The notes beneath the pieces were generated by a model, which worked only from the letters and a program-made list of their open reading frames with translations, had not been told where the DNA came from and did not search any database. Positions 1 through 61,592 of a DNA stretch of 61,592 bases are shown here, in pieces. Location: positions 1 through 61,592 of IMG/VR virus record IMGVR_UViG_3300044629_000651. One strand, written 5' to 3'. A program made the translations under genes and the position numbers. How positions within the stretch are numbered: the first letter of the stretch is position 1; each line of letters starts with the position of its first letter. Source of the stretch: a virus.

Positions 1-164
1 CCGCTACCATTGGCAGTAGCAGAGAAGTCGATGCCTTTGCCGGATGCCATGACAATGTTGTCGCCAACATACAGCTTCTTCGCCACCGCCAAACCGCCCG
101 CCGTCTTGAGCGATGCTGCGGTGGTGCTGGTGGCGTCGGTTGCGTCGGTGACTGAGGTGATGCC
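1..164. repeat. Terminal near-identical overlap, left copy
   Basis: Bases 1-164 match 61429-61592 except at one site (T at 38, G at 61466). Joining the two copies keeps the tail-fibre frame open: 989 nt plus 436 nt gives 475 codons including stop. The simplest reading is a circular or terminally redundant genome whose ends overlap in the assembly. A real repeat inside a longer fibre gene is the alternative, and the single mismatch keeps that open. Confidence 0.8.
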
Positions 165-989
165 TGTTGCTGAGAGGGTTCCGGTGACTGCGAGGCCGGT
201 GGAGGAGAATGTGACAACACTCGCATAGCTTCCGGTTGAATCAGTGCCGTATGCAACAGCATCGCTTCCCGGTATGCGACCAAAGTATGAGTTGTACGAT
301 TGCCAACCTTTGAACCTAATGCCTGCATACTTCGTTGTCCCATCCGCTCCTGTAAAATCCAGCGTCGTTCCAGTTAGGCTGACGCCAAAAGCAGTAAACG
401 ATTGTGATAGTGTCGTCGCCCCACTAGCACTCAGCGTCCCGGTGACGGCGAGGCCGTTGCTGTCGAACATCCCTCTGGTTGTAGTACCAACTGTTATGAG
501 CAGCCGTCTGTCTCCAGTTGCGGAATCACGGGAGATTAAGACGTTTTCCGTGGCCTGCGAACCAATATAGCAAGTAGATTCCCCTGTCCTCGTAGTTACT
601 AGGTAAGGACTAGTTCCAGTCTTTGTTATGGAGATGTCGCCCGTAGCACTCAGAGTCCCGGTTACGGCGAGGCCGGTGGTGCTCATGCCAACTACGGGTG
701 TCGTAAAGGTCGTTCCACCAACAGCAGTGGAAGGAACAAAGTCCAACCTGCCAGCCGCAAAATAGTTGTTTGCTATAGCCCAGTTATACGATGTGCTTGA
801 TCCGTAAATTCGGAGGAATATGCCGTTGTTGTCTGACACGTTGCCGAACGCTGCACAGTTTGTCGCGTTAAGTGACGCAGTAAACGTGCTCGTAGCACTC
901 AGCGTCCCCGTAACCGCCGTATTCCCCGCAATAGCTAGCCCCGCAGCGGCGGTGATTGTGTTTGTTGCTCCGTTTACAGTTATGCTCAT
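1..989 (-). CDS. Tail fibre / receptor-binding structural protein, N-terminal part (continues across contig junction)
   Basis: The frame starts at ATG 987-989, where ATGA overlaps the stop of the preceding 72-residue gene, and runs off the left end. If the contig is circular it resumes at 61428 and stops at 60993, giving 474 residues. The sequence is rich in Thr, Ser, Gly and Ala and repeats short units of the form LAVTGTLSATG at least four times, typical of beta-solenoid phage fibre shafts. The distal part carries a GIDFSATANG-like segment and a YEEGTWTPTL-like stretch seen at the C-terminal side of many phage fibres. Likely exposed on the virion and involved in host binding; the receptor is unknown. 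Confidence 0.75.
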   Translation of the reverse strand, partial: MSITVNGATNTITAAAGLAIAGNTAVTGTLSATSTFTASLNATNCAAFGNVSDNNGIFLRIYGSSTSYNWAIANNYFAAGRLDFVPSTAVGGTTFTTPVVGMSTTGLAVTGTLSATGDISITKTGTSPYLVTTRTGESTCYIGSQATENVLISRDSATGDRRLLITVGTTTRGMFDSNGLAVTGTLSASGATTLSQSFTAFGVSLTGTTLDFTGADGTTKYAGIRFKGWQSYNSYFGRIPGSDAVAYGTDSTGSYASVVTFSSTGLAVTGTLSATGITSVTDATDATSTTAASLKTAGGLAVAKKLYVGDNIVMASGKGIDFSATANGS

Positions 990-1204
990 GTCAGTCTCCA
1001 AGCGCCGTTGATTGTTACGGTGTCATTGATTACGATTGCCCCGGTGGAGCAGTAGGTGAGGTAGAACGGGATTGTGGCGGGGGCAGCAACCGGTGAAGCG
1101 ATTGATGCGGAGCAGGCAGCGTAATTAAGCCCGACGCCCCCCGCGCCACCCCCCGAGTTGTTACCTCGCAGCAGGGCTAGTGTCTTGCGTGCTCGCTTGA
1201 ACAC
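986..1204 (-). CDS. Small hypothetical virion-region protein (72 aa, GTG start)
   Basis: Unrecognised. It starts at GTG (1202-1204) behind an AAGGGG ribosome-binding site, and its TGA stop overlaps the ATG of the tail fibre gene, implying translational coupling. The N-terminus is basic (FKRARK), followed by a Gly-rich turn and a hydrophobic, Thr-rich C-terminal half resembling a beta-strand region. Its position directly before the fibre suggests a small structural or fibre-associated protein, but nothing in the sequence proves this. Confidence 0.55.
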   Translation of the reverse strand: MFKRARKTLALLRGNNSGGGAGGVGLNYAACSASIASPVAAPATIPFYLTYCSTGAIVINDTVTINGAWRLT

Positions 1205-1213
1205 GACAGCCCC

Positions 1214-1624
1214 TTAAATGACGCACTCAAGGGTTATGTCGTAGCTCGACCCGCTTAACCCCCCTACCGTACTGAGGAGCAAGTCCCCGATGTCGCCGGT
1301 CACCGCGTCGTTGTCGGTGTTGGGGTCGACCAAGTTGCCGAACTGTTCGAAGTTGTCGTAGCCGTTGTTGGTGAGCACCATTGCCACGTCATCCGTGGTG
1401 TGATTCCAAGCCAGCTTGACGTAGGTGAATCCCTGCGTGGTCCAGCGGATCGAAGCGATCTTGATCTTGTCCGGAGCGACGCCGGCGGGGGTTGTCAGCG
1501 CTGAACGATCCACCTTGACGACATCGGTTTCGTTTCCGGTGTCGTAGATGAACGCGAGGTGGACGATGTATCTGCGCGAGTTGGTGTTCGAGAACAGAAC
1601 CCGGGCAACGACGGTATTGGCCAT
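1214..1624 (-). CDS. Hypothetical structural protein (136 aa)
   Basis: Begins MANTVVARVLFS after an AAGGAG site about 9 nt upstream. No signal peptide or membrane segment. Composition is beta-rich with many Thr, Val and Asn, like virion surface or decoration proteins. It lies between a jelly-roll-like structural protein and the tail fibre in the late operon, which supports a virion role. No specific family is recognised. Confidence 0.6.
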   Translation of the reverse strand: MANTVVARVLFSNTNSRRYIVHLAFIYDTGNETDVVKVDRSALTTPAGVAPDKIKIASIRWTTQGFTYVKLAWNHTTDDVAMVLTNNGYDNFEQFGNLVDPNTDNDAVTGDIGDLLLSTVGGLSGSSYDITLECVI

Positions 1625-1673
1625 GACGGTACTCCTTTTCCGGTGCAGGCTTTACGCCCACCCTCCATACGAA

Positions 1674-1693
1674 GCGGGGGCCGAAGCCCCCGG
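1674..1693 (-). terminator. GC-rich UUCG hairpin between structural genes
   Basis: On the minus strand a 7-bp CGGGGGC/GCCCCCG stem (1675-1681 with 1686-1692) closes a TTCG tetraloop just after the 254-residue gene. No T-run follows in the transcribed direction; the T-run lies on the other side. It is therefore more likely an RNA-stabilising or processing hairpin than a strong terminator, although it would terminate plus-strand antisense transcripts. Confidence 0.45.
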
Positions 1694-1696
1694 TTT

Positions 1697-2461
1697 TTAA
1701 CGCTCGCTGACGATGCGGGTATAGTCAACCCAGAGGTTGTTGCCCCCCGCGCCATTGCCGTTCACCATGCCGAAGAACGCACCAAGTGCTTTTGCCGTTG
1801 GGATGGTAGTCGTGGTTTTCACAACCTGCGTTCCATCGACGAAGCCGAACGCGGTCGCGCCGTCGTAGTAAATCGCAAGGGTGTGCCATGTATTGACGAC
1901 CAAAACGGTAGCATCGCCAGCAGTGGTCGTGATACCCGCATCGGCGGTGTCCGTGTACATCACGGTGGTCGCCGCGCCATCGGCGATACCGAACGAAATC
2001 ACGTCATCGTTGGCGGTGTTCCACAGCGTAACGGGGGTGGTGACCGCCGTCTGCGAGGACAGACCAAACTGGATGATGTTGTCCGTCACGTCGTCCGTGC
2101 GGATGCGAGTCTCGTAGAAGAACCGCTTGCCGGTGGCCAGTTGGAACGTCTTGTTCGAGTAGATCGCCACGCCTTCGGAGAGGGTAGCGTCCGTCAGTGC
2201 GAGGACGCCGTTACGTCCAACCGCAGCGGTTGTGGTGACCAGAGCCGTACCACCGGTGTCGATGGCTGCGCCTTGCCAGCCCCACGGAGTGTTGATAACC
2301 GGGCCGTTGGTGATGGAGGTAGCAACGACGAACTGGTGAAAGTCGTCATGCCAAACGTCGAACTCGGCGGAGGACATCATCCCCATGCCGGTACGATACC
2401 TGTAATCCGCGCCGTTAAGCTGCGGGCCGTGAACGATTGGACCTTTGAATCCTGTGGGCAT
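1697..2461 (-). CDS. Structural protein, probable lectin-like jelly roll (254 aa)
   Basis: The start is chosen at ATG 2459-2461, preceded by AAGGAG 7-8 nt upstream; the longer frame to 2476 would read through the ribosome-binding site. The N-terminal 60 residues resemble major-coat-associated phage proteins. Residues about 80-254 have the alternating strand pattern of concanavalin-like folds: YETRI at about 118, TWHTLAIYYDG near 195, and a DGTQV turn. It lies immediately downstream of the major capsid gene, so it is probably a head decoration or capsid-associated protein. The fold assignment is inference. Confidence 0.55.
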   Translation of the reverse strand: MPTGFKGPIVHGPQLNGADYRYRTGMGMMSSAEFDVWHDDFHQFVVATSITNGPVINTPWGWQGAAIDTGGTALVTTTAAVGRNGVLALTDATLSEGVAIYSNKTFQLATGKRFFYETRIRTDDVTDNIIQFGLSSQTAVTTPVTLWNTANDDVISFGIADGAATTVMYTDTADAGITTTAGDATVLVVNTWHTLAIYYDGATAFGFVDGTQVVKTTTTIPTAKALGAFFGMVNGNGAGGNNLWVDYTRIVSER

Positions 2462-2530
2462 TTTGATCTCCTTCAAGAAAATGCGGGTTTAGGTGGCTGG
2501 ATACTATCAGGGTTTTCGGAGGGGATCAAG

Positions 2531-2560
2531 TAAAAGAAAGGCCACCCGAAGGTGGCCTTT
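2531..2560 (-). terminator. Rho-independent terminator after the major capsid gene
   Basis: A perfect 10-bp stem AAAGGCCACC/GGTGGCCTTT (2537-2546 with 2551-2560) with a TTCG loop on the minus strand, followed in that direction by TTCTTTTAC. It sits 24 nt past the capsid stop and would partly insulate high capsid expression from the following genes. Confidence 0.75.
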
Positions 2561-2583
2561 CCTCGACCGGGAACCCCCAATCC

Positions 2584-3495
2584 TTACGCGCCGCTCGATG
2601 CGTACGCTCCGCGCGGGTTTCCGAACAGGAAGCCGTAACGCTCTCGTACCCGATAGCGTATGTTACCTGTGTTATCGTCGGAGTCCATCTTCTTGCGAAG
2701 CGGGGAGCGCTCGACGTACTGCAGGCCGTTCTCAGCGTCGGTGGTGATGAACCACGCATCCGGGTCACTGAGGAACACGTTGGTGGAGAAGCCGCCAGCG
2801 ATCAGCCCCATCGACTTGATGGCGTTGAGATCGTTGTCAGCCGTACCCACGCGACCATCGGTCTTCAACAGACGCTGCGAGACGAACTGAAGTTCGGTCG
2901 GGACGATCAGCTTCTTGGCCGTCAGGTGCACCGGCAGGCCGCGCTCGTCAGTAGCATCGCCGATCAGGATCAGCATGTCTTCCAGCGAGGTTTCCGAGAT
3001 GTCGGCTTGCGTCGACAGCGTGTTGGCCAGCGTGCCCCCACCCATCAGCGGATGGTCGGTAGCAAACAGAACCTTGCCGTCGCCGCCGGTGTAGCCAGCG
3101 GTGAAGCCGTAGTTCAGCAGGTTGGCACCCTTGACGTTCTTGGTGTATTGCATCGAACGGGCGAGAGCCTTGGCCATCTGCGAGCCGAGGTCGGCGTACA
3201 GGTCGTCTTCCTGCGCTTCTTCGGTGATCGCCACCGCGAGAGCAACAGTTTCGAACACCAGACGGGCAACCCAGCCTTCGGAACCTTCGTCGAAGGTGTA
3301 GCCGGAGCCTTCGGCTTTGACCACGCCGCCGCCCAGACCGGACATCAGAACCTGCTCGATGTACGCCTTCTTGGATTCCTTGGCAACGGTGCAGAAGTCA
3401 CGCCAGCCTTCGGGTTGGGACTTGTACTCAAGTCCGAAAACTGCATCAAGCCCTTCTTGCAGTTGCTTTTTGATAAGTGCGCGATTCATTGCCAT
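2584..3495 (-). CDS. Major capsid protein
   Basis: A 303-residue protein that fits the HK97-fold major head proteins of the Mu gpT-like type. It has an N-terminal helix (ALIKKQLQEGL), a central segment with FETVALAVAITEE, a turn FATDHPLMGGG, and a C-terminal strand block ending in RERYGFLFGNPRGAY. It is preceded by the decoration-type gene and scaffold, followed by a strong terminator, and has AAGGAG 8 nt before ATG. It would polymerise into the procapsid shell around the scaffold. Family assignment rests on remembered sequence pattern and synteny. Confidence 0.82.
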   Translation of the reverse strand: MAMNRALIKKQLQEGLDAVFGLEYKSQPEGWRDFCTVAKESKKAYIEQVLMSGLGGGVVKAEGSGYTFDEGSEGWVARLVFETVALAVAITEEAQEDDLYADLGSQMAKALARSMQYTKNVKGANLLNYGFTAGYTGGDGKVLFATDHPLMGGGTLANTLSTQADISETSLEDMLILIGDATDERGLPVHLTAKKLIVPTELQFVSQRLLKTDGRVGTADNDLNAIKSMGLIAGGFSTNVFLSDPDAWFITTDAENGLQYVERSPLRKKMDSDDNTGNIRYRVRERYGFLFGNPRGAYASSGA

Positions 3496-3510
3496 GATCG
3501 TTCTCCTTGA

Positions 3511-4059
3511 TTAGGCCATGAGAGGCACGTTGTTGAACACAATAACCTTGGCGTTGATGCCCCAAGCGTTATCCGCTTTTGCCGCCAGCCCGTAAACCAT
3601 CCACTGGCCGGTGCCGGTGTCACTGATGTCGATCTCCTGCCCGGACTGGCCGGTCAGCGTCGAACCTGCGTGGTCGGCTTCCATGTCGTAGGCAACACCT
3701 ACGCTGGCCACAGTGCTGGTGGTGCCGGTGTCGGTCTGCACTTCGTACAGGATGTCCGGGTCGACATAGACGAGTGCCTTGACGACAGCAGCAGTGTCGG
3801 TCAGGGCAACGCCGGGCCAGTACTTCGAGAAGATCACTTCGCCAGCGTTGTTGCGGTACTCGCAGCCGGCGAACACGCCGAGGACGGTCGCGGAGTCTTG
3901 CGCCGCGATGTTGACCAGACCGGAAGCGAGGATCACGGAGTCGCCGTAATAGATGGCGGTGCCGTAGTTGTAAGCGATGGTGAATTCAGCGGTGCGGATT
4001 TCGCCACCACCTTTGTGCCCGCAGGGTACGAACCCACGCGGAGCGTCGACGTTTGCCAT
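3511..4059 (-). CDS. Head decoration / capsid stabilising protein (182 aa)
   Basis: Begins MANVDAPRGFVPCGHKGGG, a pattern typical of small capsid-associated proteins encoded directly before the major capsid gene. It is Gly, Ala, Val and Thr rich, predicted beta, with no membrane segment or catalytic motif. It is 15 nt from the capsid gene and the first gene after the TTGACA promoter at 4177-4205, so it shares high late expression with the capsid. The decoration role is inferred from position and composition. Confidence 0.65.
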   Translation of the reverse strand: MANVDAPRGFVPCGHKGGGEIRTAEFTIAYNYGTAIYYGDSVILASGLVNIAAQDSATVLGVFAGCEYRNNAGEVIFSKYWPGVALTDTAAVVKALVYVDPDILYEVQTDTGTTSTVASVGVAYDMEADHAGSTLTGQSGQEIDISDTGTGQWMVYGLAAKADNAWGINAKVIVFNNVPLMA

Positions 4060-4176
4060 GATTGGCTCCTTTGTCAGATGAAAAGACTGTTTCGCCCCAA
4101 CATCTGCGCAGAAGGAATAGTCGGCATCTGCGCCCAGCCAGCGGTTCGGGACACCAAAACCACCGTGTAAGCAAAC

Positions 4177-4205
4177 AGCCTACCGACTATTTTCTACCTT
4201 GTCAA
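4177..4205 (-). promoter_or_regulatory. Sigma70-like promoter for capsid genes
   Basis: On the minus strand a perfect -35 TTGACA (4200-4205), a 17-nt spacer and -10 TAGGCT (4177-4182). It lies in the 150-bp gap between the 167-residue gene and the decoration protein gene and would start near 4170, giving capsid genes extra transcription within the late operon. Confidence 0.65.
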
Positions 4206-4209
4206 GCGC

Positions 4210-4713
4210 TTACTCGTCGTTTTTGATGTTGATCATCCTCGTCGAGGTTTTCCGCTCCTGCGTGATGGGCATGTCAGCGCGTGAGTGCTTCTGGAGTTCG
4301 CCTTCGATCCCTGCCGTGGTAGCGTCCGTCTTGGCCCGATAGTGGTCGTTGCGCTTCTTGACCATCTTCTCTGGCATCTCGCACAGCAGACTGCCCTCGA
4401 CGCCGATGCAACCGGCCCACTTGCCGTGGGAGATTGTCGGGCTGTGCCAGCTGGCCGGCACGGACGACGCGGGACGGGGTTTCCAGCCTTCACGGAACTT
4501 GCGCGCCGTGTTGGTCGGGTCATCCTGCCCCATCGAGCCTACGCGAATCCAGCGCTGGACGAAGCCTTTGCGCGCGGGAGGGGCTTCAAGGCTGGTGGGG
4601 CGAACCCACGGCTTGTCCTCCTCGGCATGGACATCGACATCATCCCACGTCTCGTACTGGCGGGTTTCATGCACGGGCGGGGCCGCGCGGTCTTGTGAAA
4701 TAGTGCGTTCCAT
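4210..4713 (-). CDS. Hypothetical protein in head-assembly cluster (167 aa)
   Basis: Start set at ATG 4711-4713 behind AAAGGAAC; the longer frame runs into the scaffold gene. The protein is charged and Pro-rich at its N-terminus. A conserved-looking middle (GFVQRWIRVG, DPTNTARKFREGW) is followed by MPEKMVKKRNDHYRAK, a basic helical stretch. No enzymatic motif. This kind of protein often sits between scaffold and capsid genes of podovirus-like phages, but its role is unknown. Confidence 0.6.
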   Translation of the reverse strand: MERTISQDRAAPPVHETRQYETWDDVDVHAEEDKPWVRPTSLEAPPARKGFVQRWIRVGSMGQDDPTNTARKFREGWKPRPASSVPASWHSPTISHGKWAGCIGVEGSLLCEMPEKMVKKRNDHYRAKTDATTAGIEGELQKHSRADMPITQERKTSTRMINIKNDE

Positions 4714-4732
4714 CTTGTGTTCCTTTCTTGAT

Positions 4733-5755
4733 TTAGGCGGCAGCGGGACGTTTGTTTCGAGCGTACTCACGGAGAACCTCCTTGTTGGCTGTGTCGAGGC
4801 CGAAGCGGCGCATGTTGGCCAGATCAGCCCGGGTCAGGGTGATGGTCTTGCGGGAGCGGTTGCTGGCCGGCGCATTCCCGGCAGGGGCGACGGGGCTACG
4901 GACAACTGCTGCCGACTTCCGCAGGGTGGGGAACGCCGCGTCGATGCGCGCATCCAGTTCGGTGTAGTAGTCAGTCGATTTGGGGTCGTACCCCTCACGG
5001 ATGAGCTTCTTGTCGACCGACAGGACGAAATCCTTGTGCGCTTCAAACTTCGGATTGTTGAACCAGACCTTGTTCGCACCCAGCCACTTGACCGCCAGAG
5101 GTGCCGGGGCGGGACGTTGGGCGGGGGCGGCGGGTTGCGCGGCAGCGTTGGGTTGCGGCTGGGGCGCAGCGGAGGTGACCTTCTCCGGGTCGGGCAGGCT
5201 GGCCTTCGCCTGACGTACCTGATTCTGCTGGTAGCGCAGCGTATCCAGATCGCCCTTGGCCTTGAGTTCCGCATCGAAGTCGCCGGCCTCCTGCGCCTTG
5301 CGCACCTCTGCTGCCTTCAGCGCGATGTCCTTGTCGTAGGCGTAGTCGAGTGTCTCCGCGAACTGCCGTTGGATCACGGCGTTCTGCTTCTTCACCGCTA
5401 CCAACTCGTCGTCGCGCTCCTTGGCGAGCTTGGCCACACGGATGGCCACGTCGCGCACCCGATCCCGCTCGGCGATGATCTCTTGGCGCAGCCGCTTCTC
5501 ACGGAGGAACCGCTTCTTGGTTTTCTCCGATGCGCCTTCCATCGCTACCGCATCGGCGGCGTCCTCGTCATCCTCGGGCACAGCATCCTCGGCGACAGCT
5601 TCGGCCTCCGGTTCCGCTGCGACTTCCTCAGCAGCGGGTTCGTCCGATTCATCGGACTCATCGACTACAACCTCAATGTCGTCGCCGATATCGGCACCCT
5701 CGAACTCCGCATCACTGGGGTCGAGGTCATCAACTACTTCATTTTCTGTCGTCAT
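4733..5755 (-). CDS. Scaffolding protein
   Basis: 340 residues, very acidic at the N-terminus (residues 1-70 almost all D, E, A and V), then a long charged coiled-coil section (about 75-190: KTKKRFLREKRLRQEI and AELKAKGDLDTL regions), a Pro/Ala/Gln-rich linker (195-225) and a basic C-terminus. This layout and its place between portal and capsid genes match procapsid scaffolds, where the basic tail binds the coat protein. ATG 5753-5755 has AAGGAG upstream. No protease domain is fused. Confidence 0.78.
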   Translation of the reverse strand: MTTENEVVDDLDPSDAEFEGADIGDDIEVVVDESDESDEPAAEEVAAEPEAEAVAEDAVPEDDEDAADAVAMEGASEKTKKRFLREKRLRQEIIAERDRVRDVAIRVAKLAKERDDELVAVKKQNAVIQRQFAETLDYAYDKDIALKAAEVRKAQEAGDFDAELKAKGDLDTLRYQQNQVRQAKASLPDPEKVTSAAPQPQPNAAAQPAAPAQRPAPAPLAVKWLGANKVWFNNPKFEAHKDFVLSVDKKLIREGYDPKSTDYYTELDARIDAAFPTLRKSAAVVRSPVAPAGNAPASNRSRKTITLTRADLANMRRFGLDTANKEVLREYARNKRPAAA

Positions 5756-5764
5756 GGTGTCTCC

Positions 5765-6181
5765 TTATTTCGACGTTTGCAGGGTTGCGGGGTTAGGCAC
5801 GGTGGCGAGAATCTCGTCGTCGTTGATCAGCAGCACCTTGACGCCCTTGTGGGTGAGCTTCTGGCCAGCGTATCTGCCGAAGGCGACGTAGTCGCCCACT
5901 TTGGGGAAGTCCGGCCCGGTTTCCGTGCCTGTGCCCCCCAGCCGCTCATGCTTGCCAGCCATCGGCCCGAGCGCCACGACCTTCCCGATGAAGTTCAGGA
6001 TTTCCTGCGCTTCTTGGTTTGCCAGCGCCAGCACGATTCCGCCCTTGGAAACTTCCTTGGGGCGGGTGGGTGCAACCAGCATCCGCCAGTAGGATGGCTT
6101 GGGCAAGTCTTCGAAAAATGCTTCAGGTAGCTCCGCGTCCTCGTTGCTCCACCCGGAATTGCCCTCGTCGTAGTTGCTCAA
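5765..6181 (-). CDS. GroES-like co-chaperonin (TTG start)
   Basis: 138 residues with the Cpn10 signature: a WRMLVAP strand at about 33, a mobile-loop segment SKGGIVLA at about 45-52, GKVVALGP at about 66-73, VGDYVAFGRYAGQKL at about 97-111, and DDEILATV near the C-terminus. It would cap the host GroEL chamber so that phage proteins, probably the major capsid protein, can fold, as gp31 does in T4. A 30-residue acidic N-terminal extension is unusual. The start codon is TTG (6179-6181) behind GAAGGAG. It lies in the operon between portal and scaffold. Confidence 0.82.
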   Translation of the reverse strand: MSNYDEGNSGWSNEDAELPEAFFEDLPKPSYWRMLVAPTRPKEVSKGGIVLALANQEAQEILNFIGKVVALGPMAGKHERLGGTGTETGPDFPKVGDYVAFGRYAGQKLTHKGVKVLLINDDEILATVPNPATLQTSK

Positions 6182-6182
6182 T

Positions 6183-6386
6183 CTATTCTCCTTCGTCGTC
6201 GTTGAAAAACTTTTCGAAAACTTTGTCCGTCGCCTCGATGGCGTCGGCCAGTCCTTGAATCCGCCCCACCTGCTGCCGGTACTCGGCGTAGTCCGCCGCG
6301 CGCCCGGCGGAGAGCCGCGATGAAATGCTGGCCATCTCCTTGGCTATCGCCTCCCGCAAGACGGCTCGTATCTGCGTCAGTTGCAT
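6183..6386 (-). CDS. Small hypothetical protein (67 aa)
   Basis: A single predominantly helical small protein (VLREAIAKEMAS, DAIEATDKVFEKFF) with an acidic end, between portal and GroES genes. AAGGAG lies 6-7 nt before ATG. Its stop is one base from the GroES TTG start, so the two may be translationally coupled. No family recognised; it could be a small head-assembly factor. Confidence 0.6.
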   Translation of the reverse strand: MQLTQIRAVLREAIAKEMASISSRLSAGRAADYAEYRQQVGRIQGLADAIEATDKVFEKFFNDDEGE

Positions 6387-6396
6387 TAGCTTCTCC

Positions 6397-8955
6397 TTAT
6401 ACGAATCGTGCTTGTGGTTGGTTAATGCCTTGTGCTATCGGGGCCGGGCCCCCACCCTGCCCCTGCATCATCATGCGCGACAGCGCCGTCACCACGTCGG
6501 TGAAGGGTTTGCCCAGTGCCTTGCTGATCACCGCCAGTTCCCTCGGCGACATCTGCAACCCGGCCTGCTTGATGAACTCGTCCGCCTGCTTGACCAGTTC
6601 CGGGGAAATGCCGGCAATAGCGTCTTCCCGATCTACCTCCTGCGCAAGCTCGACGTTCTTCCGCTGCTGATCCGACTGGACTCCGGCATTCTTCCGCTGC
6701 TGCTCGGCGTCGAACGCCATCTGCTTGCGCTTTTCCTCGGCCTCGAACGCCGCCTGCTTGAACGCTTCGTCCTGCTGCGGTTGTTGCGCCTGTTGCTGGG
6801 CTTGCTGCTGCGCCTGTTGTTGCTGCATGAACTGCTGCATCGCCTGTGCTGTCATCAGGGCCAGTTGGCTCTCGATCTGCGGGGGCAACTCCTGCCCCAA
6901 CGCCTCGGCGTTCGTCGCTTTCCAATTCATCGGCGGAAGCTGCACACCCTGCTGCGCCAGTACTTGCGCAATCTGCATGTACCCGGCCATCGCCATGTGC
7001 TCCGCGATGTGGGCGTTCATCCCTGCCTGCCGCTCTTGGGGCATCCCCGTCATCTGCATCATGTGCACCTGCAAATGCGCCTGATGGTTCTGCTCGATGA
7101 ACGCTTTGATCGGACGGCCCAGCATGTAAGCACTTCCTTCGGACGCCGGGTCGAGCCGCTGCGCATCCGCCGGTTTCGGGAACACGCTCTCGGGGTTGGG
7201 GAAGCGCATAGCCGACAGCAAGCCTATTGCCGCCACGCGGCGGTCTGCAAGGTCGGGCATCGACTGAGCAAGCTGGAGGGCCGACTGCGCCATCGCTATA
7301 CGCTGCGCGCTGCTGAAGATGTTGGGGTCCGACACGGGGATGACATCCACCCGCCCGTCGTAGTCGCTGCGCAGCACGTTCTGCTGGCCATCCGCCGGCA
7401 TGTAGGGGTACACCTCGGGGAGCGACTCGCCGTTCAACTCGGCAAGGTGCATGAACTCCGTGCCGAAGGCGTAGTGCAACCGCTTGTGGATGCCGCTGAA
7501 AACCTTGCTGCCCTGCTCGATCTGCGCCACCATCGTACCCACCGGGCCGGTCGTTGCCGCGTCCCCTACCATCGTCTCGGTCGTCGCCGCAAAGCGCTGC
7601 CCCAGTTCCGTGATGGTCCCCAGCAAGCTGAACAGTACCTGACTCGGCTCCTTGAACGGTGGCGTGTAAAACGCACGGGCCAGTTCCTCCGCCGTCATCT
7701 CGGTGTCGAGCCACACTCCCGGCTCAAGCTGCACATCCCCGGGCAGCTTGGCATCCTTGGACTTGAAGCCTCCCTGCAGGGTAGCGAACGCGCCGGCGTC
7801 CAGCAGGATGCGCAGGATTTCCGTCGCCGCCTCACCGAGGTTGCCGATGCAGTGCAGCAGGCCGAAGCCGTAGAACCCGAACCCGGGCAGGAATTTCTTG
7901 TGCGTGAACCACACCCGCTTCTGGCGCGTCTCGTCCGTCTCCCGCCAGTTGCGCCGGATACCGATGATCGTCTCGCTCGCCGAATCCACCGTGACGATGT
8001 ACGGCAGGGCGTAGTCATCCTCCATCCCGGGCAAGTCGTAGTCGATATGCACTTCGTAGAGGTGGTACTCCTTGTCGCCGTCCAGCCTCGCGCCGGGCTT
8101 TTCCTGCCCGTCGAGGTCCGTCAGCACCTCCGTCAGCGCGGGCTCCGCATCATTGTTGTCCTCGGGGTCGCAGTGCTCAAGCAACTCGTCCGAATACATC
8201 CCCGCCGCCACCGCGCGTCGCATGGCGTTCTTGGTCATCGGAATCACATGGGTGTAGCGCGGGGCCGTGGTCAGCGACTTGGTGTCGTAGGGGGCGATGA
8301 AATGATCCGACCGCACCCAGCGGGAGACATTCTTGCCCGTGACAGGGTCGGTGTATTGCTTGTCGAACTCGCTGCCCGAAAACGGCAGCAGGTACAGCAT
8401 CTGGTCGCGCTCCTCGTAATACCCGCGATCCTCGATGGTCAGTTGGTAGTTCATGTGCTGCTCGATCCGCGCGCCCTGCGCCAGCACTTCGGGCGTCTGC
8501 TGCCCGATGATGTTCGATTTCACCGGCCCGCCGGGCGGGAGCAGTTCCGCCATCGCGCGCGCTTGGAACTGGGTCGCCGCTTCGATCAGCAACGGATGGG
8601 TCACGCGGCTGATACCGTTCTCCGCATCGTCGTCCGGGGAATAGACGCCAAGCGCCTTCAGCCCTTTCTTGAACGTACTGAACCATTCCTTGCGCGACTC
8701 GTCGTCCGCGCGCACCTTCTCCACGATGTCGCAACCGATTTCCTTCAACTGGTCTTCGGTGAAAATCTCCACCAAGTTCGCGTTGAACGGTATCGTGTCG
8801 ATACTCAGGCACACCGCCATGCAGTCGTCTTCCAGCACCTCGCCGGTCTCCGCGTCGAGCGTGATCTCGTCGCGCTCCTCAAGGGGAATCTCGTCTTCCA
8901 GTTCCGCTGATTCGGGCAGGAGGGAGTCGTCTTGCGTCATCTTGTTCATGTACAT
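6397..8955 (-). CDS. Portal protein (P22-type, 852 aa)
   Basis: A large acidic protein whose length and placement after the large terminase fit the P22/podovirus portal family, which forms the dodecameric DNA channel at one vertex. Visible features are a helical N-terminal stem region, a central LHCIGNLGEAATEILRILLDAG segment typical of portal crown/wing regions, and a Gln-rich helical C-terminal barrel around residues 700-760 (long QQQ/QAQQ runs). ATG 8953-8955 follows AAGGAAA; an in-frame ATG two codons later is possible. It starts 22 nt after the terminase stop. Confidence 0.85.
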   Translation of the reverse strand: MYMNKMTQDDSLLPESAELEDEIPLEERDEITLDAETGEVLEDDCMAVCLSIDTIPFNANLVEIFTEDQLKEIGCDIVEKVRADDESRKEWFSTFKKGLKALGVYSPDDDAENGISRVTHPLLIEAATQFQARAMAELLPPGGPVKSNIIGQQTPEVLAQGARIEQHMNYQLTIEDRGYYEERDQMLYLLPFSGSEFDKQYTDPVTGKNVSRWVRSDHFIAPYDTKSLTTAPRYTHVIPMTKNAMRRAVAAGMYSDELLEHCDPEDNNDAEPALTEVLTDLDGQEKPGARLDGDKEYHLYEVHIDYDLPGMEDDYALPYIVTVDSASETIIGIRRNWRETDETRQKRVWFTHKKFLPGFGFYGFGLLHCIGNLGEAATEILRILLDAGAFATLQGGFKSKDAKLPGDVQLEPGVWLDTEMTAEELARAFYTPPFKEPSQVLFSLLGTITELGQRFAATTETMVGDAATTGPVGTMVAQIEQGSKVFSGIHKRLHYAFGTEFMHLAELNGESLPEVYPYMPADGQQNVLRSDYDGRVDVIPVSDPNIFSSAQRIAMAQSALQLAQSMPDLADRRVAAIGLLSAMRFPNPESVFPKPADAQRLDPASEGSAYMLGRPIKAFIEQNHQAHLQVHMMQMTGMPQERQAGMNAHIAEHMAMAGYMQIAQVLAQQGVQLPPMNWKATNAEALGQELPPQIESQLALMTAQAMQQFMQQQQAQQQAQQQAQQPQQDEAFKQAAFEAEEKRKQMAFDAEQQRKNAGVQSDQQRKNVELAQEVDREDAIAGISPELVKQADEFIKQAGLQMSPRELAVISKALGKPFTDVVTALSRMMMQGQGGGPAPIAQGINQPQARFV

Positions 8956-8976
8956 GATCGTTTCCTTATATAGGCG

Positions 8977-10596
8977 TCAAGCCGCCTGCAGGCGGGTTCG
9001 GCGACGAGCATAGCTTCTTTGGGGAGGGCTGTCACCCTCCTCATCGTCGTCTTCCTCATCCTCGGGGGTTTCCAGCATGAACATGCGCCGGGCGTAGTTC
9101 AGCGCCATCGTCACCGAGTCGACCGAGTCATCTTCCGGGCCGGCGGGGAACGCCGCACATACGTCGATCAGATTCCTCGCCCACTTCCTGTCGGGGTAAT
9201 ACACCACGCCTTGGGACAGCGGGATGGTGGCCGCGTCCGCGCGGCTGTACTTGGTTCCCAGCGGCTTGATGGGCGACACGGGGATACCGCGCCGGCGGAA
9301 TTCTTGGTAGAGCGGGATACCGCTCGACGCCTTTTCCACGATGATCCGGTCGGGCTTGTATTCCTTGTACGATGCCAGCGCGTTCTCCAGCAGATCGGGG
9401 AAGTCCAGCTTGTGCAGGGTGTATTCGATGACCATCAGGCACAGCCGCCCGTCGGACGGGCGCTTGAACACCCCCCACGTTGTCCGCGCCGTGAAGTCGT
9501 TGTGCTCCGCCGTCTCCGATGCCACGTCGTAGGACTGGAACACATAGGTCATCGTCGGCAGTTCTTTGCTGCTCGGCCACATCTGCCACCACTCCGCGCG
9601 CAGCAGCCCGCCTTCTTCGGCCACCGGGGATTGGAGGTACAGCGCCGACCACGCGCGCGGACTCATCGTGGAGCCGTTTTTGGTCCGCATCAGGTCGAAG
9701 ATCGGGAACCGCCGGGGGGCGTAGGAATCCCCCGCCTTGAAGGTGATCGGATCGTCTTGGAGGTACTTGCGGTATTTCGGGTCGTGGCTGATGCGGGTGA
9801 GCAGCGCGGCAGCGGGTTCGTCGAGGATAGCCGGGATGGACAGTACGTCCCATTTGTCGGCATCGGGGTTGATTGCCTGCTGCGCCAGCAGCCGGCCCGA
9901 GAGGTCGTCGACCGCCCAGCGGGTATTGATCAGGATGATGGCACTGCCTCGCCCGGTGACGTAGTCCCGGGGCATCTGCCGAGAGTAGAAGCCGGGGCCA
10001 TACCACTGCCACACCGCCTCCTTGGCCGTGCGGCTGATCGCCGTCTTTTCGTTCAACAGGTCGTCGAGGATGCCCAGCGCGAAGCCCTTGCCCGCGATAC
10101 CAGTATCGACGCCGGCGGTACTGTACTTGCCGTTTTGCGTGGTGGCCCATGCGGAGACGCTGCGACTGTCCTTGGACAGCTTGGTGTTGGGGAACACCTC
10201 GGCGTACTCTGCCGTTGTCAGCAGGTTTCTGGATTCCCGACCAAAACCCTCGGACATCGTGGCGCTGTGACCGACCTGCATGATTTGCTTGGATGCGTTG
10301 TGGCCGATGAAGTACGTCGGGAAGAACACCGACGCCATCTGCGACTTGCCGGTACGGGGTGCCACGAACAGCATCAACCGGTCAATGTCGCCGTCCGCCA
10401 CCGCCTGCAGTCGTTCGGCAATGGCGATGTGGCACTCCTCGATGACGAACCAAGGAGCGATGTGGTTGATGTAGTCGAGGAAGGTGTGCCCCCGCTTTCG
10501 CAAGGTGTTTCTGCGCAGGTACTCCTGCACCACGACGCGCTCGTCGGCGGCAAGGAGGGAGAGATCGAAGTCCGCAATGGTGTCAGCGGGGGTCAC
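8977..10596 (-). CDS. terL: Terminase large subunit
   Basis: 539 residues. It carries an ATPase Walker A VAPRTGKSQ (78-86), a Walker B-like LGILDD (174-179) and a C-terminal RNase H-like nuclease region with acidic residues in SYDVASETAEHNDFT and IIVEKASSG segments. It packages DNA through the portal and cuts the concatemer. The C-terminus ends in an unusually acidic patch (EDEEDDDEE) followed by a basic tail. The ATG overlaps by 4 nt the stop of the inserted GIY-YIG gene. Confidence 0.9.
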   Translation of the reverse strand: MTPADTIADFDLSLLAADERVVVQEYLRRNTLRKRGHTFLDYINHIAPWFVIEECHIAIAERLQAVADGDIDRLMLFVAPRTGKSQMASVFFPTYFIGHNASKQIMQVGHSATMSEGFGRESRNLLTTAEYAEVFPNTKLSKDSRSVSAWATTQNGKYSTAGVDTGIAGKGFALGILDDLLNEKTAISRTAKEAVWQWYGPGFYSRQMPRDYVTGRGSAIILINTRWAVDDLSGRLLAQQAINPDADKWDVLSIPAILDEPAAALLTRISHDPKYRKYLQDDPITFKAGDSYAPRRFPIFDLMRTKNGSTMSPRAWSALYLQSPVAEEGGLLRAEWWQMWPSSKELPTMTYVFQSYDVASETAEHNDFTARTTWGVFKRPSDGRLCLMVIEYTLHKLDFPDLLENALASYKEYKPDRIIVEKASSGIPLYQEFRRRGIPVSPIKPLGTKYSRADAATIPLSQGVVYYPDRKWARNLIDVCAAFPAGPEDDSVDSVTMALNYARRMFMLETPEDEEDDDEEGDSPPQRSYARRRTRLQAA

Positions 10597-11348
10597 TTCT
10601 TTGCTGCTTTCCGGGACATCGCCAAAAGCACTTCAGGGTTGGCAAGATGCCGCGCAAGCGCTTTCTCCGCGATCTTCGCCTTTGTCTCTGCCGACATCGC
10701 CCGCCTTGGCCGCTGTCGAAGTTTCTCCTTCCCTTCGGGCGTAGAAAAATACGCCCGTAACGTCTCCGCCCGCTTTTGGTTTGATTCCTCCGAGTTGGTT
10801 TTCCCCCGGTTACCAGCGGCGATGCGCTCCTTCCGTAGCTGGTTTGTCGCAAAACTCCGTTGCTGCGACGCCCGCATACGGGCCAGTGTCTGCTCTGAAA
10901 ATGTACGCCCCTTGAGTTTGCTGCGGAGGTTCGCCACTATCGACGGGTCAGCGGCGATCTGCGCTTTGCGTGTCGCACTCTTTTTCGCCTTCGTTTCCGC
11001 CGACACGATGCGCCCCTTTCCCGCTTCGGCTATTCGTTTCCGTGTCGCCTCGGTAGGGACGTACCCACTCGCCCCCTCACCGCCGTCCGTCAAGTTGCAC
11101 AACTCAACGCCCATGCGCCGCAAACACTTGATCAGCCCTTTCTCCAATTCGAATGCAATAGCTTCCGAGGAACAGTCGCGCTTACCCACCAAGATGCTAC
11201 TTGTGCCGTACTTCCCTGTAACGTGCTTGTGCCAAGCGGTTCGGTCGTGCATGTTGTGCGCGCGCCGCCCATGCCCTTTCCCCACATAGAATGGGGTTCC
11301 ATCGGGGCGGCAGTGGATGTAGGCGTAGAACGCTTTACTCGGCGTCAT
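10593..11348 (-). CDS. GIY-YIG-type homing endonuclease inserted between terminase genes
   Basis: Start at ATG 11346-11348, overlapping the small terminase stop by 14 nt; its own stop overlaps the terL ATG. The N-terminus FYAYIHCRPDGTPFYVGKG matches the GIY-YIG catalytic core variant YxYxH...FYVGKG, with a later conserved Arg/His block and a Glu in EAIAFELEKGLI. The rest holds repeated NUMOD3-like elements (SAETKAKKSATRK, TFSEQTLARMRAS, SAETKAKIAEKA), DNA-binding modules of phage homing endonucleases. A freestanding mobile element is the likely identity. Confidence 0.82.
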   Translation of the reverse strand: MTPSKAFYAYIHCRPDGTPFYVGKGHGRRAHNMHDRTAWHKHVTGKYGTSSILVGKRDCSSEAIAFELEKGLIKCLRRMGVELCNLTDGGEGASGYVPTEATRKRIAEAGKGRIVSAETKAKKSATRKAQIAADPSIVANLRSKLKGRTFSEQTLARMRASQQRSFATNQLRKERIAAGNRGKTNSEESNQKRAETLRAYFSTPEGKEKLRQRPRRAMSAETKAKIAEKALARHLANPEVLLAMSRKAAKK

Positions 11349-11865
11349 AGGTAATCCCCTCCGGTGCGGGCGGCTTGGGGGTACGTTTAAGGACAAGTTG
11401 CATGACGCGCATCTCAAGTTCCCCGTCAGACATAGCTTTTACCAGCTGCGCCATGTCCGCCAAGGACTCGGGGGCCCCCTTCCCCACAGACGCCGCCGGA
11501 TTGTCTAGCCCCGCCCACTTAACCGTACTCTGAATCAATGAAGCCCGCACAGCGGCGGGGGTTTGGTCGCTCGACGCCATCCGATACACCATGTTCAGGT
11601 ACAACTCGGCTTGGCTGGCGGCTTTTTTGCGAAAACTCCACCCTTCCGTCTGCATTTCCTCGCGGAGCGTGTCGTATTCCTTGCGAAACGCGGGGTTGGC
11701 AAGGATTTTCTTGAATTGCTCGGGGGCTAGGTGGTAGGAATCGAGGATTTCCTGCAGTGTGCCGACTTCCAGCACGAGATCGAGTGACAACCCACGGGGG
11801 TAGGGTGCCTTTTCCGAGGGATCGGTCGGCAGGTTGAGCGAATCAATGAAATCGGAGGGGGTCAT
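11335..11865 (-). CDS. terS: Terminase small subunit
   Basis: 176 residues. The N-terminal half has a helix-turn-helix-like pattern (GTLQEILDSYHLAPEQFKKILANPAF), the middle is an oligomerisation-type helical segment (KKAASQAELYLNMVYRMA), and the tail is flexible and Pro-rich. It would recognise the packaging start site. Assignment relies on its position upstream of terL and this layout. It starts at ATG 11863-11865, overlapping the stop of the zinc-ribbon gene by 4 nt. Confidence 0.75.
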   Translation of the reverse strand: MTPSDFIDSLNLPTDPSEKAPYPRGLSLDLVLEVGTLQEILDSYHLAPEQFKKILANPAFRKEYDTLREEMQTEGWSFRKKAASQAELYLNMVYRMASSDQTPAAVRASLIQSTVKWAGLDNPAASVGKGAPESLADMAQLVKAMSDGELEMRVMQLVLKRTPKPPAPEGITYDAE

Positions 11866-12053
11866 TGGTCGTTGCAGCCCTTATAGACCGAGTAGTGGCG
11901 CTTGATCCGCCCCGTCCGCATCCGCCACGCCTGCCGCTTTTCGTTTTCGCACGCTTTGCAGTACCCCCGCCGACCATCCTTGCGGGTTTTGTCCGGGCAG
12001 AAGCACGTCTCCGGGAGGAGTTGGTCGCAGTTTGGGCAGTTCTTGTAATTCAT
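11862..12053 (-). CDS. Zinc-ribbon protein, first gene of the late arm (63 aa)
   Basis: Contains CPNC near residues 6-9 and CKAC near residues 33-36, a four-cysteine zinc ribbon, then a basic helical tail (EKRQAWRMRTGRIKRH). Such proteins resemble the metal-binding part of HNH endonucleases, but the catalytic H-N-H residues are absent. It may bind DNA near the terminase genes. No ribosome-binding site lies before the ATG, and the -10 box ends 5 nt upstream, so the message may be leaderless. Confidence 0.6.
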   Translation of the reverse strand: MNYKNCPNCDQLLPETCFCPDKTRKDGRRGYCKACENEKRQAWRMRTGRIKRHYSVYKGCNDQ

Positions 12054-12058
12054 GGGGC

Positions 12059-12087
12059 ACTGTAACGTACAACGGAAGTACCGTCAA
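12059..12087 (-). promoter_or_regulatory. Promoter of the minus-strand (late) arm
   Basis: On the minus strand -35 TTGACG (12082-12087), 17-nt spacer and -10 TACAGT (12059-12064). The expected start point falls at about 12051-12053, coinciding with the ATG of the zinc-ribbon gene. It faces away from the plus-strand promoter at 12344-12372. Confidence 0.6.
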
Positions 12088-12206
12088 GCGATTTTAGGAA
12101 AGGAGGTACAGGAAGAGGAATGGACGTACTGAAGGTGAATTGGCTGCTGGGAATCGGGCGATTTTAGAAAGGGACGTACTGAGAGAGGAATGGCTGCTGG
12201 GAATCG
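12088..12206. repeat. Imperfect direct repeats upstream of the late promoter
   Basis: Two related units begin GCGATTTTAG (12088 and 12158), continue through an AAAGG...GTAC...GAGGAATGG core, and end in TGGCTGCTGGGAATCG (12141-12156 and 12191-12206). They lie immediately upstream of the -35 box of the minus-strand promoter. Repeated sites in a divergent control region suggest binding by a regulator, or, next to terS, a terminase recognition site. Neither is proven. Confidence 0.55.
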
Positions 12207-12343
12207 ACGCGGACCCTTTCTAAGCCCGGAGGCCGACCGACTTGCCCGCCCCCCGTGGGTGGGGGGTAGGGGGCGGGGGTAGCGAAAGACCATCAAAGGC
12301 CGGCGGCTTGCGTAAAATACTTGGGAAACTGTAGCGAAAAGAC
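12207..12343. other. Intergenic divergent control region with G-runs
   Basis: No gene seen. The stretch 12248-12280 has C-runs followed by GGGTGGGGGGTAGGGGGCGGGGG, which could form a G-quadruplex on the plus strand. A similar GGGGGGTAGGGGGTAG occurs near 13824-13839. The rest is ordinary spacer leading to the plus-strand promoter. Confidence 0.4.
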
Positions 12344-12372
12344 TTGACTTCTATCCTAGTAGAGAGTAAAGT
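12344..12372 (+). promoter_or_regulatory. Sigma70-like promoter of the plus-strand (early) arm
   Basis: -35 TTGACT (12344-12349), exactly 17-nt spacer, -10 TAAAGT (12367-12372). Transcription would start near 12379, at the edge of a perfect inverted repeat CGGTTG-GATT-CAACCG (12381-12396) that could be an operator or a 5' hairpin. Confidence 0.7.
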
Positions 12373-12380
12373 TCAGTCAT

Positions 12381-12396
12381 CGGTTGGATTCAACCG
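12381..12396 (+). promoter_or_regulatory. Inverted repeat at the transcription start (operator candidate)
   Basis: Perfect CGGTTG/CAACCG arms around GATT, starting 2 nt after the predicted start of the early transcript. A second hairpin, GCATGG/CCATGC (12434-12439 with 12446-12451), lies further along the leader. Both could serve as protein-binding sites or stabilise the 5' end. Confidence 0.45.
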
Positions 12397-12453
12397 GATT
12401 CGGGGTTCACCGCTCTTTCTTACTGCTAGTGCCGCATGGGGCTTTCCATGCAC

Positions 12454-12476
12454 TAATGTTCTAGGAGAACATTATG
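12454..12476 (+). promoter_or_regulatory. Ribosome-binding site sequestered in a 9-bp hairpin
   Basis: TAATGTTCT (12454-12462), loop AGG, AGAACATTA (12466-12474) form a perfect stem. It contains the AGGAG Shine-Dalgarno and the A of the ATG at 12474. Translation of the first early gene would need this stem opened, suggesting translational control; the palindrome could instead be a DNA operator. Confidence 0.6.
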
Positions 12477-12770
12477 GCCAAATCGGCCCGTAACACGTCC
12501 GGCGCGACGCAAACCGCCACCACGGTCTGGACCACGGTCCAGTTTTCCTCGGCTCAGGGCAAAGCGCTCAAGGCCAAGCTGACGCAGATCAACGCGGAAG
12601 CCAAAGAGGTCAAGGCCGAGATCGAAGCGCTTGCGCTGTCGGTTCTGCCTGCCCCGCCAAAGGGCTTCGAAGTGGTGTTCTCACACCGTTTCGGTCTGGG
12701 CTACGCTGTCGTGCCGATCAAGGCTGACGACGGCAAGGCCAAGACGGTCAAGTCCGGTCCGGCGATCTAG
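12474..12770 (+). CDS. First early gene, hypothetical helical protein (98 aa)
   Basis: Unrecognised. Residues 27-55 form a charged, Ala/Lys/Glu-rich helix (KALKAKLTQINAEAKEVKAEIE), likely a coiled coil or oligomerisation helix, preceded by a Thr-rich N-terminus and followed by a short beta-like domain (KGFEVVFSHRFGLGYAVV). It lies directly behind the strong early promoter and a structured ribosome-binding site, so it is probably highly or tightly controlled early in infection. Host-takeover or DNA-binding functions are possible but speculative. Confidence 0.6.
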   Translation: MAKSARNTSGATQTATTVWTTVQFSSAQGKALKAKLTQINAEAKEVKAEIEALALSVLPAPPKGFEVVFSHRFGLGYAVVPIKADDGKAKTVKSGPAI

Positions 12771-12778
12771 TAGAAAAC

Positions 12779-12807
12779 CCCGGGGCGCAAGCCCCGGCCC
12801 CGGGGCC
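12779..12807 (+). terminator. GC-rich GCAA-loop hairpin after the first early gene
   Basis: CCGGGGC/GCCCCGG (12780-12786 with 12791-12797) with a GCAA loop, overlapping an alternative CCGGCCCCGGGGCC fold. No T-run follows, so it may act as an attenuator or mRNA stabiliser rather than a full terminator. Confidence 0.4.
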
Positions 12808-12813
12808 AAAACT

Positions 12814-13038
12814 ATGATCAACATCAAAACCGTTAGCGGCGGGTTTCTCGCCCCGCAAGCCGCAGCCAAAGTATCGGCTGCCCCCGTAGTCTGGTTGTGG
12901 CGCGCCACCTTCTCCCGTAGGGGAGTGGTGCAGCAAATCACCAGCCGTTCGTTCGAAGCGATGGCCATCATGGCAGAGATTCGGAAACGGAACGGCTGGA
13001 GCATGAGCGGGCGGATTAAGGTCCGCGCGCAGCAGTAA
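12814..13038 (+). CDS. Hypothetical basic protein (74 aa)
   Basis: Starts at ATG 12814; no clear Shine-Dalgarno is visible, because the preceding bases are the GC-rich hairpin. The C-terminal two-thirds is basic (RATFSRRGVVQQI, MAEIRKRNGWSMSGRIKVRAQQ) and could bind nucleic acid. No family recognised. It is followed by a strong terminator 7 nt after the stop. Confidence 0.55.
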   Translation: MINIKTVSGGFLAPQAAAKVSAAPVVWLWRATFSRRGVVQQITSRSFEAMAIMAEIRKRNGWSMSGRIKVRAQQ

Positions 13039-13044
13039 GCAGTA

Positions 13045-13072
13045 CCCCGGGGCGACCGCCCCGGGTTTTTCT
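13045..13072 (+). terminator. Rho-independent terminator
   Basis: CCCGGGGC (13046-13053) pairs with GCCCCGGG (13058-13065) around GACC and is followed by TTTTTCT. It ends the first two-gene early unit; the next small gene starts 13 nt later, so some read-through or a separate promoter is implied. Confidence 0.8.
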
Positions 13073-13084
13073 CTGGAGGTTGCT

Positions 13085-13225
13085 ATGTGGGAAGTGTTCT
13101 ATATCGACTCGCTGCTGCGCTACCGCGTGGCGTGCGAGTTCAAAACCCGAAAGGCTGCGAAGCAATTCTGCGAGCAGCACCCGGGGCACGGGTTCCGCAA
13201 TGCCGCAGCATGGCGAACCATGTGA
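13085..13225 (+). CDS. Small hypothetical protein (46 aa)
   Basis: An ATG at 13085 with GGAGG seven bases before it opens a 46-codon frame ending TGA at 13225, immediately before another terminator. The protein begins MWEVFYIDSLLRYRV and ends in GFRNAAAWRTM; the middle (FKTRKAAKQFCEQHPG) is a basic helix followed by a turn. It resembles small phage domains that handle nucleic acid, but no family is recognised. A good ribosome-binding site and terminator framing argue that it is real. Confidence 0.65.
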   Translation: MWEVFYIDSLLRYRVACEFKTRKAAKQFCEQHPGHGFRNAAAWRTM

Positions 13226-13227
13226 CC

Positions 13228-13255
13228 AAGCCCGCTTTCGCGGGCTTTTTCTTTT
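13228..13255 (+). terminator. Rho-independent terminator
   Basis: AAGCCCGC (13228-13235), loop TTTC, GCGGGCTT (13240-13247), followed by a T-rich run TTTCTTTT. It lies 3 nt after the 46-residue gene and closes the short early block. Confidence 0.88.
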
Positions 13256-13757
13256 GTGCGGCGCACAACCATTTTCTACAATCGTTGGAAATCAACGACT
13301 TAGCTTTTTGGCGGCGGTTTTCTGTGCTTTTTTATGACGGAAGCCTATGGTTTTGGGGCGTGTGTTATGCTGTTGTGCTAGAAAACAGGGTGTTTTTCTA
13401 TGCGTCGTGGCATAAAAACAGCGCGGAAGCCCGTGGGCCAAGGGTTTGCGGGCGATTTGCATGGTGTTTTGGGTCGCTGCTGTTTTTGTAAGTGGTTGAT
13501 TTTAACCCCATTCGCCGGAGGCCAGCCGCTCGATTCCTTAGTACGCGCGCATAATACGCGCGACGAGGCCATGCTCCTCGCATATAGGGGACTTCGGCTG
13601 GAATGCCGGTGGCTCTAGGCAAGACAGCGTTCCATCTTTTTTTCTTGTGTTTCGGAGGCTGCACGGGAATGCCAACGAATCAATGACTTACAAAACGCCC
13701 GGTAAGTCTGCACATTTTTAGGGATCGCCAAGACCCGCGTGGCAGTAGGAAAACCTC

Positions 13758-13786
13758 TATATATATCTTTTAAAAGAATATATATA
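13758..13786. repeat. AT-rich palindrome
   Basis: Perfect CTTTTAAAAG (13767-13776) with near-symmetrical alternating TA arms of nine bases on each side (one extra A at 13777). It would melt or extrude easily and is the most AT-rich spot in the region, fitting an unwinding element. Confidence 0.6.
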
Positions 13787-14106
13787 TACCACTTTTAAAG
13801 TTGCTATCCGCTTTTTATTTTTAGGGGGGTAGGGGGTAGTTGACCCTAGGTACCCTGCCATCCCACTTTTATTTCCCACCCGCTCCTCAAAAAAAGTGCT
13901 CTTTCGTCACTTCAAAACAAGATAGCCACCCCCTCCGTCCTACTGCCACAACGATCTCCGCCATCTCTCGAAAATGCCCCATTTTCTATGCCATTTTTAA
14001 GTCATTGATTCCATGCATATACACAAAAATTTTTATGCATCGCGTCATATTTTCGAAAAAAATCCCTGAAAAATCAAGGGCTTAAAAACGCCGTCGATTT
14101 TCATCT

Positions 14107-14112
14107 TATACT
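14107..14112 (+). promoter_or_regulatory. Possible -10 box for the noncoding RNA
   Basis: TATACT at 14107-14112 lies directly before the first stem of the structured region. No good -35 box is present at 16-18 nt (only TTAAAA with a 19-nt spacer), so a weak or activator-dependent promoter, or transcription from further upstream, is possible. Confidence 0.35.
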
Positions 14113-14755
14113 GCCGACTCAAATTTGCGGTTCGGCATTGCCCCCTATAGGACAGGCAATCAACAAAACTGCACTCCTGATCGGTCAGGAGAGAGGTACT
14201 TCTACCCGTAAAAAGCGTCGGTTACACGACGAACTGGGCCTTACGCACCGAACAAATCGAAACCAGCAACGCAGGACTCCCCTGAAGTAGGGGGTGTGGC
14301 AGCACTGTAAAGCGTAGGGCGCAGCATCAACGTGCCGGTCGGGAACAGCGAGACGATGGACTACGAAACAGAGACACACCCATTCAAAGACGTGCCGATG
14401 GGCATGGTGATAACAAAAAGGGGGACGAGACCGATGCTGGCAACTGCACCGAGCGGATAAACGCTTGTCTGTGGGACTGCATGGTGAGGAGAATTTCTCC
14501 AACCACCCATGATTCATCCACAGCTTCACTAAAACCGACTTTGGAGAGACCCCTTGATAGGGCAGAACTCTCGGACTTAACGGTGCAGAACTCATGGGAT
14601 TGATGGAAGAACCTGCTTCGTAGCACTGCATGGCATTCATGCCTAAACAGGAAGCACCAGTACCCCAATGCCTCAGTCCCCATTCTTAACCCCTGCCCAG
14701 TGGGGTTAAGACGTATATCGAAATTGGGCTAAAGAAGCATCCTCTAATGAAGTAC
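14113..14755 (+). ncRNA. Large structured noncoding RNA candidate (GOLLD/ROOL-like class suspected)
   Basis: About 600-640 nt without a credible gene but with a dense series of hairpins: GCCGA/TCGGC (14113-14136), ATTGCC/GGCAAT enclosing CCTATAGG (14137-14160), CTCCTGA-TCGG-TCAGGAG (14174-14191), a CCCC/GGGG stem at 14276-14294, three nested helices CTGTGG, CATGGTG and GGAGA (14469-14523), GAGAG enclosing CCCT-TGAT-AGGG (14544-14572), and CTTAACCCC/GGGGTTAAG (14685-14710). Purine-rich single-stranded joints (GAAAC, GATAAA, TAAAAC) separate them. Size, phage setting and ornate nesting resemble GOLLD and ROOL RNAs; family membership is not shown. Ends are approximate. Confidence 0.6.
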
Positions 14756-14799
14756 TGGCCGTGCAGACCCACGGAGAATCCACTAGGAGAACAGCCATC

Positions 14800-15021
14800 A
14801 TGGCTACCCAGACCCAAAGCATCACCCGCACCATCCTCACCCCGACCGTCGTCACCACCGACGAACTGCGCATCACCCTCAACCTCAAGACCCCCGAGGG
14901 CTGCACCAAGAACGAGGCGATCCGCTTCAACAACGAGCTCGTCCGCATCTGCAAGGCCCGTGGCTTCATCCCGATGGTCACCAAGAAGGACACCGTCGAG
15001 GACGACGCGGTTACCCAGTAA
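14800..15021 (+). CDS. Small hypothetical protein downstream of the structured RNA (73 aa)
   Basis: Starts at ATG 14800 with AGGAG 11 nt upstream. It is Thr-rich at the N-terminus (TQSITRTILTPTVVTTDELRI), then an alpha/beta-like stretch (NEAIRFNNELVRICKARGFIPMV) and an acidic tail. No family recognised. As the first gene after the RNA element, it may share its transcript. Codon usage looks like the genes that follow. Confidence 0.6.
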   Translation: MATQTQSITRTILTPTVVTTDELRITLNLKTPEGCTKNEAIRFNNELVRICKARGFIPMVTKKDTVEDDAVTQ

Positions 15022-15039
15022 CCAGCAACACCGCACTAC

Positions 15040-15061
15040 CCCACCCCCTCACCGGGGTGGG
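15040..15061 (+). terminator. GC hairpin between early genes (attenuator-like)
   Basis: An 8-bp stem CCCACCCC/GGGGTGGG (15040-15047 with 15054-15061) without a following T-run. It may limit read-through or protect the mRNA end. Confidence 0.4.
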
Positions 15062-15105
15062 CGCTTCACCTACTACCCACTCATTCACAGATCAGGAGCC
15101 CCACC

Positions 15106-17427
15106 ATGCATTACGACCTGAACGACGAACGCAGCAACAACTTGCTGCACACCCTTGAACGGAGAATGTTTTTGTCCGAGCAAGAGGCCACCCGTACCGG
15201 ATCGTGGCTGTCCAGCAAGCCCAACACCCACAACTTCGACCCCTCCTACATCACCGAGGTCGAAATCACCCGCTGGCACGCCTTTCAGGCGCAGCAGAGC
15301 CGTGCCCAGCACTTCGTGTACCGGATTGAAAATCTCCGCAATCGTGTCGCTACCAACCTCTCCAAGCGCCTCGACCCGTACAAGAACGGACAGCGCAGCG
15401 CTACCTACCGCACCCGCATTCTCTGGACCCGCTGGGATGAGCGGTCGTTCCCGTTTTTCCGCCGCGACAGTGACAACCAGCGGGAACTGCACCACTACGG
15501 CCCCTTCCGCTCCCCACCGGAGCACCTCTGGCTTCCGGCCCGCAACTGGGTGGTGCGCAATGCCTACGCCAAAGCGGAAGGGTGGCTCAACACACGTCGC
15601 CAGTACCGTGAGACTGGCCGTGCCGTGGCCAAGCAACTCTCCATCCCCTGTGCCCTCTTGCGGCACGACAAGAACTCGTTCGTCGCACTCGAACACCTGT
15701 GGCAGATGATTCACGAGGGAAACCCCATGCACCGCATCACCGATATCATCTACGGCAAAGCGCCGCAGATTGCGGAAGCCAAGAACAACTTCGACCGCAA
15801 GGGGTACACCTACCTCGATATCCACATCCTGACCCACTCACAGCAACTCTCCAAGCCCCTCCCCGACCACCTCGTCACGCTGCTTGCCAGCCACCAACTG
15901 CACAAGTCCGACGACCCCAGCGACCCCACTAAGATTGCGTACGCACCATCGTTCGCCTATTTCGCCAAGGACAGGTTCATCCGCACTTCCCTTGGCAAGT
16001 ACCTGACCAAGTTCCTCGGCGATTACCTCACCGAGGAGCAAATCCGCACCGTGGCGAACACCTACAACGCTCGCAACAAGCCCCTCACCCTGCATCTCGT
16101 CCCGCCGACTGACCCGAACGGTTGGGAGTGGGTGTATGAGCACGGCACGAGCTTCACATCCTGCATGACCTACGACCGCAACGAACGCTACCTCATCGAG
16201 GAAGCCTGCGGCCTCAACCACCCTGTCCGTGCCTATGCCCACCCCAGCAGCAATCTCCACCTCGCCTATATCGGCGTCCCCGGCACGGAAGTCTGGGCCA
16301 GAACCATCGTCAACCCGACCAACAAAACCTACGTCCGAGTCTATGGGGATGATCGGATGTACAACCTGCTCCAGACACAGGGCTACACCGAGCACCGCAG
16401 GGACTGCTGCATCAACCAGCCCGTGTCCCTCATGCCCCGCAATAACCCCGACGATCCCCACGCGCTGTTCCTTCCGTACCTCGACTGGGGGCAGGTGACG
16501 TTCCTCGACGACAAGCGGGACAAGCTGGTGTTCATCGACAGCAGCATCCACGTCGGTGTCGGTGGCGGTTCCAACGGCACAGCATCCACCCGGTTCCTCC
16601 GCACCCTCGAAGATCAGCTTGCTACCCCGAAACCCTCCGAGGATGATGAGGATGAGGATGAGGATGAGGATGAGGATGATGATGAGAACATCTACTGCTG
16701 CGATGACTGCGGCGATGACGTGGATGAGGACGATACGACCTACATCGAATCCCACGACCACCGGGTGTGCAGTTCCTGCCTCGACAACAACTACCAGGAA
16801 GCTATCGTCAACCGCCGTGGCGGCACGGGTTGGATCCACGAGGACGATGCGGTCTACTGCGAGTCCAACGGCAACTACTACACGGACAGCGTTACGGACT
16901 ACCACGGTGTGCGGCACTGCGAGTCGCGGGACAGCTACTACCTTGAGGACGATATGGTGTATGTCAGCGGGCGCAGCGAGTGGGTTCATCAGGATGATGC
17001 TGTTCGACTGGACCACCCCACCACGGCAGGCGGCGACGACTACATCCACGAGGACGACGTGACCACGACCGCTGACGACTTGTCCATCCACGACGATGAT
17101 GCAGAGACGTGCGAAGTGACCCACAAGCGGTACTTCGCTCCGTCCATGTGGGAGATCGAGTGGAAGGACGAGACGACCGTCACTCACCCCCATGCCATTG
17201 CCCGCCGCCCCGAGTTGTTCAGCATCCTCCGCATCGAAGGGGAGTTTTACATTGTTGAACGAGGCCAGTCTATTGAATGCCCTCAGTTGCTGCCGTTCTT
17301 CGAAGCATTGGTTCACTACGGGTATCCCACGGAGTTCGCCAACGTCACCCTCCGCGACGACTGCGAGGGGGAGTCGGTCGACGACTTCATTGCACCGTTC
17401 GTTCTCGCTCTTTCCCTCGCCGCCTGA
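15106..17427 (+). CDS. Large acidic zinc-binding protein of unknown function (773 aa)
   Basis: Starts at ATG 15106 after AGGAG. Residues 1-480 form a conserved-looking body with HGTSFTSCMTYDRNE (about 347-361) and HPVRAYAHPSSNLHLAYIG (about 375-393), motifs I associate with uncharacterised phage proteins. Residues about 505-526 are a D/E run encoded by tandem GAGGAT units. Then follow CCDDC and CSSC zinc-ligand pairs (about 530-565) and repeats of a W/Y-I/V-H-E/Q-DDAV motif (about 590-670). No membrane segment. The role is unknown; acidic and zinc modules suggest nucleic-acid or protein interactions, or DNA mimicry. Confidence 0.7.
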   Translation: MHYDLNDERSNNLLHTLERRMFLSEQEATRTGSWLSSKPNTHNFDPSYITEVEITRWHAFQAQQSRAQHFVYRIENLRNRVATNLSKRLDPYKNGQRSATYRTRILWTRWDERSFPFFRRDSDNQRELHHYGPFRSPPEHLWLPARNWVVRNAYAKAEGWLNTRRQYRETGRAVAKQLSIPCALLRHDKNSFVALEHLWQMIHEGNPMHRITDIIYGKAPQIAEAKNNFDRKGYTYLDIHILTHSQQLSKPLPDHLVTLLASHQLHKSDDPSDPTKIAYAPSFAYFAKDRFIRTSLGKYLTKFLGDYLTEEQIRTVANTYNARNKPLTLHLVPPTDPNGWEWVYEHGTSFTSCMTYDRNERYLIEEACGLNHPVRAYAHPSSNLHLAYIGVPGTEVWARTIVNPTNKTYVRVYGDDRMYNLLQTQGYTEHRRDCCINQPVSLMPRNNPDDPHALFLPYLDWGQVTFLDDKRDKLVFIDSSIHVGVGGGSNGTASTRFLRTLEDQLATPKPSEDDEDEDEDEDEDDDENIYCCDDCGDDVDEDDTTYIESHDHRVCSSCLDNNYQEAIVNRRGGTGWIHEDDAVYCESNGNYYTDSVTDYHGVRHCESRDSYYLEDDMVYVSGRSEWVHQDDAVRLDHPTTAGGDDYIHEDDVTTTADDLSIHDDDAETCEVTHKRYFAPSMWEIEWKDETTVTHPHAIARRPELFSILRIEGEFYIVERGQSIECPQLLPFFEALVHYGYPTEFANVTLRDDCEGESVDDFIAPFVLALSLAA
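16636..16685 (+). repeat. In-frame GAGGAT microsatellite
   Basis: Tandem six-base GATGAG units encode alternating Asp and Glu inside the 773-residue gene. Copy number could change by slippage without breaking the frame, altering linker length between the body and the zinc region. Confidence 0.8.
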
Positions 17428-17451
17428 CCCCCTACTTACAGGAGAGCTACC

Positions 17452-18552
17452 ATGCACAAAGAACTCGTTGATATTCTGTCCCTCAAGCGGGGACACGGCT
17501 CGGTCGGCGAACGCAAGTTCCTCGAACAGTTCATCACTCCGCTCGAACCTGTCGTCCACATCAACCCCGACGACCAGACCGTCGCGGCGTACAGCGTCGT
17601 CATCCCTGCCGCCGACGGCACGGCTTGCCCCGTCCTCTGGTCTTGCCACGTCGACACCGTCCATGACCCCAAGGACGATGCCAAGCAACTCGCCCTGTAC
17701 GATGCCGGGACATCCCTGTTCTACAAGCAGGACGGCAAGCCTCTCGGTGCTGACGACGGCGCAGGGGTGTGGCTGTTCCTGCAGATGATCGACCGCAACG
17801 TACCGGGAACCTACCTGTTCCACCGGGGCGAGGAGCGCGGCGGCATTGGTAGCAAAGCGATGGCGAAGCACCACTCCGGCTTCATCAAGACCCACACCCA
17901 TGCCATCGCATTCGACCGGCGCGACACCTGCTCCGTCATCACTCACCAGTCCCGTGGTCGTTGCTGCTCGGACAAGTTCGCTACCCACTTCGCCGTCCTT
18001 CTCAGCGACTCAGTGTATGGACTCAAGCCCGACTCCGGTGGCATCTACACCGACACGGCGGAATACACGGGGCTGGTCGGCGAGTGCACCAACGTCAGTG
18101 TCGGGTACTTCAACGAACATGGTGGCAGCGAGGTGCTGGACATGGAGTATCTCAGCTGGCTCCTTGACCGTCTGCTCAACCTCGACATTGCCACAATTCA
18201 TTCCGTCAGCGAGCGCAATGCCGGTGACCCTGATCCTGACTGGCTCGGTCGTTATGCTGGGTACTACAAGGGGTATGGGGCTGCTTACGACGACAACTGG
18301 ACGAATTACCGTGGCCTGTCCCTCGTCCCTGACGAGGATGAGTTCCAGTACGACGCCTATCGAGACCACACTGACGTGACCAAGCTCACCACCAAGGCAC
18401 TCACCAAGTGGGTGCGGAAAGCTGACACCCGTGACATCGTCGAGTTGATCCAGTCCCTTGCCGACGATGCAGCGTACTTCGCCGACGAGTTGATGCAGCT
18501 TGAGGTGGACGCCGCTACCGACACCACTACCCTTGATGAGGACGCAGCATGA
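17452..18552 (+). CDS. M20-like (peptidase T-type) zinc metallopeptidase
   Basis: 366 residues with a complete co-catalytic two-metal set: SCHVDTV (His66, Asp68), LGADDGAG (Asp101/102), HRGEERGGIGS (Glu127 as base, Glu128 as ligand), AFDRRD (Asp155) and EHGGSE (His223). LGADDGAG closely resembles the LGADDKAG motif of peptidase T. Such enzymes cleave small peptides from the N-terminus or deacylate amino acids in the cytoplasm. The acidic last 40 residues are atypical. ATG has AGGAG upstream, and its TGA overlaps the next ATG. Substrate unknown; it might supply amino acids or inactivate a host peptide. Confidence 0.72.
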   Translation: MHKELVDILSLKRGHGSVGERKFLEQFITPLEPVVHINPDDQTVAAYSVVIPAADGTACPVLWSCHVDTVHDPKDDAKQLALYDAGTSLFYKQDGKPLGADDGAGVWLFLQMIDRNVPGTYLFHRGEERGGIGSKAMAKHHSGFIKTHTHAIAFDRRDTCSVITHQSRGRCCSDKFATHFAVLLSDSVYGLKPDSGGIYTDTAEYTGLVGECTNVSVGYFNEHGGSEVLDMEYLSWLLDRLLNLDIATIHSVSERNAGDPDPDWLGRYAGYYKGYGAAYDDNWTNYRGLSLVPDEDEFQYDAYRDHTDVTKLTTKALTKWVRKADTRDIVELIQSLADDAAYFADELMQLEVDAATDTTTLDEDAA

Positions 18553-18893
18553 AAACATCTGAATTGATTGGCCCCGATCTTGATTGGGCGGTGGCGAAGG
18601 CGAAAGGGGTAAGACTTTCAGCATTACAAGATCATGGGCATTTCGAGGTCCATTTTGCAGATGAAAACGGCGGCGAAATTTATTCACCATCGACCGACTG
18701 GGCGCAAGGTGGCCCGATCATTGAAAGGGAGAAGATCGCCACGGTTTATCGAGCAGGGGAATACTGGCTGTCTTACACGTTTGATGGTGCAGAGTTCGAA
18801 GGTATCGGCCCCACCCCGCTCGTCGCAGCCATGCGCTGCTACGTGTCATCGAAGTTGGGCAACGAGATTGACGTACCGGAGGGACTGAAATGA
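18549..18893 (+). CDS. DUF2591 / NinX-like phage protein
   Basis: 114 residues matching the DUF2591 pattern: an N-terminal MKTSELIGPDLDWAVAKA, a middle YSPSTDWAQGGPIIERE, and a C-terminal GPTPLVAAMRCYVSSKLG. This family is widespread in phages and prophages of proteobacteria, and its function is unknown. The start overlaps the peptidase stop (ATGA), indicating coupled translation. Confidence 0.85.
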   Translation: MKTSELIGPDLDWAVAKAKGVRLSALQDHGHFEVHFADENGGEIYSPSTDWAQGGPIIEREKIATVYRAGEYWLSYTFDGAEFEGIGPTPLVAAMRCYVSSKLGNEIDVPEGLK

Positions 18894-19096
18894 CACCCGA
18901 GCAACGCAAGAAACTGGTCGAAGGATACCTGCCCTACCTTGACAACCACTGCCCGAAGCAGGGCAAGAAGCGCGACGAGATGGAGCAGGCAATCATGGTG
19001 GGTGCATTGGCCTATGCCACGGCACTCGAAACGCAGGAAGTGTTCTTGACCCTGCTGCTGATGAGCGGCAGGTTACTTACGGAGGAAGTGAAATGA
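18890..19096 (+). CDS. Small hypothetical protein (68 aa)
   Basis: A helical protein beginning MTPEQRKKLVEGYLPYLDNH, overlapping genes on both sides by four bases. The C-terminal half has a moderately hydrophobic helix (AYATALETQEVFLTLLLMSG), but it is too mixed for a clear membrane anchor. No family recognised. Confidence 0.6.
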   Translation: MTPEQRKKLVEGYLPYLDNHCPKQGKKRDEMEQAIMVGALAYATALETQEVFLTLLLMSGRLLTEEVK

Positions 19097-19311
19097 CCGT
19101 ACTTGATTCCTGCAAAACAGGAGCGTACTATTACGACTCCAACCGAGAGAAGATTTACTTCAAGGACATTGCCAAGGCAATCCGAAACCAGCACCCCAAG
19201 CTCGAAGGGCAGCACATCTTCGCCCAGCTTGACGCCCTCGGCTTGCGTGCTGGTTTCAACAAGGGGGAAACCCCTTGTGCTTTGCCCTACTCATTCACTG
19301 ACATTCACTGA
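19093..19311 (+). CDS. Small hypothetical protein (72 aa)
   Basis: The start overlaps the previous stop (ATGA). Mixed alpha/beta composition, with IYFKDIAKAIRNQHPKLEG suggesting a winged or helix-turn-helix-like segment. No recognised family. It ends 12 nt before the DUF932 gene. Confidence 0.55.
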   Translation: MTVLDSCKTGAYYYDSNREKIYFKDIAKAIRNQHPKLEGQHIFAQLDALGLRAGFNKGETPCALPYSFTDIH

Positions 19312-19323
19312 AAGGAAATCAAA

Positions 19324-20271
19324 ATGGCTGATCTCGTAGAGAGCATGGTTCGCAACGCGGACACCGCCCAGTCGTGGCACAACAAGGAAACTACCATCCC
19401 CGCAGACGCTCCGTTCGACGCGTGGTTCGACGCCAGCGGCTTGAACTGGAAGGCGTGCCGCAGCAAAGTACGCTTCTGCACCGACCGCATCGGCACCATA
19501 GCGGAGATGCCGGAGAAGCATGTCATCTTCCGCGGCGACACACTCAAGCCCCTTGCCATCGTCGGCGAGGACTACCGCATCGTGCAACCCCGTGAGATTC
19601 TGGAGTTCTTCCGCGAGTTCTGCGCATCCAATCAACTCATCATGGACACGGCAGGCGTGCTCGCAGGAGGCCGGAGGGTCTGGGCACTGGCTCGCACCGG
19701 CACGGAGGTTGTCATCGGCGGCAAGGATATCGTCAAGCAGTACATCCTGCTGGCCACCAGCTATGACACCAGCCTCGCCACCATCGCCAAGCACACCAGC
19801 GTCCGTGTCGTGTGCAACAACACCCTCACCATCGCTGCCAACAACTCGGAAGCCAGCATCCGTGTCCCGCACTCGGCGGTATTCAATGCATCGCAAGCGC
19901 AACTCAGTCTCGGCCTGTTGGCGGAGGACTTCGCGCAGTTCGGGGTGTATGCCAATGCGCTGCACAAGCAGCACGTTGAGCCGAGCGTGGCGGCACGCTG
20001 GTATGCCGAGTTGCTCAAGGATCGGGAGGTAACCGACGAGGAGTTCGCTGAACTCATGGATAACCGTGTTCTGCGTGGGCTGATGAAGTCGTACCAGTCT
20101 GCGCCCGGAGCGGAGGCCACCACATGGGGCTTGGTAAATGGGGCAACGGCATTCGTCGATCACGTCAGGGGGCGCAGCTACGACACTCGGATGAACGCGG
20201 CATGGTTCGGTGCCGGAGCCAACCTCAAGGAGCAGGCGTGGCAGAAAGCAACTGGCGGGGTGATGGTATGA
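19324..20271 (+). CDS. DUF932 phage/plasmid-like protein
   Basis: 315 residues. The family marks are FRGDTLKPLAIVGEDYRIVQPREILEFF (about 70-97), GGRRVWALARTG, DIVKQYILLATSYDTSLAT and RVVCNNTLTIA, typical of DUF932 proteins on phages and plasmids. The molecular role is not established; members often lie near replication genes. SD is AAAGGAAATC before ATG 19324. The stop overlaps the start of the next gene. Confidence 0.85.
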   Translation: MADLVESMVRNADTAQSWHNKETTIPADAPFDAWFDASGLNWKACRSKVRFCTDRIGTIAEMPEKHVIFRGDTLKPLAIVGEDYRIVQPREILEFFREFCASNQLIMDTAGVLAGGRRVWALARTGTEVVIGGKDIVKQYILLATSYDTSLATIAKHTSVRVVCNNTLTIAANNSEASIRVPHSAVFNASQAQLSLGLLAEDFAQFGVYANALHKQHVEPSVAARWYAELLKDREVTDEEFAELMDNRVLRGLMKSYQSAPGAEATTWGLVNGATAFVDHVRGRSYDTRMNAAWFGAGANLKEQAWQKATGGVMV

Positions 20272-20549
20272 CAATCAAATCCATAGAGGACCGTGTCATC
20301 CGCATCGAGTCGAAGCTGACTCGGGCAATGCGCGGGCTGGGCATGGATGCGGAGGGCAATCCCCTTGTGGGTACGGTGCTTATCGACGAGGACACGACCA
20401 ACGCGATACTGGATGCGCTGGATGGGTACATGAACCTGATGGACAAGCACGATGGCGTGACGTTCGTCGAGCGCCCCGAGTACAACACGACGGAAGCCTT
20501 GTATAACAAGCTACTCGACTTGAGGAACGCCCGATGGAAGAACAACTAG
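20268..20549 (+). CDS. Hypothetical protein (93 aa)
   Basis: Start placed at ATG 20268, which overlaps the preceding TGA; the longer upstream frame is only a shadow of the DUF932 gene. A helical N-terminus (IEDRVIRIESKLTRAMRGLG) is followed by DEDTTNAILDALDGYMNLMDKH. No catalytic motif and no family recognised. Confidence 0.6.
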   Translation: MTIKSIEDRVIRIESKLTRAMRGLGMDAEGNPLVGTVLIDEDTTNAILDALDGYMNLMDKHDGVTFVERPEYNTTEALYNKLLDLRNARWKNN

Positions 20550-20860
20550 ACCTATACGCCCGCTTCGATGCGCACGACTCGGCGGAGGACTTGCAAGCGA
20601 GGCTGCTTGAGGACGACGAGATGTGCGCGCTGACGGAGTTCTACAACTCGATGGAAAAGTTCAAGTGCGAAGCGTACGTCGCCCTTGAAATCGTTGGTAT
20701 CGGCATCCTGCGGGAGGTATTCGTGTGGGAAATGCCTGACACCAGTGTCCTCGTCGTGGGGTGGAAGTCGGAGGATGAGATAGCAGTAGGAGTCCTCGCC
20801 CCCGGCGCAACCTTCACCCCTGTGCCGTACGCAAACGGCCAGATTCAAACCCTTCATTGA
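20534..20860 (+). CDS. Hypothetical acidic protein (108 aa)
   Basis: Overlaps the previous gene by 16 nt in another frame. Acidic N-terminal helix (AHDSAEDLQARLLEDDEM), then alternating hydrophobic strands (VALEIVGIGILREVFVW, TSVLVVGWKSEDEIAVGVL) suggesting a compact beta domain. No family recognised. Confidence 0.6.
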   Translation: MEEQLDLYARFDAHDSAEDLQARLLEDDEMCALTEFYNSMEKFKCEAYVALEIVGIGILREVFVWEMPDTSVLVVGWKSEDEIAVGVLAPGATFTPVPYANGQIQTLH

Positions 20861-20872
20861 CAGGAGAACAGC

Positions 20873-21169
20873 ATGGCAAACGTGAATCACCCCGGCATTC
20901 TGGAAGAAGCACACGTCATAATTTTTGGTGATCGAGAAAAAACTTATGGCAACCCGGCGAAGAACTTGGAGAACATCGCCAATCTGTGGGAGATGTACCT
21001 GCGTGGCAAGGGCATCATCGACGAGGACTGCGACGGGCTGTTCGCCCAAGACGTGGCGTTGATGATGATCCTGCTGAAGACGGCGCGACTGATCAACACC
21101 CCTGACCACCGTGACTCTCTGGTTGACATCTGCGGCTACGCTGCACTCATTGAGCGCATCAAGAAATGA
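20873..21169 (+). CDS. DUF6378-type phage protein
   Basis: 98 residues matching a common phage pattern: N-terminal ILEEAHVIIFGDREKTYGNP, AKNLENIANLWEMYLRGKG, and C-terminal QDVALMMILLKTARL...DICGYAAL. Members are small helical proteins likened to MazG-type nucleotide hydrolases, but catalytic residues are not obvious here. AGGAG precedes ATG 20873. Confidence 0.75.
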   Translation: MANVNHPGILEEAHVIIFGDREKTYGNPAKNLENIANLWEMYLRGKGIIDEDCDGLFAQDVALMMILLKTARLINTPDHRDSLVDICGYAALIERIKK

Positions 21170-21324
21170 TCCGCCGTAACTACGAACCCGACAGGGTTCA
21201 ATGCCAAGCACTCAAGACCGACGGCAAACGCTGCACCCAGATAGCAACTTACTCGAATGGAGGCAAAGCCCTCTGCCAGCGCCATCATCTGATGATAATC
21301 AAGTCCAAGGAGAAACAGAAATGA
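21166..21324 (+). CDS. Small zinc-finger protein (52 aa)
   Basis: ATG overlaps the previous stop and TGA overlaps the next start. Contains CQALKTDGKRCTQIA and LCQRHH, the C...C...C..H arrangement of small zinc-binding phage proteins that act on nucleic acid or as adaptors. Function unknown. Confidence 0.7.
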   Translation: MIRRNYEPDRVQCQALKTDGKRCTQIATYSNGGKALCQRHHLMIIKSKEKQK

Positions 21325-21677
21325 TAGAGATTCAAGCCAAGCAACTCGTCCGTGCCATGCAGGTTCTCGACATGCTCAACTGCGAGTACGCAATCAAGAC
21401 CCCGGACGGGGAGGTATTCGGTGTGCTCAAGATCGCCGAACCGGAGAAGCCCAAGCGCAAGCACAAGAACCCGCGCAAGGATTACTCCCTGTACTGCATC
21501 CCCGACCGTGTCGGGGCCATGAAGGTCGGCGACGTGGAGGTGTTAAAGCCCCTCGAAGGGGACACGGTATCGCAACTGGCCAGCAACGTCTCGTCGCACG
21601 GGATTACCCGGTACGGCAAGGGCAACTTCACCACAACCACTGCCAACGGCGAGTGCCAGTGCATGAGGTTGGCATGA
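21321..21677 (+). CDS. Hypothetical protein with basic linker (118 aa)
   Basis: Start at ATG 21321, overlapping the previous TGA. Helical N-terminus (AKQLVRAMQVLDMLNCEYAI), a basic linker (KPKRKHKNPRKDY) at about 43-55, and a C-terminal region VGDVEVLKPLEGDTVSQLASNVSSHG...GKGNFTTTTANG that resembles a small winged-helix or DNA-binding domain. Unrecognised, but nucleic-acid binding is plausible. Confidence 0.6.
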   Translation: MIEIQAKQLVRAMQVLDMLNCEYAIKTPDGEVFGVLKIAEPEKPKRKHKNPRKDYSLYCIPDRVGAMKVGDVEVLKPLEGDTVSQLASNVSSHGITRYGKGNFTTTTANGECQCMRLA

Positions 21678-21814
21678 GCGCACAAAACATCACCGTCAGT
21701 CAACGCCCCGGCGTTGCCCTCTACGATGTGTGGATCAACAGCACCCACGTTATCCTGTCAACCGATGAACTGATCGCCCTGCACAACGTAGTGCTTGCGG
21801 CGTTGAGGAGTTGA
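21674..21814 (+). CDS. Small hypothetical protein (46 aa)
   Basis: The frame ATG 21674 to TGA 21814 overlaps the previous stop by 4 nt and lies one base from the next start, so it fits the tightly packed operon. Contains a strand-like segment GVALYDVWINSTHVILS and a helix DELIALHNVVLAALR. Unrecognised. Confidence 0.55.
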   Translation: MSAQNITVSQRPGVALYDVWINSTHVILSTDELIALHNVVLAALRS

Positions 21815-21815
21815 G

Positions 21816-21989
21816 ATGAAAACCAAGGAAGCAGATAAAGCGCACGAGGTATCGGAGCTTTTCCAAGACCTAATCGTGTCGATGGGTGTCACGCTGTTAT
21901 CCGGCCTGACTAAAGAGCAGCAGGAGTATGTGCTGACGAAAGCCCACGACGAGTTCCGTTTCTGGCGCATTGAGGAGGAGTTGAGATGA
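21816..21989 (+). CDS. Small hypothetical protein (57 aa)
   Basis: ATG at 21816 follows TTGAGG upstream; TGA at 21987-21989 overlaps the next ATG. Helical and amphipathic (EVSELFQDLIVSMGVTLLSGL, EEYVLTKAHDEFRFW-like). No motif. The packed spacing supports it as a real gene. Confidence 0.55.
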   Translation: MKTKEADKAHEVSELFQDLIVSMGVTLLSGLTKEQQEYVLTKAHDEFRFWRIEEELR

Positions 21990-22216
21990 GCAAAGACACA
22001 GGAGGGACGGCATTTCCCGTGTATCCACGGAATGACGGGCGGGAGGTCGTGGGAGCACTCGGCATGACCCTGCGCGACTACTTTGCGGCGAAGGCACTAC
22101 CAGAACTCGTGGTGCTGTGCGCTAGCGATAACCCGGGGGACAAGACCTACCAAGAACATGTCGCCGGGCACGCTTACTTGTTGGCCGACGCAATGTTACT
22201 GGAGCGCGAGAAATGA
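21986..22216 (+). CDS. Small conserved phage protein (76 aa)
   Basis: Contains GGTAFPVYP near the start and GMTLRDYFAAKALPEL in the middle, a pair of motifs seen in many short phage proteins of unknown function. No enzymatic residues evident. Overlaps neighbours on both sides by 4 nt. Confidence 0.75.
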   Translation: MSKDTGGTAFPVYPRNDGREVVGALGMTLRDYFAAKALPELVVLCASDNPGDKTYQEHVAGHAYLLADAMLLEREK

Positions 22217-22425
22217 AACTCCCCCACAGGCAAGCACCAAGCGGTGTTGAGTGGCTGATCCTCTGCATCGGCCTAGCCGGTGTGCTGGTGCTCTACACGA
22301 TCACGCTGCACAACTACTCATTCGCCAAGGGTGTGCAGTCCGTAGCACCATGCGTCAAAGCGAAGCCGATGAGCCGCGTTGCGATGATGCGGTGGATTCG
22401 ATTCGAGAAAGCGAAGGGGGTGTGA
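22213..22425 (+). CDS. Small membrane protein (70 aa)
   Basis: One clear membrane segment at about residues 12-31 (VEWLILCIGLAGVLVLYTIT) with a basic C-terminus (KAKPMSRVAMMRWIRFEKAKG), predicting an inner-membrane, cytoplasm-facing tail or the reverse. Early position suggests host envelope modulation or superinfection exclusion rather than lysis; this is inference. Confidence 0.6.
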   Translation: MKLPHRQAPSGVEWLILCIGLAGVLVLYTITLHNYSFAKGVQSVAPCVKAKPMSRVAMMRWIRFEKAKGV

Positions 22426-22426
22426 G

Positions 22427-22570
22427 ATGAACAAAGAACTAGCACTACGTCTTCTGATGCTGCTGTCAGCACTTGAGTCATGGGGATTCTCTACGAAGAA
22501 TATGTTCCCTGACTTCCTGCATGAAGAACTGAACGCGCTGATGGACGAACTGCGGAAGGAGTTGCTATGA
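22427..22570 (+). CDS. Small helical hypothetical protein (47 aa)
   Basis: ATG at 22427, one base after the previous stop, and TGA overlapping the next ATG. Almost entirely helical and leucine-rich (LALRLLMLLSALESWGF, ELNALMDELRKELL). Possibly an oligomerising small protein. Unrecognised. Confidence 0.55.
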   Translation: MNKELALRLLMLLSALESWGFSTKNMFPDFLHEELNALMDELRKELL

Positions 22571-23175
22571 GCCGGGAACTATTGAAGCAGGCGCTCCGTG
22601 CCTTAGAAGATTTCGATAAGCACACCAAAGGGGTGATGATCCCGTCAACTAGAAATCAAGGAAGTGACGCCATCACCGCAATCCGCGCCCACCTCGACAC
22701 ACCGGAGCAGGAGCCTGTTGCTAAAGTTGTTGATGCCGGTGGAATCTGCCATTTCCCCAAACTACAGTGGAGGTCTGCGAACCATTCGCTTGAGACTCCA
22801 ATCGGTAGCAAACTCTACCTCCACCCCGCACCTATCCCTCCCGGCTGGCTTCGTGCAGTCGATGAAGCAATGGTAGGTAGCCATCTCGGAGTAGCAGATG
22901 CATCCGACAGCTACGAAGTCGCTAAGAAGAAACTGAATGATCTGATCTGCTGGAACATTGACGTGGCTACCGATCCTGCTGTGAATGGCGGCATGGTGCT
23001 TGTGCCGGAGGAGCCGCATTTCAAAGATGTAGATGTTGAGTGGTTGCGTTCTGTGTTGCGTCACGCTGACAAGAATCCTGATTATTTTCCAGAAGTCCAA
23101 GCAGGCAAATACACACTTGACGGGGATTCTGCTGAAGTGATTGCGGAACTCTACGCCGCAGCGAAAGGAGAATGA
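22567..23175 (+). CDS. Hypothetical protein (202 aa)
   Basis: N-terminal helical part (LLKQALRALEDFDKH; TAIRAHLDTPEQEP) resembles the N-termini of Ea22-like and DUF551-like phage proteins that carry helices then a short beta insert (GSKLYLHPAPIPPGW, residues about 75-90). The C-terminal half is helical (EWLRSVLRHADKNPDYF). Function unknown; these proteins are highly mosaic. Confidence 0.6.
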   Translation: MSRELLKQALRALEDFDKHTKGVMIPSTRNQGSDAITAIRAHLDTPEQEPVAKVVDAGGICHFPKLQWRSANHSLETPIGSKLYLHPAPIPPGWLRAVDEAMVGSHLGVADASDSYEVAKKKLNDLICWNIDVATDPAVNGGMVLVPEEPHFKDVDVEWLRSVLRHADKNPDYFPEVQAGKYTLDGDSAEVIAELYAAAKGE

Positions 23176-23387
23176 AGATGATTCCTGACTACAAGCACAC
23201 GGCTCCTACCGAAAGCATATTCACCATCAACACGCCAGAGAAATCCGAATGGACGTGCCACCTGTTCGGCAGCAAGCCGGGAGGTTGTGGGCTTATTTAC
23301 TGGCCGCGCAAAGGGCAAGTCCCAAACTGGTTCGTGCGCTGGATGATGAAGGTGTGCTTCGATTGTACTTGGGTGAAGGGAGAATGA
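23172..23387 (+). CDS. Small hypothetical protein (71 aa)
   Basis: ATGA overlap with the upstream gene sets the start at 23172, although ATG 23178 is also possible. Rich in aromatic residues and Cys (TCHLFG, PGGCGLIYWP, KVCFDCTW); the CxxC near the end could bind metal or be redox-active. Unrecognised. Confidence 0.55.
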   Translation: MKMIPDYKHTAPTESIFTINTPEKSEWTCHLFGSKPGGCGLIYWPRKGQVPNWFVRWMMKVCFDCTWVKGE

Positions 23388-23929
23388 AGATGACTATTGA
23401 ATGCCAACATGGGCTACTTGCCAGAGTATGCGAACTGTGTGAGCGAGACACCGAAATCATTATTCTCCGCGACAAGGTGGAGGAACTTCAAGGCGCTCCA
23501 GATGTACTGGTACAGAACGCTGCACTTACTGGGGAGAACATGATCCTGCTGCGGAAGGTGGGGGAACTGACGCAGGAGCGCGACCACTACAAGGAAATGG
23601 ACGCACTGCACATCCAGTCGCTTGGGTTGAAGTCGGAAGAACTCGCCGCCAGCCAAGCCCGTGAAGCAGCACTGCGGGAGGCGTTGGGAACTATCGCCCA
23701 CTACGACAATTGGGGTGAAGATGGTTGTTGGGAATCTGACAGTTACCCTGACGAGATAGCCATTGCCGCTCTCGCCACCTCATCCGGCACCACCGCACTC
23801 GACCGAGCCTGCAAGCTGTATGCGGCGGGGGTGTTGCGCGAGTTATGCAAGTTCGCGGCGACGCATCAGTGCAACTTTGATCTGTGGCTGCTAGACAAGG
23901 CCGAACAACTTCGCAAGGAGGCTGAGTGA
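23384..23929 (+). CDS. Coiled-coil hypothetical protein (181 aa)
   Basis: Start at ATG 23384, overlapping the preceding TGA. The N-terminus has CQHG...CELCERD, a possible zinc site, then a long heptad-rich helix (about 20-100: ILRDKVEELQ, LLRKVGELTQERDHYKEM, ELAASQAREAALREAL). A C-terminal Cys-containing helix ends the protein. Likely oligomeric; function unknown, similar in style to Ea22-type accessory phage proteins. Confidence 0.6.
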   Translation: MKMTIECQHGLLARVCELCERDTEIIILRDKVEELQGAPDVLVQNAALTGENMILLRKVGELTQERDHYKEMDALHIQSLGLKSEELAASQAREAALREALGTIAHYDNWGEDGCWESDSYPDEIAIAALATSSGTTALDRACKLYAAGVLRELCKFAATHQCNFDLWLLDKAEQLRKEAE

Positions 23930-24123
23930 TGGCCGGACTACCAACAACAGAAATGAAACCCGGTGGCGGATACGTCATGTGTCTGCACGACCAGATCAAG
24001 CACCTCGAAGCCGAGAACGCGAAACTGCGGAAGGCACTTGAGTACATCAGGGAGCATCGCCTGTGGATCAACTCGCACTGCAAGGCGGTAGTCGAAACTG
24101 CATTGAAGGAGGCGCAATCGTGA
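23929..24123 (+). CDS. Small coiled-coil protein (64 aa)
   Basis: ATG 23929 overlaps the upstream stop; a GTG one codon earlier is also in frame. A clear heptad helix covers DQIKHLEAENAKLRKALEYIREH. The short leucine-zipper-like length suggests dimerisation. Unrecognised. Confidence 0.55.
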   Translation: MAGLPTTEMKPGGGYVMCLHDQIKHLEAENAKLRKALEYIREHRLWINSHCKAVVETALKEAQS

Positions 24124-24350
24124 CCGACGAGGAAATCATTGAAGTAGCGAAGCAGTTATATGGTGACGATCTAACAGAAGCACAATTGCGCAACCACAAG
24201 ACAATAACATTCGCCCGACTCATCGCCGCCAAGCAGCGGGAGATTGATGCTGCGTTGTGTGAGGCTGAAGAACCTTGGGGGAACGAAGCTGACGCTTGGG
24301 CCGAGAAGTGTTTGCGTAAAGCCGCCGCCGCCATCAGGAGCCAGAAATGA
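24120..24350 (+). CDS. Small hypothetical protein, GTG start (76 aa)
   Basis: GTG at 24120 overlaps the previous TGA and is preceded by AAGGAGG, which decides the start over the longer frame. Begins MTDEEIIEVAKQLYGDD, with further helices TFARLIAAKQREIDAALCE and a conserved-looking GNEADAWAEKC. Unrecognised. Confidence 0.6.
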   Translation: MTDEEIIEVAKQLYGDDLTEAQLRNHKTITFARLIAAKQREIDAALCEAEEPWGNEADAWAEKCLRKAAAAIRSQK

Positions 24351-24631
24351 AGAAACTAAACCTAAAGCGCATAGCCGCTGCTGATGACAAGATTGCTGCC
24401 GCAGCAGACGAGATGATTAAGGGACCGATGTACTTCATCGAAGCGATCCTGCGCAAGCATGAGCAGGCTGTGCTGGAAGTGATGGCCGAGCAGCAGGAAG
24501 AGATTCAGCGGCTGCACCATGCCCTTGAGAACTGCGGCCTCTTGGCAGCGAGAAACCGTGATGTCGCTTGGGCAAGGACGATTCTTGGGTTTTGTGCTGA
24601 AGCCGGTGTTGCCGTGAGCACGACACGATGA
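24347..24631 (+). CDS. Small helical hypothetical protein (94 aa)
   Basis: Overlaps both neighbours by four bases. Two helices dominate (AADDKIAAAADEMI and LEVMAEQQEEIQRLHHALENC). No motif. Probably an accessory early protein. Confidence 0.55.
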   Translation: MKKLNLKRIAAADDKIAAAADEMIKGPMYFIEAILRKHEQAVLEVMAEQQEEIQRLHHALENCGLLAARNRDVAWARTILGFCAEAGVAVSTTR

Positions 24632-24819
24632 CTCCCCTCGAAAAGAAGATCAAGCGCACCCCTTGGAAGTATTGCAAGGAGTGCAAGTGCGAAATCAAAA
24701 GCCCAACGGGTTACTGCCATGAGCACTGGCGCGGTGATCGCTGGACGGCGCAACCTTACGGACTTGGCAACGCACCGGCTGAGTTCAAATTCACACCATC
24801 AGAAGGGAGAATGAAATGA
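24628..24819 (+). CDS. Small Cys-containing protein (63 aa)
   Basis: Contains KYCKECKCEIKSPTGYCHEHW, a CxxCxC...CxxH arrangement expected to bind zinc, followed by an ordinary tail. Overlaps both neighbours by 4 nt. Could be an adaptor or nucleic-acid-binding protein; unrecognised. Confidence 0.6.
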   Translation: MTPLEKKIKRTPWKYCKECKCEIKSPTGYCHEHWRGDRWTAQPYGLGNAPAEFKFTPSEGRMK

Positions 24820-25049
24820 ACTTCTACTGCCAGATACTCCCCGAAGATGATGGTCGCCGTGAGCAACCAATACCTGAACGGCTTGCTGATGTTGAGGCAG
24901 CAGGGCACCGGCTTGCGCTTGAATTGGAATGCCTGCTGATGGACACCAAAGACCTGCCGATACAGAGCCGCTGGTGGGACACGGCGATGGATGCTCTGAC
25001 CGCATGGCAAACCCTTTACCCGTACAACGGGCCGAGATTGGGAGACTGA
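24816..25049 (+). CDS. Small hypothetical protein (77 aa)
   Basis: Starts MNFYCQILPEDDGRREQPIPERL with a helix (ADVEAAGHRLALELECLLMD) and a C-terminal Trp-rich segment. Overlaps the previous gene by four bases and ends one base before the next. Unrecognised. Confidence 0.55.
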   Translation: MNFYCQILPEDDGRREQPIPERLADVEAAGHRLALELECLLMDTKDLPIQSRWWDTAMDALTAWQTLYPYNGPRLGD

Positions 25050-25050
25050 A

Positions 25051-25221
25051 ATGATCCACTTCTACCGCCTCATGCTTTACCTCACCCAACTGGAACTGGC
25101 CTACTTCAAGAAGCACGTCCACAGTTCCAAACACATCGCGGCACTCATCGCTGACGAACAGCGGTGGGAGAAGGCGTTGTGGGATTGCAAGAACCCGTTG
25201 ATACTTGGAGAATGGAAATGA
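25051..25221 (+). CDS. Small hypothetical protein (56 aa)
   Basis: ATG 25051 to TGA 25221, with the stop overlapping the next ATG. Helical and His-rich (FYRLMLYLTQLELAYFKKHVHSSKHIAALI). No family recognised; accepted because of tight packing and in-operon context. Confidence 0.5.
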   Translation: MIHFYRLMLYLTQLELAYFKKHVHSSKHIAALIADEQRWEKALWDCKNPLILGEWK

Positions 25222-25514
25222 CACAGTACAGGAAGAAACCAGTAGTGATTGAAGCGTTCCAGATGACCGAGGCTCGCCGCATGGACAACAGCGAATGGCC
25301 AAACTGGTTGAATCAGGCGTGGAACAAGAGGGAAGGAGAAGTTGGCGCGCTGTTCCGCAAGGACATGGACGCTGAACTTCCCGACCTGTTGTGCATTCAA
25401 ACGCTTGAAGGCATCCACCTTGTGACTTGGGGCGATTGGATTATTCAAGGCGTCAAGGGCGAACTGTACCCCTGCAAGCCCGACATCTTCGAGATGACCT
25501 ACGAACCGGCTTAA
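25218..25514 (+). CDS. PGDYG-like phage protein (98 aa)
   Basis: Start at ATG 25218, overlapping the previous TGA with GGAG upstream. The pattern MTQYRKKPVVIEAFQMT at the N-terminus, LCIQTLEGIHLVTWGDWIIQGVKGE in the middle and YPCKPDIFEMTYE at the end is a common family in phages and prophages. Function unknown. Confidence 0.85.
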   Translation: MTQYRKKPVVIEAFQMTEARRMDNSEWPNWLNQAWNKREGEVGALFRKDMDAELPDLLCIQTLEGIHLVTWGDWIIQGVKGELYPCKPDIFEMTYEPA

Positions 25515-25523
25515 CTACGAACC

Positions 25524-25595
25524 CTCGCCCCCGCTGCGACTCCTTCAACCGTTTGAGGGTATCGGTGAGACAGCGGTGTGGCGGGGGCTTTTTAT
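25524..25595 (+). terminator. Rho-independent terminator with long stem
   Basis: GCCCCCGCTG pairs imperfectly with CAGCG...GCGGGGGC across about 70 nt and is followed by TTTTTAT. It separates the packed small-gene operon from the next unit; transcripts reaching the polymerase block must read through or start at later promoters. Confidence 0.6.
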
Positions 25596-25605
25596 GGAGA
25601 ACCAC

Positions 25606-25890
25606 ATGACATACCAATTCAAGACAACGATCTACGCAACGGATCAGGACGGCGGCGACGTGGAGGTGGATGTCCGCATCCATTACGACGCGCATTACCA
25701 AGCGGCCTTCACCACAGGACTGCCGGAGAACTGCTACCCCGAGGATGGGGAACTCACCATCACGGAGGTGGAGACGCTGCATGACTTGCCGCTCGGTATC
25801 ACAGAGGACATGGTGACGCTGGCGGCGGAGGCCGACTCCGAGCGGCTGATACAAGAAGCGTGGGAGGATTTCTTCGGGGCAGATGAATAA
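25606..25890 (+). CDS. Hypothetical acidic protein (94 aa)
   Basis: Start set at ATG 25606, with GGAG 7 nt upstream; earlier in-frame ATGs lie inside the terminator. Acidic beta-type protein (TTIYATDQDGGDVEVDVRIHYD, TITEVETLHDLPLGI) ending in a charged helix. No family recognised. Confidence 0.6.
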   Translation: MTYQFKTTIYATDQDGGDVEVDVRIHYDAHYQAAFTTGLPENCYPEDGELTITEVETLHDLPLGITEDMVTLAAEADSERLIQEAWEDFFGADE

Positions 25891-26131
25891 CATGACACAT
25901 GCTTACACAGTACCGGCGCATCCTTGCCCGCCCGACTGGCCCATCCTGCTGCAACAACTACATATCTCCCACACAAACACAACGCGAAGTTGCGCTCACT
26001 GCGGGGGATTGTTTGACGTGCTTACTATCCACACACGAAAGCGGTATTGCACCAAATCGTGCCGTCAGAATTCCGAAGCGGCACTGAAACGAGCGAAGCG
26101 AAAGGTGCTCTCTTGCAAACCGGCACCGTAA
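25883..26131 (+). CDS. Zinc-finger hypothetical protein (82 aa)
   Basis: Contains SCAHCGGLFDV and KRYCTKSCRQNS, a CxxC...CxxxC treble-clef-like zinc finger, followed by a basic tail (KRAKRKVLS). Likely nucleic-acid binding. Overlaps the previous gene by 8 nt. Confidence 0.65.
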   Translation: MNNMTHAYTVPAHPCPPDWPILLQQLHISHTNTTRSCAHCGGLFDVLTIHTRKRYCTKSCRQNSEAALKRAKRKVLSCKPAP

Positions 26132-26142
26132 TGTTTTATACT
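26113..26142 (+). promoter_or_regulatory. Possible promoter for dUTPase and replication genes
   Basis: TTGCAA (26113-26118), 18-nt spacer and TATACT (26137-26142), placing a start near 26149 just before the dUTPase gene. The -35 is a partial match; confidence is moderate. Confidence 0.4.
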
Positions 26143-26170
26143 CACCACATCGAGAACAGAGAGGTCACCC

Positions 26171-26614
26171 ATGAGGGTAAAAATCAAGCGGCTCCATCCG
26201 GAGGCGAAACTTCCTGCGTACATGCGTCCGGGAGATTCTGCAATGGACTTGTTCGCACGGCTGGATGAGCCGCTGCGGATTCCCCCCGGCGAACGCCGGA
26301 TCGTGCAGTGCGGTATAGCGGTGGAGGTGCCGGATGGTTACGGCATGTTCATCGTCCCGCGTAGCGGGTTGTCTGTCCGGCATGGGGTCACGGTGCATAA
26401 CGCCCCGGGGCTGGTCGATAGCAACTACCGTGGCGAGGTGCGGGTCATCGTGCATAACGAGATGCGGACGTTCAACGAATCCTTCGAGGTCACCCCCGGT
26501 GCGCGGATCGCGCAGATCGTGATACTGCCTATACCTATCGTCGACTGGGACGAGGTAGATGTGCTGTCCGAGTCTGCGCGTGGCGACAAGGGCTTTGGCT
26601 CAACCGGGGTGTGA
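26171..26614 (+). CDS. dut: dUTP diphosphatase (dUTPase)
   Basis: 147 residues with all five trimeric dUTPase motifs: GDSAMDLFA (1), VPRSGLS (2), GLVDSNYRGEV (3), ARIAQIV (4) and RGDKGFGSTG (5). It hydrolyses dUTP to dUMP and PPi, keeping uracil out of phage DNA and supplying dTMP precursor. Homotrimer in the cytoplasm. The GAGAGG site precedes ATG. It starts the nucleotide and replication block. Confidence 0.95.
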   Translation: MRVKIKRLHPEAKLPAYMRPGDSAMDLFARLDEPLRIPPGERRIVQCGIAVEVPDGYGMFIVPRSGLSVRHGVTVHNAPGLVDSNYRGEVRVIVHNEMRTFNESFEVTPGARIAQIVILPIPIVDWDEVDVLSESARGDKGFGSTGV

Positions 26615-26615
26615 C

Positions 26616-26867
26616 ATGGACATCCCCATCGAATCCGGGGTGGAACTCCCCGCCATCACCCGCCCTCGTACCAAGGAACCGCTCTACCCCTTCGACAAGA
26701 TGAAGGTCGGGCAGTCGTTCGTCGTCCCCTTGGACGGCGACCCGGAGGAGCAGGTACTCAACCGGCTCCGCACCGCAGTGAATCGCTACACCAAACAACA
26801 GTCGGGTACTGTCAAATTTACCGTGCGAGCCATGCCCGATGGCGTCCGCACATGGAGACTAGCATGA
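26616..26867 (+). CDS. Conserved phage hypothetical protein (83 aa)
   Basis: Start at ATG 26616 right behind the dUTPase stop. Pattern: YPFDKMKVGQSFVVPLDG, then LNRLRTAVNRYTKQQSG and a C-terminal beta strand GVRTWRL. It resembles small replication-region phage proteins of unknown function. Its stop overlaps the next start. Confidence 0.65.
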   Translation: MDIPIESGVELPAITRPRTKEPLYPFDKMKVGQSFVVPLDGDPEEQVLNRLRTAVNRYTKQQSGTVKFTVRAMPDGVRTWRLA

Positions 26868-27124
26868 GCATGAACACAAAACTGGTGGCGCTGAAGGCGG
26901 CGCTGATGGACGCTGGTGTCACCTGCGACAACAACATGGATGCCGTGCTTGATGCGGCTACGAAGTACATCAAATCCCCTGCCGCAATCAACCCCATCCC
27001 GGTTATCCAAACCGATGCCCATTCTTCTGGGCCGCAGTTCGACGTGCCCGGGGAAGACGACCGTGAGTTCGTGGCAAGCCCGCCCGCCAAGCCCAAGGCA
27101 AAGGCCACCAAGAAGCAGAAGTAA
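26864..27124 (+). CDS. Hypothetical protein with lysine-rich tail (86 aa)
   Basis: Start at ATG 26864, overlapping the previous TGA. N-terminal helices (LVALKAALMDAGVTC; MDAVLDAATKYIK), a disordered middle and a C-terminus KPKAKATKKQK that could bind nucleic acid. Unrecognised. Confidence 0.55.
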   Translation: MSMNTKLVALKAALMDAGVTCDNNMDAVLDAATKYIKSPAAINPIPVIQTDAHSSGPQFDVPGEDDREFVASPPAKPKAKATKKQK

Positions 27125-27139
27125 CCCGAGGAGAATCAC

Positions 27140-27325
27140 ATGAGCACACCTACTGGCTTCGAAGGGTACAAGCTATCCGAACTGGAGCGCATTGCCTACG
27201 ACACACAGAACTTTCTGGCGCAGGAAATCCTGACCCGCTGCGCCACAACCACGATGGAGGACGAGTACCAGATGGAAGCTGCGGCCAAGAATCGCACACC
27301 GTACGTCGGAGGGAAGCCCACATGA
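27140..27325 (+). CDS. Small hypothetical protein (61 aa)
   Basis: GAGGAG precedes ATG 27140. Helical core (KLSELERIAYDTQNFLAQEILTRC). The last codon and stop overlap the polymerase ATG, so the polymerase may be translationally coupled to it. Unrecognised. Confidence 0.6.
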   Translation: MSTPTGFEGYKLSELERIAYDTQNFLAQEILTRCATTTMEDEYQMEAAAKNRTPYVGGKPT

Positions 27326-29988
27326 TCGACAAGCTCTGTCTGGACTGGGAAACTTACTACGACAAGGAGTTCAGCCTGTCGAAGCTGACCACCGAGGAGT
27401 ATGTGCGGGACGCGCGATTCCAGATCATCGGTGTCGGGATCAAGTTCAACAATAATCCGGCGCGCTGGTTCACCGGAGCGAGCAACGTCAATGACGTGAT
27501 GCGGATGATCCCGTGGCACAAGGTGGCGCTGCTGTGCCACAACACCAACTTCGATGGGTTCATTCTCTCCGAGCATTTCGGCCTATCCCCCCGGTTGTAC
27601 CTCGACACACTGAGCATGGCCCGCCCGTGGCACTTCGCCACGGTGGGAGGTAGCCTCAAGAAGCTGGCCGAGCACTACGAACTGGGGGCCAAGGGGACGG
27701 AGGTGGTACAGGCCATGGGCAAGCGGCTGGAGGACTTCACGCCCGAGGAACTGGCGCAGTACGGGGAGTATTGCAAGAACGACTGCGAGCTTACCTCGGC
27801 CCTGTTCGACAAGCTGGCAGCGAAGACCCCGGTCAATGAGTTGCTGTTGATCGACCGCACGGTGCGGATGTTTTGCCAGCCCAAACTGGTCATCGACATG
27901 GCCCCGGTAGCGCAGCATCTGGAGGAGGAAATCGCCCGCAAGGAAGCGCTGCTGGTCGAGGTGGAAGCTATCGCCCCGAAGGAAGTCCTCATGTCCAACC
28001 CCAAGCTGCAGCAGTTGCTTGAGTCCTTGGGCGTGGATGTGCCGATGAAGATCACCCCCACCGGCAGGCTCTCCCCGGCGTTCGGCAAGACGGACAAGGA
28101 ATTCACCGCGCTGCTGGACTACGAGGGGCACAACGCCGAATTGGTGCAGGCTATCATCGCTGCCCGGCTGGGTGTCAAGAGCACCATCGACGAGACACGT
28201 GCACAGCGGTTCATCGGCATCGCCCAGCGCGGCCCCCTCCCGGTTGATCTGCAGTACTGTGGGGCAGCGACGACGCAACGGTGGAGCGGTGGCAGCAAGC
28301 TGAACCTGCAGAACCTGCGCCGTGGCGGTGTGCTGCGCCGTGCATTGATGGCCCCGGAAGGGCAGGTGGTCGTGGCTGTCGACTCCAGCAACATCGAACT
28401 GCGGGTGAATCACACGCTGGCAGGGCAGGACGATACGGTGGCGATGTTCCGCGAGGGGCGTGACCTGTACTGCGAGTTCGCTTCCATCCTGTTCGACCGC
28501 CCCATCACCAAGGCTGACAAGTCCGAGCGGCAACTAGGCAAGCTGGCACACCTGAGTCTGGGGTACGGTTGCGGAGCGGACAAGTTCCTTGAGATATGCC
28601 GGCTCAACGGCGTGACCCTGACCCCCGGAGAGGCGAAGAAGATCGTCACCCTATGGCGAGACACCTACGCCCGCATTCCAAAGCTGTGGCGGGCCTGCAA
28701 TGCAGCGCTATCGCATATCCTGTCCGGCGCAGAGACGTGGATCGACGAGCAGCAACTGTGCCGCACAGGCAAAGAGTGCATCACGACCAAGCCCCACAAC
28801 CAGATTCTGTACCCGGGGTTGAACCAGCAGGGGGACAAGTGGACGTATAAGGTGCGTAACGAAACCAAGTACATCTACGGGGCCAAGGTGGTTGAGAATG
28901 TGTGCATCGAGGGCAGCACGCTAGTGCTTACCGAATATGGCTGGAAGCCACTGAACACCGTGGGAACCGAGTGGGTGCATGACGGCGTTGAGTTTGTACC
29001 GCACGGGGGAATAGTGTTTAACGGAATCCAACAATGTGTTACAGTGGACTCTGTTTTTATGACCCCGACCCACGAGGTGCTTACTGATGAAGGATGGAAG
29101 CCTGCACTGGAAAAACCGGAACCTTACCGGCCAATCATTCGGAATGCTCACTGCGATACAACCGAGCCACTCGGACGGGAAAAAAATGCACTGGCTTTTC
29201 AAGTGTACCTGCGGCAACGTGCTGACCAAGAGCGGGTATGCGGTAACCCGGGAAGTGAAGCGCGGGGGGGCACCGAACTGCGGATGCGCAACGAGGAAGC
29301 TGATCGGCGCGAAGAACACGACGCACGGAATGAGCCGCCACCCGGCCTACGCTGTGTGGCGCAGTATGTGCGACAGGTGCAGACTGCCTACGCATCAAGC
29401 ATGGAAAAACTACGGAGCGCGTGGGATAGTGGTTTGCGCCGAATGGGAGGCATCCTTCGAGAACTTCTGGCGCGACATGGGGGCAACGTACCGTCGTGGG
29501 CTTACGCTAGATCGGTTGGACAACAACGGCGACTACGATATGCAGAACTGTGCGTGGAGAACTCACAAACAACAAGCACAGAATACTCGTCGCTACACCG
29601 GAGTGGATATGTTTGCTTTGTCGGAGCAGACGGGGGTGCCTCGGTCGACGCTGTACTACCGGTGGAAACGGGGGCTTCCGCTCATAAAGTCTACGACATT
29701 GTGAATTGCGGCCCCCGGAATCGGTTCGTTGTGCTCGGCGAAGAAGGCCCGTTCATCGTGCATAACTGCCAGCATCTGGCGAGGAACATCATCGCGGATC
29801 AGTTGCTGGCCATCTCCGCCAAGTACCCCGTGGTCCTGACGGTGCATGATGAGGTCGTGTATCTGGCCCCGGAAGCAGAGGCCGACGAAGCCTTGGCCTT
29901 CGGTATCGCTGCAATGAGTACCTCCCCCACATGGTGGCCGGCAATCCCGCTCGCTGCCGAGGGGGAATACGGAAGGACGTATTCGTGA
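27322..29988 (+). CDS. Family A DNA polymerase interrupted by an intein
   Basis: 888-residue precursor; removing the intein (codons 528-815) leaves a 600-residue polymerase. N-terminal 3'-5' exonuclease: DWETYYD (8-14), CHNTNFDG (Exo II), YCKNDCELT (Exo III). Polymerase motif A is VAVDSSNIELR, motif B RQLGKLAHLSLGYG, and motif C VLTVHDEVV after the intein. The intein sits at VVENV/C, just before the QHLARN helix. It would be the phage replicase, with exonuclease proofreading. Splicing must work for activity, because motif C is downstream. The ATG overlaps the previous stop. Confidence 0.9.
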   Translation: MIDKLCLDWETYYDKEFSLSKLTTEEYVRDARFQIIGVGIKFNNNPARWFTGASNVNDVMRMIPWHKVALLCHNTNFDGFILSEHFGLSPRLYLDTLSMARPWHFATVGGSLKKLAEHYELGAKGTEVVQAMGKRLEDFTPEELAQYGEYCKNDCELTSALFDKLAAKTPVNELLLIDRTVRMFCQPKLVIDMAPVAQHLEEEIARKEALLVEVEAIAPKEVLMSNPKLQQLLESLGVDVPMKITPTGRLSPAFGKTDKEFTALLDYEGHNAELVQAIIAARLGVKSTIDETRAQRFIGIAQRGPLPVDLQYCGAATTQRWSGGSKLNLQNLRRGGVLRRALMAPEGQVVVAVDSSNIELRVNHTLAGQDDTVAMFREGRDLYCEFASILFDRPITKADKSERQLGKLAHLSLGYGCGADKFLEICRLNGVTLTPGEAKKIVTLWRDTYARIPKLWRACNAALSHILSGAETWIDEQQLCRTGKECITTKPHNQILYPGLNQQGDKWTYKVRNETKYIYGAKVVENVCIEGSTLVLTEYGWKPLNTVGTEWVHDGVEFVPHGGIVFNGIQQCVTVDSVFMTPTHEVLTDEGWKPALEKPEPYRPIIRNAHCDTTEPLGREKNALAFQVYLRQRADQERVCGNPGSEARGGTELRMRNEEADRREEHDARNEPPPGLRCVAQYVRQVQTAYASSMEKLRSAWDSGLRRMGGILRELLARHGGNVPSWAYARSVGQQRRLRYAELCVENSQTTSTEYSSLHRSGYVCFVGADGGASVDAVLPVETGASAHKVYDIVNCGPRNRFVVLGEEGPFIVHNCQHLARNIIADQLLAISAKYPVVLTVHDEVVYLAPEAEADEALAFGIAAMSTSPTWWPAIPLAAEGEYGRTYS
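28903..29766 (+). mobile_element. Intein in DNA polymerase (288 codons)
   Basis: Begins at Cys528 (CIEGSTLVLTEYGWKPL, block A) with block B VFMTPTHEVLTDEGW. It ends with block F VYDIVNCGPRNRFVV and block G FIVHN followed by extein Cys816. All splice residues are present: Cys1, Thr-x-x-His, penultimate His, terminal Asn and Cys+1. The stretch between blocks B and F (about 190 codons) shows no endonuclease motif in this frame and has odd, Arg-rich composition. Instead it overlaps a complete HNH endonuclease in the +1 frame. Confidence 0.88.
29087..29704 (+). CDS. HNH homing endonuclease nested in the +1 frame inside the intein
   Basis: 205 residues read one base forward of the polymerase/intein frame. 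Zinc-binding Cys40, Cys42, Cys65 and Cys67 (KCTCG, NCGC) precede an HNH-type core (VWRSMCDRC, YGARGIVVC, AEWEASFENFWRDMG, LTLDRLDNNGDY, NCAWRTHKQQAQN). A C-terminal helix-turn-helix (FALSEQTGVPRSTLYYRWKRG) probably reads the DNA target. GAGGTG lies 8-9 nt before ATG 29087. The protein closely resembles the endonuclease at 31732-32313. It probably cleaves intein-less polymerase alleles to spread the element. Confidence 0.85.
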   Translation: MKDGSLHWKNRNLTGQSFGMLTAIQPSHSDGKKMHWLFKCTCGNVLTKSGYAVTREVKRGGAPNCGCATRKLIGAKNTTHGMSRHPAYAVWRSMCDRCRLPTHQAWKNYGARGIVVCAEWEASFENFWRDMGATYRRGLTLDRLDNNGDYDMQNCAWRTHKQQAQNTRRYTGVDMFALSEQTGVPRSTLYYRWKRGLPLIKSTTL

Positions 29989-30638
29989 AACTCTCTTTCT
30001 CCCACACTTCGCTGAAGGACTTCAACAACTGCCCCTTGTCTTTCTACCACAAGCGGATTCTCAAGGACGTGGTGTTCGTTCAAGGCCCGGAGGCGAAGTG
30101 GGGAGAGGAGGTTCACAAGCATTTCGAGGACCGAGTCAAGCTGGGTACTCCCCTGCCCTTCACGCTGGAAGCCTACGAGCAGGTGCTGGCCAAGTTCGAT
30201 GGGCTGAAGCACGAGTGCGAGTTGCAGATGGCGCTCAACGACAAGCTGGAACCGACCGAGTGGTTCGCCGACGATGCATGGGTACGTGGCATTGCCGACA
30301 TCATGGTGTGGCTGACACCGAAGAAGGTGTGGATCGGTGACTACAAGACCGGCAAGCGCCGCCCCGACTTCGACCAGCTTGAACTGTTCTCCCTGCTCAC
30401 GTTCCAGCACTGCCCCGAGGTGGAGGAATGCACGACCTCCTTCATCTGGACGAAGGACAAGGCGATGGACACGGAGACGTTCCACCGCAAGGACGCCAAC
30501 AAGATGTGGGAGCGGGTGATGAGCAGGATTCGCAGGGTGTATGCAGCACAAGAGAAGGACAACTGGCCCGCCAAGCCAAGCGGCTTGTGCGGATGGTGCG
30601 ACGTGAAGAAACAGAAGGGGTGTGTTTATGCCAGATAA
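29985..30638 (+). CDS. PD-(D/E)XK nuclease, Cas4/RecB-like, with Cys cluster (217 aa)
   Basis: GTG 29985 overlaps the polymerase stop; the longer ATG frame is a shadow. Motifs: SFSHTSLKDFNNCPLSFYH (N-terminal Cys16), GEEVHKHFEDRV, and the catalytic GIAD (Asp105), IGDYKTGK (Asp119, Lys121), QLELFSLL. C-terminal CGWC and GC (Cys202, 205, 213) with Cys16 could hold an iron-sulphur cluster as in Cas4 and AddB. Likely acts in recombination or DNA end processing next to the replicase. Cluster formation is inferred. Confidence 0.8.
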   Translation: MKLSFSHTSLKDFNNCPLSFYHKRILKDVVFVQGPEAKWGEEVHKHFEDRVKLGTPLPFTLEAYEQVLAKFDGLKHECELQMALNDKLEPTEWFADDAWVRGIADIMVWLTPKKVWIGDYKTGKRRPDFDQLELFSLLTFQHCPEVEECTTSFIWTKDKAMDTETFHRKDANKMWERVMSRIRRVYAAQEKDNWPAKPSGLCGWCDVKKQKGCVYAR

Positions 30639-31224
30639 GGAGAAGAAGCTATACAAGAACACTGTCGACATAACAGGGATGGTCTTTGGGCAGTTGACTG
30701 TGGTGCAACGAACACCAAGACGGCAGAATAACCACATACTTTGGGAGTGTTTGTGTGTCTGCGGAAAAACGGTATATGGCAGGAGCCATAAATTGCGGGC
30801 AGGAGACATTCTGTCTTGCGGCTGTAGTTCGCGGAGTGCGTTGAGTCGGCAGAATTACGCATCCATGACCCCTGCGGAAAAGGCGGAACGTCGTCGTGTT
30901 AAAGCGAACGAAACTGCAGCGCGCTGGAGACAGGCAAACCCCGACAAGGTTAAGGTCGTACAGAGGGAGCGGTATCAACGGACGAAAACGTACCAGCAAG
31001 AACGCGCTGCTTTGCACCGAGCGCAAGATCGAGATGGGTGGCGGGCGTACTCCCGAAAGATTATGAATGCGCGGTGTGCAGTAGCGGCTGATAGCTATAT
31101 AAAACAGCGGTTGCGCAGCGAAAATACACCGCCAACACCCGAAATTATTGCCGCAAAACGAGAGCATTTGCTCACTACGCGTCTTATAAAGGAGATTCGA
31201 AATGAATGCAAAATCAGAAGTTAA
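30628..31224 (+). CDS. HNH-family-related zinc-ribbon protein, probable homing-type element (198 aa)
   Basis: ATG 30628 lies inside the end of the nuclease gene. N-terminus MVFGQLTVVQR, WECLCVCGKTVYG and LSCGC match the N-terminal DNA-binding zinc module of the two neighbouring HNH endonucleases. The C-terminal half is a basic helical region (RARWRQANPDK-type, IIAAKREHLLTTRLIKEI) lacking the D-N-xx-Y...N-H residues of the nuclease core. Either a degenerate or a non-HNH relative. Its end overlaps the next gene by 23 nt. Confidence 0.7.
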   Translation: MPDKEKKLYKNTVDITGMVFGQLTVVQRTPRRQNNHILWECLCVCGKTVYGRSHKLRAGDILSCGCSSRSALSRQNYASMTPAEKAERRRVKANETAARWRQANPDKVKVVQRERYQRTKTYQQERAALHRAQDRDGWRAYSRKIMNARCAVAADSYIKQRLRSENTPPTPEIIAAKREHLLTTRLIKEIRNECKIRS

Positions 31225-31459
31225 AACGTCAGCAATCCAAACTACCGGCGACCTGCGGCAGTTCCTTGCCGACATGCTGCTCGGGATAAAAAATGGTGAC
31301 CTTGCTATCGACAAAGCAAGCCAGATCACGAAGATGGCGGGGCAGATCAATGAGTCGTTCTACTCCGAAGTTAAAGTGTGGCGAGTGCGCAAAGAAGCGG
31401 GCGACACTGATACCAAGCTGGGCGAACTACCGCTGAAACAAAATGCCGCTAACCCCTGA
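31202..31459 (+). CDS. Hypothetical replication-block protein (85 aa)
   Basis: Starts inside the preceding gene at ATG 31202, with AAGGAG 8 nt upstream. Helices TTGDLRQFLADMLLGIKNGDLAIDKASQITKMAGQINESFYSEV resemble small phage proteins of unknown role near VRR-NUC genes. Overlaps the next gene by 17 nt. Confidence 0.65.
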   Translation: MNAKSEVKTSAIQTTGDLRQFLADMLLGIKNGDLAIDKASQITKMAGQINESFYSEVKVWRVRKEAGDTDTKLGELPLKQNAANP

Positions 31460-31763
31460 AGGCCGTGTCAAGAAAGCGGTGAAGGCCATGCTCACCGACA
31501 GGAAAATCTGGTTCTTCATGCCGCAAGCAGGCGCGTTTGGTGTATCCGGAGTGCCAGATTTTATTTGCTGTTTGCCGGCGTTCAATGGTAAACTTCTAGG
31601 CATCGAGACGAAAGCGCCGGGTAAGCGGGCGAACACCACTGCACTGCAGGACAGACAGATCGCTGCCATTCGTGCAGCCCGGGGCTGGGCCATCATCATT
31701 GATGACGCGGCACAACTGGAGGAATTTTTAGATGCCCACTGCGAAAAATGTTACAGGGGTTAG
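31443..31763 (+). CDS. VRR-NUC domain nuclease (106 aa)
   Basis: Compact VRR-NUC: EGRVKKAVKAML, SGVPDFI (Asp39), GIETKAPG (Glu55, Lys57) and LQDRQIAAIRAARG (Gln69, helix). This PD-(D/E)XK subgroup occurs in phages as stand-alone enzymes that cut branched or structured DNA such as Holliday junction intermediates. The last 32 nt overlap the next endonuclease gene. Highly confident domain; the exact substrate is inferred. Confidence 0.92.
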   Translation: MPLTPEGRVKKAVKAMLTDRKIWFFMPQAGAFGVSGVPDFICCLPAFNGKLLGIETKAPGKRANTTALQDRQIAAIRAARGWAIIIDDAAQLEEFLDAHCEKCYRG

Positions 31764-32313
31764 GTTTGGTAGGTTAGTCGGTGTCCGCCCGACACATGAG
31801 CGTTGTAATGGGAGTGTTGTGTGGGAGTGCCGTTGCGATTGCGGACGAACCGCGTTTGTCGCTGCAAACCAACTTGGCAGCGGTAACACCAAGTCGTGCG
31901 GGTGTTGGGGGATTGAATCCCGTTCTGTGTTGAACACAACCCACGGCAAATCAAAGGCACCGATTTACCCGCTATGGCAAGGGATGCTTGATCGGTGCAA
32001 TAACCCCAGTAACTCACGCTACGCCCGGTATGGAGGACGAGGCATCGCCGTTTGCGATGAGTGGCTTGACTTCGCTAAGTTCTACGCTGATATGGGGGAT
32101 TGCCCCCCGGGGAAAAGCCTAGACCGCAAGGACAATAATCACGGGTATAGCAAAGATAATTGTCGATGGGCTACGGCCAAAGAGCAAGCGTCCAACACAT
32201 CAAGAACGCGGCGCATCACGATCAATGGCCGCACAGATACTATGGCTAACTGGAAACGCGAACTGCATAAAGGGCATTACACAATACTAAAAATGGCAGA
32301 TGCAAAATGCTGA
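31732..32313 (+). CDS. HNH homing endonuclease (193 aa)
   Basis: Same architecture as the intein-nested protein: FGRLVGVRP, zinc cysteines WECRCDCG and SCGC (33, 35, 56, 58), then YPLWQGMLDRCNNP, YGGRGIAVCDEW, FYADMG, KSLDRKDNNHGYSKDNCRWATAKEQASN. The C-terminal helix-turn-helix differs. It overlaps the VRR-NUC end and the helicase start in other frames, as expected of a freestanding homing gene inserted between essential genes. Probably mobile by cleaving the corresponding site in related phages. Confidence 0.88.
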   Translation: MPTAKNVTGVRFGRLVGVRPTHERCNGSVVWECRCDCGRTAFVAANQLGSGNTKSCGCWGIESRSVLNTTHGKSKAPIYPLWQGMLDRCNNPSNSRYARYGGRGIAVCDEWLDFAKFYADMGDCPPGKSLDRKDNNHGYSKDNCRWATAKEQASNTSRTRRITINGRTDTMANWKRELHKGHYTILKMADAKC

Positions 32314-33860
32314 TAATTCCACAGCATCAAGCGATAGTCCTCAAGGCGAACAAGCCTGAACAGATTTACGCTTGCATCCCGCAGGCTAAACCGTTCAACT
32401 ACCAAGGAACCCCGCTGGTTTATGTGCCGCACAACATAGACGCCGTCCGCATACTCCGGAACATCGGAGCGAAGGCACCGGGGCCGATCAACTATTACTA
32501 CGACTACCCCCCATCCGAGGGCAAGGACAAGCCGTTCGCACACCAGAAGGTCACCTCGGAATTCCTGACGCTTAACCCGCGCTGTGCTGTACTCAACGCA
32601 CCGCGTACCGGCAAGACGAACTCGTGCTTGTGGGCGGCAGACTATCTGATGACCGAGAAGCGGATACGCAAGGTGCTCATCGTGTCCCCGCTGAGTACCC
32701 TTGAGCGGGTGTGGGGGGATGCAGTGTTCCTCACGTTCTACCACCGCAAGGCGCTGGTGCTGTACGGTTCGGCAGAGCGGCGCAAGAAACTGCTGAAGCA
32801 AGATGCCGACTTCTACATCATCAACCACGACGGGTTCGGCATCATCAAGGACTGCCTGCCGGATGACATCGACCTTGTGATCTACGACGAGGCAGCGGTG
32901 CTGCGGAACCCAAGCACCCGGCGCTTCAAGCAGTTCCACACGTTCATGGGAACCCGCCCTGCCATGCTGCTGTGGCTGCTGACGGGGACGCCGACACCGA
33001 ACGAACCGACCGATGCATGGGCGCTGTGCAAGCTGTTGGGGCAGGGGGTTCCCCGCTATGCCCTGTTCCGCGAGCAGGTCATGCAGAAGGTGGGGCAGTG
33101 GTCGTGGCAACCTCGCCCGGAGGCGGAGTTGATTGTGCAGCAGGTACTCCAGCCGAGCATCAGGTTCTCACGGGACGACTGCTTCGACTTGCCCGACACG
33201 ATCTACGAAACCCGGCAGTGCGAGCTACACCCCGAGCAGGTCAAGCTGTACAAGAAGATGGTCAAGGAACTGGTGGTCGAGGTTGGCTCGCAGCAGATCA
33301 CCGCTGTCAATGAAGCGAACAAGGTGCAGAAGCTGTTGCAAATCCTGCTGGGTGTGGTGTATGACACGGCAGGTGAGCGGGCCTTCATCGACTGCGAACC
33401 ACGCATCGCCGTGATCCGGGAAATCATCGAGGAGTGCAACGAGAAAGTGATCGTGTTCGTGCCATTCACCGGAGCGTTGGAGGACATAGCCGACAAACTG
33501 GCGAAGGACTTCAAGGTAGCGGTCGTCAATGGCAGCGTACCCAAGCACGCCCGTGACACAATCTTCCAGCAGTTCGCTCGCCCTGACGGGATACGGGTTC
33601 TGGTTGCCGATGCCCGCACCATGTCTCACGGGCTGGACTTGTCCTCGGCAACGACGATCATCTGGGCCGCACCAACCAACAGCAACGAAACATACGAGCA
33701 AGCCAATGCTCGCATCATGGGGCCGAGGCAGAAGCACAAGACTGCCATCGTGCATATCGAAGCAACTGCTATAGAAAGGAAAATCTACCAACGACTGAAG
33801 GACAAGCAATCCCTGCAAGGACTGCTCTTAGACGTGATCCAACAACAGGAGGTCATATGA
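32307..33860 (+). CDS. SNF2/DEAD-like superfamily 2 helicase (517 aa)
   Basis: Motifs: Q-type PFAHQ (76-80), Walker A NAPRTGKTN (97-105), motif II YDEAA (193-197), motif III LLTGTPTPNEP (224-234), and C-terminal motifs VFVPFTGAL, VVNGSVPKHARD, SHGLDLSSAT and QANARIMGPRQ. It probably translocates on or remodels DNA during phage replication or recombination. ATG 32307 overlaps the end of the HNH gene by 7 nt; GCAGATGCAAA precedes it without a strong SD, so translation may be coupled. Function in the cell is inferred from the block. Confidence 0.85.
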   Translation: MLIIPQHQAIVLKANKPEQIYACIPQAKPFNYQGTPLVYVPHNIDAVRILRNIGAKAPGPINYYYDYPPSEGKDKPFAHQKVTSEFLTLNPRCAVLNAPRTGKTNSCLWAADYLMTEKRIRKVLIVSPLSTLERVWGDAVFLTFYHRKALVLYGSAERRKKLLKQDADFYIINHDGFGIIKDCLPDDIDLVIYDEAAVLRNPSTRRFKQFHTFMGTRPAMLLWLLTGTPTPNEPTDAWALCKLLGQGVPRYALFREQVMQKVGQWSWQPRPEAELIVQQVLQPSIRFSRDDCFDLPDTIYETRQCELHPEQVKLYKKMVKELVVEVGSQQITAVNEANKVQKLLQILLGVVYDTAGERAFIDCEPRIAVIREIIEECNEKVIVFVPFTGALEDIADKLAKDFKVAVVNGSVPKHARDTIFQQFARPDGIRVLVADARTMSHGLDLSSATTIIWAAPTNSNETYEQANARIMGPRQKHKTAIVHIEATAIERKIYQRLKDKQSLQGLLLDVIQQQEVI

Positions 33861-34258
33861 CCACAGCATTAAGCAAGGACGGACTGGCAGCGGCATACGT
33901 TGCCGCCCGTGACCGTGTCGCTGTACGGGACGCCGAGACTAAAGAGGCGAACCATGCGGACAAGGAACTCATGGGCAAGATCGAAACGTATTTCAAGGGG
34001 GTTGCCGCCGTCGAAGGCGTCGACTCTTGGAAGACAGCGCACGGCACGATCTACTTGTCGCGGATTGACAGCGTGAAGCTGGCCGATCCGGACTCGTATT
34101 TCGAGTACGTCGTTGATAACGAGGCGTGGGATTTGATCGAGAAGCGGGCATCCAAGTCAGGTGTCCGTGGCTTCCTCGAAGCGCACGGCTCGATGCCGCC
34201 GGGGGCAGAGCTTTCCACCCGGATCGAAGTGAACATCCGCAGACCATCAGCTACTTAA
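33857..34258 (+). CDS. Hypothetical protein, possible recombination partner (133 aa)
   Basis: ATG 33857 overlaps the helicase stop. Acidic, Ala-rich helical N-terminus (AAYVAARDRVAVRDAETKEANHADKELMGKI), then beta-type SWKTAHGTIYLSRIDSVKL. It resembles small accessory proteins near phage single-strand binding proteins. No catalytic motif or clear family. Confidence 0.6.
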   Translation: MTTALSKDGLAAAYVAARDRVAVRDAETKEANHADKELMGKIETYFKGVAAVEGVDSWKTAHGTIYLSRIDSVKLADPDSYFEYVVDNEAWDLIEKRASKSGVRGFLEAHGSMPPGAELSTRIEVNIRRPSAT

Positions 34259-34271
34259 CCACGAGGCTATT

Positions 34272-35243
34272 ATGCAAACCAATCTTCCCATGATTCAAAA
34301 CGCGCAACTCCCCGCTCACCTTGCCGCCGCCATTGCCAACAAGCAGATGGCCGTCAGTGCCGATGCTCTCGTCGGCGCAACGACTTCAGGTGCCGTCCGT
34401 CTGGTCGCCAACCAAGGGCGCTTCCGCATCAAGGAAGGCAACGTCGAGACTGTCCTGCCGGACCTGTATCTGGACACCATCATCGTCGGAGCGCTCCCCG
34501 GCATCACCAAGTCCTACTACGCCACGGGGTACAACCCCTCGGATGACAAGGCGAACAAGCAGCCCGACTGCGGCTCGCTGTTCGGCGACGTGCCCGATGC
34601 TAACAGCCCTGCAAAGCAATGCACCACCTGCGCGGCCTGCCCGCAGAACGCTTGGGGTTCCAAGATCGCCAACGGCAAGGAGATCAAGGCGTGTTCGGAT
34701 TACCGCCGTGTCGCCGTCATCGCTGCTGATGACCCGGAGACGATCTACCAAGCCAACATTCCGCCGGCCAGCATCAAGGGCTGGACGAAGTACGTCAAGA
34801 CGCTGTCGCAGCGTGGGCTGGATGTCAGCATGGTGATCACCCGTCTGTCCCTGCAGGAGCACATGTGGGTGTTCGATTTCGCCGGCTTCGCCAGCACCGA
34901 GCAGTACGGGGCAGTGCAGCCGCTGCTGGGTTCCTCACAAGTGCAGGACGTACTCGGCACGTTGGGACGTACCCCCGGGCAAGCCGCTCTCCCCGCTCCT
35001 GCCGCTGCCGACATGATGCGCAACGTCGCTCCTCCCCTGCCCGCCGCTGCCGCTGCTCCGGCTCCCGCCCCCACCCCCGCTGCCCCGCCTGCACCTCCGA
35101 CCAAGGGCTTCGGTAAGAAGGGCGCTGCGGCTCCTGCTGCACCCCCTGCCGCTGCTGCTCCGGCTCCCGCCGTGGTGGCTACCGGGCTGGAGAATCTGGC
35201 TGCGGAACTGGGTGCGCTGATCAGCGGCAACGCTGATGTGTAA
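34272..35243 (+). CDS. Putative single-strand DNA-binding / replication protein (323 aa)
   Basis: A conserved-looking N-terminal 230 residues contains a zinc-like cluster CTTCAACPQNAWGS (about 120-133) with a distal Cys in KACSDYR. A C-terminal tail is very rich in Ala/Pro (about 245-300). It sits directly between helicase partner and primase, and this set and size resemble phage proteins annotated as single-strand binding or replication factors. No OB-fold motif is diagnosable by eye. Confidence 0.5.
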   Translation: MQTNLPMIQNAQLPAHLAAAIANKQMAVSADALVGATTSGAVRLVANQGRFRIKEGNVETVLPDLYLDTIIVGALPGITKSYYATGYNPSDDKANKQPDCGSLFGDVPDANSPAKQCTTCAACPQNAWGSKIANGKEIKACSDYRRVAVIAADDPETIYQANIPPASIKGWTKYVKTLSQRGLDVSMVITRLSLQEHMWVFDFAGFASTEQYGAVQPLLGSSQVQDVLGTLGRTPGQAALPAPAAADMMRNVAPPLPAAAAAPAPAPTPAAPPAPPTKGFGKKGAAAPAAPPAAAAPAPAVVATGLENLAAELGALISGNADV

Positions 35244-35261
35244 AAAAGTCTGATGTTGATT

Positions 35262-35289
35262 GGGACGCCTTGGTATTCCTTGGCGTCCC
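35262..35289 (+). terminator. Hairpin between SSB-like and primase genes
   Basis: GGGACGCC (35262-35269) pairs with GGCGTCCC (35282-35289) around a 12-nt loop. Only TTGAG follows, so it may be an attenuator. The 148-bp gap also holds a G-run/C-run stretch at about 35340-35370. Confidence 0.5.
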
Positions 35290-35391
35290 TTGAGACACTG
35301 CATATCAGCGGCTCCTTATTTGGGGGGCTTGTAATCCAAAAAGGGGAGGGGGACAATACCCCTTCCCCCTTATAACCGTGAAGGAACCGAC

Positions 35392-38361
35392 ATGGATCGG
35401 TACGCATTTCTGTCCGCCGTTTTACCCCCCGAAGATAGCGGCAACTACGTTGCAGTGTTCGCCAAGGGGGACATGAAGTGGAACCGCCACTTCACATCAA
35501 TACAAGCGCTGGCCGATGGTTGTGTGTCGGCCTCCCAGCAAAACCTGACAGCATACTTCGCACTCGGATCGTTCCGGGATAACACGCAAGAAGAACCCGA
35601 CGGCAAGATCAAGACCTTCCGCAAAGCTGCGATGGCCCATGAGTTCCGGACCTACGCCATCGACATAGACTGCGGCGAAGGCAAGCCCTACGAGAACGCT
35701 GCCGCCGGGCTGGCAGACCTGATCAGATTCATCAAGGCAACACGGCTCCCTGTCCCCATCGTGGTGTCCTCCGGCAACGGCATCCACGCCTACTGGGCAC
35801 TCACTGAGGCCATTCCCCGGGACACATGGAAGGCCAACGCAACAACCCTCCGCACTATCTGCCACGCCCACGGGCTACACATCGACACTTCCAAGGTGCA
35901 TGACCCTTCGATGGTGCTGCGGCCTCTGGACACAACGAACTTCAAGGGGGGCAACACCGTCCGGGTGCTGCAGGTATCCCCTCCAAACACACCTGATGGC
36001 ATTGACGGCCACATTGCCCGATGCGCTCCCGCCGGCAGCAAGCCCGCTGCCAAACCTGCGAAGTTATCCGCAGCGCAAACCATCAACGAAGCCATCCTCG
36101 CCGCCGACGCGGCACAGTACCCACCGTTCATCCCCGACCTTGTCACCCAGAACTGCCTGCAGATGCAGCAGGCGACGGAGCTAGGGGGTGTCAATGCCGA
36201 TGAACCGGTGTGGCATCTGGTGTGCGGCATGGCGAAGTTCTCGCAGGAACCCGTGGCCACGGTGATCCGCTGGTCGGAAGGCCATGCGACCTACACCGAA
36301 GACAAGGCCGTTGCCAAGATGAACGACTGGGGCGCGAAGCCCCCGACCTGTGTGGTGTTCGATGCCCGCCGCCCGGGGGTGTGCTCGAAGTGCGTCCATT
36401 GGGGCAAGCTGGGCAGTCCGGTACGCCTTGGGTTCCCCCCGCCGGCACTGATTTCTCCGCCTCCGCCCGCCCCCTTGTCTGATTTCGACGCCTCTGACGA
36501 TGAGGCCGAATATGGCGAGGAACCCCCGGTCCGTACCGGGCAGGTAACCGACACCTCCCCCGTGGTTGAAGCCCCATCCCCGTTCCGGCGCACGGCTTCC
36601 GGGGTTCAGGTGGAGATAAACAACGTGTGGAACGATGTCTGCGCCTATGACCTGTTCCCGGCCCAGATCGTCCGTGACCCCACGGTGGGGCATGACATGG
36701 TGGAGTGGGTCTGGAACAAGCCCCACGTCGGGTATGTGCGGATGCGGGTCCGGATGGCGTACATCTTCAACGACAGTTCCATCATCGACCTCAACAGCAG
36801 TTTGGCGGACAACGGGTTCCTCGTGCCGACCAAGGTGCGCCAGATTTGGCTAGGAGCCTACATGAGAGCGTATGTGCAAATGCTACAGAAACACCAAGCC
36901 GCCGTCGACCTGTACGATTCGTTCGGCTGGAAGAACGAGAACACCCGCTTCGTCGTGGGTTCGACCGAGTTCCGCCGCGAGGAGTCCGGGCGCGTGACCT
37001 CCCATGAGGTGGGCGTGTCGAAGCTGATCACCACCAAGGGGTACGACAAGACGTTCAGTGCCAAGGGTGACCTCTCCACATGGATACAATGGACGAAGAT
37101 TCTGGACCAGCCCGGCCTTGAACTCCACCAAGTGGAGCTTGCTCGGGCCTTCGCATCGCCTCTGTACGCCCTTACCGGGCTGCGGGGGATGGTGGTGTCC
37201 CTCCTCGGCAAGACAGGGGCAGGAAAGACCACCATGCAGGACTGGGCGGCATCCGTTTATGGGGTGCCCAAGCGGGTGAACACCACGGTGAATGATACGC
37301 AGATGTCCATTGTGCAGCGGATGGGTGTTTGGAGTTGCCTGCCGCTGGGGATCGACGAGGTGACGCTGATCAAGCCCGAGTTGCTGGCGAACCTGATCTA
37401 CTGGGGGACGCAGGGGCAGGACCGCAACCGGGCGAACGAGATAACCCAAGCCAACACATGGGCGCTGCCGCTCTCGCTCTCCACCAACCGCTCCCTGCGG
37501 GACAAGGCAACCACCGTGGGGGCCGACGTGACTGCCATCCAGATGCGGATGCTGGAGTTCTCCTTCCCCGAGAGCCACGTCTTCAGCGTCGACAAGGACT
37601 ACGGACGCCGCATCAACACCATGCTGGCCGACAACTACGGGCTGGCTGGCCGGGTCTATGTCGAGTACCTGCTGTCCCTTGGCGAAGCCCGGATCAAGCA
37701 GGACATCGAGGAGTGGACGCGGCGACTGGGCCGGGCGCACAAGTTCGAGTTCGCCCCCAACGAGCGGTACTGGCAGACCCACATGGTGCTGTGTGATCTG
37801 GCATCCTACTACGCCAAGCAGTGCGGCCTCATCCTGTACGACTTCAACAAGGGAACCGCCGCTGCGCTGGTGCAGATCGAACAGCAACGCCGGGCGCTCA
37901 ACGGGGCGCAGCTTGATGCCTACGACCTGATTGCCGACTACCTGACCTCGTTCAACCACGCCGCCATCACCATTGCCTATCACGACGGGGTGCCGAATGT
38001 GCGTGACCCATTGCCACGGGGCGAGGTTCGAATCAGGAAGGAGTTGTACTTCACAGGCAAGAACGCCAAGCTGCCGGATCGTGGATTCGCTTTCCTCGAC
38101 AAGGCGCACTTCCACCAGTGGCTGGTTGGGCGGGGGTTCGACTTCAAGACGGTCATCGACACCACGATGGCAGACTCCTGCGGGTTCAAGCCCGGCAAGA
38201 CAGGGCGCATCTACATGGGCAAGGACTCCGGTATCGCCCTCCCGCCCTGCTCAGTATTCGGCATCAACATGGGCCACGAACGGTTCAAGGGGATGCTCGA
38301 CCCTGCCGCTGATCTGGGTAACGTGATCAGCATTAACTCCGCTGTCAAATCGAAAGGATAG
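35392..38361 (+). CDS. Primase-helicase (AEP-like primase with C-terminal ATPase, 989 aa)
   Basis: The N-terminus has the archaeo-eukaryotic primase signature AIDIDCGEG (Asp91, Asp93), SGNGIHAYW (127-135), and DPSMVLRPLDTTNFK (171-185). The C-terminal half has a DUF927-like ATPase with Walker A LGKTGAGKTT (about 605-614), Walker B-like PLGIDEV, and sensor residues LSTNRS. It could synthesise primers and unwind the fork with the family A polymerase. No integrase-type replication initiation protein is seen, so it is probably the main replication initiator. SD is GAAGGAA before ATG 35392. Confidence 0.8.
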   Translation: MDRYAFLSAVLPPEDSGNYVAVFAKGDMKWNRHFTSIQALADGCVSASQQNLTAYFALGSFRDNTQEEPDGKIKTFRKAAMAHEFRTYAIDIDCGEGKPYENAAAGLADLIRFIKATRLPVPIVVSSGNGIHAYWALTEAIPRDTWKANATTLRTICHAHGLHIDTSKVHDPSMVLRPLDTTNFKGGNTVRVLQVSPPNTPDGIDGHIARCAPAGSKPAAKPAKLSAAQTINEAILAADAAQYPPFIPDLVTQNCLQMQQATELGGVNADEPVWHLVCGMAKFSQEPVATVIRWSEGHATYTEDKAVAKMNDWGAKPPTCVVFDARRPGVCSKCVHWGKLGSPVRLGFPPPALISPPPPAPLSDFDASDDEAEYGEEPPVRTGQVTDTSPVVEAPSPFRRTASGVQVEINNVWNDVCAYDLFPAQIVRDPTVGHDMVEWVWNKPHVGYVRMRVRMAYIFNDSSIIDLNSSLADNGFLVPTKVRQIWLGAYMRAYVQMLQKHQAAVDLYDSFGWKNENTRFVVGSTEFRREESGRVTSHEVGVSKLITTKGYDKTFSAKGDLSTWIQWTKILDQPGLELHQVELARAFASPLYALTGLRGMVVSLLGKTGAGKTTMQDWAASVYGVPKRVNTTVNDTQMSIVQRMGVWSCLPLGIDEVTLIKPELLANLIYWGTQGQDRNRANEITQANTWALPLSLSTNRSLRDKATTVGADVTAIQMRMLEFSFPESHVFSVDKDYGRRINTMLADNYGLAGRVYVEYLLSLGEARIKQDIEEWTRRLGRAHKFEFAPNERYWQTHMVLCDLASYYAKQCGLILYDFNKGTAAALVQIEQQRRALNGAQLDAYDLIADYLTSFNHAAITIAYHDGVPNVRDPLPRGEVRIRKELYFTGKNAKLPDRGFAFLDKAHFHQWLVGRGFDFKTVIDTTMADSCGFKPGKTGRIYMGKDSGIALPPCSVFGINMGHERFKGMLDPAADLGNVISINSAVKSKG

Positions 38362-38363
38362 TG

Positions 38364-38597
38364 ATGAAAGACACAGGTGCAAAACCCGTGGTGAAATGTC
38401 ACTGCGGGCGCAAGGTGAAGTTCAAAGTACAGAAGAAGTGGCCGAGCAAGAAGATGGAAACGTGGGTCTGCGGCTACCACGTCCGCGCTTACCTGACCAG
38501 TGAATACCGCCGGATCGACCTCACTCCGCCGCCGCCTAAGAAACAAGGGTATGCCATGCTGGTCCCCACCGGGGGCTACGGGGCAATGCTTGACTGA
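38364..38597 (+). CDS. Small zinc-binding protein at the end of the early arm (77 aa)
   Basis: ATG 38364 follows AAAGGATAG; an in-frame GTG one codon earlier is also possible. CHCGRKVKFK and WVCGYHVR are candidate metal-binding positions. Basic middle (KKWPSKKMETW). It precedes the convergent terminator. Unrecognised, possibly nucleic-acid binding. Confidence 0.6.
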   Translation: MKDTGAKPVVKCHCGRKVKFKVQKKWPSKKMETWVCGYHVRAYLTSEYRRIDLTPPPPKKQGYAMLVPTGGYGAMLD

Positions 38598-38599
38598 CC

Positions 38600-38630
38600 A
38601 AAGGGGGCGGCTGGCACCGCCCCCTTGCTT
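38600..38630. terminator. Bidirectional terminator between convergent arms
   Basis: AAGGGGGCGG (38601-38610) pairs with CCGCCCCCTT (38617-38626) around a six-nt loop, with T-rich flanks on each side (GCTTT downstream, and TGGTC to the left reading minus). It ends both the plus and the minus operon. Confidence 0.8.
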
Positions 38631-41600
38631 TACCGCAGGGCGCTGTCGCGCTGCTGCGCCTGACTCAACGTCTTCTGGGCACGCTCTCGCAACGGGAGTG
38701 CAGCATCCTTGCCCGACTTCTCCGCCGACTCGCTGAAATTCAGAATCTCCAGTGCCGTACCCCGGAATAGCTGGTTGTGCTCGCGCACCATCTCCCGCAC
38801 TTCCTGCTTCTTGCCCGCATCCCGCAGCACATGGGCCTCACGGTACTCCTCGATGAACGCTGCCTTGAGTTCCTTCGCGTACGCGCGCGTGTATTCCTCG
38901 CGCCGGACTTGGTCGTTCACCTGCTTCAACTCCTCGGGATAGAACCCCAACGTGCGCGCGAAGATGTCGAACGCATCCGGGTCTTGGGTCACCACCTGCC
39001 CGCGCTTGTTCATCACCGCATCGTACTTGCTGTAGGCGTAGGCATCAGCGAAGTTCTTCACCCCGGTGATCGGCACCGCGCGCAGCGTTCCTTCGATGTC
39101 GCCACGGGATAGCTTGCCTGCTGCCTTGAACGCCCCCTCCGTGGCACCGCCGACCGCTCCCAGCGTCCTGCCCACTTCCTCCATGAAGTCCGCCCCCGGG
39201 CGCAACATGCCGAGCATCGGCACGCCCACAGACAAACCCGCCCGCCCGAAGATTTCGGTGCCGAGGTAGGTGTCCATAACCCCCCGCAGCATCACCTCAT
39301 CCAGTTTCTCCCATCCCATCGCGCGCCCGACGTCCTTCGTCCAGTCGGCGAACGCGCGCTCCGCGTTGCCCTTGGTAATGCCAAGGCCGATGCCCGTCTT
39401 CTGCGCGGCCACATCCATCACCAGCATCAGTTCTTCCCACAGCGGGATGCCGCCGGCACCGGACATGGTGTAGAGCGAGCCAAGGAATATCGCCTGCCCC
39501 TTGGGCGGCAGGTTGCGCAGCAGTTCCAGCGTGGTGACGATGAACGTCTTGTAGAGGCCGACCAGCGAACCAAGGTCAGAGCGGAACAGGCGCGGCCTGT
39601 TGCCCATGTTGTACTCGCCCTGCGTGGCAAACACTGCCTTGCGGGACTGCTCGTATGCCTTGTCGCGCGCCTCGGCGGTAGGCTTGCCATCCTTGTCGAC
39701 CATCCCCTCGGAGACGTACTGATTGAGGTACAGGTCGAACGTGGCAAGGCCGGTCACCATGCGGTTGTATTCTTCCGTTGCCGAGAAGATCGACATGTAC
39801 TGCGAGATCGCCTTACTCATCTTCGGCCCGAACTGCGAGTGCTTGCGCTGTGCCAGCAACTCGTTGTACCGCTGCGCGGCCAGAATCCCTTCTGCCGACG
39901 CCTTCCGCAGGTACTCCCAATGCGCCACCGAATACCCGCCATGCTTCCCGTCCGGGGACTTGCGCGCCAGTTCTTCCAGCCGGCGGAACTCCAACTCAGG
40001 CAGGAATATCTTGCCCGTGATCTGCCCAGCCGACTTGGCCAGCAACGGCCCCATTGCAATCGCCGCGCGCTTGATGGCGCTACTCGCTGCCACACCTCCG
40101 AACCCCCCGCCGAACCCGCGCGCGGCGTTGTACGTCGCCAGATAGCTGAACGTGTGCAGCGGCAGGGAGGACAGGTTGGTGAAGGCCGAAGCGATGGTGC
40201 CGCCCAACTGCATGATGGTGGTGACGGCACGGACCTTGTTGGTGAAGCTCTCCGCCTCCTCCAGTTGATCCCCACCCAACACATATTCCACCAACAGCCG
40301 CGCCTGCTGCTGAATCTCCGACATCTTCGGGTCGCGCAACATGCCGTTCATCACCTGCCGATACTCGAAGGCCAGTTGGTTGTACTCCTCGCCCAGCCGC
40401 TTCTTGGCATTGGCCGGTGCCGCTTCGAAGGCTTTCCGCGCCGCCTCGACGCGATCCCATTCTTCCTTCTGCCGCTTCTCATCCCATGCCCAGTTGCCGG
40501 CACCTGATGCCAGTTCGTGCATCGTCTCCTCGTGCTTGCGGATCGCTACCAGCGAAGCAACGCTGCCCAGATGGTCGGAGATGGCGCGCACGAAGTCGTG
40601 GCTATAGCCCGGAATCCCTTTGCGCTCCAGCGAGCGCCCGCGCGCGGCGGCGTCCGCGTTGGTTGATGCCTTGAGCACTCGGGCTTTCTGGTCCGGGGTC
40701 AGCGTGATGCCGATGGCCTCGGCGGCGTTGTAAAACTCCGCTGGCCGCACCCGCATGGACGACATGCGGAACTCGTTGACTCGAACCGGCAAGTCCCAAG
40801 CGAGTTTTGCTTTCACGATTTCGTCGCCGACCTTGACATCCACATACGGGTCGGAGGCCAGTTGCTCGTTCAGCCCCTTCTGCAGGGTCTGCAGCGCGGT
40901 GAGGTTGTCGTGCTGCCACAGGTCGAGGACGACTTCGGAATCCTTGGTGCTGCCGTCCGGCATGGTTACCTGCCCAGTGACGTTGTTGCCCTTCTCGTCG
41001 ATCAGGCGCAAGTGCATCATGTATTTGCCGTAGCGGCGCAGCGGGACGTACATCGTCATCAACGACTGCATCGCCGACAGCGCTTCGGATTCGATCAGCT
41101 TGGTCGAACCGGCACCGGCAATGATCTGGTCGCGGAACTTACTGGCAACGTCGTTGCGCTTCTTGCCCTTCGGTGCCTTGGCAGCTTCGGCTTGCAGCGG
41201 GGCCAGCATGTCGGTCAGTTGCTGCTGGGAGATGCCCAGCATACTCCGCACGATCTCGGCCTGCGGTGCAATCTTGCCATTCACGTCGGTCAGCATCTCG
41301 TTGCCGGCCAGCAAGCCCTGCAGAATCTCGGCTACCCGCTCCAGCGAGGCATCGACGGTGCTGTCCTTCTGCATGACGCGGCGCTTCTTCACGTCGATGC
41401 TGGACAGTTCCCGGTACTTGTTGTCGTACTTGTCACGCAGCTTCTGCAGCGCATCGACCACCGTGGTTCCGTAGTCACGACCAAACCCGGCTATCTCCCG
41501 GGCGTTCATCGCCGTCGCGCGCGCCTCGGCCCCTGCCAAGCGATACACATGGCCAAGGATCAGGGCATCCATCGCAGATTGGTAGCCGGCGTACGCCTTC

Positions 41601-44600
41601 TCCAATGTCTGGTCATCAGCGAACTTGATCAACTCCCCAGAGTTTTCGATCTGCACACCCTTGACGAACTCCGACTTCGGCAACACGACGCCAAGGTCGC
41701 GGATGTGCTTGGACAGTTCCGGCTCGCCGGTTTCGTCGTTGATTGTGTAGATGCGCTTGCCGGTGCCGAGCATGTGCTCATGCACCGCCGCCACGATCTT
41801 GCTCGCCATGTCATCCGACAACTCGTCATTCACCATCAGCGTCGAGCTACGCAGCATGTCCCCGATCATCTTCTGTGTCACCGGGTCTTTGTTCTCGGCG
41901 TGGAACCGCTGCATGGCCTCGTTGAGGTAGGTGAGGATGTTTTCCTTGTCGTTGATCATGCGGCTGACGTGATCTTGGATGGCGCGGTACGTCGGGTGTT
42001 TCATGGCCAGCCCGCGCTGAGTGTTCAGCCACTCCAATCCGTTGCGCAGCGTCGACATCCCTTGGCGCACATACTCCTTGCCCCGCAGCCCCAGCGTGCT
42101 GTCAGCGATGGCGTCGATGGTGGTCTTGCTGTTTGGAGAGGGGCGCATCGGGTTGCCCGGGGTGGGGTTGCCCATAGCGTTGGTGACCACGTTGCTCACC
42201 GCCGAGTCGCTCGTGACTTGGTTGAATGCCTTGCCTTTGTACCCCGCTTCGGACACCGTCGCCGTGGCTTCCATCACCCGGGCAAACACGGACGCATCGA
42301 ACGGCACCGCAGAACCATCGCGAACGGCGTTTATCTGGGCAAGCGCTGCTTCGAACAACGACCGAATGGCCTGCGCCACCTTCACCCACAGCGACGGAGC
42401 CAGCGGCGTCTGCTCGGAGCGGGTGTTCATCAACGTGTGCTGCAACTCAGGATCACTCATCACCTCAGAGACGAACTCCATCACGTCGGTGAATGCGGTG
42501 CCGGCCTTGGCATTCGTCTCTTCCATCAGAGCGATCAGCCGCTCCCGCCCACTGACTATGCGGTCGATGTTCTCACTGCCGGCACGCAGCGCAGCGAGTT
42601 CTTTTTCCGACATCTGCATGAGGCGGCGCGCCCGCTCCAGTTGTGCCACTGTGACGCCGTGGAACAACTCGTGCAACAGGGTTCTGGTGTTCTCGCCACC
42701 ACGGAATATCCGCACTTCAGCGTCGAAGTGCTGCCCCAAGACCCGCTTTCCATCCTCGTTGTTCACACGGTCTTCGTACAGCACGGTGAGCTTGTCGACA
42801 CCAATGCTGCGCAGCAAGCGGGCAAGGCGTTTCTCCATCGGCGAGCCTTCTTGCTCGACAATCCGGACGAGGTCTTCCCCTGTCTCGGCAGTGGCCAGCG
42901 CGGTCTGTATGCGCGGCACGGTCTGCGGGGTGCCGTTGGCGTAGTCCTGTGGGAAGGCATCTGTTTCGTCGTTCGCCAGTTCCCCAACTTCGCCCTTGCC
43001 AAATCGCGCAGGCTCGACGTACTCCTCGTCGCCCACGGCAGCTTCTGCATCGACTTCCTTGCGGGTCATCCCGGCCTGCTCGCGCAGCCCGCCAGCCTTC
43101 TCCACGTCTTTTTCAGCTTTGATGATCAGCTTCTGGTACGTCTCGGCACGAGCGAAGTCGCCCTCATCCACTGCCTGTTCCCACGACTCATTCAGTCGGG
43201 CCAGCCGCTCGTCAGCGGTTACTTCTTGGGTAGCTGCAGGGGCTGCTTCAGGGGTAGCTTCGGGTTCAGGGGTAGTGGTCTGGGTTTCCTCCCGGTTCCG
43301 AATCTCCTGCATCAACTCGATGCGATCCGCCAACTCCACCGACATCTTGTTCTGTGTGCGGCGAGTAGCCTTGTTCACTTCCACCGCTTCGATGGCACGC
43401 TTGATGAGAATCTGCAGATCGCGGTCAAGTTGCGGGTACTGGAATTTGTCGCCGTACTGCTCGTTCCACTCGCGCGCGATGCGGGCTTCGTCGCCCTTCG
43501 CCGCCAGTTGCTCGGTGCGGTTCCGGTTTTCAACGCGGGTATTCCACGGGGCAGTCAGTTCGGGCAAGACTTCATCTTCGCGGTACGGTTCGTCAGGGCG
43601 CGCGGCGGGGGCCGGTTCTTCGGCTTGCTCGGCTTCCAGTTCGTCTACGCGCTCTTGGATCGCAGCGTCCCGGGCATCTTCTACGCGCGACTGCAGTTCC
43701 TGCAACAGGTCGCTAACATCGGTGTCGCGCCCTTCGTCGTCAAGCTCCGCGTCGTCGATGACACCCTCTTTCTCCAGCTTCCGCGCATACGCCTTGATCT
43801 GGCGTTTCGTCAAGTCGTCGCCATCTTCTAGCTTCCGTATGGCTTCGCCAATCGGACCAGCATCGACTTCTGCTTCCGCGCGGGATTCGCGCGCAGCGGC
43901 AGCTACTTCTTCCGCGTCTTCGGTTGCATCGACTGCGGCAACTGCTTCGTCTGCTTCGGCTGTTTCAACGGGCGCAGGGGTTTCATCTGCTGCGGCAGTT
44001 TCGCTCGGCTGATCATTTGTTTTCTCCTTTTTCTTCTTGCGGGACGCGGCCAGTGCATCCAGCCGGGCTTTCTGCTTGTCTGCTTCGGTGATTGCTGCCT
44101 CGGCATCGGCCTTTGCCTGCGCCACGTCTTCTTCGGTAAGTCCGAACGCCTGCGCAAGCGCGCTCACGGGCTTCTTTTTCTCTGGAGCCGGGGTCAGCAG
44201 GGTTTCGACGGCCCCTTGCGGCGCTTCTGGCGATTCTGCTTGCTGGGTTTGAGTGGTTTGGTTGGCACGGGCTTCCCCTTTCGTAGGCGCAGGTTGTTTA
44301 AACATGTTGCCGGACGCTGCTTTTCCGGCGGTTGTGGCGCGAGGTGCAGCGTCTTCCTCGCGGTTCTGGAACATCTCCTCGGCGGTGCCTTCTTTCTTGC
44401 CCAGTCCTTGCGCCAGTTGCTCCATGAGCCGCATCGCATCGGAGCGCAGCACATCAGCCGTGGCGGTGTCTCCCTGCTTCTCAGCGTCCTGCAACTCGAA
44501 TCCAATCCGCAGCCCCTCAGTGACGAAATCGTTCGCTTCGGTGGTGGGGTTCTTGGCAGCTTCCTGCGGTGCAGCGGGGAAGTCAGGGGAGCGCCCAAAC

Positions 44601-46540
44601 ATATCCTGCACCATCCCGAAGCGCGGGTCGGCATTGCTCTCCTGCCAAGCGAGTTCTTCCTGCAATGCCTTCTGTGTTTCTTCCGCATCCAGCGCAGCGT
44701 TGCTCGCGGCTATCACATCACCACGGCGCATAGCTTCTGCTTCGATAGCTTTGTTGCGTTCGTAGATAGCTTGCAGACCGGCTCTGCGTTCAGCGCGGTT
44801 CGGAGGGGCGGTAGGGGTAGCGGAGGCAGCAAGGGTCTCTGCCGGGCGATAGCCGGGGTTGAATAGCGTGCCTTCTTCGAACGGTGTGTCGCGCGCGGCT
44901 TGAATCGCCCGCAGTTCTTCCTCAGTCGGCGCGAGCTTCTTCTCCACCGCTGCACGCAAACTACCCGCTTTGTCGTACGACGCCGGCAACCCCTTGAGGC
45001 CAGCAATGATATCCAGCAACTGCATGTACCGCTGTTCGGGGGAGAAAATGTCTTCTCGCGGGGCAGCGACCGGCAGTGCCAGACGGGCTTCCCTTTCAGC
45101 AGGAGACTCGTACAAGTAGCCGATTTCTCCGGGGAGCGTGAGTTGATCCCAACCACGCGGCACAATCGGTGCGGGGGTAGTGTTGCCGTCGATGGTCGGC
45201 AGGCTCCCTTGGCGCTGCTGCGTGGCCAAGTCGAACAGCTTTTTCCAATCCGTCTCCACCTGCCCCGTCGGGGTTGCGTCAGCCTGTTCCCCCCACTCCT
45301 TGAGGAACGCAGCTTCTTTCAACTGCAATTCCCGGTCCTTGAACTCGTTGGTCTTGTCGGTCAGCAGGAGTTTCTGCGCCTCGCGCATCTCCTTGATCTG
45401 CTCCCGCTCCCGCTCCTTGCGGTCTGCTTCCTGTTCCTTGCGGTACGCTTCGTCTTCCGCGCGGCCACGCTCCAGCGTCTCCCGCCAAGTCTCGTTGCCA
45501 GTGGTGATCTGCTCCAGCGACCGGGTCAGGCTTTCCTTGCGCTGCGCGATAGCTTCGGGAGTCCCTTCGGTAGGCTTGGCAAAGACTTGGGATGCAGCGC
45601 CCATCGGCCCGCCAAGGCCCAAGCCGGCCATGAACGATTCCGCGTAGCGCATCGGGGCGTCACCGGTGAACAGCCCTTCGTTCGGGTTGGCCACCATGCG
45701 GCCAGCCACTTGGTTGATCAGTTCCTGCGAGGTTTCGCCAACACCCTCCATCACGCCCGCACGGGCACCGCCGCGCACCATCGCGCCACCGAGGTTCTCA
45801 CCTGCCAGAGTGCGCTTGACCAGCCCCTTGGCCCCTTCGATACCGCCTTCTCGTGCCAACCCGCCCGTCGCGGCGCGCAGGATCGCGCCCTCGCCGCCCA
45901 ACAGGTTCAGCAGAGCATACGGCACGCCGCCGGCAAGCGCCGGCGCAAGACTGTACTCGCCCCCCGCGTCCATCTGGTTGTTGAGGATGTCGCCCACAGC
46001 GGAGGGGTACGATGCCGCCGCTGCCCCGGCTCCTGCGGAGTACCGCATGGCGGTGTTTTCTGCTGCTTTTTGCAGGGCCGCGCGCTCTGCCGCTGCCGTG
46101 ATGGTGTCGGTGCCAAGACTCCGCGCTGCGCCTTCAAGCACAGCATCCTTGCCCAGTGTGCGAACAGCACCGGTAGCCAGCCCGCGCGCCGCGCCGCCGG
46201 CCAAACCACCCGCCAACATCTCCGCCATGTAGGGGGCCGACTGCCCGAGGTTGTACGCCATCCAGTCGAGCAGTTTCCCGTCGCCGGTAACCCCATCGTC
46301 GCCGAAGAAGTGCGTCGCGCCGGGGGCGTTCCTCTGGTAAAACTCCGCTTCCTCTTTCTTGCGACGGACGAAATCAGCCGTGTCGAAACCCAGCGCGCCG
46401 GCCAAGGCACCGTAGCCCTGCTGAAGGCCGGCAACGCCCGCACCTAGACCTGCTCCGATGGAGGAGGTAGGCATTTCCCGAAGCGGCATCTGCTCGTCAG
46501 AAGCACCCCCCACGCGCCCTAGTATGGCGTCGAAGGCCAT
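38630..46540 (-). CDS. Giant polyvalent internal virion protein with zincin domain (2636 aa)
   Basis: The longest gene in the window, last of the late arm. N-terminal 400 residues are Gly/Ala-rich with membrane-active-looking helices (GAGLGAGVAGLQQGYGALAGALGF, MLAGGLAGGAARG). Then come acidic Pro/Ala linkers (about 500-1150), a zincin metalloprotease motif HELFH (1290-1294) in a FRGGENTRTLLHELFHG block, and a long helical C-terminus. Near residues 2290-2330, NMGNRPRLFRSDLGSLVGLYKTFIVTTLELL resembles the LPD38 polyvalent-associated domain. Likely ejected with DNA to help cross the envelope. Confidence 0.72.
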   Translation of the reverse strand: MAFDAILGRVGGASDEQMPLREMPTSSIGAGLGAGVAGLQQGYGALAGALGFDTADFVRRKKEEAEFYQRNAPGATHFFGDDGVTGDGKLLDWMAYNLGQSAPYMAEMLAGGLAGGAARGLATGAVRTLGKDAVLEGAARSLGTDTITAAAERAALQKAAENTAMRYSAGAGAAAASYPSAVGDILNNQMDAGGEYSLAPALAGGVPYALLNLLGGEGAILRAATGGLAREGGIEGAKGLVKRTLAGENLGGAMVRGGARAGVMEGVGETSQELINQVAGRMVANPNEGLFTGDAPMRYAESFMAGLGLGGPMGAASQVFAKPTEGTPEAIAQRKESLTRSLEQITTGNETWRETLERGRAEDEAYRKEQEADRKEREREQIKEMREAQKLLLTDKTNEFKDRELQLKEAAFLKEWGEQADATPTGQVETDWKKLFDLATQQRQGSLPTIDGNTTPAPIVPRGWDQLTLPGEIGYLYESPAEREARLALPVAAPREDIFSPEQRYMQLLDIIAGLKGLPASYDKAGSLRAAVEKKLAPTEEELRAIQAARDTPFEEGTLFNPGYRPAETLAASATPTAPPNRAERRAGLQAIYERNKAIEAEAMRRGDVIAASNAALDAEETQKALQEELAWQESNADPRFGMVQDMFGRSPDFPAAPQEAAKNPTTEANDFVTEGLRIGFELQDAEKQGDTATADVLRSDAMRLMEQLAQGLGKKEGTAEEMFQNREEDAAPRATTAGKAASGNMFKQPAPTKGEARANQTTQTQQAESPEAPQGAVETLLTPAPEKKKPVSALAQAFGLTEEDVAQAKADAEAAITEADKQKARLDALAASRKKKKEKTNDQPSETAAADETPAPVETAEADEAVAAVDATEDAEEVAAAARESRAEAEVDAGPIGEAIRKLEDGDDLTKRQIKAYARKLEKEGVIDDAELDDEGRDTDVSDLLQELQSRVEDARDAAIQERVDELEAEQAEEPAPAARPDEPYREDEVLPELTAPWNTRVENRNRTEQLAAKGDEARIAREWNEQYGDKFQYPQLDRDLQILIKRAIEAVEVNKATRRTQNKMSVELADRIELMQEIRNREETQTTTPEPEATPEAAPAATQEVTADERLARLNESWEQAVDEGDFARAETYQKLIIKAEKDVEKAGGLREQAGMTRKEVDAEAAVGDEEYVEPARFGKGEVGELANDETDAFPQDYANGTPQTVPRIQTALATAETGEDLVRIVEQEGSPMEKRLARLLRSIGVDKLTVLYEDRVNNEDGKRVLGQHFDAEVRIFRGGENTRTLLHELFHGVTVAQLERARRLMQMSEKELAALRAGSENIDRIVSGRERLIALMEETNAKAGTAFTDVMEFVSEVMSDPELQHTLMNTRSEQTPLAPSLWVKVAQAIRSLFEAALAQINAVRDGSAVPFDASVFARVMEATATVSEAGYKGKAFNQVTSDSAVSNVVTNAMGNPTPGNPMRPSPNSKTTIDAIADSTLGLRGKEYVRQGMSTLRNGLEWLNTQRGLAMKHPTYRAIQDHVSRMINDKENILTYLNEAMQRFHAENKDPVTQKMIGDMLRSSTLMVNDELSDDMASKIVAAVHEHMLGTGKRIYTINDETGEPELSKHIRDLGVVLPKSEFVKGVQIENSGELIKFADDQTLEKAYAGYQSAMDALILGHVYRLAGAEARATAMNAREIAGFGRDYGTTVVDALQKLRDKYDNKYRELSSIDVKKRRVMQKDSTVDASLERVAEILQGLLAGNEMLTDVNGKIAPQAEIVRSMLGISQQQLTDMLAPLQAEAAKAPKGKKRNDVASKFRDQIIAGAGSTKLIESEALSAMQSLMTMYVPLRRYGKYMMHLRLIDEKGNNVTGQVTMPDGSTKDSEVVLDLWQHDNLTALQTLQKGLNEQLASDPYVDVKVGDEIVKAKLAWDLPVRVNEFRMSSMRVRPAEFYNAAEAIGITLTPDQKARVLKASTNADAAARGRSLERKGIPGYSHDFVRAISDHLGSVASLVAIRKHEETMHELASGAGNWAWDEKRQKEEWDRVEAARKAFEAAPANAKKRLGEEYNQLAFEYRQVMNGMLRDPKMSEIQQQARLLVEYVLGGDQLEEAESFTNKVRAVTTIMQLGGTIASAFTNLSSLPLHTFSYLATYNAARGFGGGFGGVAASSAIKRAAIAMGPLLAKSAGQITGKIFLPELEFRRLEELARKSPDGKHGGYSVAHWEYLRKASAEGILAAQRYNELLAQRKHSQFGPKMSKAISQYMSIFSATEEYNRMVTGLATFDLYLNQYVSEGMVDKDGKPTAEARDKAYEQSRKAVFATQGEYNMGNRPRLFRSDLGSLVGLYKTFIVTTLELLRNLPPKGQAIFLGSLYTMSGAGGIPLWEELMLVMDVAAQKTGIGLGITKGNAERAFADWTKDVGRAMGWEKLDEVMLRGVMDTYLGTEIFGRAGLSVGVPMLGMLRPGADFMEEVGRTLGAVGGATEGAFKAAGKLSRGDIEGTLRAVPITGVKNFADAYAYSKYDAVMNKRGQVVTQDPDAFDIFARTLGFYPEELKQVNDQVRREEYTRAYAKELKAAFIEEYREAHVLRDAGKKQEVREMVREHNQLFRGTALEILNFSESAEKSGKDAALPLRERAQKTLSQAQQRDSALR

Positions 46541-47778
46541 TATTTATTCCCTTGAAGTTTTTGCACTTCCTGCGGTAATGCGGCCAGTGCCGCTTTCGGA
46601 TTAACCATGTACGCCGCCCAGAAGTCATTGTTAAATCTCGCGCGCGCCGGGGTGCCGTCAGGAGGGAGAAACTTGTTGTACCCCGCCAATGCCTCCTCGC
46701 CAACCTTCCGTCCAGTCTCGTCGAGCTTCGTTTCCGTGCGCGGGTGCATCATCGCCAGTGCCTTCTCGACCCCTCCAACCTTGTCCCCAAGCGCGAGGAG
46801 ACCTTCTACCGAACTGAGCGGGGTGGTGCGCGGGCCGGCACTGATCCCCGCCGCCTGCAGCCTGTTCGCAAGCTCTTTGTCTTTGTCCCGGACCGACTGC
46901 TCCCTCTGCAAGGACTTCATCGCCATTTCCAGCGGGATACCAGCGGCGGCGAGTTCAGCGAACTTGCGCTCCATCTCTGCTTTCGACTGCATATCCTTGC
47001 GGTCGGCATCCTTCTCACGGAACCCGAGGCGAGCCAGCCCTTGACTCAGGGTGCGGTCGTAATCCTTCTCGTAGCGCGCATCTTCGGACGCCATCGTGTC
47101 GCGGTACGCCTTGGTGGCAGAGGACATCACACCGGGGCCGAAGTTGCCTTGGTTGTCCAGCATCCTCCCACCGAACTCCAACACCCCGCGCGACAGTGCC
47201 GCCCCCATCGGGTCCGCCCGATTCCGCTTCGTCGCGGCGAGCAGCGCGTTGTAGGCGTCTTCCTGACTGCCCCGCGCATTCGGCATGGCCATCGCAGCGG
47301 CTTTCTGCTTCGCCAGTTCCTGCATTCCAAGGGCAACGCTTTCCATCTGCGCCCGGTCGTTTGCGTTCTCTACTCCGGGGCGAGGGGCGGCACCGCCGCG
47401 AGAGGCGGCTTCGCGGCGCATGATTTCGGCTGCAGGGTTGGGGGCGCGAGGGGCGTCAGCAACAAGGGCCGAAGAATCTACGCCCCCTTCGAGGCCAGCG
47501 GCACGAGGAGCCGGCGAAGCCCCTCGTGCGGCGCGCAGCCTGTCGTAGTACGGGGTGAGGCTCGACGAACTCCCGCCAAACGCCTCCTCTGGGATGTACG
47601 GGATACCCGCCCCCGCCGCGTTCGGCAGGCGCAATAGCGTGTTCAGCGCCCCCATCCCCCCTCGCACAGGCAGCGTGAAGATATCTGCCGCCGCCGCAAC
47701 CGGGTCAAGCAAACTAGGAAGACTGGCGAGGATCGCCTCCCGGTCAGCTTCTGCCTGCCTCTGTTCTGCAGTGCTCAT
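46540..47778 (-). CDS. Internal virion protein (412 aa)
   Basis: Helical, Ala/Arg/Glu-rich; a Pro/Gly-rich N-terminal part (residues 40-130) is followed by a long helical region (ERKFAELAAAGIPLEMAMKSLQREQ). Composition and location between the giant protein and smaller internal virion genes suggest it is packaged in the head core and ejected. It ends one base into the giant protein's ATG region. Confidence 0.6.
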   Translation of the reverse strand: MSTAEQRQAEADREAILASLPSLLDPVAAAADIFTLPVRGGMGALNTLLRLPNAAGAGIPYIPEEAFGGSSSSLTPYYDRLRAARGASPAPRAAGLEGGVDSSALVADAPRAPNPAAEIMRREAASRGGAAPRPGVENANDRAQMESVALGMQELAKQKAAAMAMPNARGSQEDAYNALLAATKRNRADPMGAALSRGVLEFGGRMLDNQGNFGPGVMSSATKAYRDTMASEDARYEKDYDRTLSQGLARLGFREKDADRKDMQSKAEMERKFAELAAAGIPLEMAMKSLQREQSVRDKDKELANRLQAAGISAGPRTTPLSSVEGLLALGDKVGGVEKALAMMHPRTETKLDETGRKVGEEALAGYNKFLPPDGTPARARFNNDFWAAYMVNPKAALAALPQEVQKLQGNK

Positions 47779-47789
47779 CTTCTTCTCCT

Positions 47790-48080
47790 TTACGCTTGCG
47801 CCGCGCGCATCGCTGCAGCCAGTTGGCTGCGCGGGTCTTCACTTTGCCCGATCCCCTGCAATCCTGCAACTCCTTGCGCTACGCCCGCCCGCGCGCCTTG
47901 CTTTTTCGCCATCATCATTTTCATCGCTTCTTGCGGGCCGAACTGCGCCGCGAGCGCCACGAACTCAGGATCGTTCATCAGCGCCGCCATCTCGGCGGGG
48001 GGTTGCCCTTGCTGCGGACGGGCTTGCTGCACCTGCCCGGTTTTCAGTGCGTTGGCGATTGCGCCTTGTGTGTTCATCAT
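47790..48080 (-). CDS. Small late hypothetical protein (96 aa)
   Basis: Gln-, Ala- and Met-rich helical protein (AIANALKTGQVQQARPQQGQ; EAMKMMMAKKQG). Probably virion-associated or an assembly chaperone for the internal proteins. Unrecognised. Confidence 0.55.
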   Translation of the reverse strand: MMNTQGAIANALKTGQVQQARPQQGQPPAEMAALMNDPEFVALAAQFGPQEAMKMMMAKKQGARAGVAQGVAGLQGIGQSEDPRSQLAAAMRAAQA

Positions 48081-48091
48081 GGTCGTCCCCT

Positions 48092-49402
48092 TTACCCTGT
48101 CGTGCCGTTCGGATTAGCCAGCCCCCACACCGTGCCTGCAATACCGGCCAGTTGCCCCAGTCGATTCGGGTCGGTGCCGGTGTAGCTGGTCGACCCCGAC
48201 GTGCCGGCGGTGTTGGTAGTCGTGCCACCTGTGGTTCCTGTCGTGGTTCCCGCAGTGGTTCCTGTCGTGGTTCCCGCAGTCGTGCCCGTTGTGGTGCCTG
48301 CAGTGGTTCCTGTCGTGGTTCCGGCAGTGGTTCCTGCCGTGGTGGTGATCTGCCCCGGCTTGAGCGCGGTGAGGATGTTCGCTTGCGCTCCGGCCAACTG
48401 CCTCGGGTCTTGCTGCATCGCCTGCCACTCTTGGAACATGCGGTTGAGGTCGGTTGTGGCCGTGCCCTGTGCATTGCCGAAGGCTTGACTGTACAGGTTG
48501 GACAGGGTATTTCCTCGTTCTGTTGTCTGGCGCTCATCCATCTGGTTACTGAGCATGTCGGTCCGCTCCGTGCCGAAGGAGCCGCGAGATACCCGCTGCG
48601 CGTCGAACGCTTGCCGCTGCGCTGCTTGATCTTCGCCCATGCGTCGCATGATCGGGTCCGCCACCTGTTCGAGGTACGGATTCATGTACTGGTTGATGGG
48701 CATATCGAGCATGGTCTTGTCGAATGCCGTCATCGGATCGAGTTCGTCGATCTTCCCCGCCTGCTGCTGCACCAAGTCCAAATACCACTGCGGCAGGGTT
48801 GTCTCGGAAGTCTGGGCCTGCGTCCCTGTCTGTTGCTGTGTGGACGTCCCCGTCTGATCTTGGGTACTGGTCCCGGTCTGGTTCTGCGTGCTGGTCCCGG
48901 TCTGTGACTGGTTGGTGTTTCCGCTGGTCGTGGAGCCGCTGGTCTGCGACTGCGTCGTCGTGCCGCTGGTCGTGGATGGTTTGCTGGTCAGGGCGGCGAG
49001 CGCACCAAGAACTCCGACTCCGCCGAGTCCGAGTTGTGCATTCGAAGGGCTATTCAAAGCAGCAGCGATGCCCCCGGAAAGATCAACACCCATCCCTTTG
49101 AGTAGCTTCCCCAAGATGTTCGAAGGGTCTTGCGCAGTACCGCTGGTATATTGCCCTGCGAGGGCGATCATTTGCCCGGGGTCTATGTTTCCAGCCCCTG
49201 CGATATCGTCGAGGTACGCTTCCCACGTCGAGCCACCGATCTCGGGGTCGTAGGAATTGGCAATGTTCAACTGCCGCATCTGATCCATTGCGTCGTCGTA
49301 GGTAAGCTGCCCCCCTTCGTACGCGGTTTGGATGTCCGACACTTCTGTCGGCCCCCCGTTGTCGTACCATTCCCCAGTCTCGGGGTCTTGGACTATCGCC
49401 AT
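48092..49402 (-). CDS. Internal virion protein with tandem Thr/Gly repeats (436 aa)
   Basis: N-terminus MAIVQDPETGEWYDNGG, then a helical section, a Gln/Thr/Ser repeat (QTGTSTQ units, about 150-205), a helical middle (DLVQQQAGKIDELDP...) and a C-terminal TAGTTTGT tandem array (about 352-395). The C-terminal repeat is encoded by 24-nt units at 48222-48345. Such low-complexity linkers are typical of ejected phage proteins and their copy number can drift. Confidence 0.6.
   Translation of the reverse strand: MAIVQDPETGEWYDNGGPTEVSDIQTAYEGGQLTYDDAMDQMRQLNIANSYDPEIGGSTWEAYLDDIAGAGNIDPGQMIALAGQYTSGTAQDPSNILGKLLKGMGVDLSGGIAAALNSPSNAQLGLGGVGVLGALAALTSKPSTTSGTTTQSQTSGSTTSGNTNQSQTGTSTQNQTGTSTQDQTGTSTQQQTGTQAQTSETTLPQWYLDLVQQQAGKIDELDPMTAFDKTMLDMPINQYMNPYLEQVADPIMRRMGEDQAAQRQAFDAQRVSRGSFGTERTDMLSNQMDERQTTERGNTLSNLYSQAFGNAQGTATTDLNRMFQEWQAMQQDPRQLAGAQANILTALKPGQITTTAGTTAGTTTGTTAGTTTGTTAGTTTGTTAGTTTGTTGGTTTNTAGTSGSTSYTGTDPNRLGQLAGIAGTVWGLANPNGTTG
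48222..48345. repeat. 24-bp tandem repeats encoding TAGTTTGT
   Basis: About five near-identical 24-bp units of alternating GTGGTTCC-type sequence within the 436-residue gene. Not a CRISPR array: units are contiguous without spacers and in frame. Useful for strain typing. Confidence 0.75.
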
Positions 49403-49414
49403 GTCAGTTTCTCC

Positions 49415-51997
49415 TTACGCTTCAGCGTATTGTACGCCCATTGATTCAAGTTCTTCCAGTGCGGCAGCGAGTTCCGGGTCGATTTCCCCACGGATTCTCG
49501 GCATGGCCAACACATCTTCTTCCTCTTGCATCGCTTCGGAAATCGCGCCTTCGTCCAGCAACCCTTTGCTGGACTGTGCCAGCATTCTCTGCATTGCGTT
49601 CTTGCGGCGCTTGGCGACTTGGGCAGCAGCGCGTTCCCGCGCAGCAGTGGCGGCTCGCTCGGATGCTCGCGCCGTTGTTTTTTGGGTGCCTGTGGTGCGA
49701 ACCAACTCCCGCTGCTGTGCAATCTCGTCATCAGCGAAGGCTTCAGCCGCCGCGCGCGATACGCCGGCACGGACAAGCGAGGCTACAAGGTCACCGCCCC
49801 ACTTCGCCGCGTCGCCCATCCACTTCGTTTCTTCGTCTTCGTTCCACTCCGACAGCGTCTCGTCGCTCGGGCGCAGGGCGCTGCGCACTACGCTACTCGC
49901 TTCACTGCCCATAGCGTTCGTCAGCGCGCCAAGCAGAATCTTGTCGGTGTTCTCGCCGCCGGTCAGCAATGCGTCCTTGGCCAAGCTGCCTGCGACTTGG
50001 GGTGCGTACCTGTCGAATAGGGAATTACTCCCACCAATGTCCGCGTCTGCTAGCCCCCCAGTCAAGCCGCCACCGAGACCCGCGCCAAGGATTTCCTCCA
50101 GACTCTGCCCACGCAGCGCCGCGCCTGCGGCCCCACTCACGCCACCTTGGACGGCCCCGGGCGAAAGCCCGGTCAAATCCGCTCCCATCCCCGACAATGC
50201 GGTGAGATACGCAGCGGGGGATGACATGCCATACGTCTGAGATAACGTGCTGGCAATCTGGTCGAGCCCAATCCCCTGCTGCGCCAACCGCGCAGCATCC
50301 GTTGCCGCGAAGGCATCCCCCGTACCTCCCATTGCCCCGGTGATCCCCCCCGACAGCGCGCCCTGCAAAATATCCCCGCCGTTGATGGCGGACATCACCC
50401 CACCACTAACTGCCCCCGCCCCTGTGGCTCCCATCAGCGGGCCAAGCGCGCCCCCCATCCCAGCGGAGATGATCCCCGACACTATGGTAGAGAACAGGTC
50501 GCCTTTAGCCTCGGCGGCATTATTCTGCTGCACCGCGCGGATCGTCCCGTACAGGTGCTCCCGCCCCGCATCTGTCAAACTCGGACCAAGTTGCGTCCAG
50601 TCCGTCACCCCATTGGCCAACTGCCCCAGCATAATGTTGGCCGAGTTGTTCGGGTCAGCGATGAACCACTCTGCGTTGCGGTACGGCGTCAGGTAGTTCT
50701 CGGTGAGCCCCGCATACATCCCGTTCCCGAGGAAGTTCTGCTGCGCAAGCTGATAGTCAGTGATCTTCTGGTCAATGATTGCTTGGATTTCCGGCGTCAT
50801 CTTGTGGATCGCCGTGTCCGCCATACTCGTGACAACACCTTGATTTTCCATCCAAGGAAGTTTTCCGGCCATGGATGGGGTTTCGTTGGAAAACGGGCGG
50901 TATGGTGCGCCACCATTGGTGGTCTGCAAAACTGGGTTGTTTACGTACAGCGCGCCTTCAGGAGCACCAGTGTAGTCTCCACCACCGTAGATCGAGGCCA
51001 ACTGGCTGGCCGTCAGCATGTATCCGAGGCCGGGGTTGTTGAGCGTGGAGAGGTCTGTTCCGTACCAGTCCGTCTTCGCTAACTGGGGGACGTACTGCTC
51101 CGGCAGCAGCGTGAGTTGCCCGATATCAAACAGTTTGTCGTTACCAACGAATTCCCGGATGCCTGTCAGCGCGTTGCCTCCAGAAGATTTCCGGAGTTCG
51201 GTAACGAGTTCGTGGGGGATGTACCGCATGTCCTGCGCACCTTCTGTTGTACCGAAGCGCGCCACAGGGATGCCGTACTTGCTGGCCTCGAAGTTGTATA
51301 ACTCCGACAACTGCGGGGCCAGCGATTTGACTCCGTATCCAGAAAGCCCTGATGCGCCGACCGCATCCGCCAGTTTTTTATAGTAGTCGACATCAGACTT
51401 CTTCAGCGCCAATGCGCCGTCTCCGACGTCCGTGCCCAGTTCGCGGAACCGGTTACTGAATACGTCCTCACCGAGAGCGGCGGGGTTAAAAAAGGTGTAC
51501 CCACCAAGGGCCGTATCAAGCGCCCCTTTGTCGTAGACGTTGAGTCCGAAGCGAGACAAGTCCCCCGCCTGCGACAGCCCCCCGACCCCCTGCAACCCGA
51601 GAACCTTACTATCCTGCCCCAACACCGCGTACTTGTTGGGGTCGTTGAGATATGTCATCGCTTGCCCAAACAACGGCACAGCGTTCTGCGTGAAATCCGT
51701 CAGGTCGTTGAAATTGGTAGTCAGGTACTTCTTGTTCGCCCCGCCATACGCGCCAACATCGACTCCCCCCTGCAACGCCTTGGTGATTGCGCCCGTCAGG
51801 GCAGCGTCCTTCTGCGTCGGATCGTTGTAGTAGTTCAATAGCTGGGTGTCGTCAAGCATCCCGCCAAGATGGATGTTCTGCCCGCCCCGGGTCATGCCTC
51901 TCGCAAGCAGGGAAGTGTCCGTAGGCGCGTAGGCGCGCATCGCATTGAGCAGCGCAGTCTGGTCATCTCCGTAATCAGTTCCTTGGAATAATGCCAT
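49415..51997 (-). CDS. Internal virion protein, Gly-rich (860 aa)
   Basis: N-terminal two-thirds helical and polar; residues about 490-680 are Gly/Ala/Leu-rich with alternating hydrophobic helices (IISAGMGGALGPLMGATGAGAVSGG, ALSGGITGAMGG), which would be membrane-active. The C-terminus is charged helix (RAATAARERAAAQVAKRRK). Located among internal virion genes; likely part of an ejected channel complex through the envelope. Unrecognised beyond this. Confidence 0.65.
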   Translation of the reverse strand: MALFQGTDYGDDQTALLNAMRAYAPTDTSLLARGMTRGGQNIHLGGMLDDTQLLNYYNDPTQKDAALTGAITKALQGGVDVGAYGGANKKYLTTNFNDLTDFTQNAVPLFGQAMTYLNDPNKYAVLGQDSKVLGLQGVGGLSQAGDLSRFGLNVYDKGALDTALGGYTFFNPAALGEDVFSNRFRELGTDVGDGALALKKSDVDYYKKLADAVGASGLSGYGVKSLAPQLSELYNFEASKYGIPVARFGTTEGAQDMRYIPHELVTELRKSSGGNALTGIREFVGNDKLFDIGQLTLLPEQYVPQLAKTDWYGTDLSTLNNPGLGYMLTASQLASIYGGGDYTGAPEGALYVNNPVLQTTNGGAPYRPFSNETPSMAGKLPWMENQGVVTSMADTAIHKMTPEIQAIIDQKITDYQLAQQNFLGNGMYAGLTENYLTPYRNAEWFIADPNNSANIMLGQLANGVTDWTQLGPSLTDAGREHLYGTIRAVQQNNAAEAKGDLFSTIVSGIISAGMGGALGPLMGATGAGAVSGGVMSAINGGDILQGALSGGITGAMGGTGDAFAATDAARLAQQGIGLDQIASTLSQTYGMSSPAAYLTALSGMGADLTGLSPGAVQGGVSGAAGAALRGQSLEEILGAGLGGGLTGGLADADIGGSNSLFDRYAPQVAGSLAKDALLTGGENTDKILLGALTNAMGSEASSVVRSALRPSDETLSEWNEDEETKWMGDAAKWGGDLVASLVRAGVSRAAAEAFADDEIAQQRELVRTTGTQKTTARASERAATAARERAAAQVAKRRKNAMQRMLAQSSKGLLDEGAISEAMQEEEDVLAMPRIRGEIDPELAAALEELESMGVQYAEA

Positions 51998-51998
51998 G

Positions 51999-53471
51999 TT
52001 AGATCACCTGCTCATGCCAGTTCATTCCGGCGCGGATCAAGGAGTTGCCACCTGTCGAAGTGCAAACAATCGTCACCGGCAGCTGTGTTGCAGCTAACGC
52101 GTCGATCTTGCTGAGCACAACCGGGTTGCGGAAGTCCGCCGTTGCAAAAGCGGACCCGCGCACAGAACCCGATCCGCTCAGCACCTCACCTGTTGCTATG
52201 GTTCCCCCACCAACGATTGCCGTTGCGCTGATGTCATATTCAGCAATGGAGTTCTCCGGGGTCGCGGTGCCCGTCCCGGTACCAACTCCAGTGGCCACGA
52301 AAGACACACCAATGGTGCTGGAGGCTGCACCGATCAAGGTGAAGTTCGTCGTGCCCACGGTCAGAATCTTATACCGCACACCCACGATGAATGCGCCTGC
52401 CGTCACCGAATTACCAACAGCGAGCCAAGCCGCCCCGGTCAATGTGCCACCAATCACGATCTCGTAGATGCTGTTGCTGGTTTGCGCGGTTAGCCAGTAG
52501 TCGTCGATCTCGATGTGTCCGCGATTCGTCAAGCCGCTGAAGGTCGCAGAGGGGCGAATGCTGAACACCGGGCGTCGAGTGGTCACCGTGATCGAGGCGA
52601 TGCCGGGGTTCTGGGACTGCGGGAATCCGCGAGCTTCATCCGCACCCTCGGACTGCACGGAGCAGCAAACGAAGTTGATCGTTCCGCCTGCCACCGCACG
52701 GGTGGTTTCGAGGAAGAAGCCATTGGCCTGATCAAAATAACCTGCCCTAGCTTTGCTTTCAGCGACCCCTGTGTTGCGCAGTTCATAGCGCACCGGCAAG
52801 TTGAACGTCTGGGTGTAGGGCAGTGCCAGCACATTGGCGTGCAGGAACTGATGCGCCGGCCACAAGCGACCGTTAATGTCGAAGCCCATGACCACGCGCC
52901 CGACGCCAAGCCACTGCGCTCCCATGAACAGAATCTGCGCCTTGGTCAGGTCAAGTGTAATGCCGCTCGGCCCCGTGCCGTCGAACTGGTCGATGTTCCA
53001 GCCATTGACGCCGAGACGCGTCACTTCTTCCTCGACCGGCGATCCGCTGGTGCTGGTACGGCGTACGAGCTTTGCCGTCCAACTGCTGCCACTGGCGAAC
53101 ACACCGGTCATCAACACCAGATGCGAGAAGCCGGGGATGTAGCGAGTGTACTGCCGAGACTGCAAAATGCTGTAGTGCCCATTCGTCGTACTGACCGTGA
53201 TGGGCGTCATTTTGCTAGTGGTGATCGCCGTTGGGCCAACAGCGTTGCTGCCGTCTACAACCGAACCATTCGGCGCGAGGATCGTCGGCAGCGTTCCGTT
53301 CGCTGTGGCGTCCCACGTTCTCAGGGTGTCGAGGCCGTACTCCTGCTGGGAATCAAAGATGCGGTTGGCTTGCGAAGTGCGCAGACGTTGGAAGGCGTCC
53401 AGCGCGGCAGAGTCGCCGAAGCCGATTGAGACATTGCCGAATCCATCTACCGGAAGTGGAACGAAGCTCAT
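51999..53471 (-). CDS. Virion structural protein (490 aa)
   Basis: Start at ATG 53469-53471, which overlaps the previous stop and removes the N-terminal shadow of the longer frame. Begins MSFVPLPVDGFGNVS; the body is beta-rich with DTLRTWDATANGTLPT, FSHLVLMTGVFASGS and FDINGRLWPAHQF segments, common to phage head or tail structural proteins of unknown role. Likely attached to the tail or head exterior. Confidence 0.65.
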   Translation of the reverse strand: MSFVPLPVDGFGNVSIGFGDSAALDAFQRLRTSQANRIFDSQQEYGLDTLRTWDATANGTLPTILAPNGSVVDGSNAVGPTAITTSKMTPITVSTTNGHYSILQSRQYTRYIPGFSHLVLMTGVFASGSSWTAKLVRRTSTSGSPVEEEVTRLGVNGWNIDQFDGTGPSGITLDLTKAQILFMGAQWLGVGRVVMGFDINGRLWPAHQFLHANVLALPYTQTFNLPVRYELRNTGVAESKARAGYFDQANGFFLETTRAVAGGTINFVCCSVQSEGADEARGFPQSQNPGIASITVTTRRPVFSIRPSATFSGLTNRGHIEIDDYWLTAQTSNSIYEIVIGGTLTGAAWLAVGNSVTAGAFIVGVRYKILTVGTTNFTLIGAASSTIGVSFVATGVGTGTGTATPENSIAEYDISATAIVGGGTIATGEVLSGSGSVRGSAFATADFRNPVVLSKIDALAATQLPVTIVCTSTGGNSLIRAGMNWHEQVI

Positions 53472-53872
53472 ATCAGCACCCAATTTCCGGTCGTTGCGCG
53501 AAACCGCAGCGCGGTCCACTGGATCGTCACGATTGCGTCAGGTTCTCCGACTATCGTGTCCGTCGCTCCGAGCGGGGTGATCGTCAGCGTGTTCGCGGCA
53601 GCGGTCTTCACGATCTCAACCTCATATTTTTCCGCAACGAGGTCGTCGGAAATCTCAGGGAGGAACACCTCGATGTCCCCGCCAGTCGTATCCACCAAAA
53701 TAACCCCGTCCGCCGTCCCCACGGTGTGGTCAGCAGTTACCGAGTACGCCCCTACAGTGCTATCCACCACCACGCGCGACAGTTGCTGCTCCAGCGTCTG
53801 CACCATTGCCCGGTGCTTCCGCATGTCGTATGTGTCGCCGAAGTCAGGCAAGCGTGCATTCAAGCGAGCCAT
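53468..53872 (-). CDS. Small structural protein (134 aa)
   Basis: N-terminal helix (DMRKHRAMVQTLEQQLSRVV) then beta-rich C-terminus (GGDIEVFLPEISDDLVAEKYEVEIVKTAAANTLTITPLG), a pattern seen in fibre-attachment or trimer caps. Both ends overlap neighbours by 1-4 bases. Unrecognised, presumed virion component. Confidence 0.6.
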   Translation of the reverse strand: MARLNARLPDFGDTYDMRKHRAMVQTLEQQLSRVVVDSTVGAYSVTADHTVGTADGVILVDTTGGDIEVFLPEISDDLVAEKYEVEIVKTAAANTLTITPLGATDTIVGEPDAIVTIQWTALRFRATTGNWVLI

Positions 53873-55659
53873 TATCTGCCCCCGTGCGGTAGGAGATCAA
53901 CGCGCATCGTACCCGCCCGCCAGTCATCCCCGAGAGCATCGCTTCCGATCCGCACGCTGATCTGTCTTCCGCGCAGCCGGGGGTTGATGTGAGTCGTCGT
54001 GGAGGTAACCGTGTGCGGTCCGCTGCTCTGCTCCTCCGTCGCTTGCGGGTACTTCTTGGCCGTGAGGGTGATGTCGGCACTCCCCTCCAGAATCTTGAAG
54101 TCAGGGATCAGCTTGCTGACATGGGCCAGTGAGTTGCCCCCAGCGTCGATTTCCACCGCGCCCGACTGGATATAGGAGGTCATCGCGGTCAGGTAGTCGT
54201 CAGTCCCTGTCTCGTGGGTGTAGATGTAGCCATCAGCCCCGAACCCGTAGGCGTAGTTGAACACGTCCGAGTCACCGATGATCATAGTGCGCGCCAGCGT
54301 CCCATACACCCATGTCTTGTCCGCCATGTTGTAGAGCACATAGCGGTCACACTCGTCAGAGTTTGCCGAGGGGTACAACCACCACACCTCACGGTAGTCC
54401 CGATTCACCCCACACCAAATCTTGGTGCGCTGCACGCGGTTGAGGTCGTCGAACACATACGCCGACACGGAGCAATCCAACACCCGGGTCACGCCGTCGT
54501 ACATGAAGAAATCAGCATCCCCCATCCAGTACGCCACGCCCTCAAACACATGCACGGCCAGCGGGCCGACGATGTTGCCGTTGTCACCGAGCGTCTTGAA
54601 CGCGAACGTGTCCGGAGGCCCGACAAAGGCCATCGAAAACAACGATGAGTCCGTGAAGATCAGATGCTCGCCCCGAACCTTGGCCCCGCAGATGATCTCG
54701 TTACCCATGTCCAGACGCTTGCTGCCCGCCGTGTTGGTCAACGAGGGGGTCCAGACTGTGTAGTCTTCCTGATCACACCAGCGGACAAGCAACGGGTCAC
54801 TGATACTGCCATCGTGCGCGCCCAGCGCGATCAAGTGCCGATCTTCCGGGGACACCAGAATCCCCCGTGACGTTATGGGCGCAGCGGCGATAACCGCCGC
54901 GCGCGTGCCGCCGCCGACCGACGAGTCCCATACATAGATACCGCCCAAGCGGGGGTTGATGATAATGTCCTCGCCCCACTGCTCCATCTGCCACGTCCGG
55001 GCAAGGGCCAGATAGTCCGAGACAGATCGCGGCACCCCCCATGTTCCTGCCCCCCAGAAGTCCGCGCCCCAGCCTAAACCGGCGACGGAGTTTACCCCGC
55101 CGATGGTAATCTCGTACTCGTAGGCGACACTAGCCCCGCCGCCGGGGCCAGCCGTCGATGTCGCCGGAGAGGAATGTGTGATGACGTAAGCGTCGCCGCT
55201 GGTCACAGACGTGACGGTGTATTCCCCGCTGATCGTGATACCACCCACGGCGGCTGCACCCGAAAACGTGACGTAGTCCCCTTCCGTGAGGCCGTGTGCT
55301 AGGTCCGCAACAGCTACCGTCGCCAGTGTGTCCGTCGTCGTGAAGGGGTCGGTGAGGGTGCCACTCGCTCGCAGAGGGGTGATATCGTAATAGGTGCCCC
55401 CCGACCACACATAGCATTTCAGATGCGTCCCGAACGCCAGCAGGGCTTCCGCGCGCAGCGTGCGCCAATCGACACTCCCACGGGCAACACCGAGGAACGT
55501 ATCGTCCGCTGCCCCCCGCGTCCAGCCGCCGAGCTTGGTCGGCATCCCGGCAAAGAACCGTACCTTGTCCCCGTCAATCCAATATCCTCCCTTACCCGCG
55601 TCGCGCGCGGTAGCGTCCGAGAAGAATCCGGGGCGAAGGGGAAGGTCTGCGAGGGCCAT
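53872..55659 (-). CDS. Tail nozzle / stabilisation protein (595 aa)
   Basis: Begins MALADLPLRPGFFSDATARDAGKGGYWIDGDKVRF. Repeated beta elements (WGEDIIINPRLGGIYVWD; DCSVSAYVFDDL; SNDECDRYVLYNMADKTWVYG) suggest a beta-propeller like the nozzles of podovirus tails. Length and position before the spanins fit a P22 gp10/T7-like tubular-B type protein forming the distal tail. Assignment from general pattern and synteny. Confidence 0.68.
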   Translation of the reverse strand: MALADLPLRPGFFSDATARDAGKGGYWIDGDKVRFFAGMPTKLGGWTRGAADDTFLGVARGSVDWRTLRAEALLAFGTHLKCYVWSGGTYYDITPLRASGTLTDPFTTTDTLATVAVADLAHGLTEGDYVTFSGAAAVGGITISGEYTVTSVTSGDAYVITHSSPATSTAGPGGGASVAYEYEITIGGVNSVAGLGWGADFWGAGTWGVPRSVSDYLALARTWQMEQWGEDIIINPRLGGIYVWDSSVGGGTRAAVIAAAPITSRGILVSPEDRHLIALGAHDGSISDPLLVRWCDQEDYTVWTPSLTNTAGSKRLDMGNEIICGAKVRGEHLIFTDSSLFSMAFVGPPDTFAFKTLGDNGNIVGPLAVHVFEGVAYWMGDADFFMYDGVTRVLDCSVSAYVFDDLNRVQRTKIWCGVNRDYREVWWLYPSANSDECDRYVLYNMADKTWVYGTLARTMIIGDSDVFNYAYGFGADGYIYTHETGTDDYLTAMTSYIQSGAVEIDAGGNSLAHVSKLIPDFKILEGSADITLTAKKYPQATEEQSSGPHTVTSTTTHINPRLRGRQISVRIGSDALGDDWRAGTMRVDLLPHGGR

Positions 55660-55668
55660 GATCGTATG

Positions 55669-56100
55669 TTACTTCACTTTGTCGTAGGATTTGAGGCAGA
55701 GTTCGTAGGCGGCACGGAGTCTGTCGGCTCTGGCTGCTTCCCACTCAAGAAAACCCGCATCCTGTCTTGATAGCTCGGCCCCAGTGGCTCCCTTGCAGTC
55801 AGGGCGGGTGGCTTCGGGCACTCCGACGGGTCGATCAGGCCGGTCGCGCAACCCGTCAAGAGCAACACGCAGGCGGTCATTGATAACACCGATGCGAGCG
55901 ACGTAGGACTTGCTTGCTTCATTGTAGGCTCCTTGCCAGATGCGTTCCGTTTCCCGCGCCTTATCCACCAGTTCAACAGACTTCGCCTTCCACTCGTTGT
56001 CCTTGTGCCTACTGCCGGTCATGTAGGCGTAGCCGTGAGTGATTCCGAGCAAGACAACGATGCCTATTCCAGCCAGCACCTGTGGAGGTATGGGGATCAT
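55669..56100 (-). CDS. i-spanin (Rz-like)
   Basis: Start at ATG 56098-56100, which overlaps the holin stop. 143 residues with an N-terminal membrane anchor (VLAGIGIVVLLGITHGYAYM, about 6-25) and a long charged periplasmic helix (WKAKSVELVDKARETERIWQGAYNEASKSYVARIGVINDRL). It would pair with the Rz1-like lipoprotein to fuse inner and outer membranes at lysis. Confidence 0.82.
   Translation of the reverse strand: MIPIPPQVLAGIGIVVLLGITHGYAYMTGSRHKDNEWKAKSVELVDKARETERIWQGAYNEASKSYVARIGVINDRLRVALDGLRDRPDRPVGVPEATRPDCKGATGAELSRQDAGFLEWEAARADRLRAAYELCLKSYDKVK
55674..55922 (-). CDS. o-spanin lipoprotein nested inside Rz (Rz1-like)
   Basis: 82 residues in a different frame entirely within the Rz-like gene; start at ATG 55920-55922. 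Signal sequence with lipobox VLLLTGC (Cys at about residue 24) and a Pro-rich mature part (ECPKPPALTAREPLGP; KQPEPTDSVPP), typical of outer-membrane o-spanins. The nested arrangement is classical for lambdoid Rz/Rz1. Confidence 0.85.
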   Translation of the reverse strand: MKQASPTSLASVLSMTACVLLLTGCATGLIDPSECPKPPALTAREPLGPSYQDRMRVFLSGKQPEPTDSVPPTNSASNPTTK

Positions 56101-56411
56101 TCTTTGTCCTTCGGCGGCTCCAGCGACTTGTACTTCTCTGTCACCTTGTTGGCGATGTTGGCCCCGGCCCAAGCGATCATATACATGGCGAACAGCCACT
56201 CCGTCAGAAAACCCCTGCGTGTCTCATGCACCAGCGCCCATGTGGAAACAATCAGCGCGATGAACTGCCCTAGCTTGAACAGGCTGACGCGACTCGTTGT
56301 GCTGTCAACGATCAAGTGCCGCAGATCAAATTCGTCATCAGACCGCTGCCATAGGTACAGAATCAGCGCGAAAGCGACGGCGAGCAGCAGCAGACCGTGC
56401 GTGTCATTCAT
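56097..56411 (-). CDS. Holin-like membrane protein (104 aa)
   Basis: Start at ATG 56409-56411, chosen because it overlaps the stop of the upstream gene; an ATG four codons earlier is possible. Three membrane segments: residues about 4-21 (GLLLLAVAFALILYLWQ), 44-61 (LGQFIALIVSTWALVH), and 69-86 (LFAMYMIAWAGANIA), with a charged C-terminus. Lies between endolysin and spanins, consistent with a holin controlling lysis timing. Confidence 0.7.
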   Translation of the reverse strand: MNDTHGLLLLAVAFALILYLWQRSDDEFDLRHLIVDSTTSRVSLFKLGQFIALIVSTWALVHETRRGFLTEWLFAMYMIAWAGANIANKVTEKYKSLEPPKDKE

Positions 56412-56620
56412 TCCCGTTCCCATCCAGCCACAGGAGAAACGCCATGAGTAGCGGAACCCCGACCATCAAGATCACGGACAGGTCGGACAACACGTAATTT
56501 TGTGCGCTGTTCATGTCTCCAGTCCTTTATGAGTTGTTTTGCGTCTTGGGATTGCGATGGGAAGCTCGCATTGGCGTTGAGAAGCAATGTGTTGATGCGG
56601 TGACTAAGTAACTCGCTCAT
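56408..56620 (-). CDS. Small hypothetical protein in the lysis cassette (70 aa)
   Basis: Starts at ATG 56618-56620, within the end of the endolysin gene; its TGA overlaps the holin ATG. Helical N-terminus (SELLSHRINTLLLNANASF), basic C-terminus (EQRTKLRVVRPVRDLDG). No membrane segment. Possibly a lysis regulator. Unrecognised. Confidence 0.55.
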   Translation of the reverse strand: MSELLSHRINTLLLNANASFPSQSQDAKQLIKDWRHEQRTKLRVVRPVRDLDGRGSATHGVSPVAGWERE

Positions 56621-57053
56621 ACTTACCCCCTGCGTACAGAAGATCGTTGCCCCGCGCCACCTTGCCCATCTCAGCGAAGGCGATATGTAACCACCCATGC
56701 GGTGGCCGTTCTATGATCAACTGGTCGTAGCCTATCTCCGTCTTGCGCTCACGCAACGCATCGAACGTCTCGCGCAACGATCCGAAGCTCGGGCAGGTGA
56801 AGTCCGCCGCTAACCCGAGGACGTGCTTGCTGGTGGGACTGCCGCCGACATGGGTGTTGAGGAAGGCGCAGCGGTAGCCGGAACTAATGAGCACCGAACG
56901 ACCGAGGATAGAGCGCACAATCTCCAACTTGTTTGCGAGCACCTTGAGGTTCTCAAGCACTGTGGAATCGGGGGTGTTGTCGATGCCTTTCCTGATGGCA
57001 ACATCGCTGCGTACCAGTTCATGAAGCGTGAAGTGTGGGGAGAGCAGGATCAC
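56604..57053 (-). CDS. M15-type peptidase endolysin
   Basis: 149 residues with peptidase M15 zinc motifs: SSGYRCAFLN, then S-x-H-x(6)-D in TSKHVLGLAADF (His77, Asp84), the catalytic QLIIE (Glu115) and HGWLHI (His123). It would cleave the peptide stems of peptidoglycan at lysis. N-terminal FTLHELVRSD is typical of the family. No signal peptide, so it needs a holin for release. Confidence 0.88.
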   Translation of the reverse strand: MILLSPHFTLHELVRSDVAIRKGIDNTPDSTVLENLKVLANKLEIVRSILGRSVLISSGYRCAFLNTHVGGSPTSKHVLGLAADFTCPSFGSLRETFDALRERKTEIGYDQLIIERPPHGWLHIAFAEMGKVARGNDLLYAGGKYERVT

Positions 57054-57397
57054 TTCTGCGGCCCGTTCAAGAAGGCAACCCAGACCGTGTAAGCCAACCA
57101 GCCCAACACCCCGAACAGTCCGTACTTGGTCACTTCAAACAGCATCTTCTTCCAGAACTCAGACCGAGCCTCAAGAGCCTTGATGGTTTCCTCATGGTAT
57201 TTGCGATGCCCTTCTGGATCGCCATCTGGGAATGCACACTCGGTCATTGTGGTGAGCAGCGCCGCCCATTCCTCCGGTTCAGTCTCGATGTGAGCGGTCA
57301 GCGTAGCACCCATAGACTTCTGATCTGCTTTGACATCCTGAACATCTTTAAGGATAGTCTCAAGCAGTGGGAGGATTACATCAGGCAGTGTAGACAT
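57050..57397 (-). CDS. Single-membrane-segment protein, second holin/anti-holin candidate (115 aa)
   Basis: Soluble N-terminal helical part (ILPLLETILKDVQDVKADQKSM) and one membrane segment near the C-terminus (about 92-110, YGLFGVLGWLAYTVWVAFL). TGA overlaps the endolysin ATG. In many phages such a C-terminally anchored protein next to the endolysin acts as a holin modulator or hemolysin-XhlA-like component. Assignment tentative. Confidence 0.6.
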   Translation of the reverse strand: MSTLPDVILPLLETILKDVQDVKADQKSMGATLTAHIETEPEEWAALLTTMTECAFPDGDPEGHRKYHEETIKALEARSEFWKKMLFEVTKYGLFGVLGWLAYTVWVAFLNGPQK

Positions 57398-57439
57398 TTA
57401 CTTCTTCCTTCCTGCCCTCTGCGGGGCCGGTGCGTTGTG

Positions 57440-58108
57440 TTACGAAAAGGTCACGTCCCCTGTAAAAGTGGGGGCAGCGGCAAACACCAACGCTCCGCTA
57501 CCAGTCTCGTCCGAGATGACCCCCGCGAGTTCCGCCGAAGTTGTGGCGGCAAGTGCCGAGAGTTTGTTGCTGGTCAGCACCAGCGTGCCGCTTGCGTCGG
57601 GGGCTGTCAGGGTGCGCGTCGTGCCAGTAGTTATCCCGCTCGCTTGGAACGCAATCGCCTTGGAAGGGTCTGCCTGATCGTAGATGGTGAAGGTCGAGTC
57701 AGCGACGGAGCGCGCTGCCGAGTAGACGTTAGTTGCGTCGCAGAACACATATCCCGCCCCGTCACGCGGAACAAGCACACCCGTGCCGCCAGAGGTCTTG
57801 ATCGTGACGGTGTAATCCCCCGTCGTGGCGTTCCAGATCAGGTACATCTTGGTCTTGTCAGGCACGACGATGGTCGAGTTGCCCACCAGCACCCCCGTGA
57901 TTTTCAGCACCGCGTGCCGCGACTCGTCGTCCGCACCGCTGGCAGTCGACAGGGTATAAGTGCCCCCCGTCGTGGAGATCGTCGCCATGCCGGAAATCGC
58001 CGCCTCGATGAGTTCGAGGTTGGTGTTGGTAATCGTGCCCCACGTCGAACTGTTCGCCCCGTTTTCTTGCAGGCGAATGCGTAGTTGGTCAGAATATGTA
58101 TCGGCCAT
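57440..58108 (-). CDS. Tail/virion structural protein (222 aa)
   Basis: N-terminus MADTYSDQLRIRLQENGANSSTWGTITNTNLELIEAAISG is a recurrent motif of short-tailed phage fibre or tail proteins of the neck region. Rest is Thr/Ser/Gly-rich beta, ending ALVFAAAPTFTGDVTFS, a fibre-like C-terminus. Probably a tail or head-tail component. Overlaps the next gene's stop. Confidence 0.65.
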   Translation of the reverse strand: MADTYSDQLRIRLQENGANSSTWGTITNTNLELIEAAISGMATISTTGGTYTLSTASGADDESRHAVLKITGVLVGNSTIVVPDKTKMYLIWNATTGDYTVTIKTSGGTGVLVPRDGAGYVFCDATNVYSAARSVADSTFTIYDQADPSKAIAFQASGITTGTTRTLTAPDASGTLVLTSNKLSALAATTSAELAGVISDETGSGALVFAAAPTFTGDVTFS

Positions 58109-58764
58109 TATGCTACCCCTTCTCGTTCAGACGTTACCGTGATCGGAGTATAGTCCGTCCGGTCTTCCGGCTTCAAGACGCGTTTCGCACTGGCCAGCCG
58201 GTCGTTGTAATCCTGCTTCCACATTCCGATGCGATTGTCTGCTTTCAGGTACTCCTCGGAAATCACGAGGCACGCATACAACAGCAAGTCCCCCATGTAG
58301 GTCGAGAGCCATGTCGTCGTCACAATCGAAGTCAGCCCTGCCGGATTCACCACGCACCGCGCCGTCACCACGTTGGTTCCGCTGGGCGTCCCGGCGACGT
58401 AATACTGGGTGGCTGAATACTCGGCGAAATACTTGGGGCTGGCGGTTGTCGTTGCTTCCTTGGGCCAGTAGTCCTTGACGAACTCCCAGCTGCGCGGCTC
58501 CAGCAACTGGAAATTCCCTGTCGCGTCGGTGTAGTGCAGCGTCCGCGTTGCGATGGCTCCTGTAGGTTTGGTCAGCAGCGCCGTGCTCGCCGTGAAGGCA
58601 AGGGGGGTCACCGTGTCGAACAGTTCAAGATCGAGGTCACGGAGGATTTTATCCTCGGCAAGCTGTATCGCCGTGGGGAGGAATGCGACGTACTCCGAGC
58701 CGGCGTCCTCGACGGTGGTCTGAAGCGCTGTCAACAGGGTTGCATACGTGAAGGAAGTGCTCAT
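58108..58764 (-). CDS. Head-tail connector / adaptor protein (218 aa)
   Basis: Contains FTYATLLTALQTTVEDAGSEYVAFLPTAIQLAEDKILRDLDLELFD at the N-terminus, with a C-terminal helix YLKADNRIGMWKQDYNDRLASAKR; pattern of podovirus tail adaptor (gp4-like) proteins. Likely a ring between portal and nozzle. Confidence moderate. Confidence 0.62.
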   Translation of the reverse strand: MSTSFTYATLLTALQTTVEDAGSEYVAFLPTAIQLAEDKILRDLDLELFDTVTPLAFTASTALLTKPTGAIATRTLHYTDATGNFQLLEPRSWEFVKDYWPKEATTTASPKYFAEYSATQYYVAGTPSGTNVVTARCVVNPAGLTSIVTTTWLSTYMGDLLLYACLVISEEYLKADNRIGMWKQDYNDRLASAKRVLKPEDRTDYTPITVTSEREGVA

Positions 58765-59048
58765 GGTTGCGTCCCGAAATAGTTACCCGCACCGAACAGG
58801 ATTTCCCCCAGCGGGCGGTCGTCGTCGAGGGTGCGGGAGGCTACCACGTCAAGGTCGGGCGCGGGCCGGCGCAAGGCAATCGCATCATCCGTTCGCACCG
58901 GAGTCTCCGCCGGATGCTTGATATCGAAGCATGGCGCGCAGACCAGCAGGTTGTTCTGTCCATCGGGGCGCAGTTGGTTCAGACGAACCTTGTCCCCGCA
59001 TCGACGGCAAAAACCGACGCTATGTTTGCCTGTCGCGTAGCCGGCCAT
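58761..59048 (-). CDS. Zinc-ribbon virion-region protein (95 aa)
   Basis: Cys14-x2-Cys17 (CRRCGDKVR) and Cys37-x2-Cys40 (VCAPCFD) form a zinc ribbon; C-terminus flexible and acidic. Its TGA overlaps the next ATG. A small structural or assembly factor is possible; unrecognised. Confidence 0.6.
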   Translation of the reverse strand: MAGYATGKHSVGFCRRCGDKVRLNQLRPDGQNNLLVCAPCFDIKHPAETPVRTDDAIALRRPAPDLDVVASRTLDDDRPLGEILFGAGNYFGTQP

Positions 59049-59051
59049 TAT

Positions 59052-59423
59052 TTATCTACGGGGCAGTTGCCGGCGTATTGCTTCTGCGGCAGTGCCTATC
59101 GCCCCCGTCCCCCGAAACGGCTCCCGCTGCGCCCGCCCTTCAAGCATCTCAGCTTCCTGCTCGCGCAAGTTCTGGAGGTGGTTGAACGCTTCCAACTCCC
59201 CCTCTTGCGCAGCAATCCGCTTTCCAGCCGGCACAACTCCGGCAGCGCGCGTAAGCCTTTCTCCCGGCTTCGCGTTCCGCTGCAGAAGCTCGATCAAATT
59301 GCGCAACTCACCAGCATCCCAAGCGTCCTGCGGAATACCCATAGGAGCGGGTCCGCGACGGTTGTTCGGCAACATCATGGGGCGCGGCCCCAAAAAACGC
59401 TCCAGTTCTTCATCGCCCATCAT
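59052..59423 (-). CDS. Small hypothetical structural-region protein (123 aa)
   Basis: Helical middle (ELRNLIELLQRNAKPGERLTRA; EGELEAFNHLQNLREQEAEMLEG) and Pro-rich N-terminal part. Likely an assembly or virion component. Unrecognised. Confidence 0.55.
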   Translation of the reverse strand: MMGDEELERFLGPRPMMLPNNRRGPAPMGIPQDAWDAGELRNLIELLQRNAKPGERLTRAAGVVPAGKRIAAQEGELEAFNHLQNLREQEAEMLEGRAQREPFRGTGAIGTAAEAIRRQLPRR

Positions 59424-60100
59424 CGTCTCCTGATATTTGTCGTGTATTTCACGCGGGTGTTGGTCGGGGTGCGCTCACGGTCTTCCGTGGTCGCTTCCTT
59501 GAAACGGGCGTTGGCGACGCCTGTGAGCGGTCCAATCCGGTCGGGGGCATACTTCACTGCCAGCTTGGCTGCAAGCCCGCTGGCGACCGCCTCGTTCCAC
59601 CGGGGAGGGATATCAAGGGTGTTCGATGCTGCGCCCACGTCCTGCAGCGCGCGCATCCGGTAATAGTAGAGCGTGTCGGTGCTGTTCTCCGGGGTGTTCC
59701 AGAGGTAGATCATGGGGGCAGTCGCCACGCGGTCGAAGAAGAACCGGTTGGGAAGCCCCTCGGCGGTCTTGTCAGGGATGGCCAGATACTCGTCCCGCGC
59801 CATCGGGAACACAGGGATATCGACGCCGTCACGACGAATCACCATCTCAAGGATCGCAATCGTCCCGGTCGGCACCGTGTAGCTGGCGTCCGACGCCGTC
59901 AGAATCTGGCTCTGCTGATCAACGGCCCAGAGGTGCGGTCCCTTATTGCTCCACTCCGAGAACATGAAGTCGAGACTGCGCCGCGCAGACCGGACGTGCC
60001 GAGCCGTGAGCGCCGCCGGGTCAATCCCGCAACGCTCGAATGCTTCCTCGCAGAACTCTGCGGCCTCGGGGCTGAATGCGTAGGTGCCTGATGTAGCCAT
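59420..60100 (-). CDS. Tail adaptor / portal accessory protein (226 aa)
   Basis: N-terminal FSPEAAEFCEEAFERCGIDPAALTARHVRSARRSLDFMFSEWSNKG matches the podovirus tail adaptor or P22 accessory gp4-like proteins; C-terminus NARFKEATTEDRERTPTN is also typical. Would connect portal and nozzle. ATG overlaps the previous stop by one base. Confidence 0.75.
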   Translation of the reverse strand: MATSGTYAFSPEAAEFCEEAFERCGIDPAALTARHVRSARRSLDFMFSEWSNKGPHLWAVDQQSQILTASDASYTVPTGTIAILEMVIRRDGVDIPVFPMARDEYLAIPDKTAEGLPNRFFFDRVATAPMIYLWNTPENSTDTLYYYRMRALQDVGAASNTLDIPPRWNEAVASGLAAKLAVKYAPDRIGPLTGVANARFKEATTEDRERTPTNTRVKYTTNIRRR

Positions 60101-60495
60101 TATCCAAAACTCCTATCAGCGCCCTGCGCCCATTCCCAAGCGTTGAGGTCGTGGCTCCACAGTTTATGCCACTCGTAAGGCACCATGTCGTACTCCATCG
60201 GGTACGGATACCTGTTGTCCAGCACGTAGGTTTGCCCTTCGAAGTCTGCTAGCAAGACGGCATGGTATCGATCCCGCTTGACTCCTGCTGAAGGTTCAAC
60301 GAAACAAGTAGCAGGGCGCAAAGACTTCTCAGGCCAGCCGTACTGAACGAGACGCTGCAACTTCGCCATTGCGTAGCTGTCGCAGTCATCTCCCGCTTCC
60401 GTGATCGGTGTCCAATCGTCACCTACTTCCGACTTGTAGGGAAGCAGATTGACCTTGGTATTCACTACCTTCAGATCATTCAGCGAGTAGGTCAT
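60100..60495 (-). CDS. Transglutaminase-like cysteine protease (BTLCP type)
   Basis: 131 residues with a papain-like order of catalytic residues: GDDCDSYA (Cys), DRYHAVLLA (His), QTYVLDNR (Asp). Families of this type occur in bacteria as periplasmic proteases or amidases. In a phage it may modify the peptidoglycan or a host protein, or be a virion protease. ATGA overlaps the following lipoprotein stop. Confidence 0.75.
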   Translation of the reverse strand: MTYSLNDLKVVNTKVNLLPYKSEVGDDWTPITEAGDDCDSYAMAKLQRLVQYGWPEKSLRPATCFVEPSAGVKRDRYHAVLLADFEGQTYVLDNRYPYPMEYDMVPYEWHKLWSHDLNAWEWAQGADRSFG

Positions 60496-60644
60496 TTAGG
60501 ACACCCTGCCAGTGACGGGTCTTTCATGCAGGCAACCGTATGCCCTATCGGAGTTGGAGCAACCTCCCCGCTGCCCTTGAGGACAGAGGGAGTATTGCAG
60601 CCGATCAGCGTACTACTCAGCAGCAGGAGCAGGTACTTGCGCAT
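60492..60644 (-). CDS. Small lipoprotein (50 aa)
   Basis: ATG 60642-60644 opens 50 codons: basic start MRKYLLLLLSSTLIGC with a lipobox LIGC (Cys16) then a short mature region (NTPSVLKGSGEVAPTP), ending in CMKDPSLAGCPK. Would be lipidated and anchored in the outer membrane, or retained in the inner membrane. Could be an exclusion lipoprotein or partner of the adjacent protease. Confidence 0.65.
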   Translation of the reverse strand: MRKYLLLLLSSTLIGCNTPSVLKGSGEVAPTPIGHTVACMKDPSLAGCPK

Positions 60645-60771
60645 CGGCTTGTTCCTTGATCTTCATTGCCAGCGGGTAGAGGCCCATCTTCGTCGGAGTT
60701 TCACCAAGCAGTTGCAGCAGGGTGTTCACTTCGATGACGGAGAGGTTGAGAGTGATGGGGAGGTTGTCCAT
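60613..60771 (-). CDS. Small hypothetical protein (52 aa)
   Basis: ATG 60769-60771 to TAG 60613-60615; overlaps the lipoprotein start by 32 nt and the previous gene's stop by one base. Helical (LSVIEVNTLLQLLGETPTKMGLYPLAMKIKEQA). Supported by tight packing. Unrecognised. Confidence 0.55.
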   Translation of the reverse strand: MDNLPITLNLSVIEVNTLLQLLGETPTKMGLYPLAMKIKEQADAQVPAPAAE

Positions 60772-60974
60772 TACAGCCCCCACACCGCATTGGCGATAGC
60801 CACTACCTTCGGGGCTTGGCCGGTGAGGTCATCGCCTTGCGCGAGAACATGACGGTGGTAAGAACGGGAAAGTTCAACATCATCTTCCTTGATGATCGTC
60901 GCGGTGCGGACTTGGATGTTGTTGCCGACTACTTCGATCAAATCGACTTCTTGCGACTTCGTGAGCGTGGTCAT
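60771..60974 (-). CDS. Small hypothetical protein (67 aa)
   Basis: AAGGAAA precedes ATG 60972-60974, 18 nt downstream of the tail fibre stop. Acidic, beta-rich (EVVGNNIQVRTATIIKEDDVELSRSYHRHVLAQG). Unrecognised; likely late and possibly fibre-associated. Confidence 0.55.
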   Translation of the reverse strand: MTTLTKSQEVDLIEVVGNNIQVRTATIIKEDDVELSRSYHRHVLAQGDDLTGQAPKVVAIANAVWGL

Positions 60975-60992
60975 GATTTGGTTTCCTTATAA

Positions 60993-61592
60993 TTAGACGC
61001 GGTAAGTGCAGGTAAAACCGAATGCTGTAGTGCTCGCAATATCGGTGACGGTTATGTATGCCCCTCCACCACCATTGCTCTTATCCACAATCAGGCGCAT
61101 ATAGGTGGTGTTCCCAACAGCAAGACAAGATATTTGCGTTTGTGCGGATGGATATGTAATCCCTGTTTGCCCAGCTACAGGCCCAACCGTGACAGATAGG
61201 GTTGCGTTATTAACCGTGAATGGCAGCCCACCAACGACCACGTTTCCTGCCATTGCGCCATCTTTTGCGGTAATGGTTACAGTGCCAGACACTGTGACTA
61301 CATTGCCTACTTTGGTGTATATCCCCGCCCTAGTGCCATAAGTCTGTGTTCCTGCCGTGGTTTCGCCTATCAGCGTAGGAGTCCAAGTCCCTTCCTCATA
61401 GTCGCTCAGCACCTCACTCGTCACCGTGCCGCTACCATTGGCAGTAGCAGAGAAGTCGATGCCTTGGCCGGATGCCATGACAATGTTGTCGCCAACATAC
61501 AGCTTCTTCGCCACCGCCAAACCGCCCGCCGTCTTGAGCGATGCTGCGGTGGTGCTGGTGGCGTCGGTTGCGTCGGTGACTGAGGTGATGCC
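60993..61592 (-). CDS. Tail fibre / receptor-binding structural protein, C-terminal part (continues across contig junction)
   Basis: The frame is open from the right edge to TAA 60993-60995. It ends FGFTCTYRV and includes TWTPTLIGETTAGTQTYG, typical of distal fibre domains. If the ends overlap, this is residues 331-474 of the fibre that begins at 989; the 55-residue overlap is shared with the left-end copy. Confidence 0.75.
   Translation of the reverse strand, partial: GITSVTDATDATSTTAASLKTAGGLAVAKKLYVGDNIVMASGQGIDFSATANGSGTVTSEVLSDYEEGTWTPTLIGETTAGTQTYGTRAGIYTKVGNVVTVSGTVTITAKDGAMAGNVVVGGLPFTVNNATLSVTVGPVAGQTGITYPSAQTQISCLAVGNTTYMRLIVDKSNGGGGAYITVTDIASTTAFGFTCTYRV
61429..61592. repeat. Terminal near-identical overlap, right copy
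   Basis: Duplicates bases 1-164 with one difference (G at 61466 versus T at 38). That difference changes one codon (AAA Lys to CAA Gln on the coding strand), so it may reflect strain variation or a sequencing error as well as a true repeat. Confidence 0.8.

Follow-up and report, generated by a model that had tools for sequence, protein, structure and literature searches.

An evolutionarily conserved, structured RNA of ~615 nt appears to be encoded at ~14116-14729 on the plus strand of the window, as we call the whole 61,592-nucleotide stretch analysed here (IMG/VR record IMGVR_UViG_3300044629_000651), which comes from a 61.6-kb tailed phage (G000). Judged by comparison with a homologous sequence from a second viral contig, it very likely represents a real and new family of large structured phage RNA. 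To our knowledge, large structured phage RNAs are very few, and for each of them the function is unsettled; the present one has well-defined limits, a fold that can be tested and a clear 3′ pseudoknot, and opens an early operon.

Genomic setting and coding potential

The structural genes of the phage lie on the minus strand and its early and replication genes on the plus strand (Table 1), separated by a gap without coding potential (13226-14799) of which 14113-14755 forms the downstream half. This half had been proposed, in a reading of the sequence only, as more than 600 nt lacking any plausible gene and set at the head of an early operon behind an AT-rich control region, and both points were borne out. 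Codon-usage scores for all ORFs of at least 40 aa in the region, on both strands, ranged from -0.88 to +0.07, far under those of the phage genes (+0.04 to +0.66, with 20 long genes at 0.24-0.51 and the 73-aa gene at +0.66). Positions 14113-14755 are non-coding on both strands, and codon usage rules out a decayed or overlapping gene in the RNA region. Elsewhere in the window, a homing-endonuclease-like ORF (phrog_314) was observed at 10593-11417 (-), between terL and a terS-like gene, a place from which it is absent in record G003.

Table 1. Features of the window, with the predicted parts of the RNA
Feature	Position	Strand	Remarks
Structural genes	MCP 2584-3495; portal 6397-8955; terL 8977-10596	-	
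Early and replication genes		+	773-aa protein, peptidase, NinX, DUF932, DNA polymerase, helicase, primase
AT-rich non-coding control region	13226..14112	.	Upstream of the RNA; no coding potential
Intrinsic terminator	13228-13247		At start of control region
TATACT, -10-like hexamer	14107..14112	+	Conserved in the L144 alignment; no consensus -35
Structured non-coding RNA (putative)	14116..14729	+	Ends inferred; 76% identity with L144, covariation
5′ nested stem, two helices	14126..14173	+	One double-compensatory pair per helix
7-bp hairpin, loop TCGG	14174..14191	+	Three double-compensatory pairs
Central domain, branched nested arm	14263..14440	+	Best conserved, 93% mean column identity
Second domain	14444..14588	+	8-bp closing helix; nested arm 14470-14522, hairpin 14544-14572
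Third domain, long stem	14596..14680	+	Eleven double-compensatory pairs, inner helix 14614-14656 included
3′ H-type pseudoknot	14684..14729	+	Both stems covary; conserved crossing loop CGTATATCGAA
Ribosome-binding site AGGAG	14785-14789		Precedes the 73-aa ORF
73-aa ORF	14800..15021	+	First gene past the RNA; codon score; no family match
773-aa early protein	15106..17427	+	Weak match to phrog_6980 (unknown function); relatives in G010, G001 and G002

Fold energy and comparative evidence for the structure

The plus strand of 14116-14735 (620 nt) folded at -212.3 kcal/mol, compared with -186.9 +/- 6.7 in dinucleotide shuffles (z = -3.8, none of 150 shuffles equally stable), whilst the minus strand gave z = -1.4; a first fold test over 688 nt, with 20 shuffles, had returned z -5.6 and -1.4 for the plus and minus strands, respectively. 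One of 20 control tiles from the same phage (12900-13520, which contains terminators) reached z -4.8 and thereby outscored the RNA region, so fold energy by itself was dropped as proof and is suggestive only. In 150-nt windows the region was unremarkable in stability; its stability stems from longer-range pairing.

Searches with blastn revealed no significant match to the region among phages and plasmids, and only chance matches of 14-22 nt in ~55 related viral records, those inspected lying mostly inside protein genes. A related phage, G010, was found via MCP relatives and carries the same early module as the window phage (identities of 64% for the helicase, 54% for the polymerase, 47% for DUF932 and 28% for the 773-aa protein). 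Aligning the control regions of the two phages exposed an 18-mer, CATTCGCCGGAGGCCAGC (window 13509-13526), which occurs as an unchanged single copy in the window, L144, G010 and L141, within non-coding DNA that has otherwise diverged. Its scan across viral contigs yielded one true homologue of the region, the 10,136-bp contig L144 (IMGVR_UViG_3300037493_005090), which a gapped loop pattern also recovered from viral contigs along with 27 chance matches. A further 18-mer match, in an Alteromonadaceae genome contig, was rejected as chance, being protein-gene-like and without similarity past 19 nt.

Positions 9062-9763 of L144 align with window 14027-14729 over about 700 nt (76% nucleotide identity, E 7e-136), and the two phages share 75%, 50% and 64% protein identity for portal, terL and terS. 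At the DNA level, identity was 76% for the RNA and 74% for the portal gene; on these figures the RNA is no less conserved than the portal gene and more so than terL, despite coding for no protein. A joint fold of both sequences contained 29 double-compensatory pairs and nine pairs kept via a one-sided change, with none broken. Since RNAalifold favours consistent pairs, a null was built in which each of the 149 substitutions was relocated to a position close by that carries the same base; it gave 9.0 +/- 2.4 double changes (maximum 16 in 120 simulations) and a consensus energy of -107 +/- 7.5 kcal/mol, against -180 for the real pair. Eighteen double changes were likewise kept in the minimum free energy fold of the window alone, made without L144 (4.4 +/- 1.9 expected). 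The double changes were distributed across about a dozen helices, and helices of at least 7 bp with a double change numbered six in the real pair compared with a null mean of 0.7 (maximum 4, n = 200). The opposite-strand fold was poorer (-166 vs -180), and the one-sided changes form wobble pairs on the plus strand. Compensatory change in homologues had been put forward as a test of a structured RNA, and we regard its outcome as decisive for an RNA structure. With only two sequences carrying the family, a helix free of changes counts as unproven and the layout of domains as provisional. The same pair provides a seed alignment for finding family members in metagenomes.

Anatomy of the RNA

Between a 5′ part and a terminal pseudoknot, the predicted fold comprises three domains (Table 1), the central one including a 46-nt stretch identical in the window and L144. 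Two stems singled out from the sequence alone reappeared in the joint fold with slightly shifted limits. A three-helix nested arm placed at 14469-14523 corresponds to 14470-14522, where five of 17 pairs show a change on either side with pairing preserved, and a presumed 9-bp hairpin at 14685-14710 corresponds to a 10-bp stem with two double changes that forms S1 of the pseudoknot (14684-14693/14702-14711). In S2 (7 bp), GCCCAGT at 14695-14701 pairs with ATTGGGC at 14723-14729, their counterparts in L144 being GCTCAGT and ACTGAGC. Similarity stops right after the pseudoknot, and the 3′ end was therefore set at ~14729; the proposed extent of 14113-14755 thus held as a structured region and not as to its 3′ limit. 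An extra pseudoknot at 14195-14200/14659-14664, with one double change, was rejected, as ~3.7 such helices are expected by chance per alignment.

Transcription and possible function

No consensus sigma-70 promoter was found in a scan, and the start near 14116 is therefore putative; a search for a terminator or U-tract after the RNA was also negative. In L144, a 55-aa ORF (L144:9794) adjoins the RNA, and the first residues of the next ORF resemble the 73-aa protein by eye. That the neighbouring gene differs between the two phages while the RNA is kept speaks for an RNA that functions in its own right. The best explanation, and on balance a probable one, is a discrete trans-acting RNA with which the early transcript begins. 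Early in infection, it would form the leading ~615 nt of the early operon's transcript and would fold into the 5′ part, the three branched domains and the 3′ pseudoknot, the latter closing and protecting its end; it would then act as a discrete molecule, alone or with protein, in the manner of ornate large RNAs, whilst transcription reading through past it would supply the early mRNA. We infer where transcription starts, that the RNA is released as a molecule of its own and that it acts in trans. Given a host, the position at the start of the early operon makes timing and role easily tested.

Alternatively, the RNA could remain in the early mRNA and control it as a cis-acting leader, for example by rendering RNA polymerase terminator-resistant, as put RNAs do, or by acting as a gate on the operon's translation or stability; we consider this possible, if somewhat doubtful. 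The RNA immediately precedes the early operon and shares its orientation, no terminator follows the RNA, its position just ahead of the ribosome-binding site fits a leader equally well, and the G010 positional counterpart described below precedes the same operon. The conserved part ends 70 nt before the next start codon in the window and about 30 nt before it in L144, a proximity that suits a leader; yet it stops short of the ribosome-binding site, and the two phages differ in the gene next to it. The put leaders of lambdoid phages likewise are structured RNAs opening an early transcript, a likeness of position only; put antitermination elements measure tens of nt, and ~615 nt is far above known antitermination leaders.

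A bolder reading, which we think unlikely, would place the RNA in a so far undescribed class of ornate phage RNAs that build up early in infection and assemble into a particle made of RNA only or into a ribonucleoprotein of their own, with positional counterparts such as that of G010 as fast-diverging members.

A replication element, that is, a structured primer RNA or origin transcript issuing from the AT-rich control region in the manner of plasmid RNA II, seems quite improbable. Its attraction lies in the upstream ATCAAYGACTTA repeats and AT-rich stretches that are kept in related phages. The ATCAAYGACTTA repeats (window 13291-13302, 13679-13690 and 13998-14009 (-)) are confined to the control region, number three where 0.13 are expected, and are probably operator or origin repeats. 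L144 and G010 also carry ATCAAYGACTTA, and in all three phages a degenerate or exact copy lies just upstream of the RNA start (degenerate at window 14073-14083); a site resembling the control-region motif, ATCAANGRCTT, stands ~45 nt ahead of the RNA at window 14073, at L144 9108 and likewise in G010. Conservation of the RNA, however, halts at 14729 with the 3′ pseudoknot and does not continue into an origin, and neither an antisense control RNA nor an RNase H site was identified.

Comparison with known large RNA families

Membership of GOLLD, ROOL, OLE, HEARO or a self-splicing intron class, suggested by similar length, phage context and a branched fold, is highly improbable given no covariance-model match, no tRNA genes in the window and no interrupted gene. 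No Rfam family matched the window at gathering level, and within 13200-15200 no match to GOLLD, ROOL, OLE, HEARO or group I/II introns came up with E values as high as 5 allowed. Of the two options raised from the sequence, GOLLD or ROOL membership thus failed in the Rfam searches, and a new class is the better reading, with a conserved, covarying fold that Rfam did not match. GOLLD RNAs are often >800 nt with a universally conserved 3′ region, and OLE RNAs are about 600 nt, non-coding and intricately structured. ROOL RNAs are phage or prophage encoded, non-coding, about 600-660 nt long and multi-branched with pseudoknots; ROOL and GOLLD form RNA-only cages and often occur near tRNA islands, and GOLLD expression goes up in phage lysis (PMC12286853). 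OLE is a bacterial RNA, mainly of Bacillota (PMC12054373). The window RNA resembles ROOL in size, phage context, absence of coding and a branched fold with a pseudoknot, and differs in leading an early operon without tRNA neighbours. It shares with GOLLD its status as a large phage RNA, although it is shorter and has no tRNA nearby, and with OLE its length, lack of coding and intricate folding, although it is a phage RNA; a covariance-model match was lacking in all three comparisons. The window RNA may work like ROOL or GOLLD and, by these tests, belongs to neither.

In the relatives, Rfam detected no large RNA and tRNAs only, in G015 and G016. In an eleven-tRNA cluster of these two phages (L119 121-2044 and L129 6933-8856, respectively), two of the tRNAs stand about 660 nt apart with no gene called in the interval, a kind of setting in which GOLLD and ROOL occur; Rfam gave no match to it.

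Early regions of related phages

At the corresponding place in G010, a TTGACA-containing site is followed by about 640 nt devoid of ORFs, after which come the small early genes and the gene for the 773-aa protein. The fold of this stretch was only marginally more stable than those of shuffles (z -1.7 to -2.2). Blast, profile and three domain covariance-model searches found no link between it and the window RNA, the best covariance-model score in G010 (8.9 bits, E 0.0077, in 901 nt with filters off) being a weak match; the stretch is reported as a positional counterpart of the same size, rather than a homologue. Against 792 kb of relatives, the three domain models matched only the window and L144, and model R3 matched none of 369 Gammaproteobacteria genomes in a scan run without a positive control. 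In G003, the reverse complement of 33000-45300 shows a strong TTGACA/TATAAT-like promoter at local 3640-4080 (L016). Some 400 gene-free nt come between this promoter and a small ORF with an ATPase-like gene, and the ~400-nt stretch is possibly another early leader RNA. The same phage carries, at record positions 35189-43476 (L014-L017), eight near-identical TGTGAGAATCTCACA-type palindromes between early genes, which are likely phage repressor operators.
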